From Sediminibacterium goheungense (GTDB lineage: Bacteria > Bacteroidota > Bacteroidia > Chitinophagales > Chitinophagaceae), in contig NZ_SNWP01000010.1 in assembly GCF_004361915.1 (NCBI RefSeq), positions 1,204,050 to 1,268,049 of the forward strand: DNA of 64,000 bases, given 5' to 3'. This document shows positions 1-64,000 of this stretch, piece by piece (positions within the stretch are counted from its first letter, which is position 1; each line of letters starts with the position of its first letter). Under the pieces are notes generated by a model that saw only the letters and a list, made by a program, of their open reading frames with translations, searched no databases and was not told the DNA's origin. Position numbers and translations under genes: made by a program.

Positions 1-945
1 GATGATATGAAGGCACAAAGTTTTACGGATGCCGTTGGCATCCTCAGTAGTAGCCGTTTCAAAGCATCCATTCAAAGCAGCAGTGCGCAATTCCCATTCT
101 ATACAGATATTGCTTTTGAAAGCGTACCAGATAGTTTTCTGGATGTGAACACACAGGAATGGAGCTGGGATGAATCGAGCAGTTTTGTACCCATCATTGT
201 ACCGGGTATGTTTCTCGACATTTATAATTTTCAGTTTTCATTATCACAGGGGTTGCCGCAGCTAACCAGAGAAGTGGTGAAGATGATTTTTTTTCAGGTA
301 AATCTGTATGATCAAAATGGTACGCCACATACCATGCGTGGAAGGGTGGTAGGTTTCAGTGACAGAATATCATCACTGCTGGTACCACAGTCCTTTATGG
401 ATTGGGCAAACAACAGATATGGCAGTGCAGGTAGCAGTGCTCCATCAAGAATCATTATCCGGACAAAAGATGCAGGTGATCCTGGTTTGGCCACTTATCT
501 GAAAGAAAAAAAACTGAGTACCGATCAGGATAAAACAAGGTTCAGCAGATACAGACAGGTTGTGGATCTGGTCGTAAAAATTTCCGGTGTCACCGGGTTG
601 CTCATGCTGGTTTTTGCCATACTTATTTTTACGCTTTTCATTCAACTAACGATCAGTTCCTGTAAGGATGAAATAAAACTGTTACTGACACTGGGTGCTT
701 CTCCTAAACAATTGCTGTTTTTTTTAATGCGCCAGTTCTTCCCTTCGAATCTATTGATCATATTTTTCTCTGTTGCAACCGTTTGCACTCTACAATACCT
801 GGCCCATTTGTTTTTACAGGATCAGGAAGTATATATTCCGGTCTATATTTCGTTACCAACCTTACTTACTGCCTTCGTGGTTCTGCTGTTTATATGGACC
901 GTGAATTTTATTAACATGAGAAAATATATTAAAATAAATTACTAA
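1..945 (+). CDS. ABC transporter permease, FtsX-like (5' partial)
   Basis: This is the C-terminal part of an FtsX/MacB-type ABC permease. The frame is open to the left edge (two codons precede the first Met), so the true start lies outside the window. About 185 residues of extracytoplasmic domain are followed by three hydrophobic segments at roughly residues 190-217, 240-270 and 280-303, the usual end of the FtsX family. The linker between the first two carries the ITISSCKDEIKLLLTLGAS stretch, which fits the coupling-helix region of such permeases (family knowledge). The substrate cannot be told from this fragment; lipoprotein or peptide export and FtsX-like signalling are both possible. The ATPase partner is not visible. 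A perfect 16-bp hairpin follows 46 bases after the stop. Confidence 0.75.
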   Translation, partial: DDMKAQSFTDAVGILSSSRFKASIQSSSAQFPFYTDIAFESVPDSFLDVNTQEWSWDESSSFVPIIVPGMFLDIYNFQFSLSQGLPQLTREVVKMIFFQVNLYDQNGTPHTMRGRVVGFSDRISSLLVPQSFMDWANNRYGSAGSSAPSRIIIRTKDAGDPGLATYLKEKKLSTDQDKTRFSRYRQVVDLVVKISGVTGLLMLVFAILIFTLFIQLTISSCKDEIKLLLTLGASPKQLLFFLMRQFFPSNLLIIFFSVATVCTLQYLAHLFLQDQEVYIPVYISLPTLLTAFVVLLFIWTVNFINMRKYIKINY

Positions 946-990
946 ATGATATATTAATCAGTTATTTACAAATTATATTTAAAATTATTC

Positions 991-1026
991 GGTTTTTTCA
1001 CTGAATATAAATTCAGTGAAAAAACC
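991..1026. terminator. perfect 16-bp hairpin after the permease gene
   Basis: Arms 991-1006 and 1011-1026 are exact reverse complements around a 4-base loop (ATAA). The outer part of the stem is T6 paired with A6, so it could act on either strand. The plus strand lacks a long U-tract after the stem, so termination is likely but not canonical. Confidence 0.65.
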
Positions 1027-1176
1027 CTTTCGAATTCAGTGATTAAATAGTGTGTGGACAAGAAAAAAAGCCGACCTTTGTATTCGATGGAAACTAAACC
1101 CTGTAAGCTTTCATCGACACTTGTAATACCCATTCAAACAAACCTTGGTCAAAAAAACCTATTAAAAACAGATTAG

Positions 1177-1659
1177 ATGAAAAAGTTTCAAATCTTAGGC
1201 ACAGTGTTAGTACTGTCAGTTGTTACCATCCTTCTGGTAGCCTGCCAGAAAGAACAGGATGGTGTTACCAATGATTCAAGCTCACAAAACGAAACGTCAA
1301 TTGTAGCGATCGAAGCTGACGCGTCAAGTATTACCGGTATGATTTCTGAAGATGCAGCTGCTTCTATGGCTGCAGAATATGCAAAAGCATACAGCAATTC
1401 CAGAAATTCCAAATACACACAATCAGTTACTTTTGATATCAAAGACCTGCAAACCTTTTTAGCAGTGCTTAAACGCAAAGGTGGTAAGAGCGTAACAGTA
1501 AACTTTGGTGTTTACAATGAAAGAACAGCGCATAATCCTTCACAGGTTGGTAGATTAACTGTATTCTTTACAGGTTCATCTTCAGCTAAAGGATCTGTAC
1601 GTTCTAACGACTTCAGTGGTGTGAGAGAGTTCCTGAATGAAGGTAATTTGTTACCATAA
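1177..1659 (+). CDS. small lipoprotein of unknown function
   Basis: A 160-residue protein with a type II signal peptide: Met-Lys-Lys, a hydrophobic run, then the lipobox LVAC near residue 23, so it is probably lipid-anchored. The mature part starts with a Ser/Asn/Glu-rich linker, then an Ala-rich helix around residues 60-72, then a compact domain with a KDLQTFLAVLKRKGGKSVTVNFGVYNE stretch split by turns. I do not recognise the family. A good hairpin terminator follows at once, and about 230 bases of non-coding DNA precede it, so it is probably monocistronic. The next genes encode a membrane signalling unit, but nothing links the two. Confidence 0.75.
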   Translation: MKKFQILGTVLVLSVVTILLVACQKEQDGVTNDSSSQNETSIVAIEADASSITGMISEDAAASMAAEYAKAYSNSRNSKYTQSVTFDIKDLQTFLAVLKRKGGKSVTVNFGVYNERTAHNPSQVGRLTVFFTGSSSAKGSVRSNDFSGVREFLNEGNLLP

Positions 1660-1705
1660 ATCATTGATAAGATTTCAATAGTTTAATCTTTTATAACTTA
1701 TCTTG

Positions 1706-1740
1706 AAAAGGCTCTATCGTTTTAGATATAGCCTTTTTTT
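1706..1740 (+). terminator. Rho-independent terminator of the lipoprotein gene
   Basis: The arms AAAGGCTCTATC and GATATAGCCTTT pair with one mismatch around a 6-base loop, and a run of seven or more T follows on the plus strand. Confidence 0.85.
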
Positions 1741-1760
1741 ATTTCTAAACTTCCCTGGCC

Positions 1761-2420
1761 ATGGTGTTGAATTTGAATAATTACGTTGAGTTGATTGCAC
1801 TACTTATAGCGCTAATTTTTTACAAGGATCTGGCACGTCACAATTTCTTTATTTATTTCATTCCATTTTTAGCTGTTACATCTATTATTGAGATCTATGC
1901 GATTGGCAAAGAGCGCCCTTTCAAAAATGTGATGTACAACTATTTCCAACTATTTCAATATGTGTTTTATACAGCTCTTTTTTATAAAAACTTACATTTC
2001 CCAAAATCAAAAAAGATAGTTTTATACTCTTTCCCGTTGTTCCTCATTTTTTTTCTTACCAATATCTTTTTTGTTTATGGCCCCTATGAATACAATAACT
2101 ATACCTCAATTCTGGGTTCCTTTTTTATAGTTATTTTTATTTGCATGCATTTTTATGAAGCAATCATTCCTCAAACATCTCAAGTGAAGCTTTTCGCCAG
2201 TCCATTTTTTTGGGTAGCAGTTGGTCTTCTTTTCTTTAAATTGGGGTCTGTGATCATGTTTGCGATGTTTAAATTTTTATCGAGCATCGATTTACAAAAT
2301 AAAGGAGTCGTTATTTTTCAAACCATTATTAAGAGCTTAAACGTAATTTTATACGGGTCATTAAGCGTAGCATTTATTTTATGCAGAAACAACAAGAAGA
2401 CATCCTCATCACCATCGTAA
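1761..2420 (+). CDS. multi-pass membrane protein linked to a two-component system
   Basis: A 219-residue protein made almost wholly of hydrophobic segments, about seven predicted by eye (near residues 8-25, 28-48, 62-78, 88-110, 117-135, 147-170 and 183-208). It has no signal peptide and no catalytic motif that I can name. Its last 40 bases overlap the start of the histidine kinase gene, and a response regulator gene follows 11 bases after the kinase. It is therefore probably the membrane input subunit of that system, a gene order I believe is common in Chitinophagaceae. The ligand is unknown. The ATG at 1761 follows a terminator closely, which favours this start. Confidence 0.75.
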   Translation: MVLNLNNYVELIALLIALIFYKDLARHNFFIYFIPFLAVTSIIEIYAIGKERPFKNVMYNYFQLFQYVFYTALFYKNLHFPKSKKIVLYSFPLFLIFFLTNIFFVYGPYEYNNYTSILGSFFIVIFICMHFYEAIIPQTSQVKLFASPFFWVAVGLLFFKLGSVIMFAMFKFLSSIDLQNKGVVIFQTIIKSLNVILYGSLSVAFILCRNNKKTSSSPS

Positions 2421-3160
2421 TTGCTTCGATATTTCTTGTATTGATCGGTTTTTTCTTGCTGATGATTGTATTTCTTTTTCTAAGGCGTCAAAGAAAATTT
2501 CAGCAAGAGCGTGATGAAATGAAAAACAGGTTTGAACAAACCATTCTGAAATCACAATTGGAGATTCAGGAGCAAACCTTTAGCCATATCAGCCGTGAAA
2601 TTCATGATAATATTGGACAGGTATTAAGTTTAGTAAGGCTGAACATGAGCACGTTTACCGATATTACTGAGCATGAAAAACTGGAACATACGGATGAGCT
2701 GCTGGGTAAAGCCATCAAAGACCTACGCGACCTTAGCCACAGTTTACAAACCAACCGCATCCAGGATATTGGTATTGTAGAGTCCATCAGACAATTATTA
2801 AATAACCTCCAGAAAAGCGGCCGCTATAAAACAGACCTGAAAATTGTTGAGAACTTCACCGGGATCGACAAGAATACGGACCTGATTATGTTCAGGATGG
2901 TACAGGAAATCATCAACAATATCATGAAACATGCCAAAGCCGACCATATTTCAGTGGATATTGATGGCAATGAAAATGAGGTTAAACTCACTATTGCCGA
3001 TAATGGGGTGGGATTTGATATGGAAAAGTTTAAAACAGCCGGCCCCGGTATCGGTTTACAGAATATCTTTAACCGGGCAAAAATGATAAATGCCACTGTT
3101 GATATAAAAAGTGAGCCCGGAAACGGAACAGCTATTATATTGCAGGCAAAATCCAAATAA
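2381..3160 (+). CDS. NarL-type sensor histidine kinase (HisKA_3)
   Basis: A 259-residue kinase. One membrane segment (about residues 8-35) is followed by a basic coiled stretch, then the HisKA_3 dimerisation box REIHDNIGQ with the phosphoacceptor His near residue 75. A HATPase_c domain follows, with its N box around VQEIINNIMKHA and its G1/G2 boxes DNGVGFD and GPGIGLQNI. There is no sensory domain of its own, so sensing probably comes from the seven-helix protein encoded by the overlapping upstream gene. HisKA_3 kinases typically phosphorylate LuxR-type regulators, and one is encoded 11 bases downstream. The 40-base overlap with the upstream gene suggests translational coupling. Confidence 0.93.
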   Translation: MQKQQEDILITIVIASIFLVLIGFFLLMIVFLFLRRQRKFQQERDEMKNRFEQTILKSQLEIQEQTFSHISREIHDNIGQVLSLVRLNMSTFTDITEHEKLEHTDELLGKAIKDLRDLSHSLQTNRIQDIGIVESIRQLLNNLQKSGRYKTDLKIVENFTGIDKNTDLIMFRMVQEIINNIMKHAKADHISVDIDGNENEVKLTIADNGVGFDMEKFKTAGPGIGLQNIFNRAKMINATVDIKSEPGNGTAIILQAKSK

Positions 3161-3171
3161 TTCCAATTTGT

Positions 3172-3822
3172 ATGACTTTTGTAGCATTAGTGGACGACCA
3201 TGAATTACTACGCAGCGGGCTTGCTTCGATGATCAATTCATTCGATGGCTTTAAGGTAATTATGGAGGCCGGTAACGGTAAGGAGTTCATTGAGGCACTC
3301 AAGTCTAATAAAGCACCCGCTATCGTTCTGCTGGATATCAATATGCCCATGATGGATGGCTTTGAAACCGCAGAATGGATCAAAGCAAACCTGCCCGAAA
3401 CACGCGTACTGGTACTCAGTATGCTGGAAAACGATATCGCCATCATCCGTATGCTTAAAAATGGCGCCCGCGGCTACCTACTCAAAGACAGCAAGCCAAA
3501 AGTTTTTAAACAGGCATTGGAAAATATCCGTGATACAGGCTATTTTATCAATGAATTGGTGAGCGATAAGCTCATGCACTATATCAGTAATGAAGACTCA
3601 TTTCTGGGTGATGGCTCTCCACTCAGCAGCCTCACAGAAAACGAAACCATCTTCCTGCAATGGATATGCAGCGATAAAACCTATAAGGAAATTGCAGAAG
3701 AAATGCATATCAGTCCACGTACCGTTGATACCTACCGCGACAACCTGTTTAAAAAGCTGGATATCAAAACACGTGTCGGGCTGGCTATTTTCGCTATTAA
3801 ACACGGCATCGTAAGCATTTAA
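3172..3822 (+). CDS. LuxR-family two-component response regulator
   Basis: A 216-residue regulator. The N-terminal receiver domain has the acidic pair DDH, the phosphoacceptor Asp in LLDINMP near residue 55, the Thr/Ser position in VLVLSML and the Lys in LLKDSK. The C-terminal LuxR helix-turn-helix runs from about residue 150, with the motif YKEIAEEMHISPRTVDTYRD. It is the evident partner of the HisKA_3 kinase just upstream. The target genes cannot be told from the window. A convergent small gene follows on the other strand. Confidence 0.95.
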   Translation: MTFVALVDDHELLRSGLASMINSFDGFKVIMEAGNGKEFIEALKSNKAPAIVLLDINMPMMDGFETAEWIKANLPETRVLVLSMLENDIAIIRMLKNGARGYLLKDSKPKVFKQALENIRDTGYFINELVSDKLMHYISNEDSFLGDGSPLSSLTENETIFLQWICSDKTYKEIAEEMHISPRTVDTYRDNLFKKLDIKTRVGLAIFAIKHGIVSI

Positions 3823-3883
3823 CAAAGCCAATACTACCAATACCTATATTTCCTGCACATACAGCAAGCTGCTGCCCACTGCT

Positions 3884-4132
3884 TCATTTTTCTATAAACC
3901 CGATAAAGAAATTTCCCTCGTCTTCATAGAAATAAGTGTGCTTGAATTTATTATAAGTAATGGGTGCCCCCATCTTTCGCATCATTGCCAGATAAGTAAA
4001 TAGGGTTGTGAGCGAACAATCAACCTTAATAGCCATTTCAGCCGGTTTACCCGTACACTTCCGAACAATGAGTTCATCTATTTTTTTGAAGGTTTCAATG
4101 GCAAGACGGGTTTTATTTTTCTTGTTTTTCAT
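3884..4132 (-). CDS. small winged-helix-like protein
   Basis: An 82-residue basic protein starting at the ATG at 4132; an upstream extension would need a TTG start and adds unusual residues. The middle part (KPAEMAIKVDCSLTTLFTYLAMMRKMGAPI) reads like a helix-turn-helix, followed by a beta-wing-like ITYNKFKHTYFYEDEG. Similar short HTH proteins are scattered in Bacteroidetes genomes (general recollection). DNA binding is likely but unproven. It is isolated: convergent with the response regulator on one side and next to a long non-coding stretch on the other. Confidence 0.65.
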   Translation of the reverse strand: MKNKKNKTRLAIETFKKIDELIVRKCTGKPAEMAIKVDCSLTTLFTYLAMMRKMGAPITYNKFKHTYFYEDEGNFFIGFIEK

Positions 4133-4575
4133 GGGTTTTATTTTAACCCCAAAATAGAATGCTTTGCCTTTCAAAAAAGCCGTAGAAACACCTGATTTTT
4201 ATGCAAAAACTTCCTGCGAAAACTACCTGATGGAATAGAGAAACAGAAGAACAGAGAAAATACTGAATATGGTTGACCGGTAATGGACTGCTACGAGCTG
4301 TGCGCCAAGAGCTATGCATTATAGTAAGCTGAATGGGTAAGATCAAATAGCCTAAGTAAACAGGTAAAGCATTGGGTTGATCTGATGCAGTACCAAAACC
4401 CATTCGAAAATCCTGGCCCTTTATTATATGAATAACAGAAAGTCTAGTATGAAAACCCATTCAGGCTTGCAGGTCGTGGCCCACAGCTCACAGCTTATTT
4501 TCCTCAGACAGTTATAATACTGAATATCGGATTTCTAAATCGATCTTCTACATTCGATATTTATTACCTTTAAGT
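4133..4575. other. non-coding stretch upstream of porZ
   Basis: About 440 bases without a convincing gene. A minus-strand open frame covers part of it (4143-4460), but its composition (Cys, His and Ser-rich, no domain) looks like chance. The last 60 bases before the porZ ATG are AT-rich and must hold its promoter, but I see no clear TAnnTTTG box. Confidence 0.55.
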
Positions 4576-6900
4576 ATGTTTCGCCACAAAGCAAGTTTAT
4601 CGGTATTGCATAGGGTATTACTGTGGCTGTCATGCTTTTGTTATGCATCAATTTCTGTGGCACAGATACCGCCTGTTGGTCAGTGGCGCGAACACCTCAA
4701 TTATCAGCAAACTATACAAGTAGTAAAAGGCGACCGTATTTATTGTGCTACTTCACAGGCTTTATTTGCTATTAATGAAAAAAATGAAGCGGAACGGTTT
4801 TCCAAAGTAACCGGACTCAATGATATCGGCATCAGTACCATTGGCTGGGACAATGTAAGTGAGCAACTACTGATTGCGTACAATAACAGCAACCTCGATC
4901 TCATTAAAGGAAATACAGTTAAGAATATCGGCGATATTAAAAGAAGCAGTATCAGCGGCGATAAATCGATACTGCATATTTATTACAACAATACACTCGC
5001 CTACCTGTCATCGGGTTTGGGCATTATTGTAGTAGACCTTAACCGACTTGAAATAAAAGATACCTGGATCATTGGTAACAATGGCGCACAGGTAAAAACA
5101 TATGCCACCCTTTTATTCAACAACCAGTGGTACGCTGCAACAGAACAGGGCCTCAAATATGCCCCTGCTTCTTCCGGCAACTTAGCCGATTACCGCAACT
5201 GGCTTACAGCAAGCGGTTCAGCCAATTTACCTGCAGGTGGTTACCGGCATGTACTGGCATTGAATAATACCATAGTCGTGCAAAAAAATGATTCGCTGCT
5301 GGTGAATACCAGTAGTAGCTGGCAATTACTCTATCATGATCCCGCATGGCCCATTGTGGGCCTTAGTTCAGGTAATAACCGATTACTGGTATGCCAGCGT
5401 ACCAGCTCGGGTGCCTCCCGGGTAATTGTATTGAACAGCAATGGACAAATTGAAAGAACCATCGCACAAAGTGGCGTTATTTCTTTCCCGCGTTCAGCAC
5501 TCATCGACAATACCAATATCTGGGTTGCTGATTTTTTTGGTGGACTTTCGCGCTTTGGTAGTACTACAGATCGTTTTATTCCGAATGGTCCTCCCGGCCC
5601 GGCCATCGGTGAACTGCTCTCTACCGGAACGGCTGTATATGCAGCCGCCGGAAGTGTGAATGATGCATGGAACTATCTTTTCAACAGAAATGGGGTATTT
5701 CAGTTGAAAGAAGATAGCTGGTCTTTTCGGGGTTATTTCAATACCCCTGTTCTCGATTCTGTTTTAGATTTTATTACACTGGCTGAGGACCCGCGCGATA
5801 AAAGTATCTGGGCCGGTAGTTATGGTGGCGGACTGGTTAGGTTTAAAGAATCTTCCGTCAGTATATTTAAACAGTATAACAGCACCTTACGTGCGGCTAT
5901 CGGTGATCCGGGCAGTATAAGGGTTAGCGGTCTTGTTTTCGACAGCCGACAGCGTTTATGGGTCAGTAACTATGGAGCCCCGCAAAATATACAGGTAAGA
6001 AATCCGGACAGTACCTGGCATTCTTTTTCGATTCCTTTTTCGCATACAGAGAATGCAGTAGCACAAATCGTAGTGGATGATCTTGATCAGTTATGGATCA
6101 TGAGCCCTAAAGGCAATGGCGTATTCTGTTATAACCCGGGTAATAATATTGATAACACCAACGACGACCGCTGGAAATATTTCAGACAGGGAACCGGTAA
6201 TGGCAATCTTCCATCGAATAATATTTTCTCACTGCTGAAGGATAAGAATGGTTTTATATGGATAGGCACCGATAAAGGTATCGGCATCATTCGCTGCCCT
6301 GAAACCGTTTTTGGTACAAGTAGTTGCGAAGCCATTCAACCCATTATTCAGCAAAACCAGCTCGCAGGTCTTTTATTCGCAAATGAAGTAGTGCAATGTA
6401 TGGCAGTAGATGGCGCCAACAGAAAATGGATCGGCACCCGTAATGGTGTATGGCTGATTAGTGCGAATGCCGATAAAATCATTTACCGGTTTACTGCCGA
6501 AAACAGTCCGCTGCTAAGCAATGATGTACGCAAAATCAGTATCGATCCTGTCAGCGGTGAGGTATTCATGGCAACCTTTAATGGCATATGCAGCTTTCGG
6601 AGTACAGCTACCGAGGGTGGACAAAGCAATCAAAATGTTTTGGTGTTTCCCAATCCGGTACCACCCGGCTATAATGGTACCATTGCCATTCGCGGACTCG
6701 TAAACAATGCGCTTGTAAAGATTACAGAACTCAACGGCAGACTGGTTTATCAAACAAGGGCACTGGGTGGACAGGCTATCTGGGATGGCCGCAATTACCT
6801 GGGTAAAAAAGTGGCTGGAGGTGTTTACCTAGTCATCATTCGCGATGATGAGGGCCAGGAAAAAGTAGCTACAAAGATTGTTTTAGCAGGTGGACGTTAA
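4576..6900 (+). CDS. porZ: PorZ-like type IX secretion protein with two beta-propellers
   Basis: A 774-residue secreted protein. A signal peptide ends near residue 29 (ISVAQ). Next come two blocks of two-component-regulator-type propeller repeats (roughly 30-330 and 390-680), with recurring patterns such as LWVSNYG, IWIGTDKG and KWIGTRNG, and then a C-terminal T9SS sorting domain of about 85 residues starting near VFPNPVPPG and ending in a Lys-Ile-Val beta strand. The opening PPVGQWREHLNYQQ and the SKVTGLNDIGIS motif are those I associate with PorZ. In Porphyromonas, PorZ is part of the attachment complex that brings anionic LPS to the PorU sortase. It is monocistronic here and convergent with the next gene, 9 bases apart. 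Confidence 0.85.
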   Translation: MFRHKASLSVLHRVLLWLSCFCYASISVAQIPPVGQWREHLNYQQTIQVVKGDRIYCATSQALFAINEKNEAERFSKVTGLNDIGISTIGWDNVSEQLLIAYNNSNLDLIKGNTVKNIGDIKRSSISGDKSILHIYYNNTLAYLSSGLGIIVVDLNRLEIKDTWIIGNNGAQVKTYATLLFNNQWYAATEQGLKYAPASSGNLADYRNWLTASGSANLPAGGYRHVLALNNTIVVQKNDSLLVNTSSSWQLLYHDPAWPIVGLSSGNNRLLVCQRTSSGASRVIVLNSNGQIERTIAQSGVISFPRSALIDNTNIWVADFFGGLSRFGSTTDRFIPNGPPGPAIGELLSTGTAVYAAAGSVNDAWNYLFNRNGVFQLKEDSWSFRGYFNTPVLDSVLDFITLAEDPRDKSIWAGSYGGGLVRFKESSVSIFKQYNSTLRAAIGDPGSIRVSGLVFDSRQRLWVSNYGAPQNIQVRNPDSTWHSFSIPFSHTENAVAQIVVDDLDQLWIMSPKGNGVFCYNPGNNIDNTNDDRWKYFRQGTGNGNLPSNNIFSLLKDKNGFIWIGTDKGIGIIRCPETVFGTSSCEAIQPIIQQNQLAGLLFANEVVQCMAVDGANRKWIGTRNGVWLISANADKIIYRFTAENSPLLSNDVRKISIDPVSGEVFMATFNGICSFRSTATEGGQSNQNVLVFPNPVPPGYNGTIAIRGLVNNALVKITELNGRLVYQTRALGGQAIWDGRNYLGKKVAGGVYLVIIRDDEGQEKVATKIVLAGGR

Positions 6901-6909
6901 CGGGAAGAG

Positions 6910-7506
6910 TTATTGTTTTACATAATCATACGTACGCATCACAATAAATTTCTGCCCGCCTTTATCACCGGGGGCTACCCTGTACATGACCTGTCTTGTT
7001 TTTCCGGTGGGTTTTGATACACCCTCATTATCGGTGGCATATAAAGGAAACCTGCGTGTTAGTATGCCTTCCATCAGTAAAAATTCATCATCACCTTTAT
7101 ATCCATCCCGTAGTTTGGGATCATCTGCAATATCCGGGAAAACGATGGGCAATACACTGGTATTGGCTTCTGAGCTGATGCATACAACGGTGCCCTTGTT
7201 AAGAGAATCGCCACTATAGATATACAAAACCAGATCAGGGAAATTATCGCGGTTCACATCATCTACTTCCGCTCTGCGTACGCGCCCTTTGATTTCAAAA
7301 CTGAAATCACGCATACTATTGTCGAACCCAATCGGTGAGATATTGATGGTATTTTTATCTGCACTACGGTTATTGCAAACAACTTTATAGCCCGCTTTAC
7401 CAATTTTCATGGTAGAATCAAACTTCCTGACAGTTTGCTGCGCATGACTTTTCTGCGATAGAAAAGAAACAGCAACAAGCAACATAAGAGCGAAACAAGC
7501 ACGCAT
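6910..7506 (-). CDS. PliI-like periplasmic inhibitor of I-type lysozyme
   Basis: A 198-residue exported protein with a signal peptide ending near residue 22 (KSHAQ). The middle has an FG-GAP-like strand pair (VDDVNRDNFPDLVLYIYSG). It is followed by the block DDPKLRDGYKGDDEF, then ILTRRFPLY and KPTGKTRQVMYR, which I recognise from PliI, the periplasmic inhibitor of invertebrate-type lysozyme described in Aeromonas. The assignment rests on recalled sequence patterns only. The role would be protection of the cell wall from host or predator lysozyme. It is 48 bases upstream of nothing on its own strand except icmF, which lies behind it and may read through into it. Confidence 0.6.
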   Translation of the reverse strand: MRACFALMLLVAVSFLSQKSHAQQTVRKFDSTMKIGKAGYKVVCNNRSADKNTINISPIGFDNSMRDFSFEIKGRVRRAEVDDVNRDNFPDLVLYIYSGDSLNKGTVVCISSEANTSVLPIVFPDIADDPKLRDGYKGDDEFLLMEGILTRRFPLYATDNEGVSKPTGKTRQVMYRVAPGDKGGQKFIVMRTYDYVKQ

Positions 7507-7554
7507 TGATCAGCAATTTTTGAGCATCTAATGTAGTAAATCTTTTCTGAAGCT

Positions 7555-10500
7555 TTACATATTGCGTCTGTACTGGCCACCTACTTCATAGAGGGCATGG
7601 GTAATTTGTCCGAGTGAACAATATTTAACCGTATCCATTAAAGCTTCGAAGAGGTTACCGTTTTGTTTTGCCGTTTGCTTCAGCCTATCCAGTGCTTCCG
7701 CAGATTTTGCTTCATTGCGTTTCCAGAAAGCATGCAGGTTCTGTATCTGCTGTTCTTTTTCTTCAGTGGTAGAACGGATCACTTCACCGGGTAATATAGT
7801 CGGACTGCCTTTTTTATTCAGGAAGGTATTCACTCCTATCAGTGGCAGTTCGCCGGTATGTTTAAGGGTTTCATAGTAAAGGCTCTCTTCCTGAATTTTA
7901 TTACGCTGGTACATTCTTTCCATGGCCCCGAGTACACCACCTCTTTCACTGATTCTTTCAAACTCCATCAACACCGCTTCTTCCACGAGATCTGTGAGTT
8001 CTTCTACTGCAAAACTACCCTGGATAAAATTCTCGGTATTCGCAGATCCCAGTTCGCGGTTAATTATCAACTGTATAGCCATGGCCCTTCTTACACTTTC
8101 TTCTGTAGGGGTGGTAATGGCTTCATCGTAAGCATTTGTATGCAGACTATTACAGTTATCATAAATAGCATACAATGCCTGTAAAGTGGTTCTGATATCA
8201 TTAAAGTCAATCTCCTGCGCATGCAGGCTTCTTCCACTCGTTTGGATATGATACTTCAGTTTTTGTGAACGTTCATTACCCTTGTATTTCTGTTTCATGG
8301 CTTTAGCCCAGATACGTCTGGCCACACGACCAATCACACTGTATTCAGGATCCATACCATTGCTGAAGAAGAAAGAGAGATTGGGTGCAAAATCATCAAT
8401 ATGCATGCCACGGCTCAGGTAATATTCTACATAGGTAAAACCATTGGCCAGTGTAAAAGCCAGCTGTGTAATGGGGTTTGCCCCCGCTTCTGCAATATGA
8501 TAACCACTGATACTTACACTGTAAAAATTCCGCACTTTATGATCAATAAAGTAAGCCTGCACATCTCCCATAAGCTTCAGTGCAAATTCAGTTGAGAAGA
8601 TACAGGTATTCTGTGCCTGATCTTCTTTCAGTATATCTGCCTGTACCGTTCCCCTTACCTGCGACAGGGCTTCTGCTTTAATTTTGGCATATACATCAGC
8701 AGGTAACACTTCATCACCTGTTAAGCCAAGTAAACGAAGACCCAAACCATTATTGCCTTCCGGTAATCTTTCAGGTGAAGATGGGTTATAATAAACAGGT
8801 TTAGGGGCCTGCTTGTATTTATGGGTAAGTACTTCTTCCACTTTACCCCATAAACCATTCGCTTCAATATATTTCTCGCACAACTGATCAATAGCTGCAT
8901 TCATAAAAAATGCCAGCAGAATCGGCGCTGGACCATTGATGGTCATACTTACCGATGTTTTGGGATCACAGAGATCGAAACCGCTGTATAGTTTTTTTGC
9001 ATCATCAACCGTTGCAATACTAACACCACTGTTACCAATTTTTCCATAAATATCGGGGCGTACAGCCGGGTCCTCACCGTATAAGGTTACACTGTCGAAA
9101 GCGGTTGAGAGCCTGATGGCAGGCTGCCCTAAGGATACATAGTGAAAGCGTTTATTGGTTCTTTCCGGTCCACCTTCACCCGCAAACATACGGGTAGGAT
9201 CTTCACCCTGTCTTTTCAGTTCAAACACACCTGCTGTATATGGGAAGAAGCCAGGTACATTTTCCTGTAACTGCCAGCGAAGAATATCACCCCAGTCTTT
9301 GTATTTAGGTAATACTACTTTCGGAATGCGTGTTTTACTTAATGAAGTAGTGGTGAGTGGCTGCCTGATCACTTTATCACGCACTTTATATTCAAAGAAA
9401 TCAGCTGCATACTTTTTAACCAGTGAAGGCCATTCTTCAATCAGTTGTTTACAATCGGGATGTAATTGTTTTTCGAAAGCATGTTTCACTTCTTCCAGTT
9501 CCCTGGCCAATGCATCTTTTACAGATGATAAGGTGCCGGTTATCTGGTACAACTTACTGGCAATTGCTACCTGTTCATTCACCCATGTATCATAAGAACG
9601 GTTATTATCTGCAATCTCTGCAAGATATCGAACCCTTTTGGGTGGTATGATCTGCGATTTGGTAGTGGTATCCTGCTTGTGGCCCGTTTTTGAAAAACTA
9701 CCAAATACTACCTTGGTCTTTTGCTCAATAGAGAGCATGAGTTTTTCGAATAACGCATTTACACCGGCATCATTAAACTGTGCGGCAATGGTGCCTACAA
9801 TCGGTAGTTCCTCATCTGTAGCAGTCCACAAGTTATGGTTGCGTTTGTATTGCTTGCGCACATCGTGTAAAGCATCCAATGCGCCGGCTTTATCGAATTT
9901 ATTGATACATACCACATCGGCATAATCAAGCATATTGATCTTTTCAAGCTGTGAAGCCGCACCATATTCCGGTGTCATCACATACAAACTCACATCGCAG
10001 AAATCCAGTATCGATGCATCACTTTGTCCTACACCTGCCGATTCGAGGATAATAAAATCAAAAGCCGCCTTTTTACAGATATCAATCGCATCTTGCACAT
10101 GTGCACTTAAGGCGGTGTTGTCGTCACGAGTAGCAAGACTGCGCATATAAGCACGCGGATGAGAGATTGCATTCATTCTGATCCTGTCGCCCAGCAAAGC
10201 ACCCCCTGTTTTCTTTTTAGAAGGGTCCACTGAAATAACGGCAATGGTTTTGTCTTCAAAAAGTTGAAGGTATCTTCTTACAATCTCATCGGTAACCGAA
10301 CTTTTACCTGCGCCCCCCGTTCCCGTAATACCCAAAACAGGAATCTTCACTGTCTCTTTTTCCTTGTCCCCTTGTTCCTTATTGCCTTGTTCCTTCTCCC
10401 CATTATTTTCTGCATTGGTAATATGCCTTGCAATGGTTCTGATGTCTTTCACTTCACCTAATGTCATGGGTTGGGTATATACACCATTACCGTTCAGGTT

Positions 10501-10923
10501 AAAATCGCACTGGCGTATCACGTCTTCAATCATACCCTCGAGCCCCATTTTCCTGCCATCGTCCGGGCTGTAAATACGCGTAATACCATAATGATGGAGT
10601 TCTCGTATTTCTTCCGGCAGTATGGTTCCACCGCCGCCGCCAAATATTTTTATATGTCCGCATCCATTCTGGTCGAGCAGATCGCGCATATATTTAAAAA
10701 ACTCTACGTGCCCGCCCTGATAGCTGGTGATGGCAATGCCCTGCGCATCTTCTTCAATGGCACACTCCACTATTTCAGCCACACTTCTGTTATGTCCGAG
10801 ATGGATGATTTCGGCTCCTTTCGATTGTAAAATGCGACGCATAATATTGATGGCAGCATCGTGTCCGTCAAAAAGACTGGCTGCTGTTACTATGCGTATT
10901 TTATGCTTGGGTTGGTACGACAT
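7555..10923 (-). CDS. icmF: fused acyl-CoA mutase IcmF (B12, G-protein chaperone, mutase)
   Basis: A protein of 1,122 residues that joins three parts in the IcmF order: an N-terminal cobalamin-binding domain (DGHDAA near residue 20, then [10 protein letters not shown]), a MeaI-type P-loop GTPase ([12 protein letters not shown] near residue 205, later NKFD), and a C-terminal mutase TIM barrel with its [14 protein letters not shown] region. IcmF interconverts isobutyryl-CoA and n-butyryl-CoA, while the G domain guards cofactor loading. Side activities on related branched acyl-CoAs are known for the family. The ATG at 10923 is preferred over the upstream GTG. A low-complexity linker (about residues 172-192, KEQG repeats) separates the first two domains. 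A promoter is visible upstream. Confidence 0.93.
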
Positions 10924-10945
10924 GTCCTTTCTTTTCACTGAGTGG

Positions 10946-10978
10946 CAAATTTACAGTTTTCAGCCGAATGGTTAACAA
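10946..10978 (-). promoter_or_regulatory. Bacteroidetes-type promoter of icmF
   Basis: On the minus strand a TTG (10976-10978) is followed after 22 bases by TAAATTTG (10946-10953), a perfect TAnnTTTG -7 box. The start codon is 22 bases further on. Box sequence and spacing fit the known Bacteroidetes RpoD promoter pattern. Confidence 0.6.
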
Positions 10979-11018
10979 TCGTTAGTTTTTTGATGCCTAA
11001 GTTTACAAAAACATTCGA

Positions 11019-11960
11019 ATGGCTTTCCATATACAAGAAGAAGGGATTGGCAATGAAAAAAAGCTGATATTAACGCAGGAACAGACTGGCACTAGCGCAG
11101 AAATTTTTTGTTTCGGTGCCTTATTGAATGCTTTTACGGTGCAATCAGGTACGGATAAGATCAATGTGATTGACGGATTTACAGATGTGGCCCATGCCAG
11201 GGCCGATATGAACAATGGCTTCAAAAGCGCCAAATTAAGTCCCTTCGTATGCCGTATGCACAAAGGCGCTTATCATTTTGGTGAAACGGATTATACCATT
11301 GAAGGTTTTTATTTAAACGGACATGCCATTCATGGTCTTTTATGCCATGCAGATTTTTCGATTATAGATAAAGGTGCTGATACCGATAAAGCCTGGGTAA
11401 CACTACAGCACCAATACAAGGCAACAGATAAAGGCTACCCCTTTACCTATACACTGGTGGTTACCTGGAGCCTGTATGCCCATAACCGGTTAACAGTGAG
11501 TACCGTTGCCACCAACCTGCACAACAGTACCATACCTTTTTCAGATGGCTGGCATCCTTATTTTGCAACAGACAGCAGTATTGATGAATCATCTTTATTA
11601 TTTAACACAGATAGAAAACTGATTTTCGATGCAGATTTATTGCCAACAGGTGCCGAAGAAAAAGATGACAGGTTTGTGAATGGTACTATATTAAAGGGTA
11701 TTGAACTCGATAATTGTTTTGCATTACCTGCCAACGAAAAAGGCATCTGTGTACTGCAGGGAAAAAAAATCAGTATCCGTATAGAACCAGATACAGCTTA
11801 TCCATATTTACAGGTGTATACACCGCCTCACAGAAAAAGTATTGCTATTGAAAACCTGAGTGCAGCACCAGATACTTTTAATAATAAAATCGGCATCCGT
11901 TACCTGGAACCGGGTGAAACAGCGGTTTTTAGTACGGGTTATCAGGTGGTGCTTTGGTAA
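11019..11960 (+). CDS. aldose 1-epimerase family protein (cytoplasmic)
   Basis: A 313-residue protein of the galactose mutarotase fold without a signal peptide. Family landmarks are the early AHARADMNNGFKSAKLSPF, the GYPFTYTLVVTWSL strand, the His-containing FSDGWHPYF, and the C-terminal IAIENLSAAPDTFNN. It probably interconverts the alpha and beta anomers of a hexose or a related sugar inside the cell. It is divergent from icmF with 95 bases between the starts, and convergent with ridA. A second, lipid-anchored family member sits at 47.7 kb in the arabinose locus, so this copy probably has a different sugar or a housekeeping role. Confidence 0.85.
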   Translation: MAFHIQEEGIGNEKKLILTQEQTGTSAEIFCFGALLNAFTVQSGTDKINVIDGFTDVAHARADMNNGFKSAKLSPFVCRMHKGAYHFGETDYTIEGFYLNGHAIHGLLCHADFSIIDKGADTDKAWVTLQHQYKATDKGYPFTYTLVVTWSLYAHNRLTVSTVATNLHNSTIPFSDGWHPYFATDSSIDESSLLFNTDRKLIFDADLLPTGAEEKDDRFVNGTILKGIELDNCFALPANEKGICVLQGKKISIRIEPDTAYPYLQVYTPPHRKSIAIENLSAAPDTFNNKIGIRYLEPGETAVFSTGYQVVLW

Positions 11961-12104
11961 TTGAGGTTTTACTGAATGGGAATTTTTTTGCAGGTCCAAA
12001 GAACTCCTTCGGAGGAGAAGGGGGAGAGGGAGTTGGGAAAACCTGCCTAGCTGAATGTAAAACCCTGTTCCGAATCAAACAGAATAAAAGAGATAGAAAT
12101 ATGG

Positions 12105-12167
12105 AACACAGATTTTCATGATGATGATTGATCATGAAAATACTTGAAAATCATGAAAATCTGTGTT
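12105..12167. repeat. word-repeat palindrome (word ATCATGAAAAT)
   Basis: An 18-base arm at 12105-12122 is the exact reverse complement of 12150-12167. The same word occurs once more between them (12131-12141). The element lies between two convergent genes and may form a strong hairpin. It resembles dispersed intergenic repeats of Bacteroidetes genomes. Confidence 0.7.
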
Positions 12168-12241
12168 CTGTCAATACAGCTCCCCTTATTTCCTGATATG
12201 AATCGCTGAGACTTTATATACAAGAGAGTATGGGCTGATGA

Positions 12242-12628
12242 TTATAAATCTACCACAGCAATCATGCTGATTTCTACATTTACATTTCTGGGTAAAGTTT
12301 TTACAGCCACGGTTTCGCGTGCAGGATAGTCGCCTTTGAAATAAGATCCATACACTTCATTTACTTCCGCGAAATGAGCCATATCACTTAAAAAGATGGT
12401 GGTTTTCACTACATGCTCAAAAGTAATATGCGCTTCTTCCAGTACCGCAGCCAGGTTCTGCATTACACGATGTGTTTCTGTTTTCAGGTCGCTGGTTAGT
12501 AGTTCTCCGGTGGCAGGGTCAAATGCTACCTGACCACTGAGGTATACCATACCATTGGCTTTTATGGCCTGGTTATAAGGACCAATGGGTGCAGGTGCTT
12601 TATCGGTTTTAATGATTTGTTTCGACAT
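12242..12628 (-). CDS. ridA: RidA family enamine/imine deaminase
   Basis: A 128-residue protein of the YjgF/YER057c/UK114 family. The start is taken at MSKQIIKTDKAP (12628), which gives the usual RidA length; the longer frame adds 15 residues and is not expected. An AG-rich stretch lies 5-15 bases upstream. Key residues are the substrate-binding Arg in PARETVAV (residue 104, equivalent to Arg105 of the Escherichia coli protein) and the Glu in VEISMIAV. RidA hydrolyses reactive enamines and imines such as 2-aminoacrylate made by PLP enzymes. It is divergent from the next gene with 67 bases between the starts. Confidence 0.93.
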   Translation of the reverse strand: MSKQIIKTDKAPAPIGPYNQAIKANGMVYLSGQVAFDPATGELLTSDLKTETHRVMQNLAAVLEEAHITFEHVVKTTIFLSDMAHFAEVNEVYGSYFKGDYPARETVAVKTLPRNVNVEISMIAVVDL

Positions 12629-12683
12629 AGTCTCTTTTCTTTTGTGACCGGCAAATTGGTGTTTTTCTATCAACTCACCAACC

Positions 12684-12691
12684 TAAATTTG
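12684..12691 (+). promoter_or_regulatory. TAAATTTG -7 box almost touching a start codon
   Basis: A perfect TAnnTTTG box ends only 4 bases before the ATG at 12696. Transcription would begin at or next to the start codon, giving a leaderless or near-leaderless message. No well-spaced TTG is seen upstream (the nearest is about 25 bases away). Confidence 0.45.
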
Positions 12692-12695
12692 CGGT

Positions 12696-13319
12696 ATGCA
12701 AATAGTGGTAAAAGCCTCTCCTCAGCAACAAAAAGCTTTTCTTTCCAAAACATGGCCTGCCGGCTGCCATATTTATTGGTATGGTACGGATACACTGCCT
12801 GAAAAAGCCGATGCATGGTTCGATCTTTCCTGTGAAGAAGAAGGACCCGCTTTTGCCACACGCACCCATACAATCGTCTTTGCCAATGCGGTATTGCTTA
12901 CCAATGCTTCTTTACCTGAGCACTATGTGCGTATCAATGGCTGGCAGGGCTTTTTGGAAAGACCTGTACTAGAAATAGCAGCAACTGCCCATTTACAGGC
13001 TGTACAAGCCATTATGGATCAGCTTAACTGGACTTTTACTGTGGCACCCGATGAACCCGGAATGATTGCCGCAAGAATCATCGCCATGATTATCAATGAA
13101 GCCTATTTTGCATTGGGTGAAGAAGTAAGCAGCAAGTCAGATATAGATACGGCCATGAAACTCGGTACCAATTATCCTTATGGTCCTTTTGAATGGTGCG
13201 AAAAAATAGGTATCCAGCCTATTTATCGCCTGCTCACCATACTTGCTGAAGAAGATGAACGATACCAGCCTGCACCTGCCCTGGCTGCCGAATTTGCTGA
13301 ATACAAAATAACTGCATGA
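12696..13319 (+). CDS. protein with lone 3-hydroxyacyl-CoA dehydrogenase C-terminal domain
   Basis: A 207-residue cytoplasmic protein. The first 100 residues look like a reduced, degenerate Rossmann-like part without the GxGxxG motif. The last 100 residues match the HCDH C-terminal domain: PGMIAARIIAMIINEAYFALGEEVSS, then DIDTAMKLGTNYPYGPFEW. Without an NAD-binding loop it is unlikely to be a full dehydrogenase. It may bind acyl-CoA or act as a partner. Its stop overlaps the tsaB start as ATGA, so the two are translationally coupled. The ATG is almost joined to a -7 box, so the first codon should be regarded as provisional. Confidence 0.75.
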   Translation: MQIVVKASPQQQKAFLSKTWPAGCHIYWYGTDTLPEKADAWFDLSCEEEGPAFATRTHTIVFANAVLLTNASLPEHYVRINGWQGFLERPVLEIAATAHLQAVQAIMDQLNWTFTVAPDEPGMIAARIIAMIINEAYFALGEEVSSKSDIDTAMKLGTNYPYGPFEWCEKIGIQPIYRLLTILAEEDERYQPAPALAAEFAEYKITA

Positions 13320-13990
13320 GTTATATCCTGAATATAGATACGGCTACTGAAACAGCTGGTGTGTGTTTGAGCCATGATCAGGCAATACTGGCTCAATTGA
13401 GCAATACTGATCAAAAAAACCATGCTGCTTTTATTCAGCCTGCCATTGCATCTATCATGCAGGAAACCGATCTAAATCTTACAGATATTGATGCAGTTGC
13501 AGTAACTGCCGGCCCCGGCAGTTATACAGGTTTAAGGGTAGGTATGGCAACGGCAAAGGGTATTTGTTTTGCACTTGATAAACCACTTATTACCATCAAT
13601 ACCCTCGAAGTGATGGCACTTGCAGCCATAGAAAGTGCAGACAATGAAGTAACTGCTTTCTGCCCTTTAATTGACGCCAGACGTATGGAGGTTTTCACCG
13701 CCATCTATGACCATTCGCTGACTATGCTCCTCGAACCTCAGGCCATGGTGCTGGAAGAACAATCGTTTGCAGACTTCCTCGATAAAAACATTATGCTCTT
13801 CTCCGGAAGCGGCATGAAAAAATTAAGCAAAATTTCAGGTCACCCAAATGCACGTTTTACTGAAGTACAGCACCATGCCGCACAGCTCGCCAAATTAGCT
13901 CTTAAAGCCTTTAGTAACAAGCATTTCGCAGATCTGGCTTATAGTGAGCCCTTGTATCTGAAACCTTTTTTCGACACTTCAAAAAAATAA
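13316..13990 (+). CDS. tsaB: TsaB, tRNA threonylcarbamoyladenosine complex subunit
   Basis: A 224-residue ASKHA-fold protein. Landmarks are the N-terminal NIDTATETAGVCLS phosphate-1 region, the NHAAFIQPAI segment with its His, and the family signature AVTAGPGSYTGLRVGMATAKGI. TsaB scaffolds TsaD and TsaE in forming t6A37 on ANN-decoding tRNAs. The length is normal. The start codon overlaps the stop of the HCDH-domain gene by 4 bases. The C-terminal part is short of the extra tail seen in some family members, which is usual in Bacteroidetes. Confidence 0.93.
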   Translation: MSYILNIDTATETAGVCLSHDQAILAQLSNTDQKNHAAFIQPAIASIMQETDLNLTDIDAVAVTAGPGSYTGLRVGMATAKGICFALDKPLITINTLEVMALAAIESADNEVTAFCPLIDARRMEVFTAIYDHSLTMLLEPQAMVLEEQSFADFLDKNIMLFSGSGMKKLSKISGHPNARFTEVQHHAAQLAKLALKAFSNKHFADLAYSEPLYLKPFFDTSKK

Positions 13991-14103
13991 GGTTTCACGC
14001 ATGTTTTCAGGTATATGAAAATTATACAATAAAACTATCAGGAAAGTCGTATCTTTATAAGTGCAATTTTAGTTTGTTAACCCCCCATCATAACTTAATT
14101 GTC

Positions 14104-14439
14104 ATGAGTCAATCATTGCAATCCGTTGTATTAAACAACGGCAAAAATGCGATAAAGGTGGACTTCCTTCACACAAAGAAGGCTGCCCTTATCCTCCGTT
14201 CAATCAACCACAAGCTCCGACAGCAAATCATTAAATTACTTGACGATCATCAAAAAATGACGGTTACGGAAATTTATGTAAAGCTTCGCCTGGAGCAGTC
14301 TGTAGCCTCGCAACACCTTGCCATCCTCCGACGAGCCGGTATTGTAAGTACTACAAGAGACGGTAAATTCATCTTCTACTCCGTAAACTACAGTCGATTA
14401 ACAGAAGTTGTTGGCTTTGTAGAATCACTGGTTGGTTGA
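14104..14439 (+). CDS. ArsR/SmtB-family transcriptional regulator without cysteines
   Basis: A 111-residue winged-helix repressor. The ATG at 14104 is preferred; the longer frame would need a TTG start. After an N-terminal extension come the ArsR helices ALILRSINHKLRQQIIKLL, the recognition helix QSVASQHLAILRRAGI, and the wing STTRDGKFIFYSVN. It contains no cysteine at all, so it cannot sense by the dithiol chemistry of BigR or SqrR nor by the CxC metal site of ArsR. Its gene lies 87 bases upstream of a persulfide dioxygenase-rhodanese gene, a frequent pairing for sulfide-responsive ArsR proteins. Control of that gene is a reasonable inference. Confidence 0.88.
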   Translation: MSQSLQSVVLNNGKNAIKVDFLHTKKAALILRSINHKLRQQIIKLLDDHQKMTVTEIYVKLRLEQSVASQHLAILRRAGIVSTTRDGKFIFYSVNYSRLTEVVGFVESLVG

Positions 14440-14503
14440 CAGTTTAACTGACATTACGCCTGTTTTTCCGTTATTGATAAGGGTCTGGCCTGATCCTTGG
14501 TCG

Positions 14504-14511
14504 TATCTTTG
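14504..14511 (+). promoter_or_regulatory. possible -7 box upstream of the persulfide dioxygenase gene
   Basis: TATCTTTG fits TAnnTTTG and lies 15 bases before the ATG at 14527. A related TCGTATCTTT block also lies upstream of the arsR-type gene (14047-14056). The nearest upstream TTG is 27 bases away, longer than usual. Confidence 0.35.
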
Positions 14512-14526
14512 CCTAAACTCGCGAAT

Positions 14527-15942
14527 ATGTTTGTAAAACAATTATATACCAGCTGTTTAAGTGAAGCTGCTTATTATATCGAAAGTAATGGCATTGCTGC
14601 TGTTATTGACCCTATGCGCGATATTGAAGAATATCTGGCACTGGCCAAAGAGCGTAACAGTAAGATCCAATACATTTTCGAAACCCATTTTCATGCCGAC
14701 TTTATCAGCGGACATCTCGATCTGGCAGCTGCCACCGGTGCCAGCATTGTATATGGTCCGGGTACAGAAACACGTTTTCCTGTGCATGTTGCCAGTGACG
14801 GTGAAATATTTGAAATAGGTAAACTCACTGTTCAGGTACTGCATACACCTGGCCATACACTGGAAAGTAGTTGTTACCTGCTGAAAGACGAGACGGGTAA
14901 AGACTATGCCATCTTTACTGGTGATACCCTCTTTGTTGGTGACGTGGGCCGACCCGACCTCGCCCAAAAAACCAATGAAATTACCATGGATGACCTTGCA
15001 GGTATGATGTACGACAGTCTGCAACATAAAATCATGCCCTTGGCCGATGAGGTGATTGTATACCCTGCACATGGTGCTGGTAGCAGCTGTGGTAAAAACC
15101 TCGGCCCTGAAACCTTCAGTACCATCGGCGAACAAAAAGCCGGCAATTACGCTTTACAACAACAGAGCAAAGAAGATTTTATCAAAGCAGTAACCGATGG
15201 ATTGGCTGCTCCCCCGCAATACTTTCCCATCAACGCAAAAATTAATAAAGAAGGATACGATAACCTCGATGCCATACTCAGCAAAGGCATGACCGCACTC
15301 GATATTCCTGCTTTCAAAATAAAAGCCAAAGAACCCAACGTTATCATTGTAGATACCAGAAAAGCCAATGTATTTACTGAAGGTTTTGTACCGGGTTCTG
15401 TTTTTATTGGTCTCGAAGGCCGCTTTGCTGAATGGGCTGGTAGTCTTTTACCTTTTGATCATGAGATTCTGTTGGTAACAGAAGAAGGAAAAGAAAAAGA
15501 AAGTATTGTTCGACTCGCCCGTGTTGGCTTTGAAAAATTCGGCGGACACCTGGCTGGCGGTTTTAACAACTGGAAAAAGAATGATCAGCCAATCGATATG
15601 ATCATCGATGTAGAAGCCGATGAATTGGCCATGGATATGCCTTTTGATGATCAGTTAGTGATTGTTGACGTAAGAAAAGTACCTGAATACGCAGACGGAC
15701 ATATTAAAGAAGCACTCAACATTCCTTTGGATGAACTGGCCGACCCCGGCAGTATGGCCAACCTCGAAGACAACCACAATATTTATGTTCACTGCGCAGG
15801 AGGCTATAGAAGTGTGATTGCTGTTTCACTCATGAAAAGACAAGGCATACACAACCTCAGAAATGTTGTAGGCGGCTGGGGTCAAATAAAAGAACTCTCA
15901 GATAAATTTACTTTCGAAAAATCGAAGGAAGTATTGAATTGA
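14527..15942 (+). CDS. CstB-like persulfide dioxygenase with pseudo-rhodanese and rhodanese
   Basis: A 471-residue cytoplasmic enzyme, with the ATG at 14527 chosen over an upstream TTG. Residues 1-250 form a metallo-beta-lactamase-fold persulfide dioxygenase with THFHADFISGH, the HTPGHT turn and TGDTLFVGDVGRPD. Residues 260-360 form a rhodanese-like domain whose active-site loop (VTEEGKEKES) has no cysteine. Residues 365-471 form a second rhodanese with an intact loop, VHCAGGYRS. This order (dioxygenase, pseudo-rhodanese, rhodanese) is that of staphylococcal CstB, which turns persulfide into thiosulfate. The likely role is detoxifying sulfide or low-molecular-weight persulfides. An ArsR-type gene precedes it. 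Confidence 0.88.
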   Translation: MFVKQLYTSCLSEAAYYIESNGIAAVIDPMRDIEEYLALAKERNSKIQYIFETHFHADFISGHLDLAAATGASIVYGPGTETRFPVHVASDGEIFEIGKLTVQVLHTPGHTLESSCYLLKDETGKDYAIFTGDTLFVGDVGRPDLAQKTNEITMDDLAGMMYDSLQHKIMPLADEVIVYPAHGAGSSCGKNLGPETFSTIGEQKAGNYALQQQSKEDFIKAVTDGLAAPPQYFPINAKINKEGYDNLDAILSKGMTALDIPAFKIKAKEPNVIIVDTRKANVFTEGFVPGSVFIGLEGRFAEWAGSLLPFDHEILLVTEEGKEKESIVRLARVGFEKFGGHLAGGFNNWKKNDQPIDMIIDVEADELAMDMPFDDQLVIVDVRKVPEYADGHIKEALNIPLDELADPGSMANLEDNHNIYVHCAGGYRSVIAVSLMKRQGIHNLRNVVGGWGQIKELSDKFTFEKSKEVLN

Positions 15943-16017
15943 TCGCAGATGTCAGATCTCAGATCTAATATCCCGTATGTGGTATTGTCATAAATCTGAT
16001 ATCTGCGATCTGACATC
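15941..16017. repeat. word-repeat palindrome (word CAGATGT/CAGATCT)
   Basis: Left arm 15941-15957 pairs with 15994-16010 with a single mismatch. Both arms and the 3' flank are made of variants of a short CAGAT word. The element fills the whole gap between two convergent genes and probably serves as a two-way terminator. Confidence 0.65.
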
Positions 16018-16908
16018 TTACATCTGCTCCACCATCAGGTGCTTGTACTTTTCGTATTCATGCGACCACTTCCATCTTCTATGGCTCCATAGATAGTTGG
16101 CAGGCATTTTGCGAACGGAGTCTTCAACTTTTCTTACCAGCAGTTGGGTAAGTACACCATCTGCATACTCGTTGGGTTCTGTGGTAATTAATTCAAAATC
16201 GAGACGGTAGTAGCCACGTTTTACTTTGTAAAAATTGGCATATACAATAGCTGTATGGTTCATTTTGGCACCTTTTTCCGGACCGCGCGCAAAGGGAGCA
16301 GGCTTGCCGAAGAAGTGGGTCCAGTAAGCTTTACCGGGATTACCTGGGTTCTGGTCTGCTACCAAACCAAGGGCATAACGGTTTTTGGCATAGAAGTGAA
16401 AATTGTTCTTGAACTCATTGGCCGGCACAAGTAAGGTGCCAAATTTTGTGCGCAGTTTATAAATTAATTTATCAAAGATTTTATTACTCAGGGGCATGTA
16501 TACTCCTATAAAGGGAAATTTACTGTCCAGCGAAACACCCAGGTTCGCAAACTCCCAGTTGAAATAATGTCCTGCAACAATCTGTACATTCTGCTTGCCG
16601 GCATATAAATCATTCAGCACCTCGATATTTACCGTAAACCTTTTTCTAAAACTTGTTTCCGAAACAGAAAGCAGTTTAATGGTTTCAATAAAGCTGTCGA
16701 TAAAATTGTGGTAAAAGTCTTTTGCAATCCTTGTTCTTTCTTCCACCGTTTTTTCAGGGAAAGCTATCTCAAGATTCTGGAATACTACTTTTTTACGGTA
16801 GCCGATGATATAATATACCAGCAAATACAACCCATCCGAAATCAGGTACAAAACCCGCCAGGGCAGTAAGGATAAAAGATAAAAAATACCGTAGACGATG
16901 GGGTACAT
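16018..16908 (-). CDS. LpxL/HtrB-like lysophospholipid or lipid A acyltransferase
   Basis: A 296-residue membrane-associated acyltransferase of the LpxL/HtrB family. The start is placed at MYPIVYGIFYLLSLL (16908). The longer frame reads through a direct repeat and yields KKSKIKKSKIKKS, which looks artificial. An N-terminal membrane segment covers residues 3-35. The catalytic HX4D/E motif appears as GHYFNWE, followed by VADQNPGNPGKAYWTHFFG and the YANFYKVKRGYYRL strand. The enzyme would add a secondary acyl chain to lipid A at the inner membrane; other acceptors are possible in Bacteroidetes. It lies downstream of nadB with a palindromic repeat between. Confidence 0.88.
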   Translation of the reverse strand: MYPIVYGIFYLLSLLPWRVLYLISDGLYLLVYYIIGYRKKVVFQNLEIAFPEKTVEERTRIAKDFYHNFIDSFIETIKLLSVSETSFRKRFTVNIEVLNDLYAGKQNVQIVAGHYFNWEFANLGVSLDSKFPFIGVYMPLSNKIFDKLIYKLRTKFGTLLVPANEFKNNFHFYAKNRYALGLVADQNPGNPGKAYWTHFFGKPAPFARGPEKGAKMNHTAIVYANFYKVKRGYYRLDFELITTEPNEYADGVLTQLLVRKVEDSVRKMPANYLWSHRRWKWSHEYEKYKHLMVEQM

Positions 16909-16915
16909 AGGGATG

Positions 16916-16990
16916 TTTGATTTCTTGATCTTTGATTTCTTGATCTTTGATTTCTTGACTGAAAGAAAAATCAAAGATCAAGAAATCAAA
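16916..16990. repeat. word-repeat palindrome (word TTTGATTTCTTGATC)
   Basis: The 15-base word occurs at 16916-16930 and 16931-16945, with a third partial copy to 16958. After a 12-base spacer, 16970-16990 is an exact 21-base inverted copy of 16916-16936. It lies between nadB and the acyltransferase gene and ends just before the nadB stop codon. Confidence 0.85.
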
Positions 16991-16992
16991 CA

Positions 16993-18588
16993 TCATAAAA
17001 TAATATTCTGCAGCAGGCTGCTTTTCGCCTGGTGATCGGTATTATAGTGCAGGCCTCTGCTTTCTTTTCTAAATTGTGCGCCTTTAACAATCAGGTATCC
17101 AACGGTAATCAGGTTTCTCAGTTCCGATAGCTGGGGTGATACTTTGGTGGTTCGGTACAGTTCTTCTGTTTCGGCAAATAAAAGATCCAGCCTCTTCATG
17201 GCTCTTTCCAAACGCACATCTGTTCTTACAATACCTACATAATCGCTCATGATCTGCTGTAATTCTTTCAGGCTCTGTGTGATCAGGATCATTTCTCTGG
17301 GGTCGGTGGTACCTGTGGTTTTCCAGTCGGGAATGGCATCGTTCCAGCGAATATTTTCTACCGCTTTGCTACTATCCAGAAAACAACGATGGCCAAATAC
17401 CATAGCTTCCAGTAAACTGTTACTCGCCAATCGGTTGGCTCCGTGCAAACCTGTGCTGGCACATTCTCCGCAGGCATAGAGATGAAGAATCGAAGTTCTG
17501 CCCCATTCATCTGTTTTAATTCCTCCACAACTATAATGTGCTGCCGGGGCCACAGGTATCATCTGTTGCATTACGTCGATACCGATACTCAGGCATTTCT
17601 CATAAATATTCGGAAAATGATGGATAAATTTTTCTTTATCCATATGTCTGCAGTCGAGGTACACATGTTCAGTACCTGTTTTTTTCATTTCGCTGTCGAT
17701 GGCCCTGGCTACAATATCACGCGGGGCAAGGTCTTTTCTGGAATCGTATTGTTCCATAAAAGCATCTCCGTTTTTATTGCGCAGGATACCGCCATCACCT
17801 CTTACCGCTTCTGTAATGAGGAAAGAAGGTGAAGTGCCGGGTTCATAAAGTGCAGTGGGATGGAACTGAATAAATTCCATATTCTCAATCCTGCCCTTGG
17901 CCCTGTACACCATGGCAATGCCATCACCGGTAGCAATTTTCGGATTGGTAGTGGTGCGGTAAGCCTGTCCGCAACCACCGGTAGCCAGTAAGGTTATTTT
18001 CGAAAGTATTTTTTCAATCTTATGCGTATGCAGGTTCAGTACATACACACCATAACAGGTAATATCGGTTGTTGATTTGGTAACCAGAAAACCTAAGTGG
18101 TGTTGCGTGAGTATATCTACCACAAAACAATGGTTCACCAGTTCTATATTCGGCACCTGCGATAGTTCTGCCAGTAAAGCACGTTCCATTTCCTGGCCGG
18201 TAACATCTTTATGGTGCAGTATTCTGTTTTCGCTGTGGCCACCTTCTTTGCCTAAACTGTATGCTCCTTTTTCATCCTTATCAAATTCAGCACCGTAAGA
18301 AATAATTTCCTTAATTCTTTCAGGTCCTTCCTTCACTACAATTTCAACGATATCCTTATTACACAAACCATCACCTGCAATAAGCGTATCTTCTATGTGT
18401 TTCTCATAGCTATCCCTGTCTTCATCCCAAACACCGGCAATACCACCCTGTGCATATTTGGTATTGGTTTCATCGGCCTGTGTTTTGGTGATAACCGTAA
18501 CTTTTTTATCGGGAAAAAAACGTGCTGTTTTCAGTGCATAGGTTAACCCTGCAATACCTGATCCTATAACTAAAAAGTCTGTCTGCAT
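16993..18588 (-). CDS. nadB: L-aspartate oxidase NadB
   Basis: A 531-residue flavoenzyme. The FAD-binding start DFLVIGSGIAGLTYAL is followed by the NadB/SdhA-type blocks NTKYAQGGIAGVWD, HVYLDCRHMD, APAAHYSCGGIKTDEWGRTS, YACGECASTGLHGANRLASNSLLEA and a helical C-terminal domain. It oxidises L-aspartate to iminoaspartate, the first step of de novo NAD synthesis. NadA and NadC are not in the window. The length is normal for NadB. A palindromic repeat separates it from the acyltransferase gene downstream, and another lies between it and ispG upstream. Confidence 0.96.
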   Translation of the reverse strand: MQTDFLVIGSGIAGLTYALKTARFFPDKKVTVITKTQADETNTKYAQGGIAGVWDEDRDSYEKHIEDTLIAGDGLCNKDIVEIVVKEGPERIKEIISYGAEFDKDEKGAYSLGKEGGHSENRILHHKDVTGQEMERALLAELSQVPNIELVNHCFVVDILTQHHLGFLVTKSTTDITCYGVYVLNLHTHKIEKILSKITLLATGGCGQAYRTTTNPKIATGDGIAMVYRAKGRIENMEFIQFHPTALYEPGTSPSFLITEAVRGDGGILRNKNGDAFMEQYDSRKDLAPRDIVARAIDSEMKKTGTEHVYLDCRHMDKEKFIHHFPNIYEKCLSIGIDVMQQMIPVAPAAHYSCGGIKTDEWGRTSILHLYACGECASTGLHGANRLASNSLLEAMVFGHRCFLDSSKAVENIRWNDAIPDWKTTGTTDPREMILITQSLKELQQIMSDYVGIVRTDVRLERAMKRLDLLFAETEELYRTTKVSPQLSELRNLITVGYLIVKGAQFRKESRGLHYNTDHQAKSSLLQNIIL

Positions 18589-18598
18589 AAATTATTCC

Positions 18599-18704
18599 TC
18601 TCTCTGCGTAACCCCAGCGTTCTCCTTTCTCTACAGTGAATCCTTGCTAAAAGCAAAGCCATGTTTCATCGCAGAGAACGAGAGATAACGGAGTTTACGC
18701 AGGG
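18599..18704. repeat. word-repeat palindrome (words CTGCGTAA and GTTCTC)
   Basis: The left part (18599-18635) and the right part (18668-18704) are imperfect inverted copies that share CTGCGTAA, CGTT and TTCTCT blocks. The spacer is unrelated. It occupies the gap between ispG and nadB, both on the minus strand. It resembles the CGCAGAGAACGCAGAG type of repeats seen in other Bacteroidetes genomes (recollection). Confidence 0.6.
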
Positions 18705-18709
18705 TTATT

Positions 18710-20719
18710 TTAGGGTGCGGGTTCAACCCAAGCACCATTTTCTTTTAAAATATTGATCAGTTCTTCCACTGCCACATCACTCTCTACATTTCTTTTTACC
18801 ACATCCTTACCCTTATACAAGGTAATCTTACCTACACCACTACCCACATAGCCAAAATCGGCATCGGCCATTTCACCTGGGCCATTTACAATACATCCCA
18901 TGATGGCGATTTTTACGCCTTTGAGGTGGTTGGTAACCGAGCGTATTTTGGCGGTGGTTTCCTGTAAATCAAATAAGGTTCTACCGCAACTGGGGCATGA
19001 TATATATTCTGTTTTGGATATCCTCGTACGGGTGGCCTGTAAAATGCTGAAGGCGGTGGCATTTACAAATTGCTCAACAGATGTGTTAGAGAGGTAATTG
19101 CGCCCGCTTGTGTCTGCACCGGCAGCGGCAGCCTGCTCATAACTTTTAGTGCTCATGCCAAAACATACACCGTCGCCAAAACCATCCAGCAAAAGGGCAC
19201 CGGCCTCTGTTGCAAAATGAATGAGGTGCTCATCGGTGGTTTGCCAGTTGCTGTCAACTGTGATGATAACCGGGTTCAGTATTTTTTTCTCCTGCATCTG
19301 TACAAACATTCGGCGTACAGAAGGCATTGCATGCTGATTGTTGCTACTCAAACAAAGTACGGCTGTTTTGTCGGCAGCCAGTTGCGCTAAAGCTTCATCA
19401 GAAGGAATGGTGCCATCATTGTAACAATCAATCATGACAAAATTGAGGGTTTGGCTTTTGTCTGTGCTGCTCAGGTATCCTTCTATATCATCAATCTGAT
19501 AATATTTTTCCCGATCCTTGAGTTTTTGCCAGATGGGGGCATATACAATCACTTTCAATGTGCCGGGTAAGGCAAAATCGAGTAATTGGTCGCCGGTAAA
19601 AATATAATCGGCAGCTGTATCACTGATGTTCCATTTATCGGTGTCGGCATCATAGGTATACCCTACGCTTTGCAAGGTAGCAGGTTTTATCGTTCCGGCT
19701 TTACTCAGATCGGCTATTACCACCGGCACCTGTTTGCCACCGATATTGCTTACTTCAAAACTTTCTCGGCGCTGATAATTAAAGGGGTCGTAGGTTAATT
19801 TTTCGATGGCCGGAATATGATCATCGGTTCTTACAGGTGTGGTATACCGTTTCACCAGATCGCGGCAAACGGGTATTTCAAATTCGGGGTCCTCGGTTAA
19901 GCTTACCCTAACCGTATCGCCAATACCATCTTCCAGTAAAGTGCCGATACCTGCTGCACTTTTTACCCTGCCATCTTCCCCATCTCCGGCTTCTGTTACA
20001 CCGAGGTGCAGCGGATAGCACTCTCCGAATTCTGCATCCATCTGTTGTATCAGCAGGCGGTATGCCTGTACCATTACCTGCGGGTTACTGGCTTTCATGC
20101 TCAGTACAATATTGTGAAAGCTTTCGTAACGTGCAATGCGCAAAAATTCCATGGCACTTTCAACCATACCCATAGGCGTATCACCATAACGGCTCATGAT
20201 GCGATCGCTGAGTGAACCATGGTTGGTACCGATACGCATGGCGGTACCATGTTCTTTACAGATGCGTACCAGTGGTGTAAACTTCTCCTGGATTCTTTCT
20301 ATTTCCTCTGCATAATCGGCATCGGTATACTCTATCAGTTCAAATTTCTTTTTGTCAACATAGTTACCGGGGTTCACCCTTACTTTTTCTACAATGCGGG
20401 CAGCTATTTCTGCGGCATTGGGAGTAAAATGAATATCGGCCACCAGGGGGGTCGTATAGCCCCTTTTACGGAGTTCATTTTTAATATGCAGCAGGTTTTC
20501 TGCTTCTTTTTTACTGGGAGCCGTTATACGCACCAGTTCGGCACCGGCTTCTATACAGCGGATGCTCTGTTCTACCGTTGCCAGGGTATCCATAGTGTCG
20601 GTAGTGGTCATGGTTTGTAAGCGTATAGGGTGGTTATTACCCAGTAAAAGATCACCAATACGCACTTCTCTGGTCTTCAACCGTTTGTACTGTGTAAGCG
20701 AATGACAGTATGCTTGCAT
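18710..20719 (-). CDS. ispG: IspG (GcpE), HMBPP synthase, long plant-type form
   Basis: A 669-residue enzyme starting at MQAYCHSLTQYKRLKTREV (20719); upstream codons in the longer frame do not look like protein. The N-terminal TIM barrel (IGDLLLGNNHPIRLQTMTTTDT, LVADIHFTPNAA, RVNPGNYVD) is joined to the C-terminal [4Fe-4S] domain (CPSCGRTLFDL and MGCIVNGPGEMADADFGYVG) by an insertion of roughly 250 residues (about 300-560). This long form is known from plants, Chlamydia and Bacteroidetes. It converts methylerythritol cyclodiphosphate into HMBPP in the non-mevalonate isoprenoid pathway. It is probably transcribed from a TAAATTTG box 18 bases upstream. Confidence 0.95.
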   Translation of the reverse strand: MQAYCHSLTQYKRLKTREVRIGDLLLGNNHPIRLQTMTTTDTMDTLATVEQSIRCIEAGAELVRITAPSKKEAENLLHIKNELRKRGYTTPLVADIHFTPNAAEIAARIVEKVRVNPGNYVDKKKFELIEYTDADYAEEIERIQEKFTPLVRICKEHGTAMRIGTNHGSLSDRIMSRYGDTPMGMVESAMEFLRIARYESFHNIVLSMKASNPQVMVQAYRLLIQQMDAEFGECYPLHLGVTEAGDGEDGRVKSAAGIGTLLEDGIGDTVRVSLTEDPEFEIPVCRDLVKRYTTPVRTDDHIPAIEKLTYDPFNYQRRESFEVSNIGGKQVPVVIADLSKAGTIKPATLQSVGYTYDADTDKWNISDTAADYIFTGDQLLDFALPGTLKVIVYAPIWQKLKDREKYYQIDDIEGYLSSTDKSQTLNFVMIDCYNDGTIPSDEALAQLAADKTAVLCLSSNNQHAMPSVRRMFVQMQEKKILNPVIITVDSNWQTTDEHLIHFATEAGALLLDGFGDGVCFGMSTKSYEQAAAAGADTSGRNYLSNTSVEQFVNATAFSILQATRTRISKTEYISCPSCGRTLFDLQETTAKIRSVTNHLKGVKIAIMGCIVNGPGEMADADFGYVGSGVGKITLYKGKDVVKRNVESDVAVEELINILKENGAWVEPAP

Positions 20720-20736
20720 AAATGAGATATGAGGTA

Positions 20737-20744
20737 CAAATTTA
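20737..20744 (-). promoter_or_regulatory. -7 box of ispG
   Basis: On the minus strand TAAATTTG matches TAnnTTTG exactly and lies 17 bases before the chosen ispG ATG. No TTG is seen at the proper distance upstream. Confidence 0.5.
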
Positions 20745-20958
20745 ACAGGAAAAGGGCAGAATGGTTGGGTGGGGTTTAAAAGGGGTTTAAGAGTAAAAAA
20801 CGGCTTTATTACCACTTGGCAGATCCAAATCTACTGGTTGTACACCCACTGCAAACAGCCATTTTTCCCCAAAAAACAAGCAAAGCTAATTCGCTTATTA
20901 TCATGGCTTTACTCAGACCAACAACACAGCAACAACATAGCATCAACACAGTTCAACA

Positions 20959-20996
20959 CTAAAACAATGTTATGGAGTGTTAAAAAAATGTTTTAG
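20959..20996. repeat. inverted repeat CTAAAACA-N22-TGTTTTAG
   Basis: Perfect 8-base arms at 20959-20966 and 20989-20996, with a nested AACACT/AGTGTT pair across 20955-20980. It could be an operator or a weak hairpin; nothing tells which. Confidence 0.4.
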
Positions 20997-21062
20997 ATAT
21001 GTTGTAAAACTGAATAAACCCCCTGCAGTGAGCAAAACTGAATGGGTTCTGACCCATAGATC

Positions 21063-21095
21063 AAAAAAAGCCTGCATTCCTACGAATACAGGCTT
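21063..21095 (-). terminator. Rho-independent terminator of the susCD-M1-GH127 operon
   Basis: On the minus strand a 12-base stem (AAGCCTGTATTC with GAATGCAGGCTT, one G-U pair) is followed by seven T. It lies 33 bases after the GH127 stop codon. Confidence 0.9.
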
Positions 21096-21128
21096 AACGA
21101 TAAACGCCAAAACAAAATAGTTAATAGT

Positions 21129-23891
21129 CTATTGCTTCTCTTTAATCCATACAGCAGATGCCAGCGGTCTGTTCTGGATACGCTGTGGTGGTTCATTGGC
21201 TTCTGTGGGTAAGGTAGTAGTGGTGGCAGCTGGTACTTTACCATCAATACGGTTGGTTCTGGCATAGTTAGGTATGGCCAGTAAAGGACTGCCATCTTCC
21301 CACTGTCCCTTAATCACCAGCATACCACGCAGAAAATTATCTCTCCATTCTATGGCCAATGGTTTTTTGGTATCAATCGCTTTGTTGATGTCCTGTCCAT
21401 CAGCTGTTTCCACATTATAAATCAATGGCCCAAAGCGTAAAGCTACACGGCCACGATTGGCTTCAATTCTATCATCGGCACGAAACTTCTGTACTTCCAT
21501 GGGCATTTCCAGTTCTATTTTATCGCCTTTTTTCCAGGTGCGCTTCAGAGCCACATAACCCTTTTCGATGGTTACGGGTACAGGTTTACCATTTACTTTC
21601 AGGTATTTCAGTCCTTTCACTTCTTTGTCAGGTGTGTAGAGTTCGCTGGTAGTTCTGTTGGGTACGCGTACATATACGGTAAACTCCTTACTTACTTTCG
21701 GGTTCACGGTTATGCCTACCGCACCTTCCCATGGATAATTGGTTTTCTGTACCATTTCCACATCGGTTCCTGCCACACGTTCTACATTGATGGTACTACC
21801 GATATACATATTTACATAAATGCCTTTCGGATCGGTTACATAGGTCCAGGTGGGCACCATCAATAAAGTACGCGGAATATTACCTACACAACATGGACAT
21901 ACATGCCAGGGGTCTCTGGGTTGTGCTTCTGATAAACGATTGGTATAATAGAAATTCTTACCATCCAGATCCAGTGAACCCAGCAAGGCATTGTACATGG
22001 TTTCTTCATACAGATCCGCATATTTGGCATCATGATAAGCCAGGTTCATTTTATACTGGAAGAAAATTAAACCCGCACTGGAGCATGATTCGCAATAAGC
22101 ATTGTTGCGCAAAGAATAATTCGGACCAAAACCTTCCGATGTTTCACCACTGCCAATACCGCCGGTGAAATAATATTTTTTGTTGATGAGGTTGTTCCAT
22201 AAACTCATCACCGCACTCTGGTAATCTACATCACCTGTTTCAGCAGCCACATCGGCCATCGCTGAATAGTTGTAGGTAGCCCTTACCGCATGACCTACAG
22301 CTTCATATTGTTGCTGTACGGGCACATGGCTCTGGTCGTACTCGCTACCATTCTTACGGCTATCGAGCAGGTATTTAGCCAGTTTAACATAGCTATCGCC
22401 CCGGCCGTTTTTCTCCATATCGTTTACAAAACGACCAAAACGTACCAGCGCCTGTTCCATTTCCTGGTGACCATCGTACCATTCTTTCTGTCCCGGACCT
22501 GTTCCGATATTTTTTACCCAGCAGTCGGCCAGTTTTTTGGCAGCATCGTACAAACGCCTGTCTTTACCATTGGTTAAGGTATAGTGGTTAATAGCAGATT
22601 CTATAAAATATCCCGCTACATAACCTTCATGATCGCCTCGGTTACGTGGTGCCCAACGGTCTTTCCAACGGGTGGTATCGCGTAAGGTATAAGCTGTATG
22701 CAGGTATCCGTCTGGTTCCTGTGCAGCAAGAATAATGGGTATCCATCTTTCCAGTGCTTCTTTCATTTTTGCCTGAGCCGCAATAATTTCTTTATCACCT
22801 TGTGGGTCTACCATCAAGGCGATACAAATAGATTCCACGGTTTGGTGCACCCATGCATTCGAGAATACATACCCTTTATGGCGCTCATGTTTTTCACCAC
22901 GCAGGGCCTTGGCGGCTTCAATAAAATTATCGAGACCTCCCTGACCAATGGTGAGGTCGGTACGTTCGTTCTGTGCAATACAATAAGGTATCCAGTTTAC
23001 AATCATGGCTTTGGCACGATCGTTCCAGAGTTTATTGTCAATTTTATATTTCTTGGTATACACCACATCCAGTCTGTTCACGGGTGGCGGGTTGTGTACT
23101 TTTACTTTGATGCTAGATGTTTGAGACTGATTACCTTCTACAGCTGTCATTGCCAGTTCATAATCGCCTACCGCGCTAAAACTCGCCGTTGCTTTCAGAT
23201 CAGACGGATTGCTGAACTGTACAGTACCCGGACCCGATACTTTTTTCCATTCCACTTTAGAAACCGGTGTAACCGATTTTACAGATGCATCGAGGTAGGT
23301 TTTACCATTGATGATTACATCACGGTCAATACCTGCCGACACCAATGGTTTGGGATTGGCTGAGTTGGGGCTTTTGTTCACCACCCATTCCAGTAAAGTA
23401 GTCACGCCACGGTCTGCAGAATCCAGATCAATACGCATACGTGTGGTGGTAATTTCTTTGAAGCTGGTGGTATTGAGTTGGTTATTTTCCTTGCCCATAC
23501 CCTGTGCATTTTCTACCGGTACAAAAGCGGTACCATTCCAGTAAGAAATACGGTATTGTTCGGGCAAACGAACATTGTTGTTGAAGTTCCACCAGAACAG
23601 TGCTACTTCACTGGTGGTAACCGGCTCCTGCCATTCGTATTGTACCCATATATTGGCACGGGGAGGGCGGTTATTATTATTATTAAAACCACGGTTATTG
23701 GCGGTATTAACAGGTGTTTTCTGGTCATTCAACCCTTCTACACCAAAACCACCACGGCTGGAACTAACCTTCGCCACCAATGCCAGGTTGGGTTTACCCG
23801 TAGGCGATGTTTGTGCATGGGTTAAGGTTACCAAACCCGTTAACAGCAAAACCTGCAGTATTCCTGTTAAAACGAATCGAAATTTTTTCAT
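21129..23891 (-). CDS. GH127 beta-L-arabinofuranosidase with N-terminal F5/8C and PKD-like domains
   Basis: A 920-residue exported enzyme with a signal peptide ending near residue 26 (THAQ). Residues 30-165 look like an F5/8 type C (CBM32-like) module (YEWQEPVTTSEVALFWW). Residues 180-270 look like a PKD/Ig module (SAGIDRDVIINGKTYLDAS). The rest is a GH127 catalytic domain. The zinc and thiol site of the family is complete: Glu601 and Cys603 in YCESCSS, and Cys667 and Cys668 in VCPCCVG. HypBA1 of Bifidobacterium, the founder of GH127, removes beta-L-arabinofuranose from hydroxyproline-linked chains. It is the last gene of a susCD operon, 23 bases after an M1 peptidase gene. RG-II-type targets are an alternative. 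Confidence 0.9.
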   Translation of the reverse strand: MKKFRFVLTGILQVLLLTGLVTLTHAQTSPTGKPNLALVAKVSSSRGGFGVEGLNDQKTPVNTANNRGFNNNNNRPPRANIWVQYEWQEPVTTSEVALFWWNFNNNVRLPEQYRISYWNGTAFVPVENAQGMGKENNQLNTTSFKEITTTRMRIDLDSADRGVTTLLEWVVNKSPNSANPKPLVSAGIDRDVIINGKTYLDASVKSVTPVSKVEWKKVSGPGTVQFSNPSDLKATASFSAVGDYELAMTAVEGNQSQTSSIKVKVHNPPPVNRLDVVYTKKYKIDNKLWNDRAKAMIVNWIPYCIAQNERTDLTIGQGGLDNFIEAAKALRGEKHERHKGYVFSNAWVHQTVESICIALMVDPQGDKEIIAAQAKMKEALERWIPIILAAQEPDGYLHTAYTLRDTTRWKDRWAPRNRGDHEGYVAGYFIESAINHYTLTNGKDRRLYDAAKKLADCWVKNIGTGPGQKEWYDGHQEMEQALVRFGRFVNDMEKNGRGDSYVKLAKYLLDSRKNGSEYDQSHVPVQQQYEAVGHAVRATYNYSAMADVAAETGDVDYQSAVMSLWNNLINKKYYFTGGIGSGETSEGFGPNYSLRNNAYCESCSSAGLIFFQYKMNLAYHDAKYADLYEETMYNALLGSLDLDGKNFYYTNRLSEAQPRDPWHVCPCCVGNIPRTLLMVPTWTYVTDPKGIYVNMYIGSTINVERVAGTDVEMVQKTNYPWEGAVGITVNPKVSKEFTVYVRVPNRTTSELYTPDKEVKGLKYLKVNGKPVPVTIEKGYVALKRTWKKGDKIELEMPMEVQKFRADDRIEANRGRVALRFGPLIYNVETADGQDINKAIDTKKPLAIEWRDNFLRGMLVIKGQWEDGSPLLAIPNYARTNRIDGKVPAATTTTLPTEANEPPQRIQNRPLASAVWIKEKQ

Positions 23892-23914
23892 GAATCTCCG
23901 AATTTAAAAATGAA

Positions 23915-25585
23915 TTATTGTATGGGTACAGGGTCTACATAATACATATTCTTTACGCCATCCACTGTTAACAGCGAAAGTTCTGCTGCTGTCAGTTCAG
24001 TCGTCTTCCACACATCGGTGGGTAATAATTTTAATACAGTGTTATTGTTTTTTAATACGATCGGTAGGTTAAAACCCGGTATACAATTGGTATAACGGTA
24101 ACGTGCGGTATTACCAGTGATTTGAAATTCGAATTTAGGTATCGTAATATTTCTCAGGTACTGATCAAATACTTTACTATAATCGAAACCGGCTTTGGCA
24201 GATATATAGTTTTCTACCTGTGTGGAAGTAACCGTCTGGTGATAGAAATCTTTATTCAGTCCACGAAGTATCTGCCTGAATTTTTCATTGTCGTTGATGC
24301 TATGTTTGATCGCATGTAAAAGGTTGCCACCTTTCGGATACATATCACCACTACCCTGCGCATTTACACCATAAGCTGTTGGTATAATCGGTTTATCGTT
24401 GCGGATACCTCTTCTGATACCTACATTGTATTCATTGCCTGCCTGCTCTCCGAAAATATATTCAATGAAAAGTGTTTCACTGTAATTGGTAAAACCTTCG
24501 TGCACCCACATATCGGCCAGGTCTTTCGAAGTAATATTGTTACCAAACCATTCATGACCACTTTCGTGTATCACAATAAAATCCCATTTCAAACCCCAGC
24601 CCGTTCCGGAGCCATCCCGCTTTCTGTAACCTGGCTGGTACCAGTTACCATAGGCAACTGCACTCTGGTGTTCCATTCCGGTATGCGGTACATCAATGAG
24701 CTGATAGCCATCTTCATAAAAAGGATATGGACCAAACCAGTACTCAAAACTTTTCATGGTATTGTGTACTTCCTTAGGGAGATAGCTTTTGGCTTTTTGT
24801 TCATTATAATCCAATACCCAGTAAGTAAGGTCGAGTTTACCTTTTTCACCGGTGTACACTTCTTTAAAGCTGATATACTTTCCGATATACGGAATAATAT
24901 TGTAGTTGTTGATGGGATTGGTTACTTCCCAGCGATAGCTGGTAGTACCATCACCATGTTTTGTTGTTTTTTTCAACCTGCCATTACCAACGGCCATCAA
25001 TGTATCGGGCACACGCATGGTGAGTGAGGCGCCTTTATCCGGTTCATCACTCTGGTGATCTTTACAAGGGTACCAGATAGAAGCACCGGCTCCACCCTGA
25101 CAGGTGACAGTCATCCAGGGTCTGCCCAGTGAATCTTTGGTGAAGGTCCACCCACCATCCCAGGGAGCCCGGATGGCTTCGTGTGGGGTACCACTGTAGC
25201 GAATAGAGATTTTTCCGTTGGTACCTTTTTGCTGATTAGGGATTTCAATCATCCATACCGATCCTTCTTTTGTAAATGGATATTTTTTGCCGGATGCATC
25301 TGTTACCTCATCGATCTTCAATGGATCTTTCAGATCGATCTGCATTTTTGTGGTTCCGTTATTGGCTACTACCGTATAGCTAATGGTATTGGTACCTTTT
25401 AATGTTTTCGAAGTAAAATCAGGCTGTATTTCCAGGTCATACCTTGTAAGGTTCCACCAGGCTCTTTCAGGCGTAATGGTACCACGCAATGAATCTTTTT
25501 TGGTAAAGCCAGACTGGTTTTGTGCCTGCAACATTACTGTGGTACTCAGAAGGAAAACAAGTAGTAGAAGAAATCGGATTTTCAT
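23915..25585 (-). CDS. exported M1-family metallopeptidase
   Basis: A 556-residue gluzincin with a signal peptide ending near residue 21 (MLQAQ). The N-terminal beta domain is followed by the substrate motif TGMEHQSAVAYG, a variant of GAMEN. The zinc site HESGH is at residues 340-344 and the third ligand Glu363 is in WVHEGFTNYSE. It lacks the long helical C-terminal domain of full M1 aminopeptidases, as in many Bacteroidetes homologues. It would trim peptides from the N-terminus in the periplasm or at the surface. It lies between susD and a GH127 gene in one operon, so a glycopeptide substrate is a fair inference. A 13-bp hairpin lies between it and susD. Confidence 0.92.
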   Translation of the reverse strand: MKIRFLLLLVFLLSTTVMLQAQNQSGFTKKDSLRGTITPERAWWNLTRYDLEIQPDFTSKTLKGTNTISYTVVANNGTTKMQIDLKDPLKIDEVTDASGKKYPFTKEGSVWMIEIPNQQKGTNGKISIRYSGTPHEAIRAPWDGGWTFTKDSLGRPWMTVTCQGGAGASIWYPCKDHQSDEPDKGASLTMRVPDTLMAVGNGRLKKTTKHGDGTTSYRWEVTNPINNYNIIPYIGKYISFKEVYTGEKGKLDLTYWVLDYNEQKAKSYLPKEVHNTMKSFEYWFGPYPFYEDGYQLIDVPHTGMEHQSAVAYGNWYQPGYRKRDGSGTGWGLKWDFIVIHESGHEWFGNNITSKDLADMWVHEGFTNYSETLFIEYIFGEQAGNEYNVGIRRGIRNDKPIIPTAYGVNAQGSGDMYPKGGNLLHAIKHSINDNEKFRQILRGLNKDFYHQTVTSTQVENYISAKAGFDYSKVFDQYLRNITIPKFEFQITGNTARYRYTNCIPGFNLPIVLKNNNTVLKLLPTDVWKTTELTAAELSLLTVDGVKNMYYVDPVPIQ

Positions 25586-25628
25586 ATGTTATGCTTTTCT
25601 CTGGTGAAGATAGGGAGGTATTTGAACA

Positions 25629-25663
25629 GCAAGACCTGCAATTGAACTGTTTGCAGGCCTTGC
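25629..25663 (-). promoter_or_regulatory. intercistronic hairpin between susD and the M1 gene
   Basis: Arms 25629-25641 and 25651-25663 form a 13-bp stem with a 9-base loop. The only imperfect pair is a G-U in minus-strand RNA but an A-C mismatch in plus-strand RNA, so it looks selected in the operon transcript. No T-run follows, which suggests mRNA processing, stabilisation or attenuation rather than a full terminator. Confidence 0.65.
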
Positions 25664-25709
25664 TATCACTTAATACCTAAAACCTAAACCTTATGAGAAA
25701 GAGACTTGA

Positions 25710-27296
25710 TTAATAGCCTGGATTTTGTTTCAGATTGGTGTTGGTGAGCAGTGAGTTTGCCGGTATCGGGAAGATATTCCGGAAAGTAGCCGATGGTTTA
25801 TGAGAGAACCAGCTCTTTCTGTGGAACACACCGAAACGGATCAGATCCTGTCTGCGTTTTGCTTCAGCAGCAAATTCCCAACCTAATTCATCCAGCATTC
25901 TTCCGAAAGGAATGTCAGCGCCACCTTCTACAGTCGTTTGTGCGCCATTGGCCCACTCACCATATGAGTAACTGCTACCCTGTTGTAACTGAGCAGCGGT
26001 TACCGTTGCTTTGGCTGGGTTGCTTGCAAAGTTGCGCTGACGAACCTGTGTAACGATGGTAGCAGCCTGTGCAGCATCACCGGTACGTAATAAAGATTCA
26101 GCTTTCATCATCAATACATCAGCATAACGCATCAGCGGGAAGTCTACACTGGATCCACCGCGCATACCTGCTTTGATTTCATATTTACCAATACGATAAC
26201 CCTGGTTAGATGTACTTGATGCGATGCTGGTAACCGTTTTAACATAATCAATCACCAGTGCACCTGTAGTAGCATTGTACTGAGGGCCCATGATCCAAGT
26301 ATCTCTCAAACGTCTGTCATCCGGATCATAGGTATCAATCCACTGTGGAACCGCACAGTTACCACCCCATGGCTGCACCTGCATTGGGTATACCAACTGC
26401 ATCAGTGGATCCAGGGTTTTCATGTGCAGGTTACTTTCAGTAGCAAAAATTTCATCATAAGGAACCGCGAAAATGATCTCTTTTGAGTTTTCGTTGGTAG
26501 ATGTGAAGTTCTCTTTGTATGTAGTGGTTAATGCGTATTGGTTTGAAGCAATGATATCATTACACTGCTGTATACATTCAGCCCATTTAGCAGTACCTGT
26601 ATACACTTGTGCATTCAGGTATACACGGGCCAGAAAGGCTTTCGCGGCCCAACGCGTCATACGACCATAGGTTGCTTTAGATACCACAGGTGAAAGATTG
26701 GGAATGGCATCTGTAAATTCTTTCACTACAAAATCATATACCTGCTGACGTGTTCTCTGCACCGGTAAACTGGTATCCTTAAAGTCTGTTACAATGGGCA
26801 CATTACCATGGTTATCTAACAACAGATAATAGTAATATGCCCTTGCTGCTTTTAACTCGGCAATGATGGCGTCTTTACCAGATGTAACAGGTATTTCACC
26901 TGATTCAATCTGGAACAATACCCTGTTGGCATTGTTGATACCGGTATAACAACGGTTATACAAACCATTTGGCTGACCCTGTGTGGGTGTCCAAACATGT
27001 TCATGCATACGGCGATAGGTACCACCATCTACCCATCCGTTCGGACGGGCAGGTGTTACGATCTGATCGGCCGCCTCTTCCTGCAGATCAAACAATGCCT
27101 GCCAGCTGGCAGTATTGGCACGTAACACTGTGTAAACTGGAGCAATCAGCGCGGGCACATCCTGTGCAGTGGCCTGGAAGTTTTGTGCCAGTAATTCAGA
27201 ATATACTTCTTCATCCAGCTTTGTACAGCTATTCATTAACATGGTACCAGCCAGCGCTGCTGTAAGGAACCATTTATGATTATGATATTTTTTCAT
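25710..27296 (-). CDS. SusD/RagB-family outer membrane lipoprotein
   Basis: A 528-residue surface lipoprotein. The signal peptide ends in a lipobox (LMNSC, Cys near residue 24). The body has the TPR-like helices of the RagB/SusD family, including RAYYYYLLLDNHGNVPIV, RWAAKAFLARVYLNAQVY and the C-terminal LGWEFAAEAKRRQDLIRFG, the usual SusD signature. SusD proteins cap their SusC porin and help bind the glycan or peptide. It lies 23 bases after the susC stop in the same operon. The downstream genes (M1 peptidase, GH127) point to an arabinosylated peptide as ligand (inference). Confidence 0.96.
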   Translation of the reverse strand: MKKYHNHKWFLTAALAGTMLMNSCTKLDEEVYSELLAQNFQATAQDVPALIAPVYTVLRANTASWQALFDLQEEAADQIVTPARPNGWVDGGTYRRMHEHVWTPTQGQPNGLYNRCYTGINNANRVLFQIESGEIPVTSGKDAIIAELKAARAYYYYLLLDNHGNVPIVTDFKDTSLPVQRTRQQVYDFVVKEFTDAIPNLSPVVSKATYGRMTRWAAKAFLARVYLNAQVYTGTAKWAECIQQCNDIIASNQYALTTTYKENFTSTNENSKEIIFAVPYDEIFATESNLHMKTLDPLMQLVYPMQVQPWGGNCAVPQWIDTYDPDDRRLRDTWIMGPQYNATTGALVIDYVKTVTSIASSTSNQGYRIGKYEIKAGMRGGSSVDFPLMRYADVLMMKAESLLRTGDAAQAATIVTQVRQRNFASNPAKATVTAAQLQQGSSYSYGEWANGAQTTVEGGADIPFGRMLDELGWEFAAEAKRRQDLIRFGVFHRKSWFSHKPSATFRNIFPIPANSLLTNTNLKQNPGY

Positions 27297-27319
27297 GATT
27301 TAGCGTTTCTTTTATCAGA

Positions 27320-30274
27320 TTATAAGGTTACCAATGCTCCTAAAGTGAATGTGCGTGTAGTTGGATATTTATCACGGTCATCATTACCTGGTGCCAGTCC
27401 ACTTCTGTTTACTTCAGGATCAATTCCTTTGTAACCAGTGATGGTGAACATGTTCAGACCAGATGCATAAATACGGAGTGATTTCACATATTTATTGCTC
27501 TTCAGTTTTACATTATAACCCAATGTGATGTTATCTATTTTCCAGTAATCACCATTCTCTATATAATGGCTCACATATGCCTGTGGATTGGTAAGTCTTG
27601 TTTTACCATACACTTTATCGAAAGCAGATAAGAGTACATTGTAGTTACCCAGAATCTGTGGCTGTGAGTTTTCATAGAACATACGCTGGAAGTTCAGTAT
27701 CTGGAAACCAAAAGCACCACGCATCAATACACTCAAATCCCAGTCTTTGTAACGTACGGTATTGTTCCAGCCTGCATAGTATTTAGGTAAACCATTACCC
27801 AGAATTTTTTTATCTTCCTGACGAGCCTGGCTATATGGTTTGGGTTTTCCATCAGCACCCTCAATGATCCACAATCCATTGGCATCAATATCTACTGATC
27901 TGTAACCATGGAAGTTTCCGATAGGACCACCGATATCAACACGGTGCGTATAATCCTGAACGGGTTCTCCGGTACCACCTGTAGTAAAGAAATTGGCCGT
28001 GGTTCTGAACTGGTTATTTGATAAGCTCACCAGTTTATTGGAGTTGGTTGAGAAGTTTACACTGGTTTCCCAAGAGAAATCCTTCTTCTGAATGGCATTA
28101 TAGTTCACCAATACTTCCACACCTTTGTTTTCCATCACACCCACGTTGGCGAGAATGCTGTTGAATAAGTAAGGGGGAACAGGCACGCTGTAGTTATAGA
28201 GCATGTCTCTGGTGGTTCTCTTATAAATATCAACGGTTGTGCTGAGTCGGCCTTTCAGGATGGAGAGGTCGATACCGAAGTTAATCTCTTCTTTTTTCTC
28301 CCATCTCAGATCCGGATTCGGGTTACGTACAGGAGACAGAGACTGAATCCATACACCATTATCCAGGAAACGTGTTCCATAGTTCAGACTGGTTTGTGAT
28401 AAATAAGCATCGCTTGGCGCGATACCTGTCACACCAAAACCGGCACGTACTTTCAGGTCATGGATAAAGTTTACATCACGCAGGAAAGATTCGTTCTTTA
28501 CACGCCATGCTGCTGATACAGCGGGGAAAGTACCCCATTTATTATTGGCACCGAATTTAGAAGAACCTTCACGACGTACACTCGCAGATAATAAATATTT
28601 ATCACCGAAATTGTAGTTCACACGACCAAAGAAACCAATCAGTTTGCTGGAATTCTGGAAACTACTCATCGAAGCTTCCCCTCTACCCAAAGCATTACCT
28701 GCCTGAAGACGATTGTATGAATATTGATCGGTTGGAAAATCCCAGTTAGAAACAGAGAAGTCTTCATAACGCTGATCCTGGTAGCTATAACCAGCCAGTG
28801 CTACTACGCGATGTTTACCAAAGCTTTTGGTATAATCTACTGTAAACTCTAACAGATTGTCTTTGCTGGCACTGGTGCTTCTGGAAGCATTACCATTTCT
28901 ACCGTTTTTAGTAGTAGATACGTGCTTCTTGGTTTCAGATGAACCAGACATAGATTCACTCTGCACATTGGCCACTAATAATTTGGCATTTAAACCACGG
29001 GCAATATTAGCCGTAACGCTTGCAGACAAACGTGTTTCCTGTGTTTCATTTCTGGCAATGGTTTCCATCAGGTATGCCAGCGGATTATCGTAGAAATAGA
29101 TATTACGCTCTTTCCAACGACCCTGAAAATCGTAAATACTATCTGTTGGGTTGCGGATAACAGACTGACGATAGATATAACTGTTGAAACCACCATCATC
29201 ATTACGCTGACGGCTGATTACATTCAGGTTTACTTTTACCTTTCCATCAAGCATGCTATGGTTCACATCAGCACGCAGTGTAAGCTGGCGGTTTACTGAT
29301 TTGAGGAACATACCTTCCCAGTTACGATAGTTTACATTGGCGGTATAGCTGGTTTGTCTGTTACCACCCTGGAAAGTAAGGTTATGTGTTTGGCTGAAAG
29401 GGGTAGGTCTTGAAATGGTTTCAAACCAGTCTGTATTCAGACCATAATCAATAAAAGGATAGCCTTCTTTTCCAAACTGACGGAACTCATCCGCATTCAG
29501 GAAACGAGGGCGTCTTGCGATGGTTTGAATGCTTGCATATGTATTGTATTCTACAACAGACTTACCACCACCCTGAATTTTACGGGTTGTGATGAGGATT
29601 ACACCATTGGTACCGCGTGTACCATAGATGGCAGCGGCTGAACCATCTTTCAGCACGTCAATTGACTCAATATCTTCCGGAGAAACTGAGTTCAGGTTAC
29701 CGGGAACACCATCAATGAGTACCAGGGGCGCAGTAGAAGCATTCAAAGTAGTAATACCTCTTAACTGAATCTGTGTACCAGCAGTGGGTGAGCCAGAAGA
29801 AGTAGAAACGGAAAGACCGGCTACTTTACCTTGTATTAGCTGAGCAGCATCTCTCACAAAACCTTTTACAAAGCTTTCCTGTTTTACACTTGCTACCGCA
29901 CTCGTAAGGTCTCCTTTTTTCTGGGTTCCATAACCTACTACCACTACCTCATCCAAACTATTGATGTCTTTATTGAGTTTTACTGTTAAAGCATTCTGAC
30001 CTTTTACAGGAACAGAAAGCGTAACATAGCCCACAAAAGTTATATCCACTACAGCATCATCTGAAGGAACGGTAATACTGAATTTACCATCGGCATCAGA
30101 GCTGGTTACTGTTGTAGTGTTTTTAACCGTTACAGTGGCACCTTGAAGCGGAGCACCGGAAGAGGCGTCCGTAACAACACCCGTTACAGTTCTGGGAGGA
30201 CTTCCCCAGCGGGCGTTTGCCGCATTTCCAATGAGCAGCAGAAGAAGCAGAAAACTTCCAAGTAGATTTTTCAT
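27320..30274 (-). CDS. SusC/RagA-family TonB-dependent transporter
   Basis: A 984-residue outer-membrane receptor starting at MKNLLGSFLLLLL (30274); the longer frame uses a TTG. After the signal peptide come a carboxypeptidase-regulatory-like domain (about residues 32-115, VTGVVTDASSGAPLQGATV), the SusC linker DEVVVVGYGTQKKGDLTSAV, the plug with ESIDVLKDGSAAAIYGTRGTNG split into its usual parts, and a beta-barrel that ends in TRTFTLGALVTL. No STN domain is present, so no anti-sigma link is expected. It is the first gene of the susC-susD-M1-GH127 operon. Two palindromes like the araB operator lie upstream, at 30288-30309 and 30416-30430. Confidence 0.96.
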   Translation of the reverse strand: MKNLLGSFLLLLLLIGNAANARWGSPPRTVTGVVTDASSGAPLQGATVTVKNTTTVTSSDADGKFSITVPSDDAVVDITFVGYVTLSVPVKGQNALTVKLNKDINSLDEVVVVGYGTQKKGDLTSAVASVKQESFVKGFVRDAAQLIQGKVAGLSVSTSSGSPTAGTQIQLRGITTLNASTAPLVLIDGVPGNLNSVSPEDIESIDVLKDGSAAAIYGTRGTNGVILITTRKIQGGGKSVVEYNTYASIQTIARRPRFLNADEFRQFGKEGYPFIDYGLNTDWFETISRPTPFSQTHNLTFQGGNRQTSYTANVNYRNWEGMFLKSVNRQLTLRADVNHSMLDGKVKVNLNVISRQRNDDGGFNSYIYRQSVIRNPTDSIYDFQGRWKERNIYFYDNPLAYLMETIARNETQETRLSASVTANIARGLNAKLLVANVQSESMSGSSETKKHVSTTKNGRNGNASRSTSASKDNLLEFTVDYTKSFGKHRVVALAGYSYQDQRYEDFSVSNWDFPTDQYSYNRLQAGNALGRGEASMSSFQNSSKLIGFFGRVNYNFGDKYLLSASVRREGSSKFGANNKWGTFPAVSAAWRVKNESFLRDVNFIHDLKVRAGFGVTGIAPSDAYLSQTSLNYGTRFLDNGVWIQSLSPVRNPNPDLRWEKKEEINFGIDLSILKGRLSTTVDIYKRTTRDMLYNYSVPVPPYLFNSILANVGVMENKGVEVLVNYNAIQKKDFSWETSVNFSTNSNKLVSLSNNQFRTTANFFTTGGTGEPVQDYTHRVDIGGPIGNFHGYRSVDIDANGLWIIEGADGKPKPYSQARQEDKKILGNGLPKYYAGWNNTVRYKDWDLSVLMRGAFGFQILNFQRMFYENSQPQILGNYNVLLSAFDKVYGKTRLTNPQAYVSHYIENGDYWKIDNITLGYNVKLKSNKYVKSLRIYASGLNMFTITGYKGIDPEVNRSGLAPGNDDRDKYPTTRTFTLGALVTL

Positions 30275-30287
30275 ACACAAGCGTTTT

Positions 30288-30309
30288 ATTAAAGGTCAAA
30301 TTGACACTT
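30288..30309 (-). promoter_or_regulatory. putative AraR operator upstream of susC (proximal)
   Basis: Read on the minus strand it is AAGTGTCAATTTGACCTTTA, matching the araB site AAGTGTTAATTTGACACGAA at 15 of 20 positions, including a run of AATTTGAC. It contains the perfect palindrome GTCAAATTGAC and lies 14 bases upstream of the susC ATG. Confidence 0.5.
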
Positions 30310-30415
30310 AAAAGTATTTTGTATGATCTACGTTTCAGGCTAATATTTTAACTAATACTAAACATATTTTAACCAGTTTAAAAAATATCGGTGAAATATT
30401 GATTATTAAAGGGTT

Positions 30416-30430
30416 GTGTCAATTATACAC
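30416..30430. promoter_or_regulatory. putative AraR operator upstream of susC (distal)
   Basis: GTGTCAATTATACAC, an imperfect palindrome with GTGT/ACAC ends like the araB site GTGTTAATTTGACAC. It lies 107 bases upstream of the proximal site. The match is weaker in the centre. Confidence 0.4.
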
Positions 30431-30577
30431 GTAATTGATTTTGAAGGATTTCCATGTAATTTTCAGTCGCGGGTAAGTTAATTACGGATAAACTAAGGTT
30501 AAAATCTGCAAAGCCATTTGACAAATACCCAAAACAGCGTATCAGATAAAACAAAAATATCCCGCCATAACCACCGG

Positions 30578-31807
30578 CTATTCATCCCTTACACTCTTCA
30601 GGTATTTCGAAGTGGCATCAGGATACTTTGCAATCAGGTGCGAACGAACAAGATTGGCGATACTACCTGCCTGCTCAGATTGGAGGCTGATTAATTTAGA
30701 AGGTATGGCGGGCATATGACAGTCGATGCAATTATTCACGATTGTGGCACCCAGCTTTGGTGCCATCTTACAAAACTTTGGACCGTTTTGCTGATGACAG
30801 CTCATACAACGGGTAGAAAAAACCTTCATGTCATTTCTTTCCATTTTATGCGGATCATGACAGGTGCCACAGGACATGGTTTCAACAGCACCTTTAAAAC
30901 ATTGGCTCTCCATCAATAACTGATACTGATTGCCATGTACATCCAGGGTAGCGGCTGATTGTTTAACCGTATCGGGTCTGTAGAAATCTTTTAAAAAATT
31001 ACCCGGCTTGAATAAAAAAGGAGAACGCATGGGTTCACGCAAACCCGAATGACAGGTAGCACAATTCTCCATCTTCTGAATATTCGTAAGGTTTTTATAG
31101 GTAAGAATATATTTAGCCAGTTTCTCTGCAGGATGTTCCTGTTGATAGGCCACATGGGCCGCACCAGGTCCATGACAACGCTCACAATCAATACCGTAAA
31201 TCACAGACTGCTTATTCAGCTGATCAATACGATAACCTTTTTCTTCCCGCATGCCGGTTCTTTCCACAAAAGAAGCATGACATTCAAAACAACCAATCGG
31301 TATTACGCGATCAAATCTCACTTTATCAGTCGGATAATTCGGACTGTTGACCCAACACTTGCCAATGACAGAATAGGTAACCGGCAGTTGATAGGCATTA
31401 CTATCCTGCCAGTATAAAAAAGTCTGAGCCTTTCTTCCGGATCCAATCACAATATCAAATGGAAAAGAAGTTTTTTGCTGACCCGCTTCATAAGCAGTCT
31501 GAAAAAACTTTCCCTCTTTTTTTTCCATGACTACTTCCAGATCGGTGCGGTAATGAAAGCGGTTGCTATCATTATGAAAACTGCCTTTTATATTTTTTTC
31601 ATCCGCAGGTGTTGTAGTGTTGTGGTGTGCTGTTTGTGCGTAAGCAGCTACTGTAGAAGCATGGCAACTTACACATGCTGCTGCGCCTGCATAACCCATG
31701 CCTCTGGGGTCGTTAAACAAAGGTTCTGATCGTTGTACACAATACTGGAATAGTATCGTTCCCGCTATCAGGCCAAGCAATATTTTAAACCATCGCTGTG
31801 TAAGCAT
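30578..31807 (-). CDS. seven-heme c-type cytochrome, membrane anchored
   Basis: A 409-residue exported protein with an N-terminal hydrophobic anchor (residues 8-22) that ends in LFQYC and could be a lipobox. Seven CxxCH heme motifs follow: CVSCH (residue 45), CFECH, CERCH, CATCH, CGTCH, CMSCH and CIDCH. Distal His residues are plentiful. It belongs to the broad multiheme cytochrome c family; no catalytic signature of nitrite reductase (CxxCK) is seen, so it is probably an electron carrier or an uncharacterised oxidoreductase. It lies between the hydroxyproline operon and the susC operon, separated from the former by a terminator hairpin, so it is probably monocistronic. Confidence 0.85.
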   Translation of the reverse strand: MLTQRWFKILLGLIAGTILFQYCVQRSEPLFNDPRGMGYAGAAACVSCHASTVAAYAQTAHHNTTTPADEKNIKGSFHNDSNRFHYRTDLEVVMEKKEGKFFQTAYEAGQQKTSFPFDIVIGSGRKAQTFLYWQDSNAYQLPVTYSVIGKCWVNSPNYPTDKVRFDRVIPIGCFECHASFVERTGMREEKGYRIDQLNKQSVIYGIDCERCHGPGAAHVAYQQEHPAEKLAKYILTYKNLTNIQKMENCATCHSGLREPMRSPFLFKPGNFLKDFYRPDTVKQSAATLDVHGNQYQLLMESQCFKGAVETMSCGTCHDPHKMERNDMKVFSTRCMSCHQQNGPKFCKMAPKLGATIVNNCIDCHMPAIPSKLISLQSEQAGSIANLVRSHLIAKYPDATSKYLKSVRDE

Positions 31808-31844
31808 ATACAGGTAATCTTTGCAATGATACAGTACAAAATAT

Positions 31845-31873
31845 AAAGCCTCCCTGATAGAATGAGAGGCTTT
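31845..31873 (-). terminator. terminator after the hydroxyproline/DUF885 operon
   Basis: On the minus strand AAAGCCTC and GAGGCTTT form an 8-bp stem around a 13-base loop, followed by an AT-rich tract with ATATTTT. It lies 22 bases after the DUF885 stop. Confidence 0.7.
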
Positions 31874-31894
31874 ACAGGTATTTATTTCGATTAC

Positions 31895-33682
31895 TTATTT
31901 TTCATTGTAAAATCTCCAGTTGGTCTTAAAGTCTTCTGTTAATGGTTGTCCGGTAAGAATGGCCCTTACCATTTCAACAGGCATGGCGTTCATGGTAATA
32001 ACAGCATCATGGTACTGTTTGTATGTCATTTTACCGCTGTCTACCAATTCCTTTTTCAAGGCATAAAACTGTCTGCCTCCTGTTAAATAGGCCAATTGAT
32101 AAAGCGGCGGATACCTGCCCGTGAAAGAACGGCGAACTTCGCCTTCTGCATTGGCTCTTTCATGTCCTACACGGTCAACCAGAAAATCAATACACTGCTG
32201 AGGTGTCCATTTTCCCATATGATAATTCAGGGAGAAAATAATTCTTGCGCAGCGGTGCATATGCCAGAACAACATACCAATTCTGTCTTCCGGTGTTTTT
32301 GCAAACTGCATATCCCATAAAATCAGCTCCCAGTAAAGCGCCCATCCTTCTGTCCAGAAAGGTGTACCAAAATTGCGGTAGGTTCTGTTACGCGAATTCA
32401 TGAACTGCTGCAGGTTATGACCCGCTATCAATTCATGGTGCACGGTTGCTTTTGAAAAATGAGGGTTATTACCACGCATACTCATCATTCTGTCTTCATA
32501 GGCCATTGTATTCGTGGGATAAGAAATAATGATATCAGCACCTCCCAGAAAAAAAGGATTCACCAATTGACGCTCCGGCGACATCATATTCATGCCCCAG
32601 GTTTCTTCTGCCAGTGGTGGTATGGTAATGAGGTTATTCTTTTTGAGAAAATCTACAGACTCAGTATATAGTTTCAGAATCGCTTCAGGTTGTTTACCAG
32701 CAGGCACATAGAGATTTTTTACTTTTTCCAGTGCTGCTTTCCAGTTATCACCAAAACCCATTTCCCTGGAAGCTTTCAGCATTTCAGCATCACACCATGC
32801 AAATTCTTTATTCGCTATATCAATCAATTCTTCCGGTGTATAAGGAATCATTTCACGCTGCAACTGTTTCACCAGGTTATCCCTGCCGGCCTGCACACCC
32901 ACAATACCACTGTTATCGGTAGCCGTAAGTCCACTGTTGGCTTTGCTTTTCCATACATTGGCATAAGCTGTTAAGGCTTCATCTAATGATTTATGTACCG
33001 TAGGCACCCACCAGGTAAACATGGGATCATAGCCATTGTAGAATTCAAATACGCTTAGCGCAGCCTGTTTAATATTATTGATCAATTCACCCGCTGTAAA
33101 TACAGATTCAGGGTCGATTACTTTTTCTGCTTTCAGTTTGGTTTGAAGGTCCTTTATTTCAGCTATAATACCTGCCCATTCTTTTGCAACCAACTCTCCA
33201 TTGGGTTGATGTCCTCTGCGGCGGCTTTGCTCCAGTGCATAAATTTTACCGGCAAAGGGCACCCATTTACTGATCTTTTTTACTTCTGCTTCTTCACTCT
33301 GCAATTGTTGCGCCCTGTCTTCCAGGTCGCGTTTAAAAAGAATATAATCCACCTTACATTCCTGAGAAAGTCCTTTGAAATTTACCGCTGCGAGTTTTTT
33401 CTGATACTCTTTCACCAGCTGTTGTAAGCGCTGGTTTCTTTCCGGCGACCCTACTGCTACCTCACCGCCACCACCAAAACCACCACCACCGCCTCTGTTA
33501 ACGGCAGGCGTATAAAACCTGTTTAAGGTTCTGCTATCTGTCGCAAAGCCTTGTATAAGCGAAGGCATTTCCTGACAAGGAACATAGGCTTCTTTTGATA
33601 CCTGTGCTGCCACTTTTTGTACACCTGTATACAGTGTACTTACTGTTAGCAGCAACAAAAAAGAATAGGTTTGTTTTTTCAT
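31895..33682 (-). CDS. exported DUF885 family metallopeptidase
   Basis: A 595-residue protein with a signal peptide ending near residue 27 (KVAAQ) and a Gly-rich linker near residue 65. It belongs to DUF885, helical zinc carboxypeptidase-like enzymes. The motif HHELIAGHNLQ carries the HExxxH zinc pair of the family, followed by the GTPFWTEGWALYWE block that supplies the third ligand Glu. It would release residues from peptides outside the cytoplasm. Its gene starts 23 bases after the D-hydroxyproline oxidase gene, so it is in the hydroxyproline operon. That suggests it helps liberate hydroxyproline from peptides (inference). Confidence 0.87.
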   Translation of the reverse strand: MKKQTYSFLLLLTVSTLYTGVQKVAAQVSKEAYVPCQEMPSLIQGFATDSRTLNRFYTPAVNRGGGGGFGGGGEVAVGSPERNQRLQQLVKEYQKKLAAVNFKGLSQECKVDYILFKRDLEDRAQQLQSEEAEVKKISKWVPFAGKIYALEQSRRRGHQPNGELVAKEWAGIIAEIKDLQTKLKAEKVIDPESVFTAGELINNIKQAALSVFEFYNGYDPMFTWWVPTVHKSLDEALTAYANVWKSKANSGLTATDNSGIVGVQAGRDNLVKQLQREMIPYTPEELIDIANKEFAWCDAEMLKASREMGFGDNWKAALEKVKNLYVPAGKQPEAILKLYTESVDFLKKNNLITIPPLAEETWGMNMMSPERQLVNPFFLGGADIIISYPTNTMAYEDRMMSMRGNNPHFSKATVHHELIAGHNLQQFMNSRNRTYRNFGTPFWTEGWALYWELILWDMQFAKTPEDRIGMLFWHMHRCARIIFSLNYHMGKWTPQQCIDFLVDRVGHERANAEGEVRRSFTGRYPPLYQLAYLTGGRQFYALKKELVDSGKMTYKQYHDAVITMNAMPVEMVRAILTGQPLTEDFKTNWRFYNEK

Positions 33683-33705
33683 ATAGCTGTTTTGGGTATT
33701 GACAA

Positions 33706-34950
33706 TTAATCAAATCGGGTGGGATCAAATGCTTTGATATCAATCGTTGTGTGTTGATGCGAAGCCAGTTCTGCAATCAGTTTACCGGTAGCAGGTCCAA
33801 GGCTTAATCCCATCATAGCATGACCACCTGCATATAACATGTTATCATATTTGGCACCATAACCAATATAAGGCAGCCCGTCAGGTGAACAAGGTCTGAA
33901 ACCATACCATACTTCTTCCCGTTTGGGCATCTCCAGAGAGAGGCCGGGTAAATAGGCTGGTACCGATTCAACAATACCCTGTACCCGATTCATGTTTACC
34001 TGATCATTGATCGGTGCAATTTCCATGGTACCCCCAAAACGCAGATCTTTTCCCATGGGTGTAATGGCTACCCGGGCCTCACATAAAATGGCAGGTACCT
34101 GCAATTTGTTATGGGTATTTTTCTGTGTAAAAGAATACCCCTTACCTGGCATTAAGGGCAATTGTAAGCCTGCCATTTGTAATAGTGATGGCATCCAGGA
34201 ACCTGCCGCCATTACAAATACATCCGCATCAATTAATTGATCACCTGCCTGTATGGAAATGATTTTATTCGCTTTTCGGTTAATCTGCTTAACCGGATTC
34301 CCGGTTACAAACCTTACGCCTTTCTGTGTGAGATAGTCAATAAGCTGTTGGTTCAGTTTATTGGGATAGAGATGTGCATCACAACGGTAATGTACAGCTC
34401 CCAATACATCCAACTTTACATCCGGCTCCAAAGCCTGCGCCTGTTCAGCTGAAAGCACTTCTACATCGAGGCCCATGGCCCTGGCTGTTTCTGCCATATG
34501 TATTTCTTCTTCCCCTACTTTTTCTGATTTGTAGTACATCATGATTCCCTTTTTTTCAAAAGCAAAATCAAAACCGGGAAGACCGCTGAGTTCTTCGTAT
34601 AATTTTTTACTAAGGAGATTGATATCGGTTAATGGGCGGGCAGATTTTCTAACATTTGCTTCGTTGGCTGATCTGATAAACTTTAATCCCCAGTTAATCA
34701 ATTGTCCACTCAATGATGGCTTAACATAAAAAGGGCTCTTGGAATTAAACATCCACCGAATACCCTGCGCAACAATGCCGGGTGCAGCCAAGGGCACAAA
34801 ATGGCTGGGCACAATCATACCCAGATTACCATAAGAGCAACTGTCTGTGAGATCTGTTTTATCAACGACTGTCACATCAAAACCATCCTGTACCAGATAG
34901 TATGCTGAACTTAAACCAATAATACCTCCACCTATAATAACTGCTTTCAT
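33706..34950 (-). CDS. FAD-dependent D-hydroxyproline dehydrogenase (DadA-like)
   Basis: A 414-residue flavoprotein starting at MKAVIIGGGIIGLSSAYYL (34950), which fits the DAO family FAD-binding motif. The conserved C-terminal part (GFRPCSPDGLPYIGYG and AGGHAMMGLSLGPATGKL) is typical of DadA-type dehydrogenases. In the hydroxyproline pathway this step oxidises cis-4-hydroxy-D-proline to pyrroline-4-hydroxy-2-carboxylate. The neighbouring epimerase, deaminase and semialdehyde dehydrogenase genes make that role much more likely than D-alanine use. About 130 bases separate it from the epimerase gene and include a small dyad, so it may also have its own promoter. Confidence 0.9.
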   Translation of the reverse strand: MKAVIIGGGIIGLSSAYYLVQDGFDVTVVDKTDLTDSCSYGNLGMIVPSHFVPLAAPGIVAQGIRWMFNSKSPFYVKPSLSGQLINWGLKFIRSANEANVRKSARPLTDINLLSKKLYEELSGLPGFDFAFEKKGIMMYYKSEKVGEEEIHMAETARAMGLDVEVLSAEQAQALEPDVKLDVLGAVHYRCDAHLYPNKLNQQLIDYLTQKGVRFVTGNPVKQINRKANKIISIQAGDQLIDADVFVMAAGSWMPSLLQMAGLQLPLMPGKGYSFTQKNTHNKLQVPAILCEARVAITPMGKDLRFGGTMEIAPINDQVNMNRVQGIVESVPAYLPGLSLEMPKREEVWYGFRPCSPDGLPYIGYGAKYDNMLYAGGHAMMGLSLGPATGKLIAELASHQHTTIDIKAFDPTRFD

Positions 34951-34984
34951 GTGTTTATCTCCATTGGTTTTAACCACAGTTCAT

Positions 34985-35003
34985 ATACCCCAAATAGGGA
35001 TAT
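34985..35003. promoter_or_regulatory. dyad ATACCCC-N5-GGGATAT upstream of the dehydrogenase gene
   Basis: Seven-base arms with one mismatch. The ATATACCCCA core recurs at 39073-39081, in front of the araC-type regulator. This could be an operator of that regulator, but two sites are little evidence. Confidence 0.35.
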
Positions 35004-35077
35004 TATTTGTCAATCAATACTTTAGTTTCAACAGTTTTTGAACTGGCTGAAATGTATTCATTCTTCCGTTCAGAAAA

Positions 35078-36079
35078 TCAGATTACCTGAAACCCATGCG
35101 CGTATGGGTCTTCATCATCAATGATAATGGTATTATACCCCGTTACAATGGCCCAGCCTTCGATGCTTGGCACAATGGCAGGCTGACCATTTACAGTTGT
35201 TTCTGCTTCAATTCTTCCAGTGAAAGTGGAACCGATGATACTTTCATGAATAAATTCATCGCCTTTTTTCAGTTTCCCTTTCGCATACCATTGCGCCATT
35301 CTTGCCGAAGTACCGGTTCCGCAGGGAGATCGGTCTATGGCTTTATCACCATAGAAAACTGCATTACGTGCGGTAGATGATGATGACAATGTTTTACCTG
35401 TCCATAAAAGATGACTCAAGCCCTTGATATTTTCATTCTCCGGATGAATGAAAGTATATTTCTCATTCAATCTTTTTCTGCAAACACGGCTCCATGAAAT
35501 GAGTTGATCAGCGGTATGATTTTCAATGCCGGTAAAATTGGTTTGCGGGTCTACAATAGCATAAAAATTTCCACCATAAGCAACATCTACTTTAATGGGA
35601 CCGAGATCCGGACATTCCACTTCGAGATCAGCTGCATACAAGAAAGCAGGTACATTGGTTAGTTTTACCGACTTTACTTTTTTACCCTCCTGCTTGTATT
35701 CAATCAGTACCAATCCGGCAGGTGTTTCAATTCTGAGCTGACCGGGTTGTTTGGGTATTACCAATCCTTCTTCAATAGCGATGGTTATGGTTCCGATGGT
35801 ACCATGGCCACACATAGGTAAGCAGCCGCTTGTTTCAATAAACAATACACCAATATCATTTTGCAGATCATGTGGTGGATACAATATGCTCCCACTCATC
35901 ATATCATGACCTCTTGGCTCAAACATTAACCCCTTTCTGATCCAATCATATTCTGCGAGAAAATGCAGTCTTTTTTCCATCATGGAGTTTCCTTGCAGTA
36001 AGGGTCCGCCACCTGCTACAAGACGAACAGGGTTACCACAGGTATGTGCATCTATGCAGAAAAATTTTTTATGTGCCAT
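35078..36079 (-). CDS. 4-hydroxyproline 2-epimerase
   Basis: A 333-residue proline-racemase-family enzyme starting at MAHKKFFCIDAHTCGNP (36079). Both catalytic cysteines are present, in LPMCGHGTIG and DRSPCGTGTSAR. This Cys/Cys pair is required for racemase or epimerase activity; trans-3-hydroxyproline dehydratases have Thr at the second position. The N-terminal CIDAHTCGNPVRLV is the form I associate with hydroxyproline epimerases. It converts trans-4-hydroxy-L-proline to cis-4-hydroxy-D-proline. The gene lies 23 bases after the semialdehyde dehydrogenase stop. Confidence 0.94.
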   Translation of the reverse strand: MAHKKFFCIDAHTCGNPVRLVAGGGPLLQGNSMMEKRLHFLAEYDWIRKGLMFEPRGHDMMSGSILYPPHDLQNDIGVLFIETSGCLPMCGHGTIGTITIAIEEGLVIPKQPGQLRIETPAGLVLIEYKQEGKKVKSVKLTNVPAFLYAADLEVECPDLGPIKVDVAYGGNFYAIVDPQTNFTGIENHTADQLISWSRVCRKRLNEKYTFIHPENENIKGLSHLLWTGKTLSSSSTARNAVFYGDKAIDRSPCGTGTSARMAQWYAKGKLKKGDEFIHESIIGSTFTGRIEAETTVNGQPAIVPSIEGWAIVTGYNTIIIDDEDPYAHGFQVI

Positions 36080-36102
36080 TTTGTTAATCGTCAAATTGAA
36101 TA

Positions 36103-37692
36103 CTATACGATCGCGTCTCGGGTATATACACCGTTAACTTTACGCATGATACCGGCTTCGTTTGCATTCTGCAGGTAAACAGGCAATAAATGTTGTGGGC
36201 AGTCCTGGTAACAAACCGGACGAACAAATCTTCTGATGGCCTCCGTTCCTACGGAAGTAGTTCTGGCATCTGTTGTAGATGGGAACGGTCCTCCGTGTAC
36301 CATAGCATGACAAACCTCAACACCGGTAGGAACATTGTTGAAGATGAGCCTACCTACTTTTTGCTGTAAAATATCAATCGTTGCTGTAAATGCAGTCAGT
36401 TCTTCGGTGGTACCGAATAAAGAACCGGTTAACTGTCCGTGTAAACTATTCAATGCTGCTTCGAGTTCTGTTTTATCCTCACAGATTACCAGCATGGAGC
36501 AGGGGCCAAACACTTCATCCTGTAAAGATGGGTTCACCATAAAATCAGTAGCAGACACAGCGAATAAGGTGGGACTTGCTTTATAAGATGTCGACTCATC
36601 GTTACCTGAATACAACTCTTTTACACCTGCTACCTGTTTCACTTTGTTACGGTCCTTATAATAACTTGTACAGATAGCCTGATTGAGCATAGTACCAGCC
36701 GCAGCGTTCGATAAAGCACTGACCAGTGATTCAGCAAAAGTATCGGCTGCCTGCGACTTGATTACAAATAACAATCCGGGATTGGTACAGAACTGACCAA
36801 CACCCAAAGTCATGGAGGCGGCAATCGCTGCTGCTGTTTCATTGGTTTTAGCAGCCAGTGTTTCAGGTAAAAGCACCACCGGATTAATGCTGCTCATTTC
36901 GGCATATAACGGAATCGGTTCTTTTCTCTTTTGTGTAACAGTAGCATACAATGCCATACCTGCCCGGTATGAGCCGGTAAAACCAATGGCTTTTACCGCA
37001 GGTTCCATTGCCAGTCTTTGTCCCAGTGTAGCGCCTTCTCCATTTAAAGAGGAGAATACACCATCGGGCATACCGGTTTTTTTAGCAGCAGCCTGTATAG
37101 CAGATGCCATCAGTTCATTGGTACCCCCATGTGAGCTGTGGGCTTTTACAATAACCGGGCAACCTGAAGCGAGTGCCGAAGCTGTATCGCCACCAGCGGT
37201 AGAAAAGGCAAAAGGAAAATTACTGGCTGCAAATACAACTACAGGACCAACAGGTTGTAAAAGCCTGCGAATATCAGACCTCGGTAAAGGTTTCCTGTCT
37301 GGCAGTGCTGTATCAATGACTGCGTCGGCCCATGAACCTTCTCTCAGTAAAGCTGCAAAGAGTTTTAACTGATTCATGGTTCTGTCTCGCTCACCTGTTA
37401 AGCGTGCAAGTGGCAGGCCGCTTTCGAGATGGGTTCTTTCCAGTAAAGTATCGCCGATCTGTAAAATTTCTTCAGCAATGGTTTCCAGAAAAACAGCACG
37501 CTGTTGAAAACTGGTTTTACTGTAAATGCCAAAAGCAGCTACCGCTTTGGCGATAGCTGCTTCGATCTCTTCGTCTGTTGCTATATGAAATGATCCGGGA
37601 AGTGTTGCTCCCTGGAGGGTACTGAATGACTGATAGGTTTCAGTCCCTTTTTTGGTTGTATCGAATCCGATTACATTATGCCCATGCAGCAT
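36103..37692 (-). CDS. 2,5-dioxovalerate (ketoglutarate semialdehyde) dehydrogenase
   Basis: A 529-residue aldehyde dehydrogenase of the KGSADH type. It opens with MLHGHNVIGFD, carries the cofactor region GPVVVFAASNFPFAFS and the Glu block (EMSSINPVV). The catalytic Cys is in GVGQFCTNPGL. These are the forms found in ketoglutarate semialdehyde dehydrogenases. The enzyme oxidises 2-oxoglutarate semialdehyde to 2-oxoglutarate, the last step of hydroxyproline breakdown; the same enzyme also ends the Weimberg-type pentose routes, of which no other sign is seen here. The start overlaps the DapA-like gene by 17 bases, so the two are probably coupled. Confidence 0.93.
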   Translation of the reverse strand: MLHGHNVIGFDTTKKGTETYQSFSTLQGATLPGSFHIATDEEIEAAIAKAVAAFGIYSKTSFQQRAVFLETIAEEILQIGDTLLERTHLESGLPLARLTGERDRTMNQLKLFAALLREGSWADAVIDTALPDRKPLPRSDIRRLLQPVGPVVVFAASNFPFAFSTAGGDTASALASGCPVIVKAHSSHGGTNELMASAIQAAAKKTGMPDGVFSSLNGEGATLGQRLAMEPAVKAIGFTGSYRAGMALYATVTQKRKEPIPLYAEMSSINPVVLLPETLAAKTNETAAAIAASMTLGVGQFCTNPGLLFVIKSQAADTFAESLVSALSNAAAGTMLNQAICTSYYKDRNKVKQVAGVKELYSGNDESTSYKASPTLFAVSATDFMVNPSLQDEVFGPCSMLVICEDKTELEAALNSLHGQLTGSLFGTTEELTAFTATIDILQQKVGRLIFNNVPTGVEVCHAMVHGGPFPSTTDARTTSVGTEAIRRFVRPVCYQDCPQHLLPVYLQNANEAGIMRKVNGVYTRDAIV

Positions 37693-38620
37693 CCTTCTTA
37701 TGTTTCAGGTTTAAATAATCTGGCAATACAGGACGTGCTGCCAGTGCTTTCTCAATAACAGCAGTTACTGCTTTCAATTCTTCACCTTCAAGTGGTAAAC
37801 GTGGCGCTCTTACATGCGCTGTACCAATACCGGTATGTTGTGCAGCAAGTTTGATATACTGAACCAGTTTTGGATGAATATCCAATTCCAGCACAGGCAG
37901 GAACCAACGATAAATTTTAAGCGCTTCATCAATCATGCCTGCTTTCACCAAACGATAAATAGCAACGGTTTCAGCCGGGAAAGCATCCACCAGACCAGCT
38001 ACCCAGCCATCGGCGCCCATACAAAGGCTTTCCATAGCCAGCGGATCAACACCGGTAAGCACACTGAAACGATTACCAAAACGGTTAATCATCCGTGTTA
38101 CATTCGACACATCACGTGTTGACTCTTTTACTGCCTGAATATTTTTATATGGCATCATTGCTTCGAACATATCCAGTGTAACCATGATTTTATAATCAAC
38201 CGGATTATTGTATATCATGATAGGTAGAGATGTATTCGTAGCTACCGCTTTGAAGTATTCTAAGGTTTCTTTACTATCTGCATTGTAACGCATGGGAGGC
38301 AATAACATCAATCCATCTGCACCATTCGTTTCAGAATCCTGCGCCAGCTGTATGGCCGCTTTAGTGGTTTGTTCTGCTATATTAATTATAACAGGAAAAT
38401 CTCCGGGTACTATCTCTTTTGAAAAGAATAATAAGTCTCTTTTTTCTTCATTCGACAAAGAACTTGCTTCGCCTAAAGAACCACCAAGAATAATACCATC
38501 TACACCCGCATCCATCTGGGCTTGTAAGTTGATTTTGTACACATCAAAATCAACAGAGTCATCTGCTTTAAATGGAGTGAGTAGTGCCGGATAAACACCT
38601 TTCCATGTTACATTAGCCAT
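37676..38620 (-). CDS. DapA-family pyrroline-4-hydroxy-2-carboxylate deaminase
   Basis: A 314-residue TIM-barrel lyase of the DHDPS/NAL family. The start ANVTWKGVYPALLTPF, the pattern GGSLGEASSLS (the GTTGE-type loop), IMIYNNPVDY with its Tyr, and the Schiff-base Lys in NIQAVKESTRD are all seen. Lysine synthesis is unlikely because the gene leads a hydroxyproline operon; there it would deaminate pyrroline-4-hydroxy-2-carboxylate to 2-oxoglutarate semialdehyde. It is the first gene of the operon, with a possible -7 box 21 bases upstream and a 650-base non-coding region before a divergent AraC-type regulator. Confidence 0.9.
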   Translation of the reverse strand: MANVTWKGVYPALLTPFKADDSVDFDVYKINLQAQMDAGVDGIILGGSLGEASSLSNEEKRDLLFFSKEIVPGDFPVIINIAEQTTKAAIQLAQDSETNGADGLMLLPPMRYNADSKETLEYFKAVATNTSLPIMIYNNPVDYKIMVTLDMFEAMMPYKNIQAVKESTRDVSNVTRMINRFGNRFSVLTGVDPLAMESLCMGADGWVAGLVDAFPAETVAIYRLVKAGMIDEALKIYRWFLPVLELDIHPKLVQYIKLAAQHTGIGTAHVRAPRLPLEGEELKAVTAVIEKALAARPVLPDYLNLKHKKDAAWA

Positions 38621-38640
38621 ACTGATTAATTTAATAAAAG

Positions 38641-38648
38641 CAAAACTA
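38641..38648 (-). promoter_or_regulatory. possible -7 box of the hydroxyproline operon
   Basis: On the minus strand TAGTTTTG fits TAnnTTTG and lies 20 bases before the ATG at 38620. No TTG is seen at the right distance, so an activator may be needed. Confidence 0.4.
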
Positions 38649-38717
38649 ACAGGTAGTTTACAGTGCTTGTTTTTCTGTATTAATAAATTCTATACCGATT
38701 TTAACTGTTTTTATTGG

Positions 38718-38728
38718 TGTTGACAACA
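38718..38728. promoter_or_regulatory. palindrome TGTTGACAACA
   Basis: An 11-base odd palindrome (five paired bases on each side), about 100 bases upstream of the hydroxyproline operon start. A candidate regulator site; the binder is unknown. Confidence 0.35.
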
Positions 38729-38827
38729 ATCAGGTTATTATACCCATCGTAGAGCCTGATCCCTATGAAAACATTGTACCTTTTATCATTTGACTGAAAG
38801 AATAAAATACGGCAATTAACGATTGCG

Positions 38828-38839
38828 GAAGCATGCTTC
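38828..38839. promoter_or_regulatory. perfect 12-base palindrome GAAGCATGCTTC
   Basis: A perfect even palindrome in the divergent control region, about 210 bases upstream of the operon start. It may be an operator or chance. Confidence 0.35.
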
Positions 38840-39054
38840 GCCAAACTGTGTTACCGTTCATTATTACTACTTCAGTATTACTGACTGACACAACCTTTTT
38901 GACTTCGATTCAAGAAGGCTCATTTTCAGCCTTATCCGAAAATGTCATTCCACTACTGGTAGTAAAAGATACCTGATACTACACGTTTTTTCTCCACTCC
39001 CCGGATGCGGTCATGAAAATTAAATGCACCTGTTCAAATATATAAAAAAATAAA

Positions 39055-39072
39055 CGTTATTTTGACACTAAA
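39055..39072. promoter_or_regulatory. AraR-like operator upstream of the hydroxyproline regulator
   Basis: CGTTATTTTGACACTAAA matches the araB site TGTTAATTTGACACGAAT at 14 of 18 positions, with the TTTGACAC half intact and the other half degenerate. It lies about 200 bases before the araC-type ATG. Confidence 0.35.
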
Positions 39073-39270
39073 TATACCCCATTGGAGTTATACGACAAAT
39101 AATAAAATCAGTAGATTGATGGAAAATGGTGTTATGGTTAACAAATAGAGCTAAATTATATGTGAAAATTAAGCAGCACATCTAATATCTTAACTGTCTA
39201 TTTATACTTTAACACAGACAAGAGATAATATTGGTTATTACTATGTCAGAATCTTGATAACCCCCTATCC

Positions 39271-40173
39271 ATGAAAGTTTTACAGTTTACCATACCGGTT
39301 CCAGGTGATAAAAATATCATCGTACAACACGACCTCCTGCCGTATTTTTATCCGCATCTACACAGGCATGATGAGATCCAGCTTACCTGGATACAGAAAG
39401 GAGAAGGCACCCTTGTAGTCGATAATAACATGTACCCCTTTGGCCCTAACGAAATCTATTATCTTGGAGCCAACCAGCCGCATGTATTTAAAAGCGATCC
39501 CATGTACTTCTCGCCAAAAAGCAAAAGAAAAGTACAAGCCATAACCATTCACTTTAATCCACATGGCAAACTTGCCTCCCTTTTTGATCTGGCAGAAATG
39601 AAACATATCCAGACCTTTCTTCAGAAACATAATAATGGATTTGTAGTTCCTTCAGAGCAGGTTTCAGATATATCACATAAAATCCAGTTGGTGAGCAAAA
39701 GCTCAGGTACCGACCAGATGATTGCCTTTATTGATTTATTTAAAAAATTTACTTCCATACCGAGACTGAAAGAATTGTCGAGTATATCAAATCTTACTAC
39801 TGTTAGCGAGCACGATGGTATCAGGCTGAGTCATATTTACCATTATATAATGGCGAATTATGCAAAAAATATTACACTGGAAGATGTGGCACAACAGGCG
39901 CATATGACACCACAGGCTTTTTGCCGTTACTTCAAAAAAAGAACCTTACACACATTTGTATCCTTCCTGAATGAAGTTCGTATCAATGAAGCCTGTAAGA
40001 AATTAACAACCGGCGACAGCGATAGTACCAGTATTTCAACTATCGCTTACAATTGCGGATTTAATACAGTTACGAATTTTAACCGTGTATTCAAAACTGT
40101 TATCGGGAAGTCGCCAAGCGAATATGTGGATGACTATTTCAGAAGTACTTATGAGGAAAATACCACTGTATAG
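39271..40173 (+). CDS. AraC-family regulator, likely of hydroxyproline use
   Basis: A 300-residue regulator with an N-terminal cupin (residues 15-120, HRHDEIQLTWIQKGEGTLVVDNNMYPF, then GANQPHVFKSD) and a C-terminal double helix-turn-helix from about residue 190 (ITLEDVAQQAHMTPQAFCRYFKKR, then ISTIAYNCGFNTVTNFNRVFK and GKSPSEYV). The cupin would bind a small ligand. It is divergent from the hydroxyproline operon across 650 bases, so it is probably its activator and hydroxyproline or a breakdown product its effector (inference). A word-repeat palindrome follows the stop. Confidence 0.93.
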   Translation: MKVLQFTIPVPGDKNIIVQHDLLPYFYPHLHRHDEIQLTWIQKGEGTLVVDNNMYPFGPNEIYYLGANQPHVFKSDPMYFSPKSKRKVQAITIHFNPHGKLASLFDLAEMKHIQTFLQKHNNGFVVPSEQVSDISHKIQLVSKSSGTDQMIAFIDLFKKFTSIPRLKELSSISNLTTVSEHDGIRLSHIYHYIMANYAKNITLEDVAQQAHMTPQAFCRYFKKRTLHTFVSFLNEVRINEACKKLTTGDSDSTSISTIAYNCGFNTVTNFNRVFKTVIGKSPSEYVDDYFRSTYEENTTV

Positions 40174-40188
40174 CAAAGGCATGATCTA

Positions 40189-40269
40189 TTAGCTTTTAGG
40201 CTTTAGCTAATTTGCTTCCACAAGCAAATCATCACTTTACCTGGAAAAGGCTAAGAGCTAAAAGCTTAG
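40189..40269. repeat. word-repeat palindrome (word AGCTTTTAG)
   Basis: The left arm 40189-40210 holds two variants of the AGCTTTTAG word. The right arm 40249-40269 holds inverted variants, and a TTTGCTT/AAGCAAA pair sits between them. It fills the gap between two convergent genes and reaches into the stop codon of the S9 peptidase gene. Confidence 0.6.
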
Positions 40270-42554
40270 TCCTCCGTTGCCAACTCATCCGTATTTCGAT
40301 CGGGCGGATCAACGCCTAATAAACTCTTCACAAAGAAATCTCTTTTCTTAGCGCGTCCATAAGGCCCGCCATCACTATGGCCCATACCGGGTACTGCCAG
40401 AAAATCAAATGTTTTCTTTGCTTTGATCAAGGCGTCTGCCACTCGGTAAGTTGACTCAGGGGGTACATTGGTATCTGCTTCTCCAACGATTAACAATAAT
40501 TTCCCTTTGAGCTTATGTGCATTGGTAATATTCGATTGCTCGTCATAATGCTTCCCAATCGGATAACCCATCCACTGCTCATTCCACCATTGTTTATCTA
40601 CCCTGTTATCATGGCAACCACAAGCCGATACAGCAGCTTTGTACCACATAGGATGAAACAATAAGCCTCCTAATGAGTTTTGTCCGCCTGCCGATGTACC
40701 ATACAAACCTACTCTGGTAGTATCAGCCTGTGGATATTTTGCTGCCATAGCGCGCATCCAGGCGATACGATCGGGAAAACCTGCATCGGCAAGGTTTTTC
40801 CAGCATACATCATGAAAGGCTTTTGATCGATTGGCAGTACCCATACCATCAATCTGCACCACGATAAAACCGAGCTCTGCCATGCTTTGCATTTCACCAA
40901 ATGCGGAAAAAGATTTTGGTACAAAAGCATCCTGCGGACCGGCATAAATATTCTCAATAATCGGGTAACGTTTTTTAGGATCAAAATCAGACGGGCGGCA
41001 GATAATACCCCAGATATCGGTTACACCATCCCTTCCCTTCGCATGAAAAGGTTCTGGCAATCTGAAACCAGCTGCTACATGTTTACTGATATCGGCCTTC
41101 TCCAGTTCCATCAGTTGTTTGCCATCTGATACACGTCCCAGCACAGAAACAGGCGCCTGATCTACCGTTGAATAAGTATCTACAAAATATTGTTTATCCG
41201 GCGACCAGGTTATACGATGGTTAAACCCGGGTTTGGTAAGCGTCACCATATTTTTCCCATCAAACCCAATACGGTAATAATGCAGGAAATAAGGATCTTC
41301 ACCTTTGTTCATCCCACTTGCCTGGAACCAGATTTCTCTTTTCTTTACATCCACACTATCTACCGAACGGACTACCCATTCTCCCTTTGTAACCACATTT
41401 TTAATGGTGGCATTTTTGGCATCCACCAGGTAAATATGTCGCCATCCATCTTTTTCTGTAACCCATAAAATTTCTGAAGTCTCAGGAAGATAATAGGTGA
41501 AAATCCGCTGCTCATAAATAAATGTGCTGGTTTGCTCATCTACAATGTTACGCGTACTGCCATCAACTGCATTTACTTCAATGATCCTGAAACGCTGGTG
41601 ACCACGATCCACTCTTTCAAACATAAAGTGATCATTGTCTCCTTTGTTCCAGTTGATTTTGGGAGCATCAAAGAAATCAATGATATCTGTTTTTACTTTA
41701 ACAACCGCTTTATCCACTACTTTGATCAGGAACATTTCATAGGTTGAAAAATCATCTCCCGGTTGTTTATAAGGACGCTCTTTCATTTCGCCACGTGTGG
41801 TGCCTGGAACTGAAGTGAGCACATAATAAACAGGTTTATCCACTACACGTTTTATTTTGTAGGCAATCAGGTATTTGCCATCCGGCGACCATGTAATATC
41901 ACCATAAGGCAATGCTGAAGTTCCGTCATTCGTGTATTGAACAGCAGGCCCTCCGCCCACAGGCTCCAGATAGATATTGTTATCTTTTACAGATACATTC
42001 CATTGGTTATCGGGCGATGTTCTGGCGCTTCTGTTACGCTGCCAGCGTCCCGCGACACGGGTTAGCGATGGATAGTCTGTTTTATCTACCGGTAAAGAAT
42101 CAATTTTTGTGGTAGCATAAGTCGACAGGTCCACATCAAAAAATGTACGACCGAGAGATATAGCCAGTTTTTTTCCATCAGGATATAAATAAGCATTCCT
42201 GATAGGTAAACGGTTGGCTTCTGCAGCCTTACCCTGTACTGAACTGATGGCTGCAGCCATTTTAGCTGCATCAAATAACGGACGCTTTATATTTTTTACC
42301 GGATCAACATACAGGTATTCAGACTGGCTGTCGGGCATTGCATTCCGGTACCAAAAAGCAGAGGGACCGCTCCAGTTAGGTGTTACACTCAATTTGAATG
42401 CCGTTCGACGCGCCAGACTATCACGTTGATCTGCGACTTTATATCTTGTAAGCATCTCATTCCGGGAAGGGGCATAAGATGGTAAGGGCTTTTGCTGTGC
42501 AGTCAGTGTACTTATTACCGCAAACAAAGATGTTAAGAGTAACAACGGCTTCAT
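40266..42554 (-). CDS. S9 family peptidase, DPP4-like
   Basis: A 762-residue exported serine peptidase with a signal peptide ending near residue 19 (LTAQ). The N-terminal DPPIV-type beta-propeller (about 60-500, with TWSPDGKYLIAYK) is followed by an alpha/beta-hydrolase. The catalytic triad is visible: Ser621 in YGTSAGGQ, Asp694 in GEADTNVPP and His726 in GMGHSDGG. DPP4-type enzymes cut after a penultimate Pro (or Ala, and often Hyp). It is the last gene of the operon GH127-GH51-S9, starting 7 bases after GH51. A Pro/Hyp-cutting peptidase beside two arabinofuranosidases fits the use of hydroxyproline-rich glycopeptides. Confidence 0.92.
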   Translation of the reverse strand: MKPLLLLTSLFAVISTLTAQQKPLPSYAPSRNEMLTRYKVADQRDSLARRTAFKLSVTPNWSGPSAFWYRNAMPDSQSEYLYVDPVKNIKRPLFDAAKMAAAISSVQGKAAEANRLPIRNAYLYPDGKKLAISLGRTFFDVDLSTYATTKIDSLPVDKTDYPSLTRVAGRWQRNRSARTSPDNQWNVSVKDNNIYLEPVGGGPAVQYTNDGTSALPYGDITWSPDGKYLIAYKIKRVVDKPVYYVLTSVPGTTRGEMKERPYKQPGDDFSTYEMFLIKVVDKAVVKVKTDIIDFFDAPKINWNKGDNDHFMFERVDRGHQRFRIIEVNAVDGSTRNIVDEQTSTFIYEQRIFTYYLPETSEILWVTEKDGWRHIYLVDAKNATIKNVVTKGEWVVRSVDSVDVKKREIWFQASGMNKGEDPYFLHYYRIGFDGKNMVTLTKPGFNHRITWSPDKQYFVDTYSTVDQAPVSVLGRVSDGKQLMELEKADISKHVAAGFRLPEPFHAKGRDGVTDIWGIICRPSDFDPKKRYPIIENIYAGPQDAFVPKSFSAFGEMQSMAELGFIVVQIDGMGTANRSKAFHDVCWKNLADAGFPDRIAWMRAMAAKYPQADTTRVGLYGTSAGGQNSLGGLLFHPMWYKAAVSACGCHDNRVDKQWWNEQWMGYPIGKHYDEQSNITNAHKLKGKLLLIVGEADTNVPPESTYRVADALIKAKKTFDFLAVPGMGHSDGGPYGRAKKRDFFVKSLLGVDPPDRNTDELATED

Positions 42555-42561
42555 TGGGTTG

Positions 42562-45138
42562 TTATTTTTTAGTGGGTATTCTTATAACAGTAATCGAATA
42601 TTTGGGAAAACTGTGTACCAGTTTTTTAGCGCCGGAAGTTTTTCCAGTCGTCACTACCGGTACATATTTTTTGGGATCAGCAAATGAATTTTCTGCCGTT
42701 GTTTCATCAGAAGCAATGGTATATACTTTATAGGTACCAACAGCTTCTCCCGCACCCTCAAATTCGATTTCGGTTTCTATAGCGTCGTCATTACCATTTA
42801 CCATCTTAACAATCAGATCACCTGTTTCTTTATCCTTGCCTGCAATACCGATTAATTTTTTGGGTTCAGTATAAGAAAGCAGCAATACATCATCCAGGTA
42901 ACAATCTACTTTTTCATACCCTACTTCCAGTCTTATTTTATACCATCTTCCTGTTTCAATCGGTTTTGCCAATCTTTTAGTAGGTGATACATTGGCTACA
43001 GACCCTTCACTTACTATTTCAAATATGGTACTGTTATTCACCAAAGCACCAATATGTGCACGAAGCATTGAATTGGGGCCATTCACAGCAAATGGAATGA
43101 TAAAGGCATTGGTACCCGATGTTTTTCTTGCTTCCAACTGCAGTGTATAGGTATCGAAAGACTTGTCTTTCAGTATCATCAATCTTTGTGCGCCCTGTGC
43201 TGTTTGTGCCATGGCTCCATCTTTCAACTGCCAGGAGCCCCTTACTGATTGCCATTCATCTGCTTTATTTACAAAATCACTTTTGTAAACCGTTTGTCCA
43301 TTTTGAATCACTTCGATATTGCGATACTCTGTTTGTGTATCCCAGGTAGCCAAACCAATACCTCCTTTATTTCTGGCTTTCTTTACGGTTGATGGTTTCT
43401 GCTGTAACGATACGGTATAGTTCTCGTCTGACCGTTGTTCATTCATTAACTGAATGGTATAATATGATATACGTGCAAAGCTGCTATCAGCCTTATACTT
43501 GATAAGATTCACGGGCCAGTGCCTTGTATTTACATTTTCGAATAATGGAGCATAACTCGACATCTTTACCAGATCACCATTATTCTCCATACCCAATATA
43601 TAAGCTGCATCATTCAATGCTGCCTGCATATTACCATTTCCTACGCCTGCATTGGTAGCATACTCACCTACATATACTTCATAATCGCCCCGTTTATAAT
43701 TATCAAAGTGATCATAATTGGTGAAGGACCAGAATGCACTTTTATACGCATGTTCATCGGCTATATCAGTTACTTTGATACTATCCAGTGTACGACGGTT
43801 AATATCTCCGATACCCATACTCGATACAATTTTAATATCCGGGTATTTAGCCTTAATAGCTTCATGGAATTGATTGTATCGTTTCGCATACCAGGGACCA
43901 TGTTGTTCGTTACCCACTTCGATATACTTCAGGGGAAACGGCTTCGGATGGCCATTCTGCGCACGAAGCTTACCCCATTTAGAAGTAACGGGCCCAACTG
44001 CATACTCAATCGCATCCAGTACATCATTAATAACAGTCTGTACTTCTCCATCACTTATAAATGTACCACTGCGGAACTCACAAGAAACACCGGCGTTGAA
44101 AACGTACAATGCATCTGCTTTAATGTCTTCACAAAACTGTAAATATTCATGATAACCAAAACCATCACTCGACCAGTATCCCCATACACTGAATGTACCA
44201 GGTCTGTTTTCAAGTGGGCCAATTGAATTTTTCCAGTTAGGGGCACTTTCTACATTTACACCCTCTACAAAACAACCTCCGGGCCAGCGAACGAAAGCAG
44301 GTTTTAAATCGGCCAGATATTGCGCCAGATCGGCACGTAAACCATTGGGTCTGTTTTTAAATGTTTTCTTTGGAAACAACGATACAAAATCAAATGAAAT
44401 TTCACCGGTAGATTCCAACCTGAAAGCAAAACTCGATTTACCATCGGTTTCAGATGGTATCAATGTACAGGTATATTTTTTCCAGTCTTTACCATCAACG
44501 GATTTGAAAGTATGTGATGCTATTTCTTTTCCAGCTGATGATAATAAAACAACTGTTAGCGGACCTTTATAAGCCTCATTTGTTTTAGTATAAAAGCTAA
44601 GTGTATAGGATTCACCTTTTTTTGCGTTAATACCCCAGAAACCTTCATTAACGAAATAATCTTTTCCGGTTCCCGACAACTGTTCAACTGTAAGCAGTGC
44701 CGATTGAGGTGTTGCAGTTGTTAGCGGCTTTTCAGTACTAATGGTTGCATTTACTTTGGCATTGTCTCCCAGTGATAATTTCCAGTAAGGCATGGCAGTT
44801 TTAACAGGCCATGGCATGCGCCAGTCGCTCGCCCTGCCATTAAGGTTATAGTGAGGTTTTTTATCAGGGTTTGCATTCAGCATACCATTTTCTACAACAG
44901 AACCCGGAGGTATTCTGCTTTCCTCAAAACCGCGGTTCTGGATTAATTCAGCATATAAACCACCTTCCCCGCCGTGGCTGATCTCTTCAAAGAAAATGCC
45001 ATGCAGGTTGGGAGATACTGTATTTTTTACCTTATCGGTATACACTTTCATAGCTGCACGTTCCTGTGCCACCGGGAAAGATGCTGATGCTAATAAGCAT
45101 CCCATCAATACCGCACGAAAAGAATATTTGAATTGCAT
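42562..45138 (-). CDS. GH51 alpha-L-arabinofuranosidase, multi-domain
   Basis: An 858-residue exported enzyme starting at MQFKYSFRAVLMG (45138), with the signal peptide ending near residue 27. After the YTDKVKNTVSPNLHGIFFEEI strand pair comes an inserted carbohydrate-binding-like module (about 90-245), then the GH51 TIM barrel with the acid/base Glu411 in EVGNEQHGPW and the nucleophile Glu492 in VGEYATN. A LamG-like beta-sandwich (about 600-750) and the GH51 C-terminal beta domain follow. GH51 removes terminal alpha-L-arabinofuranose, as found at the end of extensin Hyp-arabinosides and on arabinan side chains. It lies 17 bases after a GH127 gene. Confidence 0.94.
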   Translation of the reverse strand: MQFKYSFRAVLMGCLLASASFPVAQERAAMKVYTDKVKNTVSPNLHGIFFEEISHGGEGGLYAELIQNRGFEESRIPPGSVVENGMLNANPDKKPHYNLNGRASDWRMPWPVKTAMPYWKLSLGDNAKVNATISTEKPLTTATPQSALLTVEQLSGTGKDYFVNEGFWGINAKKGESYTLSFYTKTNEAYKGPLTVVLLSSAGKEIASHTFKSVDGKDWKKYTCTLIPSETDGKSSFAFRLESTGEISFDFVSLFPKKTFKNRPNGLRADLAQYLADLKPAFVRWPGGCFVEGVNVESAPNWKNSIGPLENRPGTFSVWGYWSSDGFGYHEYLQFCEDIKADALYVFNAGVSCEFRSGTFISDGEVQTVINDVLDAIEYAVGPVTSKWGKLRAQNGHPKPFPLKYIEVGNEQHGPWYAKRYNQFHEAIKAKYPDIKIVSSMGIGDINRRTLDSIKVTDIADEHAYKSAFWSFTNYDHFDNYKRGDYEVYVGEYATNAGVGNGNMQAALNDAAYILGMENNGDLVKMSSYAPLFENVNTRHWPVNLIKYKADSSFARISYYTIQLMNEQRSDENYTVSLQQKPSTVKKARNKGGIGLATWDTQTEYRNIEVIQNGQTVYKSDFVNKADEWQSVRGSWQLKDGAMAQTAQGAQRLMILKDKSFDTYTLQLEARKTSGTNAFIIPFAVNGPNSMLRAHIGALVNNSTIFEIVSEGSVANVSPTKRLAKPIETGRWYKIRLEVGYEKVDCYLDDVLLLSYTEPKKLIGIAGKDKETGDLIVKMVNGNDDAIETEIEFEGAGEAVGTYKVYTIASDETTAENSFADPKKYVPVVTTGKTSGAKKLVHSFPKYSITVIRIPTKK

Positions 45139-45155
45139 AGCTGCTTGCCTTTTTT

Positions 45156-47561
45156 TTATTTTACGATCCACTCATGTACACCTGTTGCATGATCTTTCGG
45201 TAAACGAATTTTCATTCGTATCGCTGTAGTTTTTACAGGTGTGAAACGAACTGTATTGTATTTATCTTTTGCATTTTCATAGGGGGCTGTTGCCTGTACA
45301 GGTACCCACTGATCACCTTGCTTGTATAAAAGTTCCCATGAGGCAGGAATCCGGCAACCGCCAAACGGGCTATCATCGTACCAATATACTTTTGATTCAG
45401 ACACTGTTTGTTCCTGATCAAAATCGTATTGTATCCACTCTTCTGTATCTTTCTTGGGCCACCAATGCAGGTATAATGCCGATTTGTCTTCTGAGCTAGA
45501 AGGCTCGAACTGATCATTTAAGGCATTCAGCATCCTTGGATTATTGATAGAACCGCTGACTTTACTTTTTGAAGCTATTGTTGGAGCTGGCTTAGGACGT
45601 GCTGCCGATTCCTGATAAGGAATCCAGACAACCATTTCTCCCGAACCACGGTTATTCCATGAGTAATAAGGAATAGCTTTTACAGTCTGTTCTTTTTTTG
45701 ATAACTCATCACTATTCAGTTGTCTGGTCGTAGCACTACCAGTACCATTGAGTAATAACACGCCATTCAGCAATTGTGGGTCGTAAGATTCTTTTAATGA
45801 TGCCTGTTGAGGAACCACAATATTTTGTACGACTTTATCCGCATGATCAGGGCCTTCCAGACAGAATACGATCGGACCTCTTTGCAAGGCGAATTTGCCC
45901 TGGTCTTCTTTTATTTTTTCATTCGCCAGTACTTTCTCTATTTCCATCGGGAGGGTGAAACTTACTACATCTCCTTTTTTCCATGTACGGTTAAACACCG
46001 CATATCCTTTTTCAAGTGTATATGCTACGGGTTTACCATTCACACTGATTTCAATTTTTGTTACTTTCTGATCCGCAAAACGATATAAGTCACCTGGCAC
46101 TGCTTCCTGTCTTGCCCATCCGGGTATTCGCACGCGTAAAGCAAAAGGAATTTGCTTTTCCGGGTTCACCACAATTTTTACGCCACCTTCCCAGGGATAA
46201 GCTGTTTCCTGTAAAATTTTTATTTTTCCGGCAGGCAATGTAACATCTGCTTCATTGGTCATGAAGAGGTTTACGTATACATTATTCTGATCCTGTGCAT
46301 ACACATAACCAGGAACCGAAGGCATAAAACGTGTGACGTTTGATATACAGCATGCACAACCAAACCAGGCGCTACGGGCATGTTGTCCCATAGATGCAAG
46401 TGGATTGGGATAAAAGAATTTTTTACCATCCTGTGCAATACCCGACAAAACGCCATTATAAAGTACACGTTCCATTACATCTATGTATTTGGCATCACCA
46501 TGCAATAAAAACATTCTGATGTTCCAGTATACATTCGCAATAGAGGCACAGGTTTCTGCGTAGGCCGACATATTGGGCAGTTCGTAAGCTGCACCAAATG
46601 CTTCACCCGCACCGGTTGCTCCGATACCTCCGGTGAGGTACATTTTTTTTGTTACCACATCAGACCAGATATTGTCGATGGCTTTGATATAAGAAGCATC
46701 CCCGGTGAGTGCGGCCACATCGGCCATACCTGTGTACATATAGGCGGCACGTACTGCATGACCAACCGCTTCATTCTGTTGTACCACCGGCTTATGCGAC
46801 TGGCTGTATTGTGAACCACGTACCTGACCATTTCCACGGATATCGAGGAAATATTTTGCAAGGTCCAGGTATTCCTTCTTTCCGGTTACGCGATACAATC
46901 TTGATAAGCCTGTTTCAATTACCTGGTGCCCCGGAAAATAAGGAGCTTTGCCATACAGAAAGTCCTTTACAATCAGGTCTGCATTTTTGGTGGCAATATT
47001 CAGCAGATTCTTTTTACCGGTAGAGAGATAGTGTGCTACCGCAGCTTCATATAAATGACCTGCATTGTACAACTCATGACTCAGATCAGGATCTTTCTCC
47101 CAGCGTTTCGGACTGATCCATGGATGCAGCTTTGCAGGCTTCATGGTACGGAAAGTATAGAGATAACCATCCGGCTCCTGTGCTTCTCCAATGATAGTAA
47201 TTAAAGAGTCGATTGACTTATCCAGTGCAGGATTGGGTTTTACCTGCAATGCATAAGAAGCACCTTCAATCACTTTAAAAATATCAGAATCATCAAATGG
47301 GTATTCTGTTAATTTTTCCGGCGGCATTTTACCCGCTGCTTTCAGAAAATTATCTACACGACCTGTTTCTCTGCTTTTTTGTAATACGTACGGAATGGTA
47401 ACTTCCGCATTGATATTAATGCGTGGCGCCCAGAACTGATCATGTACATGTACATGATTAAATGTTACGGGCTGAATAGGATAATCTTTAACCTGCGCTT
47501 GCAGGACAGATGCAGACAATAAAATACCTGCAGCAAAAAATACACTTTTGCAGTTACTCAT
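45156..47561 (-). CDS. GH127 beta-L-arabinofuranosidase with C-terminal F5/8C-like domain
   Basis: An 801-residue exported enzyme with a signal peptide ending near residue 22 (VLQAQ). The GH127 domain covers residues 30-640. Its zinc and thiol site is Glu336 and Cys338 (AETCAS) with Cys404 and Cys405 (GCACCIS), close to the numbering of HypBA1 (Glu338, Cys340, Cys417, Cys418). Residues 670-801 form an F5/8C-like module (WIQYDFDQEQTVSESKVYWYD). In the other GH127 of the window that module is at the N-terminus, so these are not recent duplicates. It lies 159 bases after galM and begins a tight block with GH51 and the S9 peptidase. Confidence 0.93.
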   Translation of the reverse strand: MSNCKSVFFAAGILLSASVLQAQVKDYPIQPVTFNHVHVHDQFWAPRININAEVTIPYVLQKSRETGRVDNFLKAAGKMPPEKLTEYPFDDSDIFKVIEGASYALQVKPNPALDKSIDSLITIIGEAQEPDGYLYTFRTMKPAKLHPWISPKRWEKDPDLSHELYNAGHLYEAAVAHYLSTGKKNLLNIATKNADLIVKDFLYGKAPYFPGHQVIETGLSRLYRVTGKKEYLDLAKYFLDIRGNGQVRGSQYSQSHKPVVQQNEAVGHAVRAAYMYTGMADVAALTGDASYIKAIDNIWSDVVTKKMYLTGGIGATGAGEAFGAAYELPNMSAYAETCASIANVYWNIRMFLLHGDAKYIDVMERVLYNGVLSGIAQDGKKFFYPNPLASMGQHARSAWFGCACCISNVTRFMPSVPGYVYAQDQNNVYVNLFMTNEADVTLPAGKIKILQETAYPWEGGVKIVVNPEKQIPFALRVRIPGWARQEAVPGDLYRFADQKVTKIEISVNGKPVAYTLEKGYAVFNRTWKKGDVVSFTLPMEIEKVLANEKIKEDQGKFALQRGPIVFCLEGPDHADKVVQNIVVPQQASLKESYDPQLLNGVLLLNGTGSATTRQLNSDELSKKEQTVKAIPYYSWNNRGSGEMVVWIPYQESAARPKPAPTIASKSKVSGSINNPRMLNALNDQFEPSSSEDKSALYLHWWPKKDTEEWIQYDFDQEQTVSESKVYWYDDSPFGGCRIPASWELLYKQGDQWVPVQATAPYENAKDKYNTVRFTPVKTTAIRMKIRLPKDHATGVHEWIVK

Positions 47562-47720
47562 TTTTCCAAAATTTATTTTTGATCTATTAACGGCTTTATT
47601 GGTAAAAGCCAGTTGTCATGCAGCGTTTAACTGTTTTCAAAAGAAATTCAGTCACAATAAAAATACTGCTGCGCTAACGCTTTTCATTTTCAGATATTAA
47701 CCAATTCTGAGCCGATTTTG

Positions 47721-48884
47721 TTATTTCTGAACACCAAACTGATAAATGGTTGTTGTCTGGTATTTTTTCCCTGGCTCTAATGTTGTTGATGGGAATGAAA
47801 GCTGGTTAGGCGCATCTGGATAATGTTGTGTTTCAAGGCAGAATGCAGAACGGTGACCATATGCTTTCTGCTTTTTACCTATCAATTTACCATCCAGAAA
47901 ATTACCGCTGTAGAATTGAATGGCAGGCTCTGTAGTATATACATCCATCAAAATACCTGTTACTGTAGAATATACGGATGCAGCTTTCTCCAATCCATTT
48001 GCCTGTTTTTTATCCAATACAAAATTATGATCGTAACCCAGACCGTTTTTGATTTGCACATGATCTGCATTAATCTCTTTCCCGATTTGTTTGGCTGTTC
48101 TGAAATCGAAAGGTGTACCTTCTACCGTAACAGGATCCCCTGCCGGAATCAATGTTGAGTCAACAGCTGAATATTTAGACGCATTAATGGTAAGCATATG
48201 ATCGGTAATGGTAGTATCACCCTGTCCATTCAGGTTGAAATAGGCATGATTGGTAAGATTTACTACAGTAGGTTGATCCGTAGTTGCTTCATAATCAATC
48301 TTCAATTCATTGGCATCGGTTAATGTATAGATCACCTTAACAGTGAGGTTACCAGGATAACCTTCTTCACCATCTTTTGAAGTATAACTCAATTCGAGAG
48401 TATGGCCATCTTTCTGAACAGCATCCCATACCTGGTTATGAAAACCCATGGGTCCGCCATGCAGGCTGTTCACACCATTATTGGCTGACAGTTGATAGGT
48501 TTTACCATTCAATGAAAATTTAGCTTTAGCGATTCTGTTACCATAACGGCCAATCAATGCACCAAAATAGGTTTCGCTTCGGTTACGGTAATGGTTCAGG
48601 CTATCATATCCCAATGTGATGTCGGTCATGACACCGTTTTTATCAGGCACCACCAATGCCACTACCCTGCCACCATAATTGGTAATAGCAGCCTCAACAC
48701 CGGATGCATTTCTCAGTATATACAGGTGTACCTGCTTCTCATTTACAGTAGCTTCATAGGCTGCCTTTAATGCAGTTGTATCAATTACTGCAGCTGATGG
48801 TTCTGTTGTATCTGCAGGCCTGGAAGTACATTGTACAAAGAGTGTGAGGACTGTGATTACGGCTAAAAAATGTAGCTTTTTCAT
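47721..48884 (-). CDS. galM: lipid-anchored aldose 1-epimerase
   Basis: A 387-residue mutarotase with a lipobox (LFVQC, Cys near residue 19) followed by a Thr/Pro/Ser linker. Family landmarks are NYGGRVVALVVPD, RYGNRIAKAKFSLNGKTYQL, NNGVNSLHGGPMGFHNQVW with the catalytic His, NLTNHAYFNLNG with the second His, and the Glu in AFCLETQHYPDAPN. It would equilibrate released sugar anomers outside the cytoplasm before uptake. It is divergent from the Nudix-type arabinose regulator, and a putative AraR site lies 78 bases upstream of its ATG. Confidence 0.95.
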   Translation of the reverse strand: MKKLHFLAVITVLTLFVQCTSRPADTTEPSAAVIDTTALKAAYEATVNEKQVHLYILRNASGVEAAITNYGGRVVALVVPDKNGVMTDITLGYDSLNHYRNRSETYFGALIGRYGNRIAKAKFSLNGKTYQLSANNGVNSLHGGPMGFHNQVWDAVQKDGHTLELSYTSKDGEEGYPGNLTVKVIYTLTDANELKIDYEATTDQPTVVNLTNHAYFNLNGQGDTTITDHMLTINASKYSAVDSTLIPAGDPVTVEGTPFDFRTAKQIGKEINADHVQIKNGLGYDHNFVLDKKQANGLEKAASVYSTVTGILMDVYTTEPAIQFYSGNFLDGKLIGKKQKAYGHRSAFCLETQHYPDAPNQLSFPSTTLEPGKKYQTTTIYQFGVQK

Positions 48885-48961
48885 ATGATGCTGATGTGGT
48901 TTTGCAATCGGTATAAATATCGAATATTTCTATCCGGGCCGTCCCAAATTAGAAAAAAAAT

Positions 48962-48983
48962 ATTAATTGTAAAAAAAACACTT
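48962..48983. promoter_or_regulatory. putative AraR operator between galM and araR
   Basis: On the minus strand AAGTGTTTTTTTTACAATTA shares the AAGTGTT, TTT and ACA blocks with the araB site. It is centred between two divergent genes and could control both. A CTAATTTG -7-like box for galM lies 10 bases further along the minus strand. Confidence 0.45.
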
Positions 48984-49070
48984 ATTATTTTTTACGGATT
49001 ACTTATATTTAATGCAGAGATTTGTGATTTAGAAAACCCATCTCTCAAGCTTTTGAGATAGTTTATTCTT

Positions 49071-49775
49071 ATGGTCAGGTATCATAAACAGACACGTATA
49101 TTGGTTGCCATAGATTGTATCATCTTTGGCTTTGATGGCAGCGAACTGAAGCTCTTGCTGGTTCAGCGCGGCCTTGAACATGAAAAAGGTAAATGGAGCC
49201 TGATGGGGGGCTTTATTCAGAAAGACGAGGACTTTGTAGAAGGTTCTGCACGTATTCTGAATGAGCTTACAGGTCTGGAAGGCGTGTATATGGAGCAACT
49301 CTATGCCTTTGGCGATGTAAACCGTGACCCCATTGAACGAACCGTTTCTGTTGCCTATTTTGCACTCATCGATATACATAAGTATGAGAAACAGTTGAAT
49401 GAAGATTATCATGCAGAATGGTTTCCGATAAAAGATACGCCCAAACTCATTTTCGACCACCAGCAAATGGTGGATATGGCCAAGGAAAAGCTCCGTTATA
49501 AAGCCGCTTTCCACCCAATCTTATTTGAACTCTTACCTGAAAAATTCACGCTGCCACAGCTCCAGAGCCTGTATGAAGGCATTTTTGATTATCAGTTTGA
49601 CAAACGAAATTTCAGTCGCAAACTTCAGTCTACCAAACTGCTGGTAAAACAAAAAGACAAAGACAAGGAGAGCTCAAAAAAGGGTGCCTTTTACTACAAA
49701 CTCGATAAAAGACGCTATGCAGCTAACTTCCATGCCTTCCTGAACCTCATTCCAAACCCTGGAAACTTAAAATAA
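49071..49775 (+). CDS. araR: Nudix-type (NrtR family) L-arabinose regulator AraR
   Basis: A 234-residue protein. Residues 8-145 form a Nudix domain whose catalytic box is broken: GGFIQKDEDFVEGSARILNE has Ile and Leu-Thr where the REUxEE core should be, so hydrolysis is unlikely. Residues 150-234 form the winged helix of the NrtR family (FTLPQLQSLYEGIFDYQFDKRNFSRKLQ, then KGAFYYKLDKRRY). Regulators of this build control arabinose genes in Bacteroides (AraR, BT0354). It lies directly before araBDA and the transporter, and is divergent from galM. A terminator separates it from araB. Confidence 0.9.
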   Translation: MVRYHKQTRILVAIDCIIFGFDGSELKLLLVQRGLEHEKGKWSLMGGFIQKDEDFVEGSARILNELTGLEGVYMEQLYAFGDVNRDPIERTVSVAYFALIDIHKYEKQLNEDYHAEWFPIKDTPKLIFDHQQMVDMAKEKLRYKAAFHPILFELLPEKFTLPQLQSLYEGIFDYQFDKRNFSRKLQSTKLLVKQKDKDKESSKKGAFYYKLDKRRYAANFHAFLNLIPNPGNLK

Positions 49776-49801
49776 CAGGAAAATTTCTTCCTGTTTTTTT
49801 T
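49774..49801 (+). terminator. Rho-independent terminator after araR
   Basis: AACAGGAA and TTCCTGTT form an 8-bp stem with a 6-base loop, followed by a run of eight T. The stem begins within the araR stop codon, so araB must be transcribed from its own promoter. Confidence 0.85.
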
Positions 49802-49827
49802 GTTTTCAATTTTTAAGTGTTAATTTG
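49800..49827 (+). promoter_or_regulatory. promoter of the araBDA-transporter operon
   Basis: A TTG (49800-49802), 17 bases of spacer, then TTAATTTG (49820-49827), one base off TAnnTTTG. The -7 box lies inside the putative AraR operator, as expected for repression by steric block. The araB ATG is 31 bases further on. Confidence 0.5.
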
Positions 49828-49836
49828 ACACGAATT
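49815..49836 (+). promoter_or_regulatory. putative AraR operator of araB
   Basis: AAGTGTTAATTTGACACGAA contains the imperfect palindrome GTGTTAATTTGACAC (one mismatched pair around a central T). It is the best of five similar sites in the window. Confidence 0.6.
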
Positions 49837-49858
49837 ACAGAACGCATATTGCTTGCTA

Positions 49859-51538
49859 ATGAAAAAAAACAACTACGTTATTGGGGTAGATTATGGAACA
49901 GACTCTGTTCGTTCGATCATTGTAAATACTACTTCAGGAGAAGAGATCGCCTCATCTGTACACTATTACAGCCGCTGGAAAAAAGGATTGTATTGTAACG
50001 CTGCTGAAAGTCAGTTCAGACAACATCCGCTTGATTATGTAGAAGGACTTACAGCAACCATCACAGATTGTTTACAAAAAGCAGGTCTGGCTGTTGCTGA
50101 AAATGTTCGGGCTATTGGTATTGATACCACAGGTTCTACACCGGTGGCAGTAGATGCAGCGGGCCAACCGCTGGCATTGAATCCTGCATTTGCAGAGAAC
50201 CCAAATGCCATGTTTGTTTTATGGAAAGATCATACCAGTGTTCAGGAAGCCGCCGAAATAAACCTGCATGCAACTAAATTCGATACCAACTATTTACAGT
50301 TTGTAGGAGGTATTTATTCATCAGAATGGTTCTGGGCTAAATTGCTGCATATTCTTAGAACAGACAAAGCCGTTAGAGAAGCCTGTGTGTCATGGGTAGA
50401 ACACTGCGACTGGATTCCCTTCCTGTTAACGGGCGGAAAAAATATTGCAGATCTTAAGAGAAGTGTTTGTGCAGCAGGTCATAAAGGTTTGTGGGCTGAG
50501 GCTTTCGATGGCTATCCGCCAAACGATTTCTTTACACAACTCGATCCGCTGTTAAACGGATTTACGGATTCGCTGGGTAAGCAAACCTATACCTCTGATC
50601 AGTCGGCAGGTACGCTTTCACCTGAATGGGCCCAAAAGCTGGGCTTACCAAATTCTGTGGTAGTTGCTGTAGGCGCATTTGATGCACATATGGGTGCTGT
50701 TGGCGGACAAATTGAGCCATACCATCTCAGTAAAGTAATGGGAACATCCACCTGTGATATACTGGTAGCCCCACAGACCGACCTGGGCGACAAAACAGTG
50801 AAGGGCATCTGCGGTCAGGTAAATGGTTCTGTTATTCCAGGCATGCTGGGTCTGGAAGCAGGTCAGTCGGCATTTGGCGATACTTATGCATGGTTTCGGG
50901 AAATGATTGTAAGACCGGTAAGACAACTAATAAAAGCATCTAACATACTGGACGAAACAACAGCCGCAGAACTGGATAAAGAATTATCCGACAAACTCAT
51001 ACCTTATCTTTCAGCAGAAGCCGCTAAACTCCCTTTACAGTTGGATGACGAACTGGCCATTGACTGGTTTAATGGCAGAAGAACACCAGATGCCAACCAG
51101 TTTTTAACTGGTAGCTTACATGGTTTAAATTTAGGGACCGATGCCACGGCTATTTTTAAATCGCTGGTGGAAGCCACCTGTTTTGGTGCTAAAATGATAG
51201 TGGATCGCTTCATCAACGAAGGGGTACCCGTTAAAGGGTTAATCGGACTGGGTGGTGTAGCAAAGCGTTCACCTTATATTATGCAGGTAATGGCAAACAT
51301 TATGAATATGCCGATACGCATTCATAAAAGTGAACAGACCTGTGCATTGGGTGCTGCCATGTTTGCGGCTACAGCAGCCGGCTTATATGGAAAAGTAGAA
51401 GAAGCTATGGAACATATGGGACAAGGCTTTGATGCCGTATATACGCCCGATGCAGCCATCGTTCCTTATTATCAGCAACGTTATATACAATACCAGCAGG
51501 CTGGCGCTTACACAGAATCTAAAGCCCCTAAACAATAA
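49859..51538 (+). CDS. araB: L-ribulokinase AraB
   Basis: A 559-residue FGGY-family kinase, with the ATG at 49859 preferred over a TTG two codons earlier. The first ATP/phosphate motif is VIGVDYGTDSVRSIIV. The ribulokinase-type insert around NAMFVLWKDHTS and the block FVGGIYSSEWFWAKLLH follow, and the C-terminal FGGY region has LIGLGGVAKRSPYIMQVMAN and GAAMFAATAAG. It phosphorylates L-ribulose to L-ribulose 5-phosphate. It is the first gene of the araB-araD-araA-transporter operon, with an operator-covered promoter just upstream. Confidence 0.96.
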   Translation: MKKNNYVIGVDYGTDSVRSIIVNTTSGEEIASSVHYYSRWKKGLYCNAAESQFRQHPLDYVEGLTATITDCLQKAGLAVAENVRAIGIDTTGSTPVAVDAAGQPLALNPAFAENPNAMFVLWKDHTSVQEAAEINLHATKFDTNYLQFVGGIYSSEWFWAKLLHILRTDKAVREACVSWVEHCDWIPFLLTGGKNIADLKRSVCAAGHKGLWAEAFDGYPPNDFFTQLDPLLNGFTDSLGKQTYTSDQSAGTLSPEWAQKLGLPNSVVVAVGAFDAHMGAVGGQIEPYHLSKVMGTSTCDILVAPQTDLGDKTVKGICGQVNGSVIPGMLGLEAGQSAFGDTYAWFREMIVRPVRQLIKASNILDETTAAELDKELSDKLIPYLSAEAAKLPLQLDDELAIDWFNGRRTPDANQFLTGSLHGLNLGTDATAIFKSLVEATCFGAKMIVDRFINEGVPVKGLIGLGGVAKRSPYIMQVMANIMNMPIRIHKSEQTCALGAAMFAATAAGLYGKVEEAMEHMGQGFDAVYTPDAAIVPYYQQRYIQYQQAGAYTESKAPKQ

Positions 51539-51555
51539 GGAATCTGCTACTTTAA

Positions 51556-52263
51556 ATGAATAGTATGTCTAAATATGATCAGCTAAAAAAAGAAGCATAT
51601 GATGCCAATATGCAGTTACCCAAACTGGGATTGGTATTGTTCACGTTTGGTAATGTAAGTGTAGTTGACAGAGCCAACCAGGTTTTTGCCATTAAACCCA
51701 GTGGTGTACCTTACGAAGAGCTGAGTCCTGAAAAAATGGTGATTGTTGATTTTGATGCAAATGTGATTGAAGGAGCATTACGTCCGTCATCTGATACCAA
51801 AACCCATGCAGTGCTCTATAAACATTGGACTTCAATAGGCAGCATTGTTCATACCCATTCAACGTATGCAACGGCCTGGGCACAGGCTCAAAGGGATATT
51901 CCCATATTTGGTACTACGCATGCGGATCATACCACAGCTTTTATTCCCTGCGCACCTCCTATGAGTGACGAAATGATTAAGGGTGACTATGAAACAGAAA
52001 CCGGTTTCCAGATTTTAAACTGTTTCAAAGAAAAAGCCTTGGATCCGGTTGAAACAGAAATGATGCTGGTTGGTAACCATGCTCCATTTACCTGGGGTAA
52101 AAATGCGCACAAAGCTGTTTATAATGCAGCAGTGCTTGAGGAAGTAGCCAGAATGGCTTATCTCACACTACAGATCAATCCGCAGGCCCCTGTTCTGAAA
52201 GATGCACTGATCAAAAAACATTTTGAAAGAAAACACGGCCCTGATTCTTATTACGGTCAATAA
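51556..52263 (+). CDS. araD: L-ribulose-5-phosphate 4-epimerase AraD
   Basis: A 235-residue class II aldolase-fold epimerase. The zinc ligands are visible in [15 protein letters not shown] and in the later [10 protein letters not shown]. The substrate loops [13 protein letters not shown] and [13 protein letters not shown] are typical. It turns L-ribulose 5-phosphate into D-xylulose 5-phosphate, which enters the pentose phosphate pathway. The start is either 51556 or the Met three codons later ([12 protein letters not shown], 51565), which fits other family members well. It follows araB by 17 bases. Confidence 0.95.
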
Positions 52264-52289
52264 TATTTATATCAACAAAGACAAGCACT

Positions 52290-53780
52290 ATGATTAATCT
52301 GAAGCAACTGGAAGTTTGGTTTGTTACAGGGAGCCAGCATTTATATGGCGAAGAAACATTGAAGCAGGTAGCTGCCAATTCAACCGTCATTGCAGATGCG
52401 CTGAACAAAGCACAGGGTATGCCTGTGCAAATCGTTTATAAACCCACTGTAAAATCTACGGAGGAAATATTTGCCATTTGTCAGGAAGCTAATAATGCAA
52501 CGAATTGTATAGGCATTATTACCTGGATGCACACTTTCTCTCCTGCTAAAATGTGGATTGCCGGCTTAAAGATCTTACGCAAGCCATTACTCCATTTTCA
52601 TACCCAATTCAATCGTGATATCCCCTGGGCAACCATTGATATGGACTTCATGAATCTGAACCAGAGTGCGCATGGCGACCGAGAGTTTGGCTTCATCATG
52701 AGCAGGATGCGCATAGATAGAAAAGTTGTGGTAGGTCATTGGAGCGATGCTGAGTGTATTGATAAAATAAACGGATGGATACGTGCTGCTGCGGGCTGGC
52801 ACGACTGGCAGGGTGCCCGCTTTGTTCGTTTTGGTGATAATATGCGCTTTGTAGCGGTTACCGAAGGTGATAAAGTAGAAGCTGAAGTTAAATTTGGTTA
52901 CTCTGTAAATACCTATGGTGTTGGTGATCTGGTACAGGTAATGAATGAAGTAAGTGACAGCGATATAAATGCACTGGTTGATGAATATATAGCATCGTAT
53001 ACCCTGATGGATAGCTTACAAAAAGGCGGTGCTCAACATGCTTCCTTACAAACGGCTGCTAAAATTGAGCTGGGTATTGAACGCTTTTTGCAACAGGGTA
53101 ATTTCAAAGGTTTTACTACCACATTTGAAGACTTACATGGTCTTGAGCAGTTACCGGGCATTGCTGCACAGCGTCTGATGGCCAAAGGCTATGGATTTGC
53201 AGGTGAAGGCGACTGGAAAACAGCGGCACTCGTTCGCGCCATGAAAGTAATGGGTAGCGGACTAAAAGGTGGCAACTCTTTTATGGAAGATTACACCTAC
53301 CATTTTAATCCCGATAATAAACTTGTACTCGGTGCTCATATGCTCGAAATATGTGAATCGATTGCCGATGGCAAGCCCAGCTGCGAAATTCACCCACTGG
53401 GGATTGGCGGTAAGGCCGATCCAGTTAGATTGGTATTTAATTCCGGATCGGGCCCTGCTATCAATGCCTCTATTGTAGATATGGGTAACCGTTTCCGCTT
53501 ACTGGTGAATGATGTAATGGCTGTTGCCCCCATCAGTAGTTTGCCAAAGCTGCCTGTGGCAAGGGTTTTATGGAAACCTTATCCGGATATGCAAAATGGT
53601 TGTGCTGCATGGATACTGGCCGGTGGCGCCCACCATACCTGTTATTCACAGAATATTACATCTGAACAGATGGAAGATTTCGCAGCCATGGCTGGTATTG
53701 AGTTTGTTTGCATCAACAACAACACCAAAATGTATCAATTTAAAAATGAATTGCGCTGGAATGATAAATTTTATCAATAA
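52290..53780 (+). CDS. araA: L-arabinose isomerase AraA
   Basis: A 496-residue isomerase. The opening [21 protein letters not shown] is the classic AraA start. The manganese ligands lie in the family blocks around [22 protein letters not shown] and EDYTYHF, and near the C-terminus in [10 protein letters not shown]. It converts L-arabinose to L-ribulose, the first step inside the cell. The length is normal. It follows araD by 26 bases and precedes the symporter by 34 bases. Confidence 0.97.
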
Positions 53781-53814
53781 AAAGCGAAATTACGCATACC
53801 TAAACCACTAACTA

Positions 53815-55500
53815 ATGAAAGGACTTGCCACTATTGACATTATTGTCTTTCTTTTTTATTTCATCATTGTAGCCGGGTATGGTTACTGGATCTACCTCAA
53901 AAAAAAGAAAACGACCATCGACACCAAAGATTTCTTTCTTGCTGAAGGATCATTGACATGGTGGGCTATTGGTGCTTCACTTATCGCTTCTAATATCTCT
54001 GCTGAACAATTTATTGGTATGAGTGGTGAGGGATTTTTTGTAGGTACAGCTGTTGCCGCTTATGAATGGATTGCCGCACTGGCACTCATTATAATCGCTA
54101 TCTGGTTTATGCCAATCTACCTGAAGAATAAGATCTTCACCATGCCCCAGTTTCTTACCAACCGTTACAATGAAACGGTTGCATTAATCATGGCTGTATT
54201 CTGGCTCTTCCTGTATGTCTTTGTAAACCTTACCTCTATCCTATACCTGGGTGCTGTTGCGATCAATGGTTTGGTGGGTGGCGAATACCTGCATCTTATC
54301 ATGGTATTACTGGCTGTTTTTGCACTGATTATTACACTAGGTGGCATGAAAGTAATTGGTTATACGGATGTTATACAGGTTGCCGTATTAATTATAGGTG
54401 GTTTGGCTACAACGTATATGGCTTTATTGATTGTGAGTGAAAAATTTGGATTCGGCAAAGATGTGATCGCTGGCTTTAACACTTTACTCAAAGAAGCACC
54501 AGATCATTTCCACATGATTCTTGAAAAACCCGGTCCCGATGCCACACAGGAACAGATCAACAAATACCTCGTGTTGCCCGGTATTGCTATGTATTTCGCA
54601 GGCCAGTGGATCGTAAACCTGAACTATTGGGGTTGCAACCAGTACATTACACAAAGAGCATTGGGTGCCAATCTGCAAACTGCCAGAACGGGTATTCTCT
54701 TTGCGGGGTTATTAAAATTAATGATGCCTGTGATTGTAATGTTACCAGGTATCGCCGCTTATGTGTTATATAAAAATGGTCACCTCCCTCAATTGGAAGG
54801 CGGTAGCAAGGATGGGGCTTATTCTGCCATTCTCAGTTTTCTACCAAGTGGCCTGAAAGGTTTATCCATTGCTGCATTAACAGCAGCCATTGTTGCTTCA
54901 CTGGCAGGTAAAGCCAATAGTATTTCTACCATTTTCACCCTGGATATTTATAAGAAATACCTGAAGCCCGGTGCTGATGAAAAGAAACTGGTTTGGACAG
55001 GAAGGTTAACAATTTTCATCGCCATGATCGTAAGTGTATTATTTACCTGGAACGACACATTAGGCATCGGTGGTGAAGGCGGATTTACCTTTATCCAGAA
55101 ATATACGGGCTTTATCAGCCCGGGTGTATTTGCCATGTTTATTTTAGGTATGTTCTGGAAGCGAACAACAGGAGCAGCTGCCATTGCAGGTGTGATCTGC
55201 GGTTTCGTTCTCTCCGTATTCTTTAACAACTATGCACCCGCATTACTGGGTCATGAAACCATTTTGTATACTGCCTATCCAAATGGAAAAGGTGGCTATG
55301 AAATCCCATTCCTGATTAATATGGGTTGGTCATTCTTCTTTACTATGGTAGTAATGATACTGATTAGCCTAGGTGGACCTAAAGTAAATCCAAAATCTTT
55401 TGTATTTGAAAAGGGTATGTTCAAAGTAAGTAACTCTGTACTGGTGTTAATCATCATTACTTTATTACTACTGACTGCACTCTATGTAAGATTCTGGTAA
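53815..55500 (+). CDS. sodium/solute symporter (SSS family), probable L-arabinose importer
   Basis: A 561-residue inner-membrane protein with about 14 hydrophobic helices. SSS family marks include GSLTWWAIGASLIASNISAEQFIGMSGEGF in the first helices, the QWIVNLNYWGCNQYITQRALGA segment, and IAALTAAIVASLAGKANSISTIFTLDIYKKY. Sugar-specific members (SglT type) have this build. Position at the end of the araBDA operon makes L-arabinose, or a short arabinoside, the likely substrate. A strong hairpin terminator follows 20 bases after the stop. Confidence 0.93.
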   Translation: MKGLATIDIIVFLFYFIIVAGYGYWIYLKKKKTTIDTKDFFLAEGSLTWWAIGASLIASNISAEQFIGMSGEGFFVGTAVAAYEWIAALALIIIAIWFMPIYLKNKIFTMPQFLTNRYNETVALIMAVFWLFLYVFVNLTSILYLGAVAINGLVGGEYLHLIMVLLAVFALIITLGGMKVIGYTDVIQVAVLIIGGLATTYMALLIVSEKFGFGKDVIAGFNTLLKEAPDHFHMILEKPGPDATQEQINKYLVLPGIAMYFAGQWIVNLNYWGCNQYITQRALGANLQTARTGILFAGLLKLMMPVIVMLPGIAAYVLYKNGHLPQLEGGSKDGAYSAILSFLPSGLKGLSIAALTAAIVASLAGKANSISTIFTLDIYKKYLKPGADEKKLVWTGRLTIFIAMIVSVLFTWNDTLGIGGEGGFTFIQKYTGFISPGVFAMFILGMFWKRTTGAAAIAGVICGFVLSVFFNNYAPALLGHETILYTAYPNGKGGYEIPFLINMGWSFFFTMVVMILISLGGPKVNPKSFVFEKGMFKVSNSVLVLIIITLLLLTALYVRFW

Positions 55501-55520
55501 TAAATAATACTTTCATAAAT

Positions 55521-55550
55521 AATTAAGGGGGCCTAAGAGCCCCCTTAATT
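55521..55550. terminator. strong terminator after the arabinose operon
   Basis: Perfect 12-bp arms (55521-55532 and 55539-55550, AATTAAGGGGGC) with a 6-base loop. The GC-rich core with A/T ends could work on either strand. Confidence 0.88.
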
Positions 55551-55675
55551 ATTTCAGTTTGTTCCCTTCTTTTATCACCAGACTATCAAACCTTATCCTG
55601 CTTATTGTCTATAACGATAATGGAAAAAAGAAAATGGCAGATAGTAGATTTTATACTGGGTTTACCATTTGAGGG

Positions 55676-56335
55676 TTAACCGAGTAAGGGTAATAATGTG
55701 GTATAATCTTTTGCGTAAGTGATGATATTTGGGTATTGGCTGAATTCGTCTGCTGTATGCATGGTGGTTAATACAACAGCCTTCATGCCGGCATTCAGCG
55801 CCGCTTCCACCCCCTTGGGTGCATCTTCGAAAACAATACAGTCAGCAGGAGCACAGCCCAACTCTGCCGCTCCTTTTAGGTAGGTTTCAGGATCCGGCTT
55901 GCTATCTTTTACATTTTCTGCGCCAACAATTGAATCAAAATAATGTCTGATGGCGAGTCCGTCAATAGCAAAATCGATATTAAACAAAATGGCGGCTGAA
56001 CCAATACCCATTTTGATCCCTTTCTGCTTTGCTTCTTCCAGAAAGGTTTCCAGACCGGGTAAGCCCTTAAGATGTGGTTTATACAGTTCCTGATATCTCT
56101 TTTCCTTTGCAACAGACATTTCATCCATTTGCTGAGGGGTAAAATGGTCAGGGCCAAATATTCTGATCAGCAGTTCAACATTCTTTCCATACATATGAGA
56201 AGCTACTTCCTCCCAGCTTAGGTTTGCTCCTAAATCTTTGGTTAGAATATCGTACCATACCTGTTTATGATAATGCATATCATCGATCATGGTACCATTC
56301 AGATCGAAGAGAAAAGCTTTTGCTGTATGTAACAT
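55676..56335 (-). CDS. HAD-superfamily hydrolase, beta-phosphoglucomutase-like, DxNGT variant
   Basis: A 219-residue subclass I HAD protein with the four-helix cap. Motif I is FDLNGTMIDD: the nucleophile Asp is present but the second Asp of DxDGT, the general acid/base, is Asn. Motif II is GIGSAA (Ser), motif III has Lys in VKDSKPDPETY, and motif IV is VFEDAPKGVEAA. The DxNGT form occurs in several Bacteroidetes homologues (recollection). It would act on a small phosphorylated sugar, perhaps with altered mechanism or pH range. It is convergent with the arabinose transporter operon, beyond a terminator. Confidence 0.88.
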   Translation of the reverse strand: MLHTAKAFLFDLNGTMIDDMHYHKQVWYDILTKDLGANLSWEEVASHMYGKNVELLIRIFGPDHFTPQQMDEMSVAKEKRYQELYKPHLKGLPGLETFLEEAKQKGIKMGIGSAAILFNIDFAIDGLAIRHYFDSIVGAENVKDSKPDPETYLKGAAELGCAPADCIVFEDAPKGVEAALNAGMKAVVLTTMHTADEFSQYPNIITYAKDYTTLLPLLG

Positions 56336-56418
56336 ATTTCCTTAAAAATTTATGCCCGCAAATTAACACATCAGCGGTACTTACAAATGGCAAATATTGA
56401 CTAACCTTATACAAATTT

Positions 56419-57471
56419 TCAGGAAATATCTTTAACGAGTTGGGTATTGGCTTTCAACATGGCCAGACCTTCCTGTCTGCTCATATAAGGTACTCCGGCC
56501 TCATGATTCTGTTTACTGATTGTATACATGATAGCCCAATGACGGGTGATTTCTTTCCATGCAAAAAAAACAGAATGACGGGGATCGTACATGTGTGTGG
56601 GTTCACTTCCTGAACCATTGAGTTCTATAATAGAAAAATTTTTTCCTGCGCGTAATTCTTCAATGGTATGGTATCTCACATCCATTCTACCATAAAAGAA
56701 ACCTTTGATTTGTTTGGCGAGCTCGTCTACCATCGTATTTAGTTTCTCATCGGCTAAATAGGTTACATCGATAAACTTAGCACCTCTGGCATGATTACCA
56801 TAAGGTACCAGTAGTTTCCGCTCTTCTTTTTGCAAAACAAGTGTTAGTTCTTCAGGTATATTCTTTCTCAATACCGGCAGTTGCAGCAGAAATCTTTGAT
56901 TCTGTTGTAATAATTCTTCAATGGTAGATGTTCCGTCTCCAATTACGGTTAAGAATTCCTTTCCAACTATACCTGTAATACGTCCATGTGTCTCATTGGG
57001 TAGTCGATAATAAAAAATACCCAGTTCATTTTCATAGGGTATGTATGCCTGTATCAGAAAATCCACTTTGCTTTTTCTTGCATAAGCCAGCAGGTCCTGA
57101 TCATTCTCGAGTTTCTGAACACTCATTCCCCGCATACCAATATCAGGTTTTCCAATTAGGGGATATGAAACGGCTTTCGATCTTACCTTCTCCAGTACCT
57201 GAATAGCTGATGTGCCTGCTTCAAAAAACAGGGTTTCAGGATATGAGTTTTCGGGTAAAAGATCATAGATTTCTTTCTTACTTTCCATCAGAAATCCTCC
57301 GTTACGAATACCAGGATTGGCTGCATTTACATAGAAAAAAGCCCTTGCTTTTAAACATAACCAGAACCAATAAGGATAAAGTGGTGCATACAATACAGCA
57401 AAAGGCCAGTATTCCCAATGAAATATTTTTATCAGAAGCGGATGATAACTAAGCTTTTTAAAAAAGTGCAT
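56419..57471 (-). CDS. ATP-grasp protein, D-Ala-D-Ala-ligase-like, unknown substrate
   Basis: A 350-residue protein. The first 80 residues have a hydrophobic stretch (YWPFAVLYAPLYPYWFWLCL, about residues 21-40) that could be a re-entrant or membrane-associated helix. The rest is an ATP-grasp fold: the Lys in PLIGKPDIGMRG, the FLIQAYIPYENELGIFYYR strand, the GDGTSTIEELL loop, and metal ligands in DVRYH and IIELNGSGSEPTHMYDP. Such proteins join a carboxylate to an amine or similar group; the substrate is unknown. It begins a tight group with the NRDE and DinB-like genes (9-base gap), so it may modify a small molecule with them. Confidence 0.75.
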   Translation of the reverse strand: MHFFKKLSYHPLLIKIFHWEYWPFAVLYAPLYPYWFWLCLKARAFFYVNAANPGIRNGGFLMESKKEIYDLLPENSYPETLFFEAGTSAIQVLEKVRSKAVSYPLIGKPDIGMRGMSVQKLENDQDLLAYARKSKVDFLIQAYIPYENELGIFYYRLPNETHGRITGIVGKEFLTVIGDGTSTIEELLQQNQRFLLQLPVLRKNIPEELTLVLQKEERKLLVPYGNHARGAKFIDVTYLADEKLNTMVDELAKQIKGFFYGRMDVRYHTIEELRAGKNFSIIELNGSGSEPTHMYDPRHSVFFAWKEITRHWAIMYTISKQNHEAGVPYMSRQEGLAMLKANTQLVKDIS

Positions 57472-57480
57472 ACATGGAAA

Positions 57481-58209
57481 TTAGGCAACCGGATATTGCT
57501 GAACAAATGCCAGCCTTTCTTCGTTTTGTTCCTGATTAATAAGGTCTTCATATAGCATAATAGCCTGGCTACTTTCACATTCAATACTGGTTACGCTTAC
57601 AGTAGCCATGGTATTATCTCTGTTCATGCAAATATCATTTTCGCAATCACCTTCTCCACCAAACAAATGAAAATTACGTATGTCTGTTACAGAAGGTTGA
57701 GGATACCGGATTAACCAGTTCCTGAACCAATGCTCTCTTTTTTGAATGATATCTGGTGCATACAAGGTAACCGATGACCAGATATGCGGCTGTGTGGTAT
57801 CCATCTCTCTTATGTATTTTTCTTCTCCGCTCCACCTGCATTCATGTAAGCTTGCGTTTTCCCAGATAATGAGTGTAAAAGGCTCGATGCCAATGAGATT
57901 TATTTTTTTGAAAGCAGCAAAAGCACTGGTCTGTGACAGAATATCAAGGAAAATCAAACCACGACTCCTTCTATATGCTGCTGCAGGCTCATGCTTTATA
58001 AATCCACCATTTAATAGTACCATGGCTGTTCCTTTTTCAGAAACACCTATCCAGGTACCACCCGCCTGTGCATCTTTTGGAAATAAAATTTGTGTTTCGC
58101 CATACCTGGCAATAGAAGGCAGGATTGCCCTTTTCCGTATAACTTTTTCATCACGATTAGATGTAAGTAATACTTTATCACCTAAGGGAAGAAAGGTTAC
58201 TGTACACAT
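57481..58209 (-). CDS. NRDE/TANGO2 family protein
   Basis: A 242-residue protein of the NRDE family, named after the motif seen here as LTSNRDEKVIR near residue 18. The N-terminal MCTVTFLP gives a Cys at position 2, which in Ntn-hydrolase folds would become the nucleophile after removal of Met. The family includes eukaryotic TANGO2; its chemistry is not settled. The gene overlaps the DinB-like gene by 13 bases and is followed 9 bases later by the ATP-grasp gene, so the three are probably co-transcribed. Confidence 0.87.
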   Translation of the reverse strand: MCTVTFLPLGDKVLLTSNRDEKVIRKRAILPSIARYGETQILFPKDAQAGGTWIGVSEKGTAMVLLNGGFIKHEPAAAYRRSRGLIFLDILSQTSAFAAFKKINLIGIEPFTLIIWENASLHECRWSGEEKYIREMDTTQPHIWSSVTLYAPDIIQKREHWFRNWLIRYPQPSVTDIRNFHLFGGEGDCENDICMNRDNTMATVSVTSIECESSQAIMLYEDLINQEQNEERLAFVQQYPVA

Positions 58210-58697
58210 TTTTCCCTGTGTTTTATGGTAGAACTTGCAACACCAAATCCTTCCGGGAGCTGAATATCCGACAATTCTGCAACCCCTACCCTTATCAGGG
58301 CCATATGATGAACTGTATGCTCCAGATTATAAACCACCTCCCTGTAATAATTACTCTCAACAGTTATGGTTTCATTTGAAACATCATCATAACTCATTTC
58401 AAGCTGTATTTTTTTATCTGCACGCAACAGATCACCACTGATCTGATGCAATAAACGAATCGCCAGATTTTTATCTGTTTCTATTTGTTTATCCCTTTTT
58501 CTTCTTTCGTAGTTTACAGTTCCTGTTTCATATCCTTGTTCCAGACATTGAAAAAGCTCTACAATATGCCGAACATGCTGTCCAATGGTGGCATTAAACA
58601 ATGACTTACTACAGGCTGTATATTGTTCAGGTGTGAGTTTATCCAGTGTTTCATGTAACTGTACAAACACATTTCGAATAGCTTGAGCAATTTGCAT
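58197..58697 (-). CDS. DinB-like four-helix protein
   Basis: A 166-residue helical protein of the DinB/YfiT-type superfamily. The metal-binding His triad is probably in IGQHVRHIVEL near residue 38 and in NLEHTVHHMALI near residue 128. Members include bacillithiol and mycothiol-dependent transferases and many unknown proteins, so the reaction cannot be told. It is the first gene of the DinB-NRDE-ATP-grasp group and its end overlaps the NRDE start by 13 bases. About 230 non-coding bases lie upstream, with no clear promoter box. Confidence 0.82.
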   Translation of the reverse strand: MQIAQAIRNVFVQLHETLDKLTPEQYTACSKSLFNATIGQHVRHIVELFQCLEQGYETGTVNYERRKRDKQIETDKNLAIRLLHQISGDLLRADKKIQLEMSYDDVSNETITVESNYYREVVYNLEHTVHHMALIRVGVAELSDIQLPEGFGVASSTIKHREKCVQ

Positions 58698-58924
58698 ATG
58701 ATTGGGTTCTTTACTTTTTATAACCGGAACCTAATGAATTCTAATTTACGTATTACTTTATCTACAGGTTTGGGGTTCCGATTGAAAAACCGCTTATTTA
58801 AGTGAAAATAACTTACTTTTTTTATATCCCTAAAAATTATCAGGTATCAATATCCACAGCTTTTTCGCCGACATATGTTATAGACTGACCGACAATAAGA
58901 TCCTATGATGCCCTTTTGAAGCTA

Positions 58925-59335
58925 TTAAGTTCTTCGGGAAGTTAATTTTTTTATACTGTTGAATAGCTTTTCCTTCTCGATCCATAGTAACAATATAGCA
59001 GCTACCCATACTATCAGTGCATATAGGAACAATAATCCATGATCACCCATTACTTCTATTCCCAAAACAAATACATGAGAAAGTAGTGCACCACTCATAA
59101 TTCCTGCAGCAAAAAAAGCTCCGAACGGTGTGGTTGGCTTATACAAGATTAATAGGGATGCTACTAATTCAGCTATACCAGTAGCGTACCTTCCCCATGG
59201 CTCCATATTCATTTGCGAAAAAATATAAACAGATTCCGCAGAACCTGAAAATTTATAATACAGTGTCTGCAGCATAATAAGGGAAGCGATGATTCTCAAT
59301 ATCCAGAGAAAAATAGCAGATGATGGCTTTTTCAT
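58925..59335 (-). CDS. DoxX-like membrane protein
   Basis: A 136-residue protein with four hydrophobic segments (about residues 8-24, 48-65, 72-92 and 100-118), in the pattern of the DoxX/DoxD-like family, including KFSGSAESVYIFSQMNMEPW between helices 1 and 2 and GIAELVASLLILYKP. The function of the family is poorly known; links to thiol stress or quinone reduction have been proposed. It starts 14 bases after the YHS-domain gene, so the two are an operon. Confidence 0.85.
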   Translation of the reverse strand: MKKPSSAIFLWILRIIASLIMLQTLYYKFSGSAESVYIFSQMNMEPWGRYATGIAELVASLLILYKPTTPFGAFFAAGIMSGALLSHVFVLGIEVMGDHGLLFLYALIVWVAAILLLWIEKEKLFNSIKKLTSRRT

Positions 59336-59349
59336 AATTTGTATATTAA

Positions 59350-59817
59350 CTATTGAATAATTTTTTTCCAGGATAAATCGGCTTTTTGCTTTAATGCAGC
59401 TTCATCTTTATTCCAGTCTTTTAAGGTGTTGTTGAAAAACCGGTTATAAAAGAGATAGAGCTTATTATTCACTATTTTAAACGTTTCTGGGTCAATATCC
59501 ACTTTTTCTCCTTTTGCACCCATTGCATAAGCACACCAACCTCCATATTCCGGCTCATAAACGGATGGATTTTTCTGGAAAAGTTCCTTATGCTCTGCAA
59601 CAGAGAAGTAATAGGTAATTCCCTGATGTACTAATGCAAATTCTTTTTTGCCCTTTACAGCCCTTTTCTGCATAAAATAGGCTACCGGGTCATACCCCTG
59701 TATTGCCAATCCGCTTTCTGAAAGATTAAAGTGCTTCTTTCTTTCAGCCGCACCCTGACCGACAGCATAACTGGTAAAGAAAATGCAGATGACCAAGCAT
59801 AAATGTTGAAGTTTCAT
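59350..59817 (-). CDS. exported YHS-domain protein
   Basis: A 155-residue protein with a signal peptide ending near residue 21 (YAVGQ). The YHS domain covers residues 35-95: IQGYDPVAYFMQK, then ITYYFSVAEHKELFQKNPSVYEPEYGGWCAYAM. The motif that names the domain is changed to Tyr-Phe-Ser here, and a Cys near the end may bind a metal. The domain is often found in copper or other metal handling proteins. The following PETFKIVNNKLYLFYN is the usual extension of this family. It is the first gene of a two-gene operon with the DoxX-like protein. Confidence 0.88.
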   Translation of the reverse strand: MKLQHLCLVICIFFTSYAVGQGAAERKKHFNLSESGLAIQGYDPVAYFMQKRAVKGKKEFALVHQGITYYFSVAEHKELFQKNPSVYEPEYGGWCAYAMGAKGEKVDIDPETFKIVNNKLYLFYNRFFNNTLKDWNKDEAALKQKADLSWKKIIQ

Positions 59818-60026
59818 AGCTTTTTATTTTAACGTTGTGTATAATAGCAGGTTTAGATACAATTGACGATCCTGATACCTAAGCCTTACAGCCCTGATAA
59901 AATTTATCTGCCCTCTCATTATGATCTTAAGCTATGTTTAATGGGTTTAGTCAACATATTTAGACTTCTTACTCTACTTTTAATTTTTTACCTTTAAAAA
60001 GCTTATCACTATAGCCATCCTATTTC

Positions 60027-62027
60027 ATGAATCAGGAAACCAATAGAAAATATATCAGGTTAACCTCGGTCTTTGTAATCGGACTTGGCATAATTGTTAT
60101 AATGGGATGGATTTTTAAAATCCAGTTATTTACCACTATTGTACCTGCTTATGTAAGCATGAAATTCAATACAGCGATTCTTTTTGTATTTACAGGTTTG
60201 ATTCTGCTTTCGCTGGCTGAGGACCAATGGAAAATAACCAGCATCCTATTCAGTCTGATTCTTTTATTCGCAGGCGCATATACTTTTCTGCAATCCATCT
60301 TGCACTATAATGGAGGTATTGATGAGCTATTTATCAAAGATTATTATGTATCAGACGATGGCTCGTTCGCCCCGGGTAGAATGGCCCAAGGTTCATCTAT
60401 TTCATTTTTTTTACTAGGCACTGGTTTTTTACTGATTAGTGCCCCAACAAAAAAAATGAATCTGATTGGGCAATACCTTTTTCATACAGTTTCCCTGGTT
60501 GCATTTATTGCCATTATTGGCTACCTGTTAGGCGTGCCAATTTTTTATAAGCTTTCGGCTCTTGGCTCTATGGCTATTCATACGGCGATTGCGTTTTTAC
60601 TTAGTTCTGTGGCAGCTTCGTTGCTGAATAAACAATTAGGCATTACAGGGTTGCTAAACGGAAAAGGTGTGGGTAGTATCATGGCCAGACAATTGTTTCC
60701 AACACTTACTGTGGCCGTTATGCTCCTTAGCATTATCAGGATTTATTTACATCGCACCGGACTCATAAGTGTAGAATTCGGAATTGCTTTATTTGCTACT
60801 TCATTTATACTTGTAGGACTATTATTGATATCAATATCTGCACGTCAGTTAAACAGGATTAATATTAAAAAGAATATTGCTGAAGATCAATTATTGAATC
60901 TCAACAAAAACCTGGAAAAGATTGTAGAAGAAAGAACTCACGAATTATGGAAAAGCGAGCAATTATTAAAAGGTATTATAAATAATACGTCTGCTGCAAT
61001 TTTTCTAAAAGATACTAACGGCAAATACATATTGGTAAACAAACGTTTCACAAATGATTTTGGTTTGACAGAAGAGCAAATTATAGGTAAAACAGCATTC
61101 GATATTTTCCCTGAAGAAACAGCCGCTAGACTTATCAGTAACGAAGCCGCCATTATTACTTCTAAAGAGGCCAATACTGCAGAATTGTCTATCACTGTCA
61201 GAGGTATTACAAAAACGATGCTTACCAATAAATTTCCTTTGATGGATGAGCAATCAACTGTTTTTGCCATTTGCGGAGTGGCCACCGATTTTACAGAAGT
61301 AATGAAATCAAGAACAGAGCAGGAGATACTTTCATTGCAGTTACAGCAAAAAAATCAGCAGTTACTCAATTTTGCGCATATCACTTCCCATAATCTTCGC
61401 TCACCCGTTAGCAATCTTAATTCTTTATTGTGGTTGTACAAAGAGAGTCAGACTCCTGAAGAAAAAGCTATTTTATTCGAAAAGTTTGAAACGGTAATAC
61501 ATAATTTATCAGAAACACTTAATGAACTGGTAGATGCTTTAAAAATTCAGGAAGACACTGGCAAAAAAAGAGAAACACTTTTATTTGAAGATATTTTTAA
61601 GAAAGTTAAAGAAAGTATGATCGGAAAAATTATAGAGACAGAAGCTGTTGTCAGTTATAATTTTACGAAAGCACCTGCCATAGAATACCCAAGATTATAC
61701 CTGGAGAGTATTTTACAGAATCTGCTTTCCAATTCACTCAAATACAGATCTCCCTTGCGAACACCTGTTATTTTCGCTGAAACCCTGTTTGAAAATGGCA
61801 TTTTAATACTCAGATTCAAAGACAATGGTCTTGGTATTGATATGAACAGGCACAGTGATAAGCTATTTGGATTGAATAAAACCTTTCACCGGCATGAAGA
61901 AGCCAAAGGTGTAGGGCTTTTTATCACAAAAACACAGGTTGAAGCCATGGGTGGTTCTATTACTGCAGAAAGTGAAATCGACAAAGGCACTAGTTTTATT
62001 ATTTATTTCAATAAAAAAACAGTCTGA
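60027..62027 (+). CDS. membrane sensor histidine kinase with PAS domain
   Basis: A 666-residue kinase. Residues 10-280 hold about eight membrane helices with a periplasmic loop near residues 95-120. A coiled linker (residues 280-315) leads into a PAS domain (about 318-430, NTSAAIFLKDTNGKYILVNKRF). The HisKA domain has the phosphoacceptor His454 in HITSHNLRSP, and a HATPase_c domain follows with LLSNSLKYRSP, DNGLGID and GVGLFITK. No receiver domain or neighbouring regulator gene is seen, so its partner lies elsewhere. It is convergent with thrC; the two stop codons touch without a single spare base. Confidence 0.93.
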   Translation: MNQETNRKYIRLTSVFVIGLGIIVIMGWIFKIQLFTTIVPAYVSMKFNTAILFVFTGLILLSLAEDQWKITSILFSLILLFAGAYTFLQSILHYNGGIDELFIKDYYVSDDGSFAPGRMAQGSSISFFLLGTGFLLISAPTKKMNLIGQYLFHTVSLVAFIAIIGYLLGVPIFYKLSALGSMAIHTAIAFLLSSVAASLLNKQLGITGLLNGKGVGSIMARQLFPTLTVAVMLLSIIRIYLHRTGLISVEFGIALFATSFILVGLLLISISARQLNRINIKKNIAEDQLLNLNKNLEKIVEERTHELWKSEQLLKGIINNTSAAIFLKDTNGKYILVNKRFTNDFGLTEEQIIGKTAFDIFPEETAARLISNEAAIITSKEANTAELSITVRGITKTMLTNKFPLMDEQSTVFAICGVATDFTEVMKSRTEQEILSLQLQQKNQQLLNFAHITSHNLRSPVSNLNSLLWLYKESQTPEEKAILFEKFETVIHNLSETLNELVDALKIQEDTGKKRETLLFEDIFKKVKESMIGKIIETEAVVSYNFTKAPAIEYPRLYLESILQNLLSNSLKYRSPLRTPVIFAETLFENGILILRFKDNGLGIDMNRHSDKLFGLNKTFHRHEEAKGVGLFITKTQVEAMGGSITAESEIDKGTSFIIYFNKKTV

Positions 62028-63320
62028 CTACTTATTGAGTAACCATTCTTTCAGCGATGCAAAAGAGGCTTCCATTACAAGCGATTTCTTTTTTGCAGAA
62101 AATAATGGCAGAATTGCATCAGGTATTTCCGGCTCCTGTCCGGTAGCTGTTTTCACTGTATCTGGAAATTTAATGGGATGAGCAGTTTCAAGAATAATGC
62201 CTTTACTATCATCTGGTAGTGTTTTCTCCAGTGCCTTATAGGCGACTGCGCCATGAGGATCCATTAAATAACCATACGCCTTATAAACCTGATTTATACA
62301 TTGCAGGGTTTCTTCATCGGTAACAGCGGCGCTTTTCAATACTGTACTTACAGCAAGCCCTTCTTTTTCAAACAACTCCATAATCCTGATAAGATTACTC
62401 GGATTACCAACATCCATCGCATTGGATAAAGTTGGAACAGTTGGCCTTGCTGTATGTATGCCTGTTTTGAGATACTGCGTTACTGTATCATTTATATTAC
62501 AGGCTGCTATAAACGACTTTACAGGCAGCCCTGCATATCGCGCCAGTAAGCCTGCACAAATATTACCAAAGTTACCACTAGGCACAGATATCACAGGTGG
62601 ATGTTCTTTATCTGACCATTGCTGCCATGCGAAAAAATAATACAACTGTTGTGGCAACCACCGGGCCACATTAATTGAGTTGGCCGAAGTTAGCTGAAGT
62701 CGTTGCTGTAGGTCAGTATCCATAAAAGCATCTTTCACCATTGCCTGACAATCATCAAAACTTCCTTTTATCTCAAGTGCAGTAATATTTTGCCCACAGG
62801 TGGTGAGTTGCAGTTCCTGAACAGGGCTCACTTTCCCAGATGGGTAGAGTATGATAACCTCTACTGCTTCTACACCAAGAAAACCATTTGCTACAGCTCC
62901 GCCTGTATCACCGGAAGTAGCTACCAGTACCGTGTTTTTTTTATGCTGATCTTTTGAAAAATAACCGAGACAACGACTCATAAAGCGAGCCCCAACATCC
63001 TTAAATGCAAGTGTTGGGCCATGAAACAGTTCCAATGCAGATACCTGATCATTTATGTGTACAAGCGGGAAGGAAAAATCGACAGCTTCTTCAACAATCT
63101 GTCTTAAAGCTTTTTTTTCAATAGTATTACCTACATAGGGTTGCATAATTTCATAAGCCAGTTCATTTTTATTCATCTTTCCCAGTTGGTTAATAAACGA
63201 TTGGCTAAGCTTTGGCAATTGTACAGGAAAATACAAACCCTTATCCGGTGCCTGTCCACGAATGGTTGCCTCTTTGAAATCCACATCAGGCGATTGCCTG
63301 TTTAAACTATAATAATACAT
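62028..63320 (-). CDS. thrC: threonine synthase ThrC
   Basis: A 430-residue PLP enzyme of the short class of threonine synthases. The cofactor Lys is K107 in HGPTLAFKDVGARF. The phosphate loop is ATSGDTGGAVANGF, followed by VSVPSGNFGNICAGLLA and the NAMDVGNPSN stretch. It turns O-phosphohomoserine into threonine. It follows homoserine kinase by 9 bases, the usual thrB-thrC order. The upstream fused aspartokinase gene expected in Bacteroidetes would lie beyond the right edge. Confidence 0.97.
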   Translation of the reverse strand: MYYYSLNRQSPDVDFKEATIRGQAPDKGLYFPVQLPKLSQSFINQLGKMNKNELAYEIMQPYVGNTIEKKALRQIVEEAVDFSFPLVHINDQVSALELFHGPTLAFKDVGARFMSRCLGYFSKDQHKKNTVLVATSGDTGGAVANGFLGVEAVEVIILYPSGKVSPVQELQLTTCGQNITALEIKGSFDDCQAMVKDAFMDTDLQQRLQLTSANSINVARWLPQQLYYFFAWQQWSDKEHPPVISVPSGNFGNICAGLLARYAGLPVKSFIAACNINDTVTQYLKTGIHTARPTVPTLSNAMDVGNPSNLIRIMELFEKEGLAVSTVLKSAAVTDEETLQCINQVYKAYGYLMDPHGAVAYKALEKTLPDDSKGIILETAHPIKFPDTVKTATGQEPEIPDAILPLFSAKKKSLVMEASFASLKEWLLNK

Positions 63321-63329
63321 GAAATTTAT

Positions 63330-64000
63330 TTAGGCTTTTATGATTTCAACTCCTGATGAATGTATAGTAGTTACATAAGTATGGTGATCCAAACCCAGCT
63401 GTTGGTATTCATCCTGCATCACTTTCTCTACTGCTATGGCTGTTGCTTCATCTTTACTCAACATAAAAATGGATGGCCCCGAACCAGATATGCCCCCTCC
63501 CAATGCACCTGCTTCCCTGCTTTTCTGTTTCACTGTATTAAAACCGGGAATCAGTATACTTCTTACGGGCTCTATTAATACATCTTCCAGTGAACGTCCT
63601 ATCAACGCATAATCACTTTGCAGTAACCCACTTACAAGGCCAGCTATATTACCCCATTGCTTTATGGCATCTTTCAGGTAAACCTGTTTTTTTAAAATAC
63701 TTCTTGCATCTGCGGTTCGTACTTCTATCTGTGGATGAACGATCGTAACAAATAATGGTGGAGCTGTGAGTGCAACAATATCTAACGGATGAATGGACCG
63801 GATCAATGTTACTCCTCCGTAAATACAGGGTGCAATATTATCTGCATGTTTCACACCCGATGCCAGCTTTTCTCCATTCATTGCAAAACGTACCAGATCT
63901 TCTTTACTGAATACACCATTCAGCAGGGTATTGGCAGCAACAACAGCCCCTGCAGAACTGGCGGCACTCGATCCCACACCACTACCAGGTTTTATATGCT
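63330..64000 (-). CDS. thrB: homoserine kinase ThrB (5' partial)
   Basis: The last 223 residues of a GHMP kinase. The frame is open to the right edge; the first visible residues HIKPGSGVGSSAASS are the ATP-binding GHMP motif, so the N-terminal strands and start lie beyond the window. The third GHMP motif is seen in GALGGGISGSGPSIFML. The GTG that could be read as a start at 63977 lies inside the ATP motif and is not real. It phosphorylates homoserine, feeding threonine synthase encoded 9 bases downstream. Confidence 0.95.
   Translation of the reverse strand, partial: HIKPGSGVGSSAASSAGAVVAANTLLNGVFSKEDLVRFAMNGEKLASGVKHADNIAPCIYGGVTLIRSIHPLDIVALTAPPLFVTIVHPQIEVRTADARSILKKQVYLKDAIKQWGNIAGLVSGLLQSDYALIGRSLEDVLIEPVRSILIPGFNTVKQKSREAGALGGGISGSGPSIFMLSKDEATAIAVEKVMQDEYQQLGLDHHTYVTTIHSSGVEIIKA

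Follow-up and report, generated by a model that had tools for sequence, protein, structure and literature searches.

A GH127-GH51-S9 gene trio between arabinose and hydroxyproline operons in Sediminibacterium goheungense suggests a locus for the use of plant hydroxyproline-rich glycoproteins

RESULTS

Gene content of the locus

The window (the whole 64,000-nucleotide stretch of Sediminibacterium goheungense DNA analyzed here) carries three consecutive minus-strand genes encoding a GH127 enzyme (GH127a), a GH51 enzyme, and an S9 peptidase, in that order. The initial annotation had described them as a tight operon whose members are separated by 17 and 7 bases, and both distances were confirmed on the sequence: the first lies between the stop codon of GH127 and the ATG of GH51 at 45138 (the mechanically called GH51 open reading frame begins at an upstream GTG at 45171 and overlaps GH127), and the second between the stop codon of GH51 and the ATG of S9. 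Pfam scores agreed with the three family assignments. GH127a matches Beta-AFase-like_GH127_cat at 357.8 bits (cut-off, 24.9), is covered further on by the middle and C-terminal GH127 domains, and ends in an F5/8-type C domain; GH51 matches the alpha-L-arabinofuranosidase catalytic (173.2 bits) and C-terminal (78.7 bits) domains, with MgGH51 as its best solved relative; and the S9 protein matches Peptidase_S9 (149.2 bits) and DPPIV_N (133.4 bits). The interval occupied by the trio (40266 to 47561) is too narrow, and the relevant locus extends from ~21 kb to 55.5 kb of the window, with the following features.

21129..23891, minus strand: second GH127 enzyme, with an N-terminal extension
23915..25585, minus strand: M1-type metallopeptidase, HESGH, Sec-type N-terminus
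25710..27296, minus strand: SusD-like protein
27320..30280, minus strand: SusC-like TonB-dependent receptor
30578..31807, minus strand: multihaem cytochrome c-like protein, of uncertain place in the system
31895..33682, minus strand: DUF885 protein, HELIAGH motif, Sec-type N-terminus; predicted metallopeptidase by family
33706..34977, minus strand: FAD D-amino-acid dehydrogenase/oxidase (DAAO), predicted cis-4-hydroxy-D-proline dehydrogenase (family; role by neighborhood)
35078..36094, minus strand: 4-hydroxyproline 2-epimerase (HypE; NF010578)
36103..37692, minus strand: aldehyde dehydrogenase (ALDH), predicted alpha-ketoglutarate semialdehyde dehydrogenase (family; role by neighborhood)
37676..38620, minus strand: DHDPS-family enzyme, predicted pyrroline-4-hydroxy-2-carboxylate deaminase (family; pathway role from PMC4113996)
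39271..40173, plus strand: AraC-family regulator, divergent from the hydroxyproline operon and convergent with S9
40266..42554, minus strand: S9 peptidase, 762 amino acids, DPP4 fold without the double-Glu helix, Sec-type N-terminus (Pfam, alignments, fold comparison)
42562..45138, minus strand: GH51 alpha-L-arabinofuranosidase, Sec-type N-terminus, extra domain inserted in the C-terminal region (Pfam)
45156..47561, minus strand: GH127a, beta-L-arabinofuranosidase-type, C-terminal F5/8 C domain, Sec-type N-terminus (Pfam)
47721..48884, minus strand: GalM, aldose 1-epimerase-like lipoprotein, probable first gene of the trio's unit (domain models, spacing in relatives)
48960..48990, no strand: possible operator in the gap between the Nudix regulator gene and galM, a block nearly identical in five aligned loci (the window and L079 to L082)
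49071..49775, plus strand: NrtR/AraR-type Nudix regulator
49853..51538, plus strand: FGGY kinase, predicted ribulokinase
51556..52263, plus strand: class II aldolase, predicted L-ribulose-5-phosphate 4-epimerase
52290..53780, plus strand: L-arabinose isomerase
53815..55500, plus strand: sodium:solute symporter, predicted arabinose uptake

The arabinose operon lies on the GalM side of the trio, and a 4-hydroxyproline (Hyp) operon lies on the opposite side, starting 1.6 kb beyond the S9 gene. HypE scored 610.9 bits against the NCBIfam equivalog model NF010578 (cut-off, 376), and DAAO, DHDPS, and ALDH family members adjoin it, as in a trans-4-hydroxyproline catabolic operon; among the NCBIfam matches listed for these three, none reached an equivalog cut-off, and they were assigned by family and neighborhood. 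No permease was found among the Hyp genes of the window, unlike in two other loci (L093 and L111). By gene content, with a SusC/SusD pair accompanied by catabolic enzymes, the locus is a polysaccharide utilization locus. Sec-type N-termini were recognized by eye on the glycoside hydrolases and peptidases, and none was seen on the four Hyp enzymes.

The galM gene lies 159 bases upstream of GH127, and the distance between the aligned parts of these two genes is ~30 bases in L080 and L082; given this short spacing, galM probably belongs to the trio's unit. Judged from spacing, the trio itself may be cotranscribed. A common operator for the trio and the arabinose operon was considered and rejected, as the conserved block has no second copy: a 25-base piece of it did not recur in the window even when 3 mismatches were allowed, and a looser pattern occurred at chance level. 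Promoter-like sites were fewer than in shuffled sequence, terminator-like sites were near shuffled numbers, and a Bacteroidota promoter pattern had no exact match.

The S9 peptidase has a DPP4 fold and lacks the double-Glu helix

The S9 protein aligned with DPP4 (5yp1_C) at Z 27.6 and an rmsd of 7.2 over 609 residues. DPP4 and DPP8/9 fill the top rows of Foldseek and VIA-align, joined in Foldseek by prolyl tripeptidyl peptidase, all at about the same level, and the fold search alone could not show what the enzyme does. The two-domain fold and the catalytic Ser, Asp, and His motifs are shared with the S9B DPP4 family, and the Asn of the DxNV motif is kept. In contrast to that family, the helix bearing the double-Glu motif is absent from all 81 aligned S9 orthologues; one of the 81 segments contains "EE," not at the Glu columns. 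Both true DPP4 sequences used as controls have the motif, and the true DPP4 of the same genome carries WVYEEE. In PMC5807507, this motif is placed on a helix insertion in blade 4, where it anchors the substrate N-terminus.

Dipeptidyl activity is therefore not to be assumed for S9. The initial annotation had called the protein DPP4-like, which holds for the fold and fails for the helix, and with the helix missing, the penultimate-Pro preference taken from that label did not hold up as a guide to activity. A true dipeptidyl peptidase that frees X-Pro or X-Hyp dipeptides after deglycosylation, as first proposed, would fit the fold and the retained catalytic motifs, but it is at odds with the missing helix, with the motif kept in the genome's own DPP4, and with a Ser motif that reads G[TK]SAGG; we consider it improbable. 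The orthologues also share an invariant QWWNEQWM, and by eye the invariant tryptophans of the S9 clade take the place of the DPP4 S1 tyrosines 662 and 666 (numbering as in PMC5807507). Alignment A1 comprised 18 of the 24 orthologue loci. The most likely activity of S9 is that of an oligopeptidase or endopeptidase with prolyl/hydroxyprolyl specificity, and not a dipeptidyl one.

S9 orthologues cluster with hydroxyproline genes in many genera

Neighborhoods were compared in a named set (the best 80 of 577 confirmed relatives, 21 of them Dyadobacter), a family set (23 loci), and 34 paralogue controls. The flanks compared were ~10 kb each for the named set and ~9 kb each for the other two, with thresholds that we set. 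Some stretches stop short at contig ends (controls L183, L184, and L192, as well as a number of named loci), part of the named set recurs in the family set (e.g., L086, L090, L092, L098, L126, L127, L133, and L156), and L062 to L064 (46 to 48% identity) belong to neither.

The trio proved to be rarely conserved across S9 loci, and we reject it as a conserved unit; in most of these loci the partners of S9 are instead Hyp genes, DUF885, or SusCD. GH127a, GH51, and S9 are contiguous in 5 of the best 80 loci, namely, L079 to L082 and L098 (from Filimonas, on the same contig as L044), and they lie close together in L049, L116, and L134. Gene order from araD to DUF885 is kept in L079 to L081 (L081 being from Sediminibacterium soli) and, to its contig limit, in L082, in stretches that ended before SusCD, M1, and the second GH127; the cytochrome c-like gene has the same place in L080 and L081. 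Of the best 80 loci, 13 have GH127a no more than ~10 kb from S9, and in the family set its linkage is not above control (2/23 versus 1/34; P = 0.56). GH51 is near S9 in 4/23 family loci versus 0/34 controls (P = 0.022).

The link between the peptidase and hydroxyproline, also part of the initial annotation, was borne out by the nearby Hyp operon and by this comparison. Hyp core genes or DUF885 occur within ~10 kb of S9 in 51 of the best 80 named loci, 12/23 family loci, and 1/34 controls (family versus controls, Fisher P = 1.9e-5, ignoring relatedness); for Hyp core genes alone, the counts are 34 of the best 80, 7/23, and 1/34 (P = 0.0053). DUF885 is found at most 10 kb from S9 in 39 of the best 80 loci, and an M1 homologue is near S9 in 9 of them. 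SusC homologues are near S9 in Dyadobacter, Flavobacterium, and Paracnuella, and the 21 loci from Dyadobacter combine S9 with a nearby SusCD and show no Hyp genes within the stretch compared. None of the genes sought was found near S9 in 10 of the 23 family loci. HypE is present in 19 of 21 S9-bearing genomes versus 73 of 174 others.

Six Flavobacterium loci have S9 inside the Hyp operon, on one strand and in the order DHDPS-ALDH-HypE-S9-DUF885-DAAO, and GH127a is within 10 kb in just one of the six; L093, the sole Flavobacterium-type locus scanned further, adds an amino acid permease and an M61 glycyl aminopeptidase. These loci favor a reading in which the S9/DUF885/Hyp part serves Hyp peptides of any source (e.g., collagen), with plant-sugar enzymes joined to it in some lineages only. 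Against this, plant-sugar enzymes share S9's unit in the window and in L079 to L082. We regard this explanation, which is partly compatible with the use of plant glycoproteins, as a possibility of some weight that we do not favor.

GH127 enzymes and their linkage to HypE

The catalytic domain of the second GH127 scored 230.8 bits. Both GH127 enzymes of the window keep, by alignment, the equivalents of E322, E338, C340, C417, and C418 as well as H142, Y145, H194, and R273 in HypBA1 numbering. The best solved relative of GH127a is 6ex6 (735 bits), presumably BT3674. PMC10850190 names the Cys3-Glu zinc site and the four substrate residues and reports that the enzyme type of this closest structure helps degrade larch arabinogalactan, and AGP or another beta-Araf glycan is therefore possible as a substrate. 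Assignment of GH127a as an aceric acid hydrolase was rejected (NF049879, 477.8 bits; curated cut-off, 950).

Groups A, B, and C of GH127 were set by us from identity and coverage, with 92 of 98 genomes kept. The residue alignment and tree (alignment A2, 34 sequences) drew 14 relatives from group A, 9 from B, and 11 from C; L085, whose interval has an in-frame stop, was left out. Group A is split in the best tree by the long-branch L076, and its remaining 14 rows form one clade (95/95). Of the same-genome pairs of GH127 and HypE, 11/35 for group A and 20/34 for group C lie within 12 kb of each other, versus 0/20 for the neighboring clade B; in all, 31/89 pairs were observed at this distance versus 0.43 expected for even placement in 5- or 6-Mb genomes, the window's genome being counted. 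These counts cover at most 5 candidates per genome and leave out fragments and ~36 to 43% matches, the second GH127 of the window among them; in Sediminibacterium roseum (L085), a relative of the latter is next to DHDPS and DAAO. Other genomes of the family have group C and GH146-type beta-arabinofuranosidase genes within their Hyp operons; the ten group C stretches examined were picked for GH127 near HypE.

A plain arabinan or arabinogalactan locus, in which GH127, GH51, GalM, and araBDA act on the side chains of pectin or AGP and other reasons place the S9 and Hyp genes next to them, would account for the closeness of GH127a to 6ex6 and for the adjoining arabinose genes, and such side chains need arabinofuranosidases only. 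However, galactanase and arabinanase families were not seen among the 40 window proteins scanned, groups A and C, not B, lie near HypE far above chance, and GH127/GH146-type genes occur inside Hyp operons, and we find this explanation unlikely.

DISCUSSION

We consider it likely that, within a locus using plant Hyp-rich glycoproteins (HRGPs) of the extensin type, with arabinosylated Hyp, the trio is the part that strips sugars and cuts peptides. The initial annotation had proposed such a use, and the Hyp operon, DUF885, M1, SusCD, second GH127, and arabinose operon nearby support it strongly. Gene content, domains, kept catalytic residues, and conserved neighborhoods are observed, with signal sequences read by eye; from these we infer substrates, order of action, and co-regulation of the locus. 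SusCD would bring glycopeptides into the periplasm, GH51 would remove terminal alpha-Araf, and the GH127 enzymes, by their predicted activity, would remove beta-Araf from Hyp. The bared Hyp-rich peptides would then be cut by the S9, DUF885, and M1 peptidases. Arabinose would enter via the SSF symporter and be burned by araBDA, and Hyp would be taken up and passed through the epimerase, D-amino-acid dehydrogenase, DHDPS-type deaminase, and aldehyde dehydrogenase to alpha-ketoglutarate.

Enzymes for extensin sugars are already known from Bifidobacterium and Xanthomonas. Like HypAA/HypBA1/HypBA2 (GH43, GH127, GH121) of Bifidobacterium longum, the locus has an alpha-/beta-L-arabinofuranosidase pair for Hyp-linked arabino-oligosaccharides, with GH127 in common, but it has GH51 where B. 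longum has GH43, peptidases and Hyp catabolism adjoin in the window, and SusCD is present where PMC7263609 describes an ABC importer in Bifidobacterium. No GH121 (HypBA2, beta-L-arabinobiosidase) was found in the genome (best, a 21.4-bit partial match; cut-off, 3200). In Xanthomonas euvesicatoria, according to the available sections of PMC6085000, the Hyp-arabinoside enzymes XeHypAA/XeHypBA2/XeHypBA1 are likewise near a prolyl (oligo)peptidase gene, whose product, the authors suggested, may act on HRGPs and which is described as a pseudogene, and the organism is said not to use L-arabinose. In the window, by contrast, the peptidase has an open reading frame, and the two catabolic operons are neighbors; those sections mention no Hyp operon for Xanthomonas. 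The four adjacent enzyme families match the bacterial trans-4-hydroxyproline pathway (4HypE, DAAO, DHDPS, and ALDH) as given in PMC4113996, but the window operon is joined to arabinofuranosidases, peptidases, and SusCD; no words beginning with "arabin" or "glycosid" occur in the main text of that paper. In open-license texts, searched with terms that did not include GH146, we found no literature that treats Hyp epimerase together with GH127, with extensin, or with a Bacteroidota utilization locus.

A bolder idea, which we hold only tentatively and think doubtful, is that the S9 clade is a new Hyp-specialized peptidase type. Loss of the double-Glu motif would free it from the peptide N-terminus, and the rebuilt S1 pocket, with the QWWNEQWM and G[TK]SAGG motifs, might take Hyp, perhaps arabinosylated, and so allow cuts inside Hyp-rich stretches that ordinary proteases leave. 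With GH127/GH146 and the Hyp operon, it could form a widespread Bacteroidota pathway using both halves of HRGPs.

Few components of the plant cell wall resist proteases as strongly as Hyp-rich glycoproteins do. The bacterial systems described in the cited literature were, in the parts available, studied for sugars. If the use of plant glycoproteins proposed here is true, a locus in which the removal of arabinose is coupled to the cutting of Hyp peptides and the oxidation of Hyp would offer a genetic handle on the recycling of HRGP carbon and nitrogen, it would be a source of Hyp-directed peptidases, and a beta-arabinofuranosidase beside a 4-Hyp epimerase would be a genomic marker for such degraders.

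Gene content of the locus

The trio in question, a GH127, a GH51 and an S9 peptidase gene whose products all score far above the curated domain cut-offs, is arranged as follows:

45156-47561, minus strand, GH127 (group A)
45138 (ATG) to 42562 (end), minus strand, GH51
42554-40266, minus strand, S9 peptidase

The initial annotation had these genes at the same coordinates with gaps of 17 bases (GH127 to GH51) and 7 bases (GH51 to S9), and both the placement and the gaps were borne out. On visual inspection, each product carries a Sec-type signal sequence at its N terminus. Directly upstream of the trio is a gene for a GalM-like lipoprotein. Within GH51 (42562-45138), a Pfam 3keto-disac_hyd match is inserted inside the C-terminal arabinofuranosidase domain.

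On one side of the trio are genes for a Nudix-type arabinose regulator, an FGGY kinase, a class II aldolase, L-arabinose isomerase and a sodium symporter. An AT-rich block between the Nudix regulator and galM (48960-48990) is nearly identical in five aligned loci (the window and its close relatives L079 to L082) and is possibly an operator. On the other side, between 38.6 and 33.7 kb and in the orientation of the trio, are genes for a DHDPS-family enzyme, an aldehyde dehydrogenase (ALDH), a 4-hydroxyproline epimerase (HypE; NF010578, 610.9 bits; cut-off, 376) and an FAD D-amino-acid dehydrogenase (DAAO), with an AraC regulator gene divergent from them. These are the same four enzyme families as in the bacterial trans-4-hydroxyproline pathway outlined in the available text of PMC4113996. 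They are the most telling neighbors of the trio and fall outside the interval described in the initial annotation. Past them lie genes for DUF885, a multihaem cytochrome, SusC, SusD, an M1 peptidase and a second GH127; the cytochrome c-like gene (30578-31807, between SusC and DUF885) has an equal position in L080 and L081. Elsewhere in the window, a single frame (7555-10938) contains B12-binding, MeaB GTPase and methylmalonyl-CoA mutase domains.

The S9 peptidase

The AlphaFold2 model of S9 was mostly confident (mean pLDDT, 84.3; pTM, 0.83), and its closest solved structures were DPP4, DPP8/9 and prolyl tripeptidyl peptidase. In DPP4, a helix inserted into blade 4 of the propeller carries a double-Glu motif that binds the substrate N terminus (PMC5807507). 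At this region of the window S9, DG...PYGD runs directly into ITWSPDG; the segment is 17 residues long in all 81 S9 orthologues, and in the alignment none of the 81 has any residue at the three Glu columns. The true DPP4 of the same genome reads DWVYEEE here, and that of the Flavobacterium locus L093 reads DWAYEEE. All 81 orthologues have QWWNEQWM where Tyr662 and Tyr666 of DPP4 align. The nucleophile lies in a G[TK]SAGG motif, and the alignment shows the catalytic Asp and His to be retained. The earlier description of S9 as DPP4-like thus holds for the nearest structures and the Asp and His, but not for the double-Glu residues. From these features, we would expect a Pro/Hyp-directed peptidase that does not require a free substrate N terminus.

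Conservation of the gene neighborhood

Gene order between araD and DUF885 is conserved in L079 to L081, and in L082 up to its contig end; S9 is 92% identical between the window and L079. SusCD, M1 and the second GH127 fall outside the stretches compared in these relatives. They are tied to the locus by adjacency, by genes homologous to SusCD close to S9 in 27/80 orthologue loci (best 80 of 577 relatives; 21 of the 27 from Dyadobacter), as against 0/23 family loci and 1/34 paralogue controls, by M1 near S9 in 9 of the same best 80 of 577, and by L085 (Sediminibacterium roseum), where a relative of the second GH127 adjoins DHDPS and DAAO. The S9 interval of L085 (10001-12235) has one in-frame stop in the record.

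Hydroxyproline core genes or DUF885 were found within ~10 kb of S9 in 51/80 orthologue loci (best 80 of 577), 12/23 loci of the overlapping family set and 1/34 controls, the latter being S9 paralogues (14 with 31 to 37% identity to the window protein, plus 20 more). The sole positive control, L076, is itself a Hyp/GH127/SusD locus with a paralogous S9; at L076:2297-19499 this paralogue (34% identity) lies in a like locus with hydroxyproline genes, DUF885, GH127 and SusD, as if separately recruited. HypE was present in 19/21 S9-bearing genomes versus 73/174 others (P = 2.9e-5, uncorrected for kinship), and 11 of 22 S9 loci in HypE-bearing genomes, the window included, lay within 35 kb of HypE (0.26 expected). 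S9 sits between DAAO and DHDPS in L137, L140 and L152 (Flavitalea and Puia), and within the hydroxyproline operon in the six Flavobacterium loci (DHDPS-ALDH-HypE-S9-DUF885-DAAO).

Several observations count against the hydroxyproline reading: the GH127-S9 link by itself showed no excess in the family set (2/23 versus 1/34 controls), no sought gene turned up in 10/23 family loci, and in the 21 Dyadobacter loci S9 was near SusCD but had no hydroxyproline genes within reach. In the Dyadobacter locus L102 (9974-22071), S9 occurs with a ThuA/DUF7133/cupredoxin protein, SusCD homologous to that of the window, and an aminopeptidase P (M24) gene.

GH127 clades and hydroxyproline operons

That S9 and the hydroxyproline operon serve hydroxyproline peptides generally, collagen included, is a live alternative for other genera, partly compatible with use of plant hydroxyproline-rich glycoproteins (HRGPs). 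In the Flavobacterium operon L093:6275-18440, S9, DUF885, an amino acid permease and an M61 glycyl aminopeptidase are clustered, and its target may be another hydroxyproline protein, e.g., collagen. GH127, taken by itself, points the same way as S9. In this family it splits into clades, group B neighboring group A. Among same-genome pairs, GH127 was within 12 kb of HypE in 11/35 for group A, 20/34 for group C and 0/20 for group B, with 0.43 expected by chance over all 89 pairs. In the operons L200:3372-14846 and L208:3291-13551, a group C GH127 and another PF07944 enzyme are encoded between HypE and DAAO; in both, this second beta-arabinofuranosidase gene sits between GH127 and DAAO on one strand, and an L200-like gene was present in 6 of 10 group C neighborhoods picked for GH127 near HypE. 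The L200 enzyme is of the GH146 type, and its best solved relative (499.7 bits) is 5opj, which we take to be the GH146 enzyme BT0349. PMC10850190 classes BT0349 as GH146. Beta-arabinofuranosidase genes thus occur inside hydroxyproline operons, as would be anticipated for a substrate in which arabinose is linked to hydroxyproline.

Relation to known systems and proposed route

Hyp-linked arabinose is removed by Bifidobacterium HypAA/HypBA1/HypBA2 and by Xanthomonas enzymes. A prolyl oligopeptidase gene adjoins the Xanthomonas set, and since action on HRGPs was suggested by Nakamura et al. 2018 (PMC6085000, available text), the peptidase idea is already known. For Latescibacteria, HRGP use was predicted from GH127 and peptidases, and the available text of PMC4454575 names no locus of the window's kind. 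Titles, opening parts of abstracts and term counts gave no link of Hyp-arabinose enzymes to hydroxyproline catabolism in Bacteroidota.

From the observed gene content, residues and neighborhoods, we infer the substrates, step order and regulation of the locus. Glycopeptides would be imported by SusCD; GH51 and both GH127s would strip the arabinose and bare the hydroxyproline residues; and S9, DUF885 and M1 would cut the peptide, with freed arabinose passing to the arabinose operon and freed hydroxyproline to the hydroxyproline operon. Hydroxyproline genes lie on one side of the trio and arabinose genes on the other, and the window therefore has predicted enzymes for each of the two halves of a glycopeptide with arabinosylated hydroxyproline.
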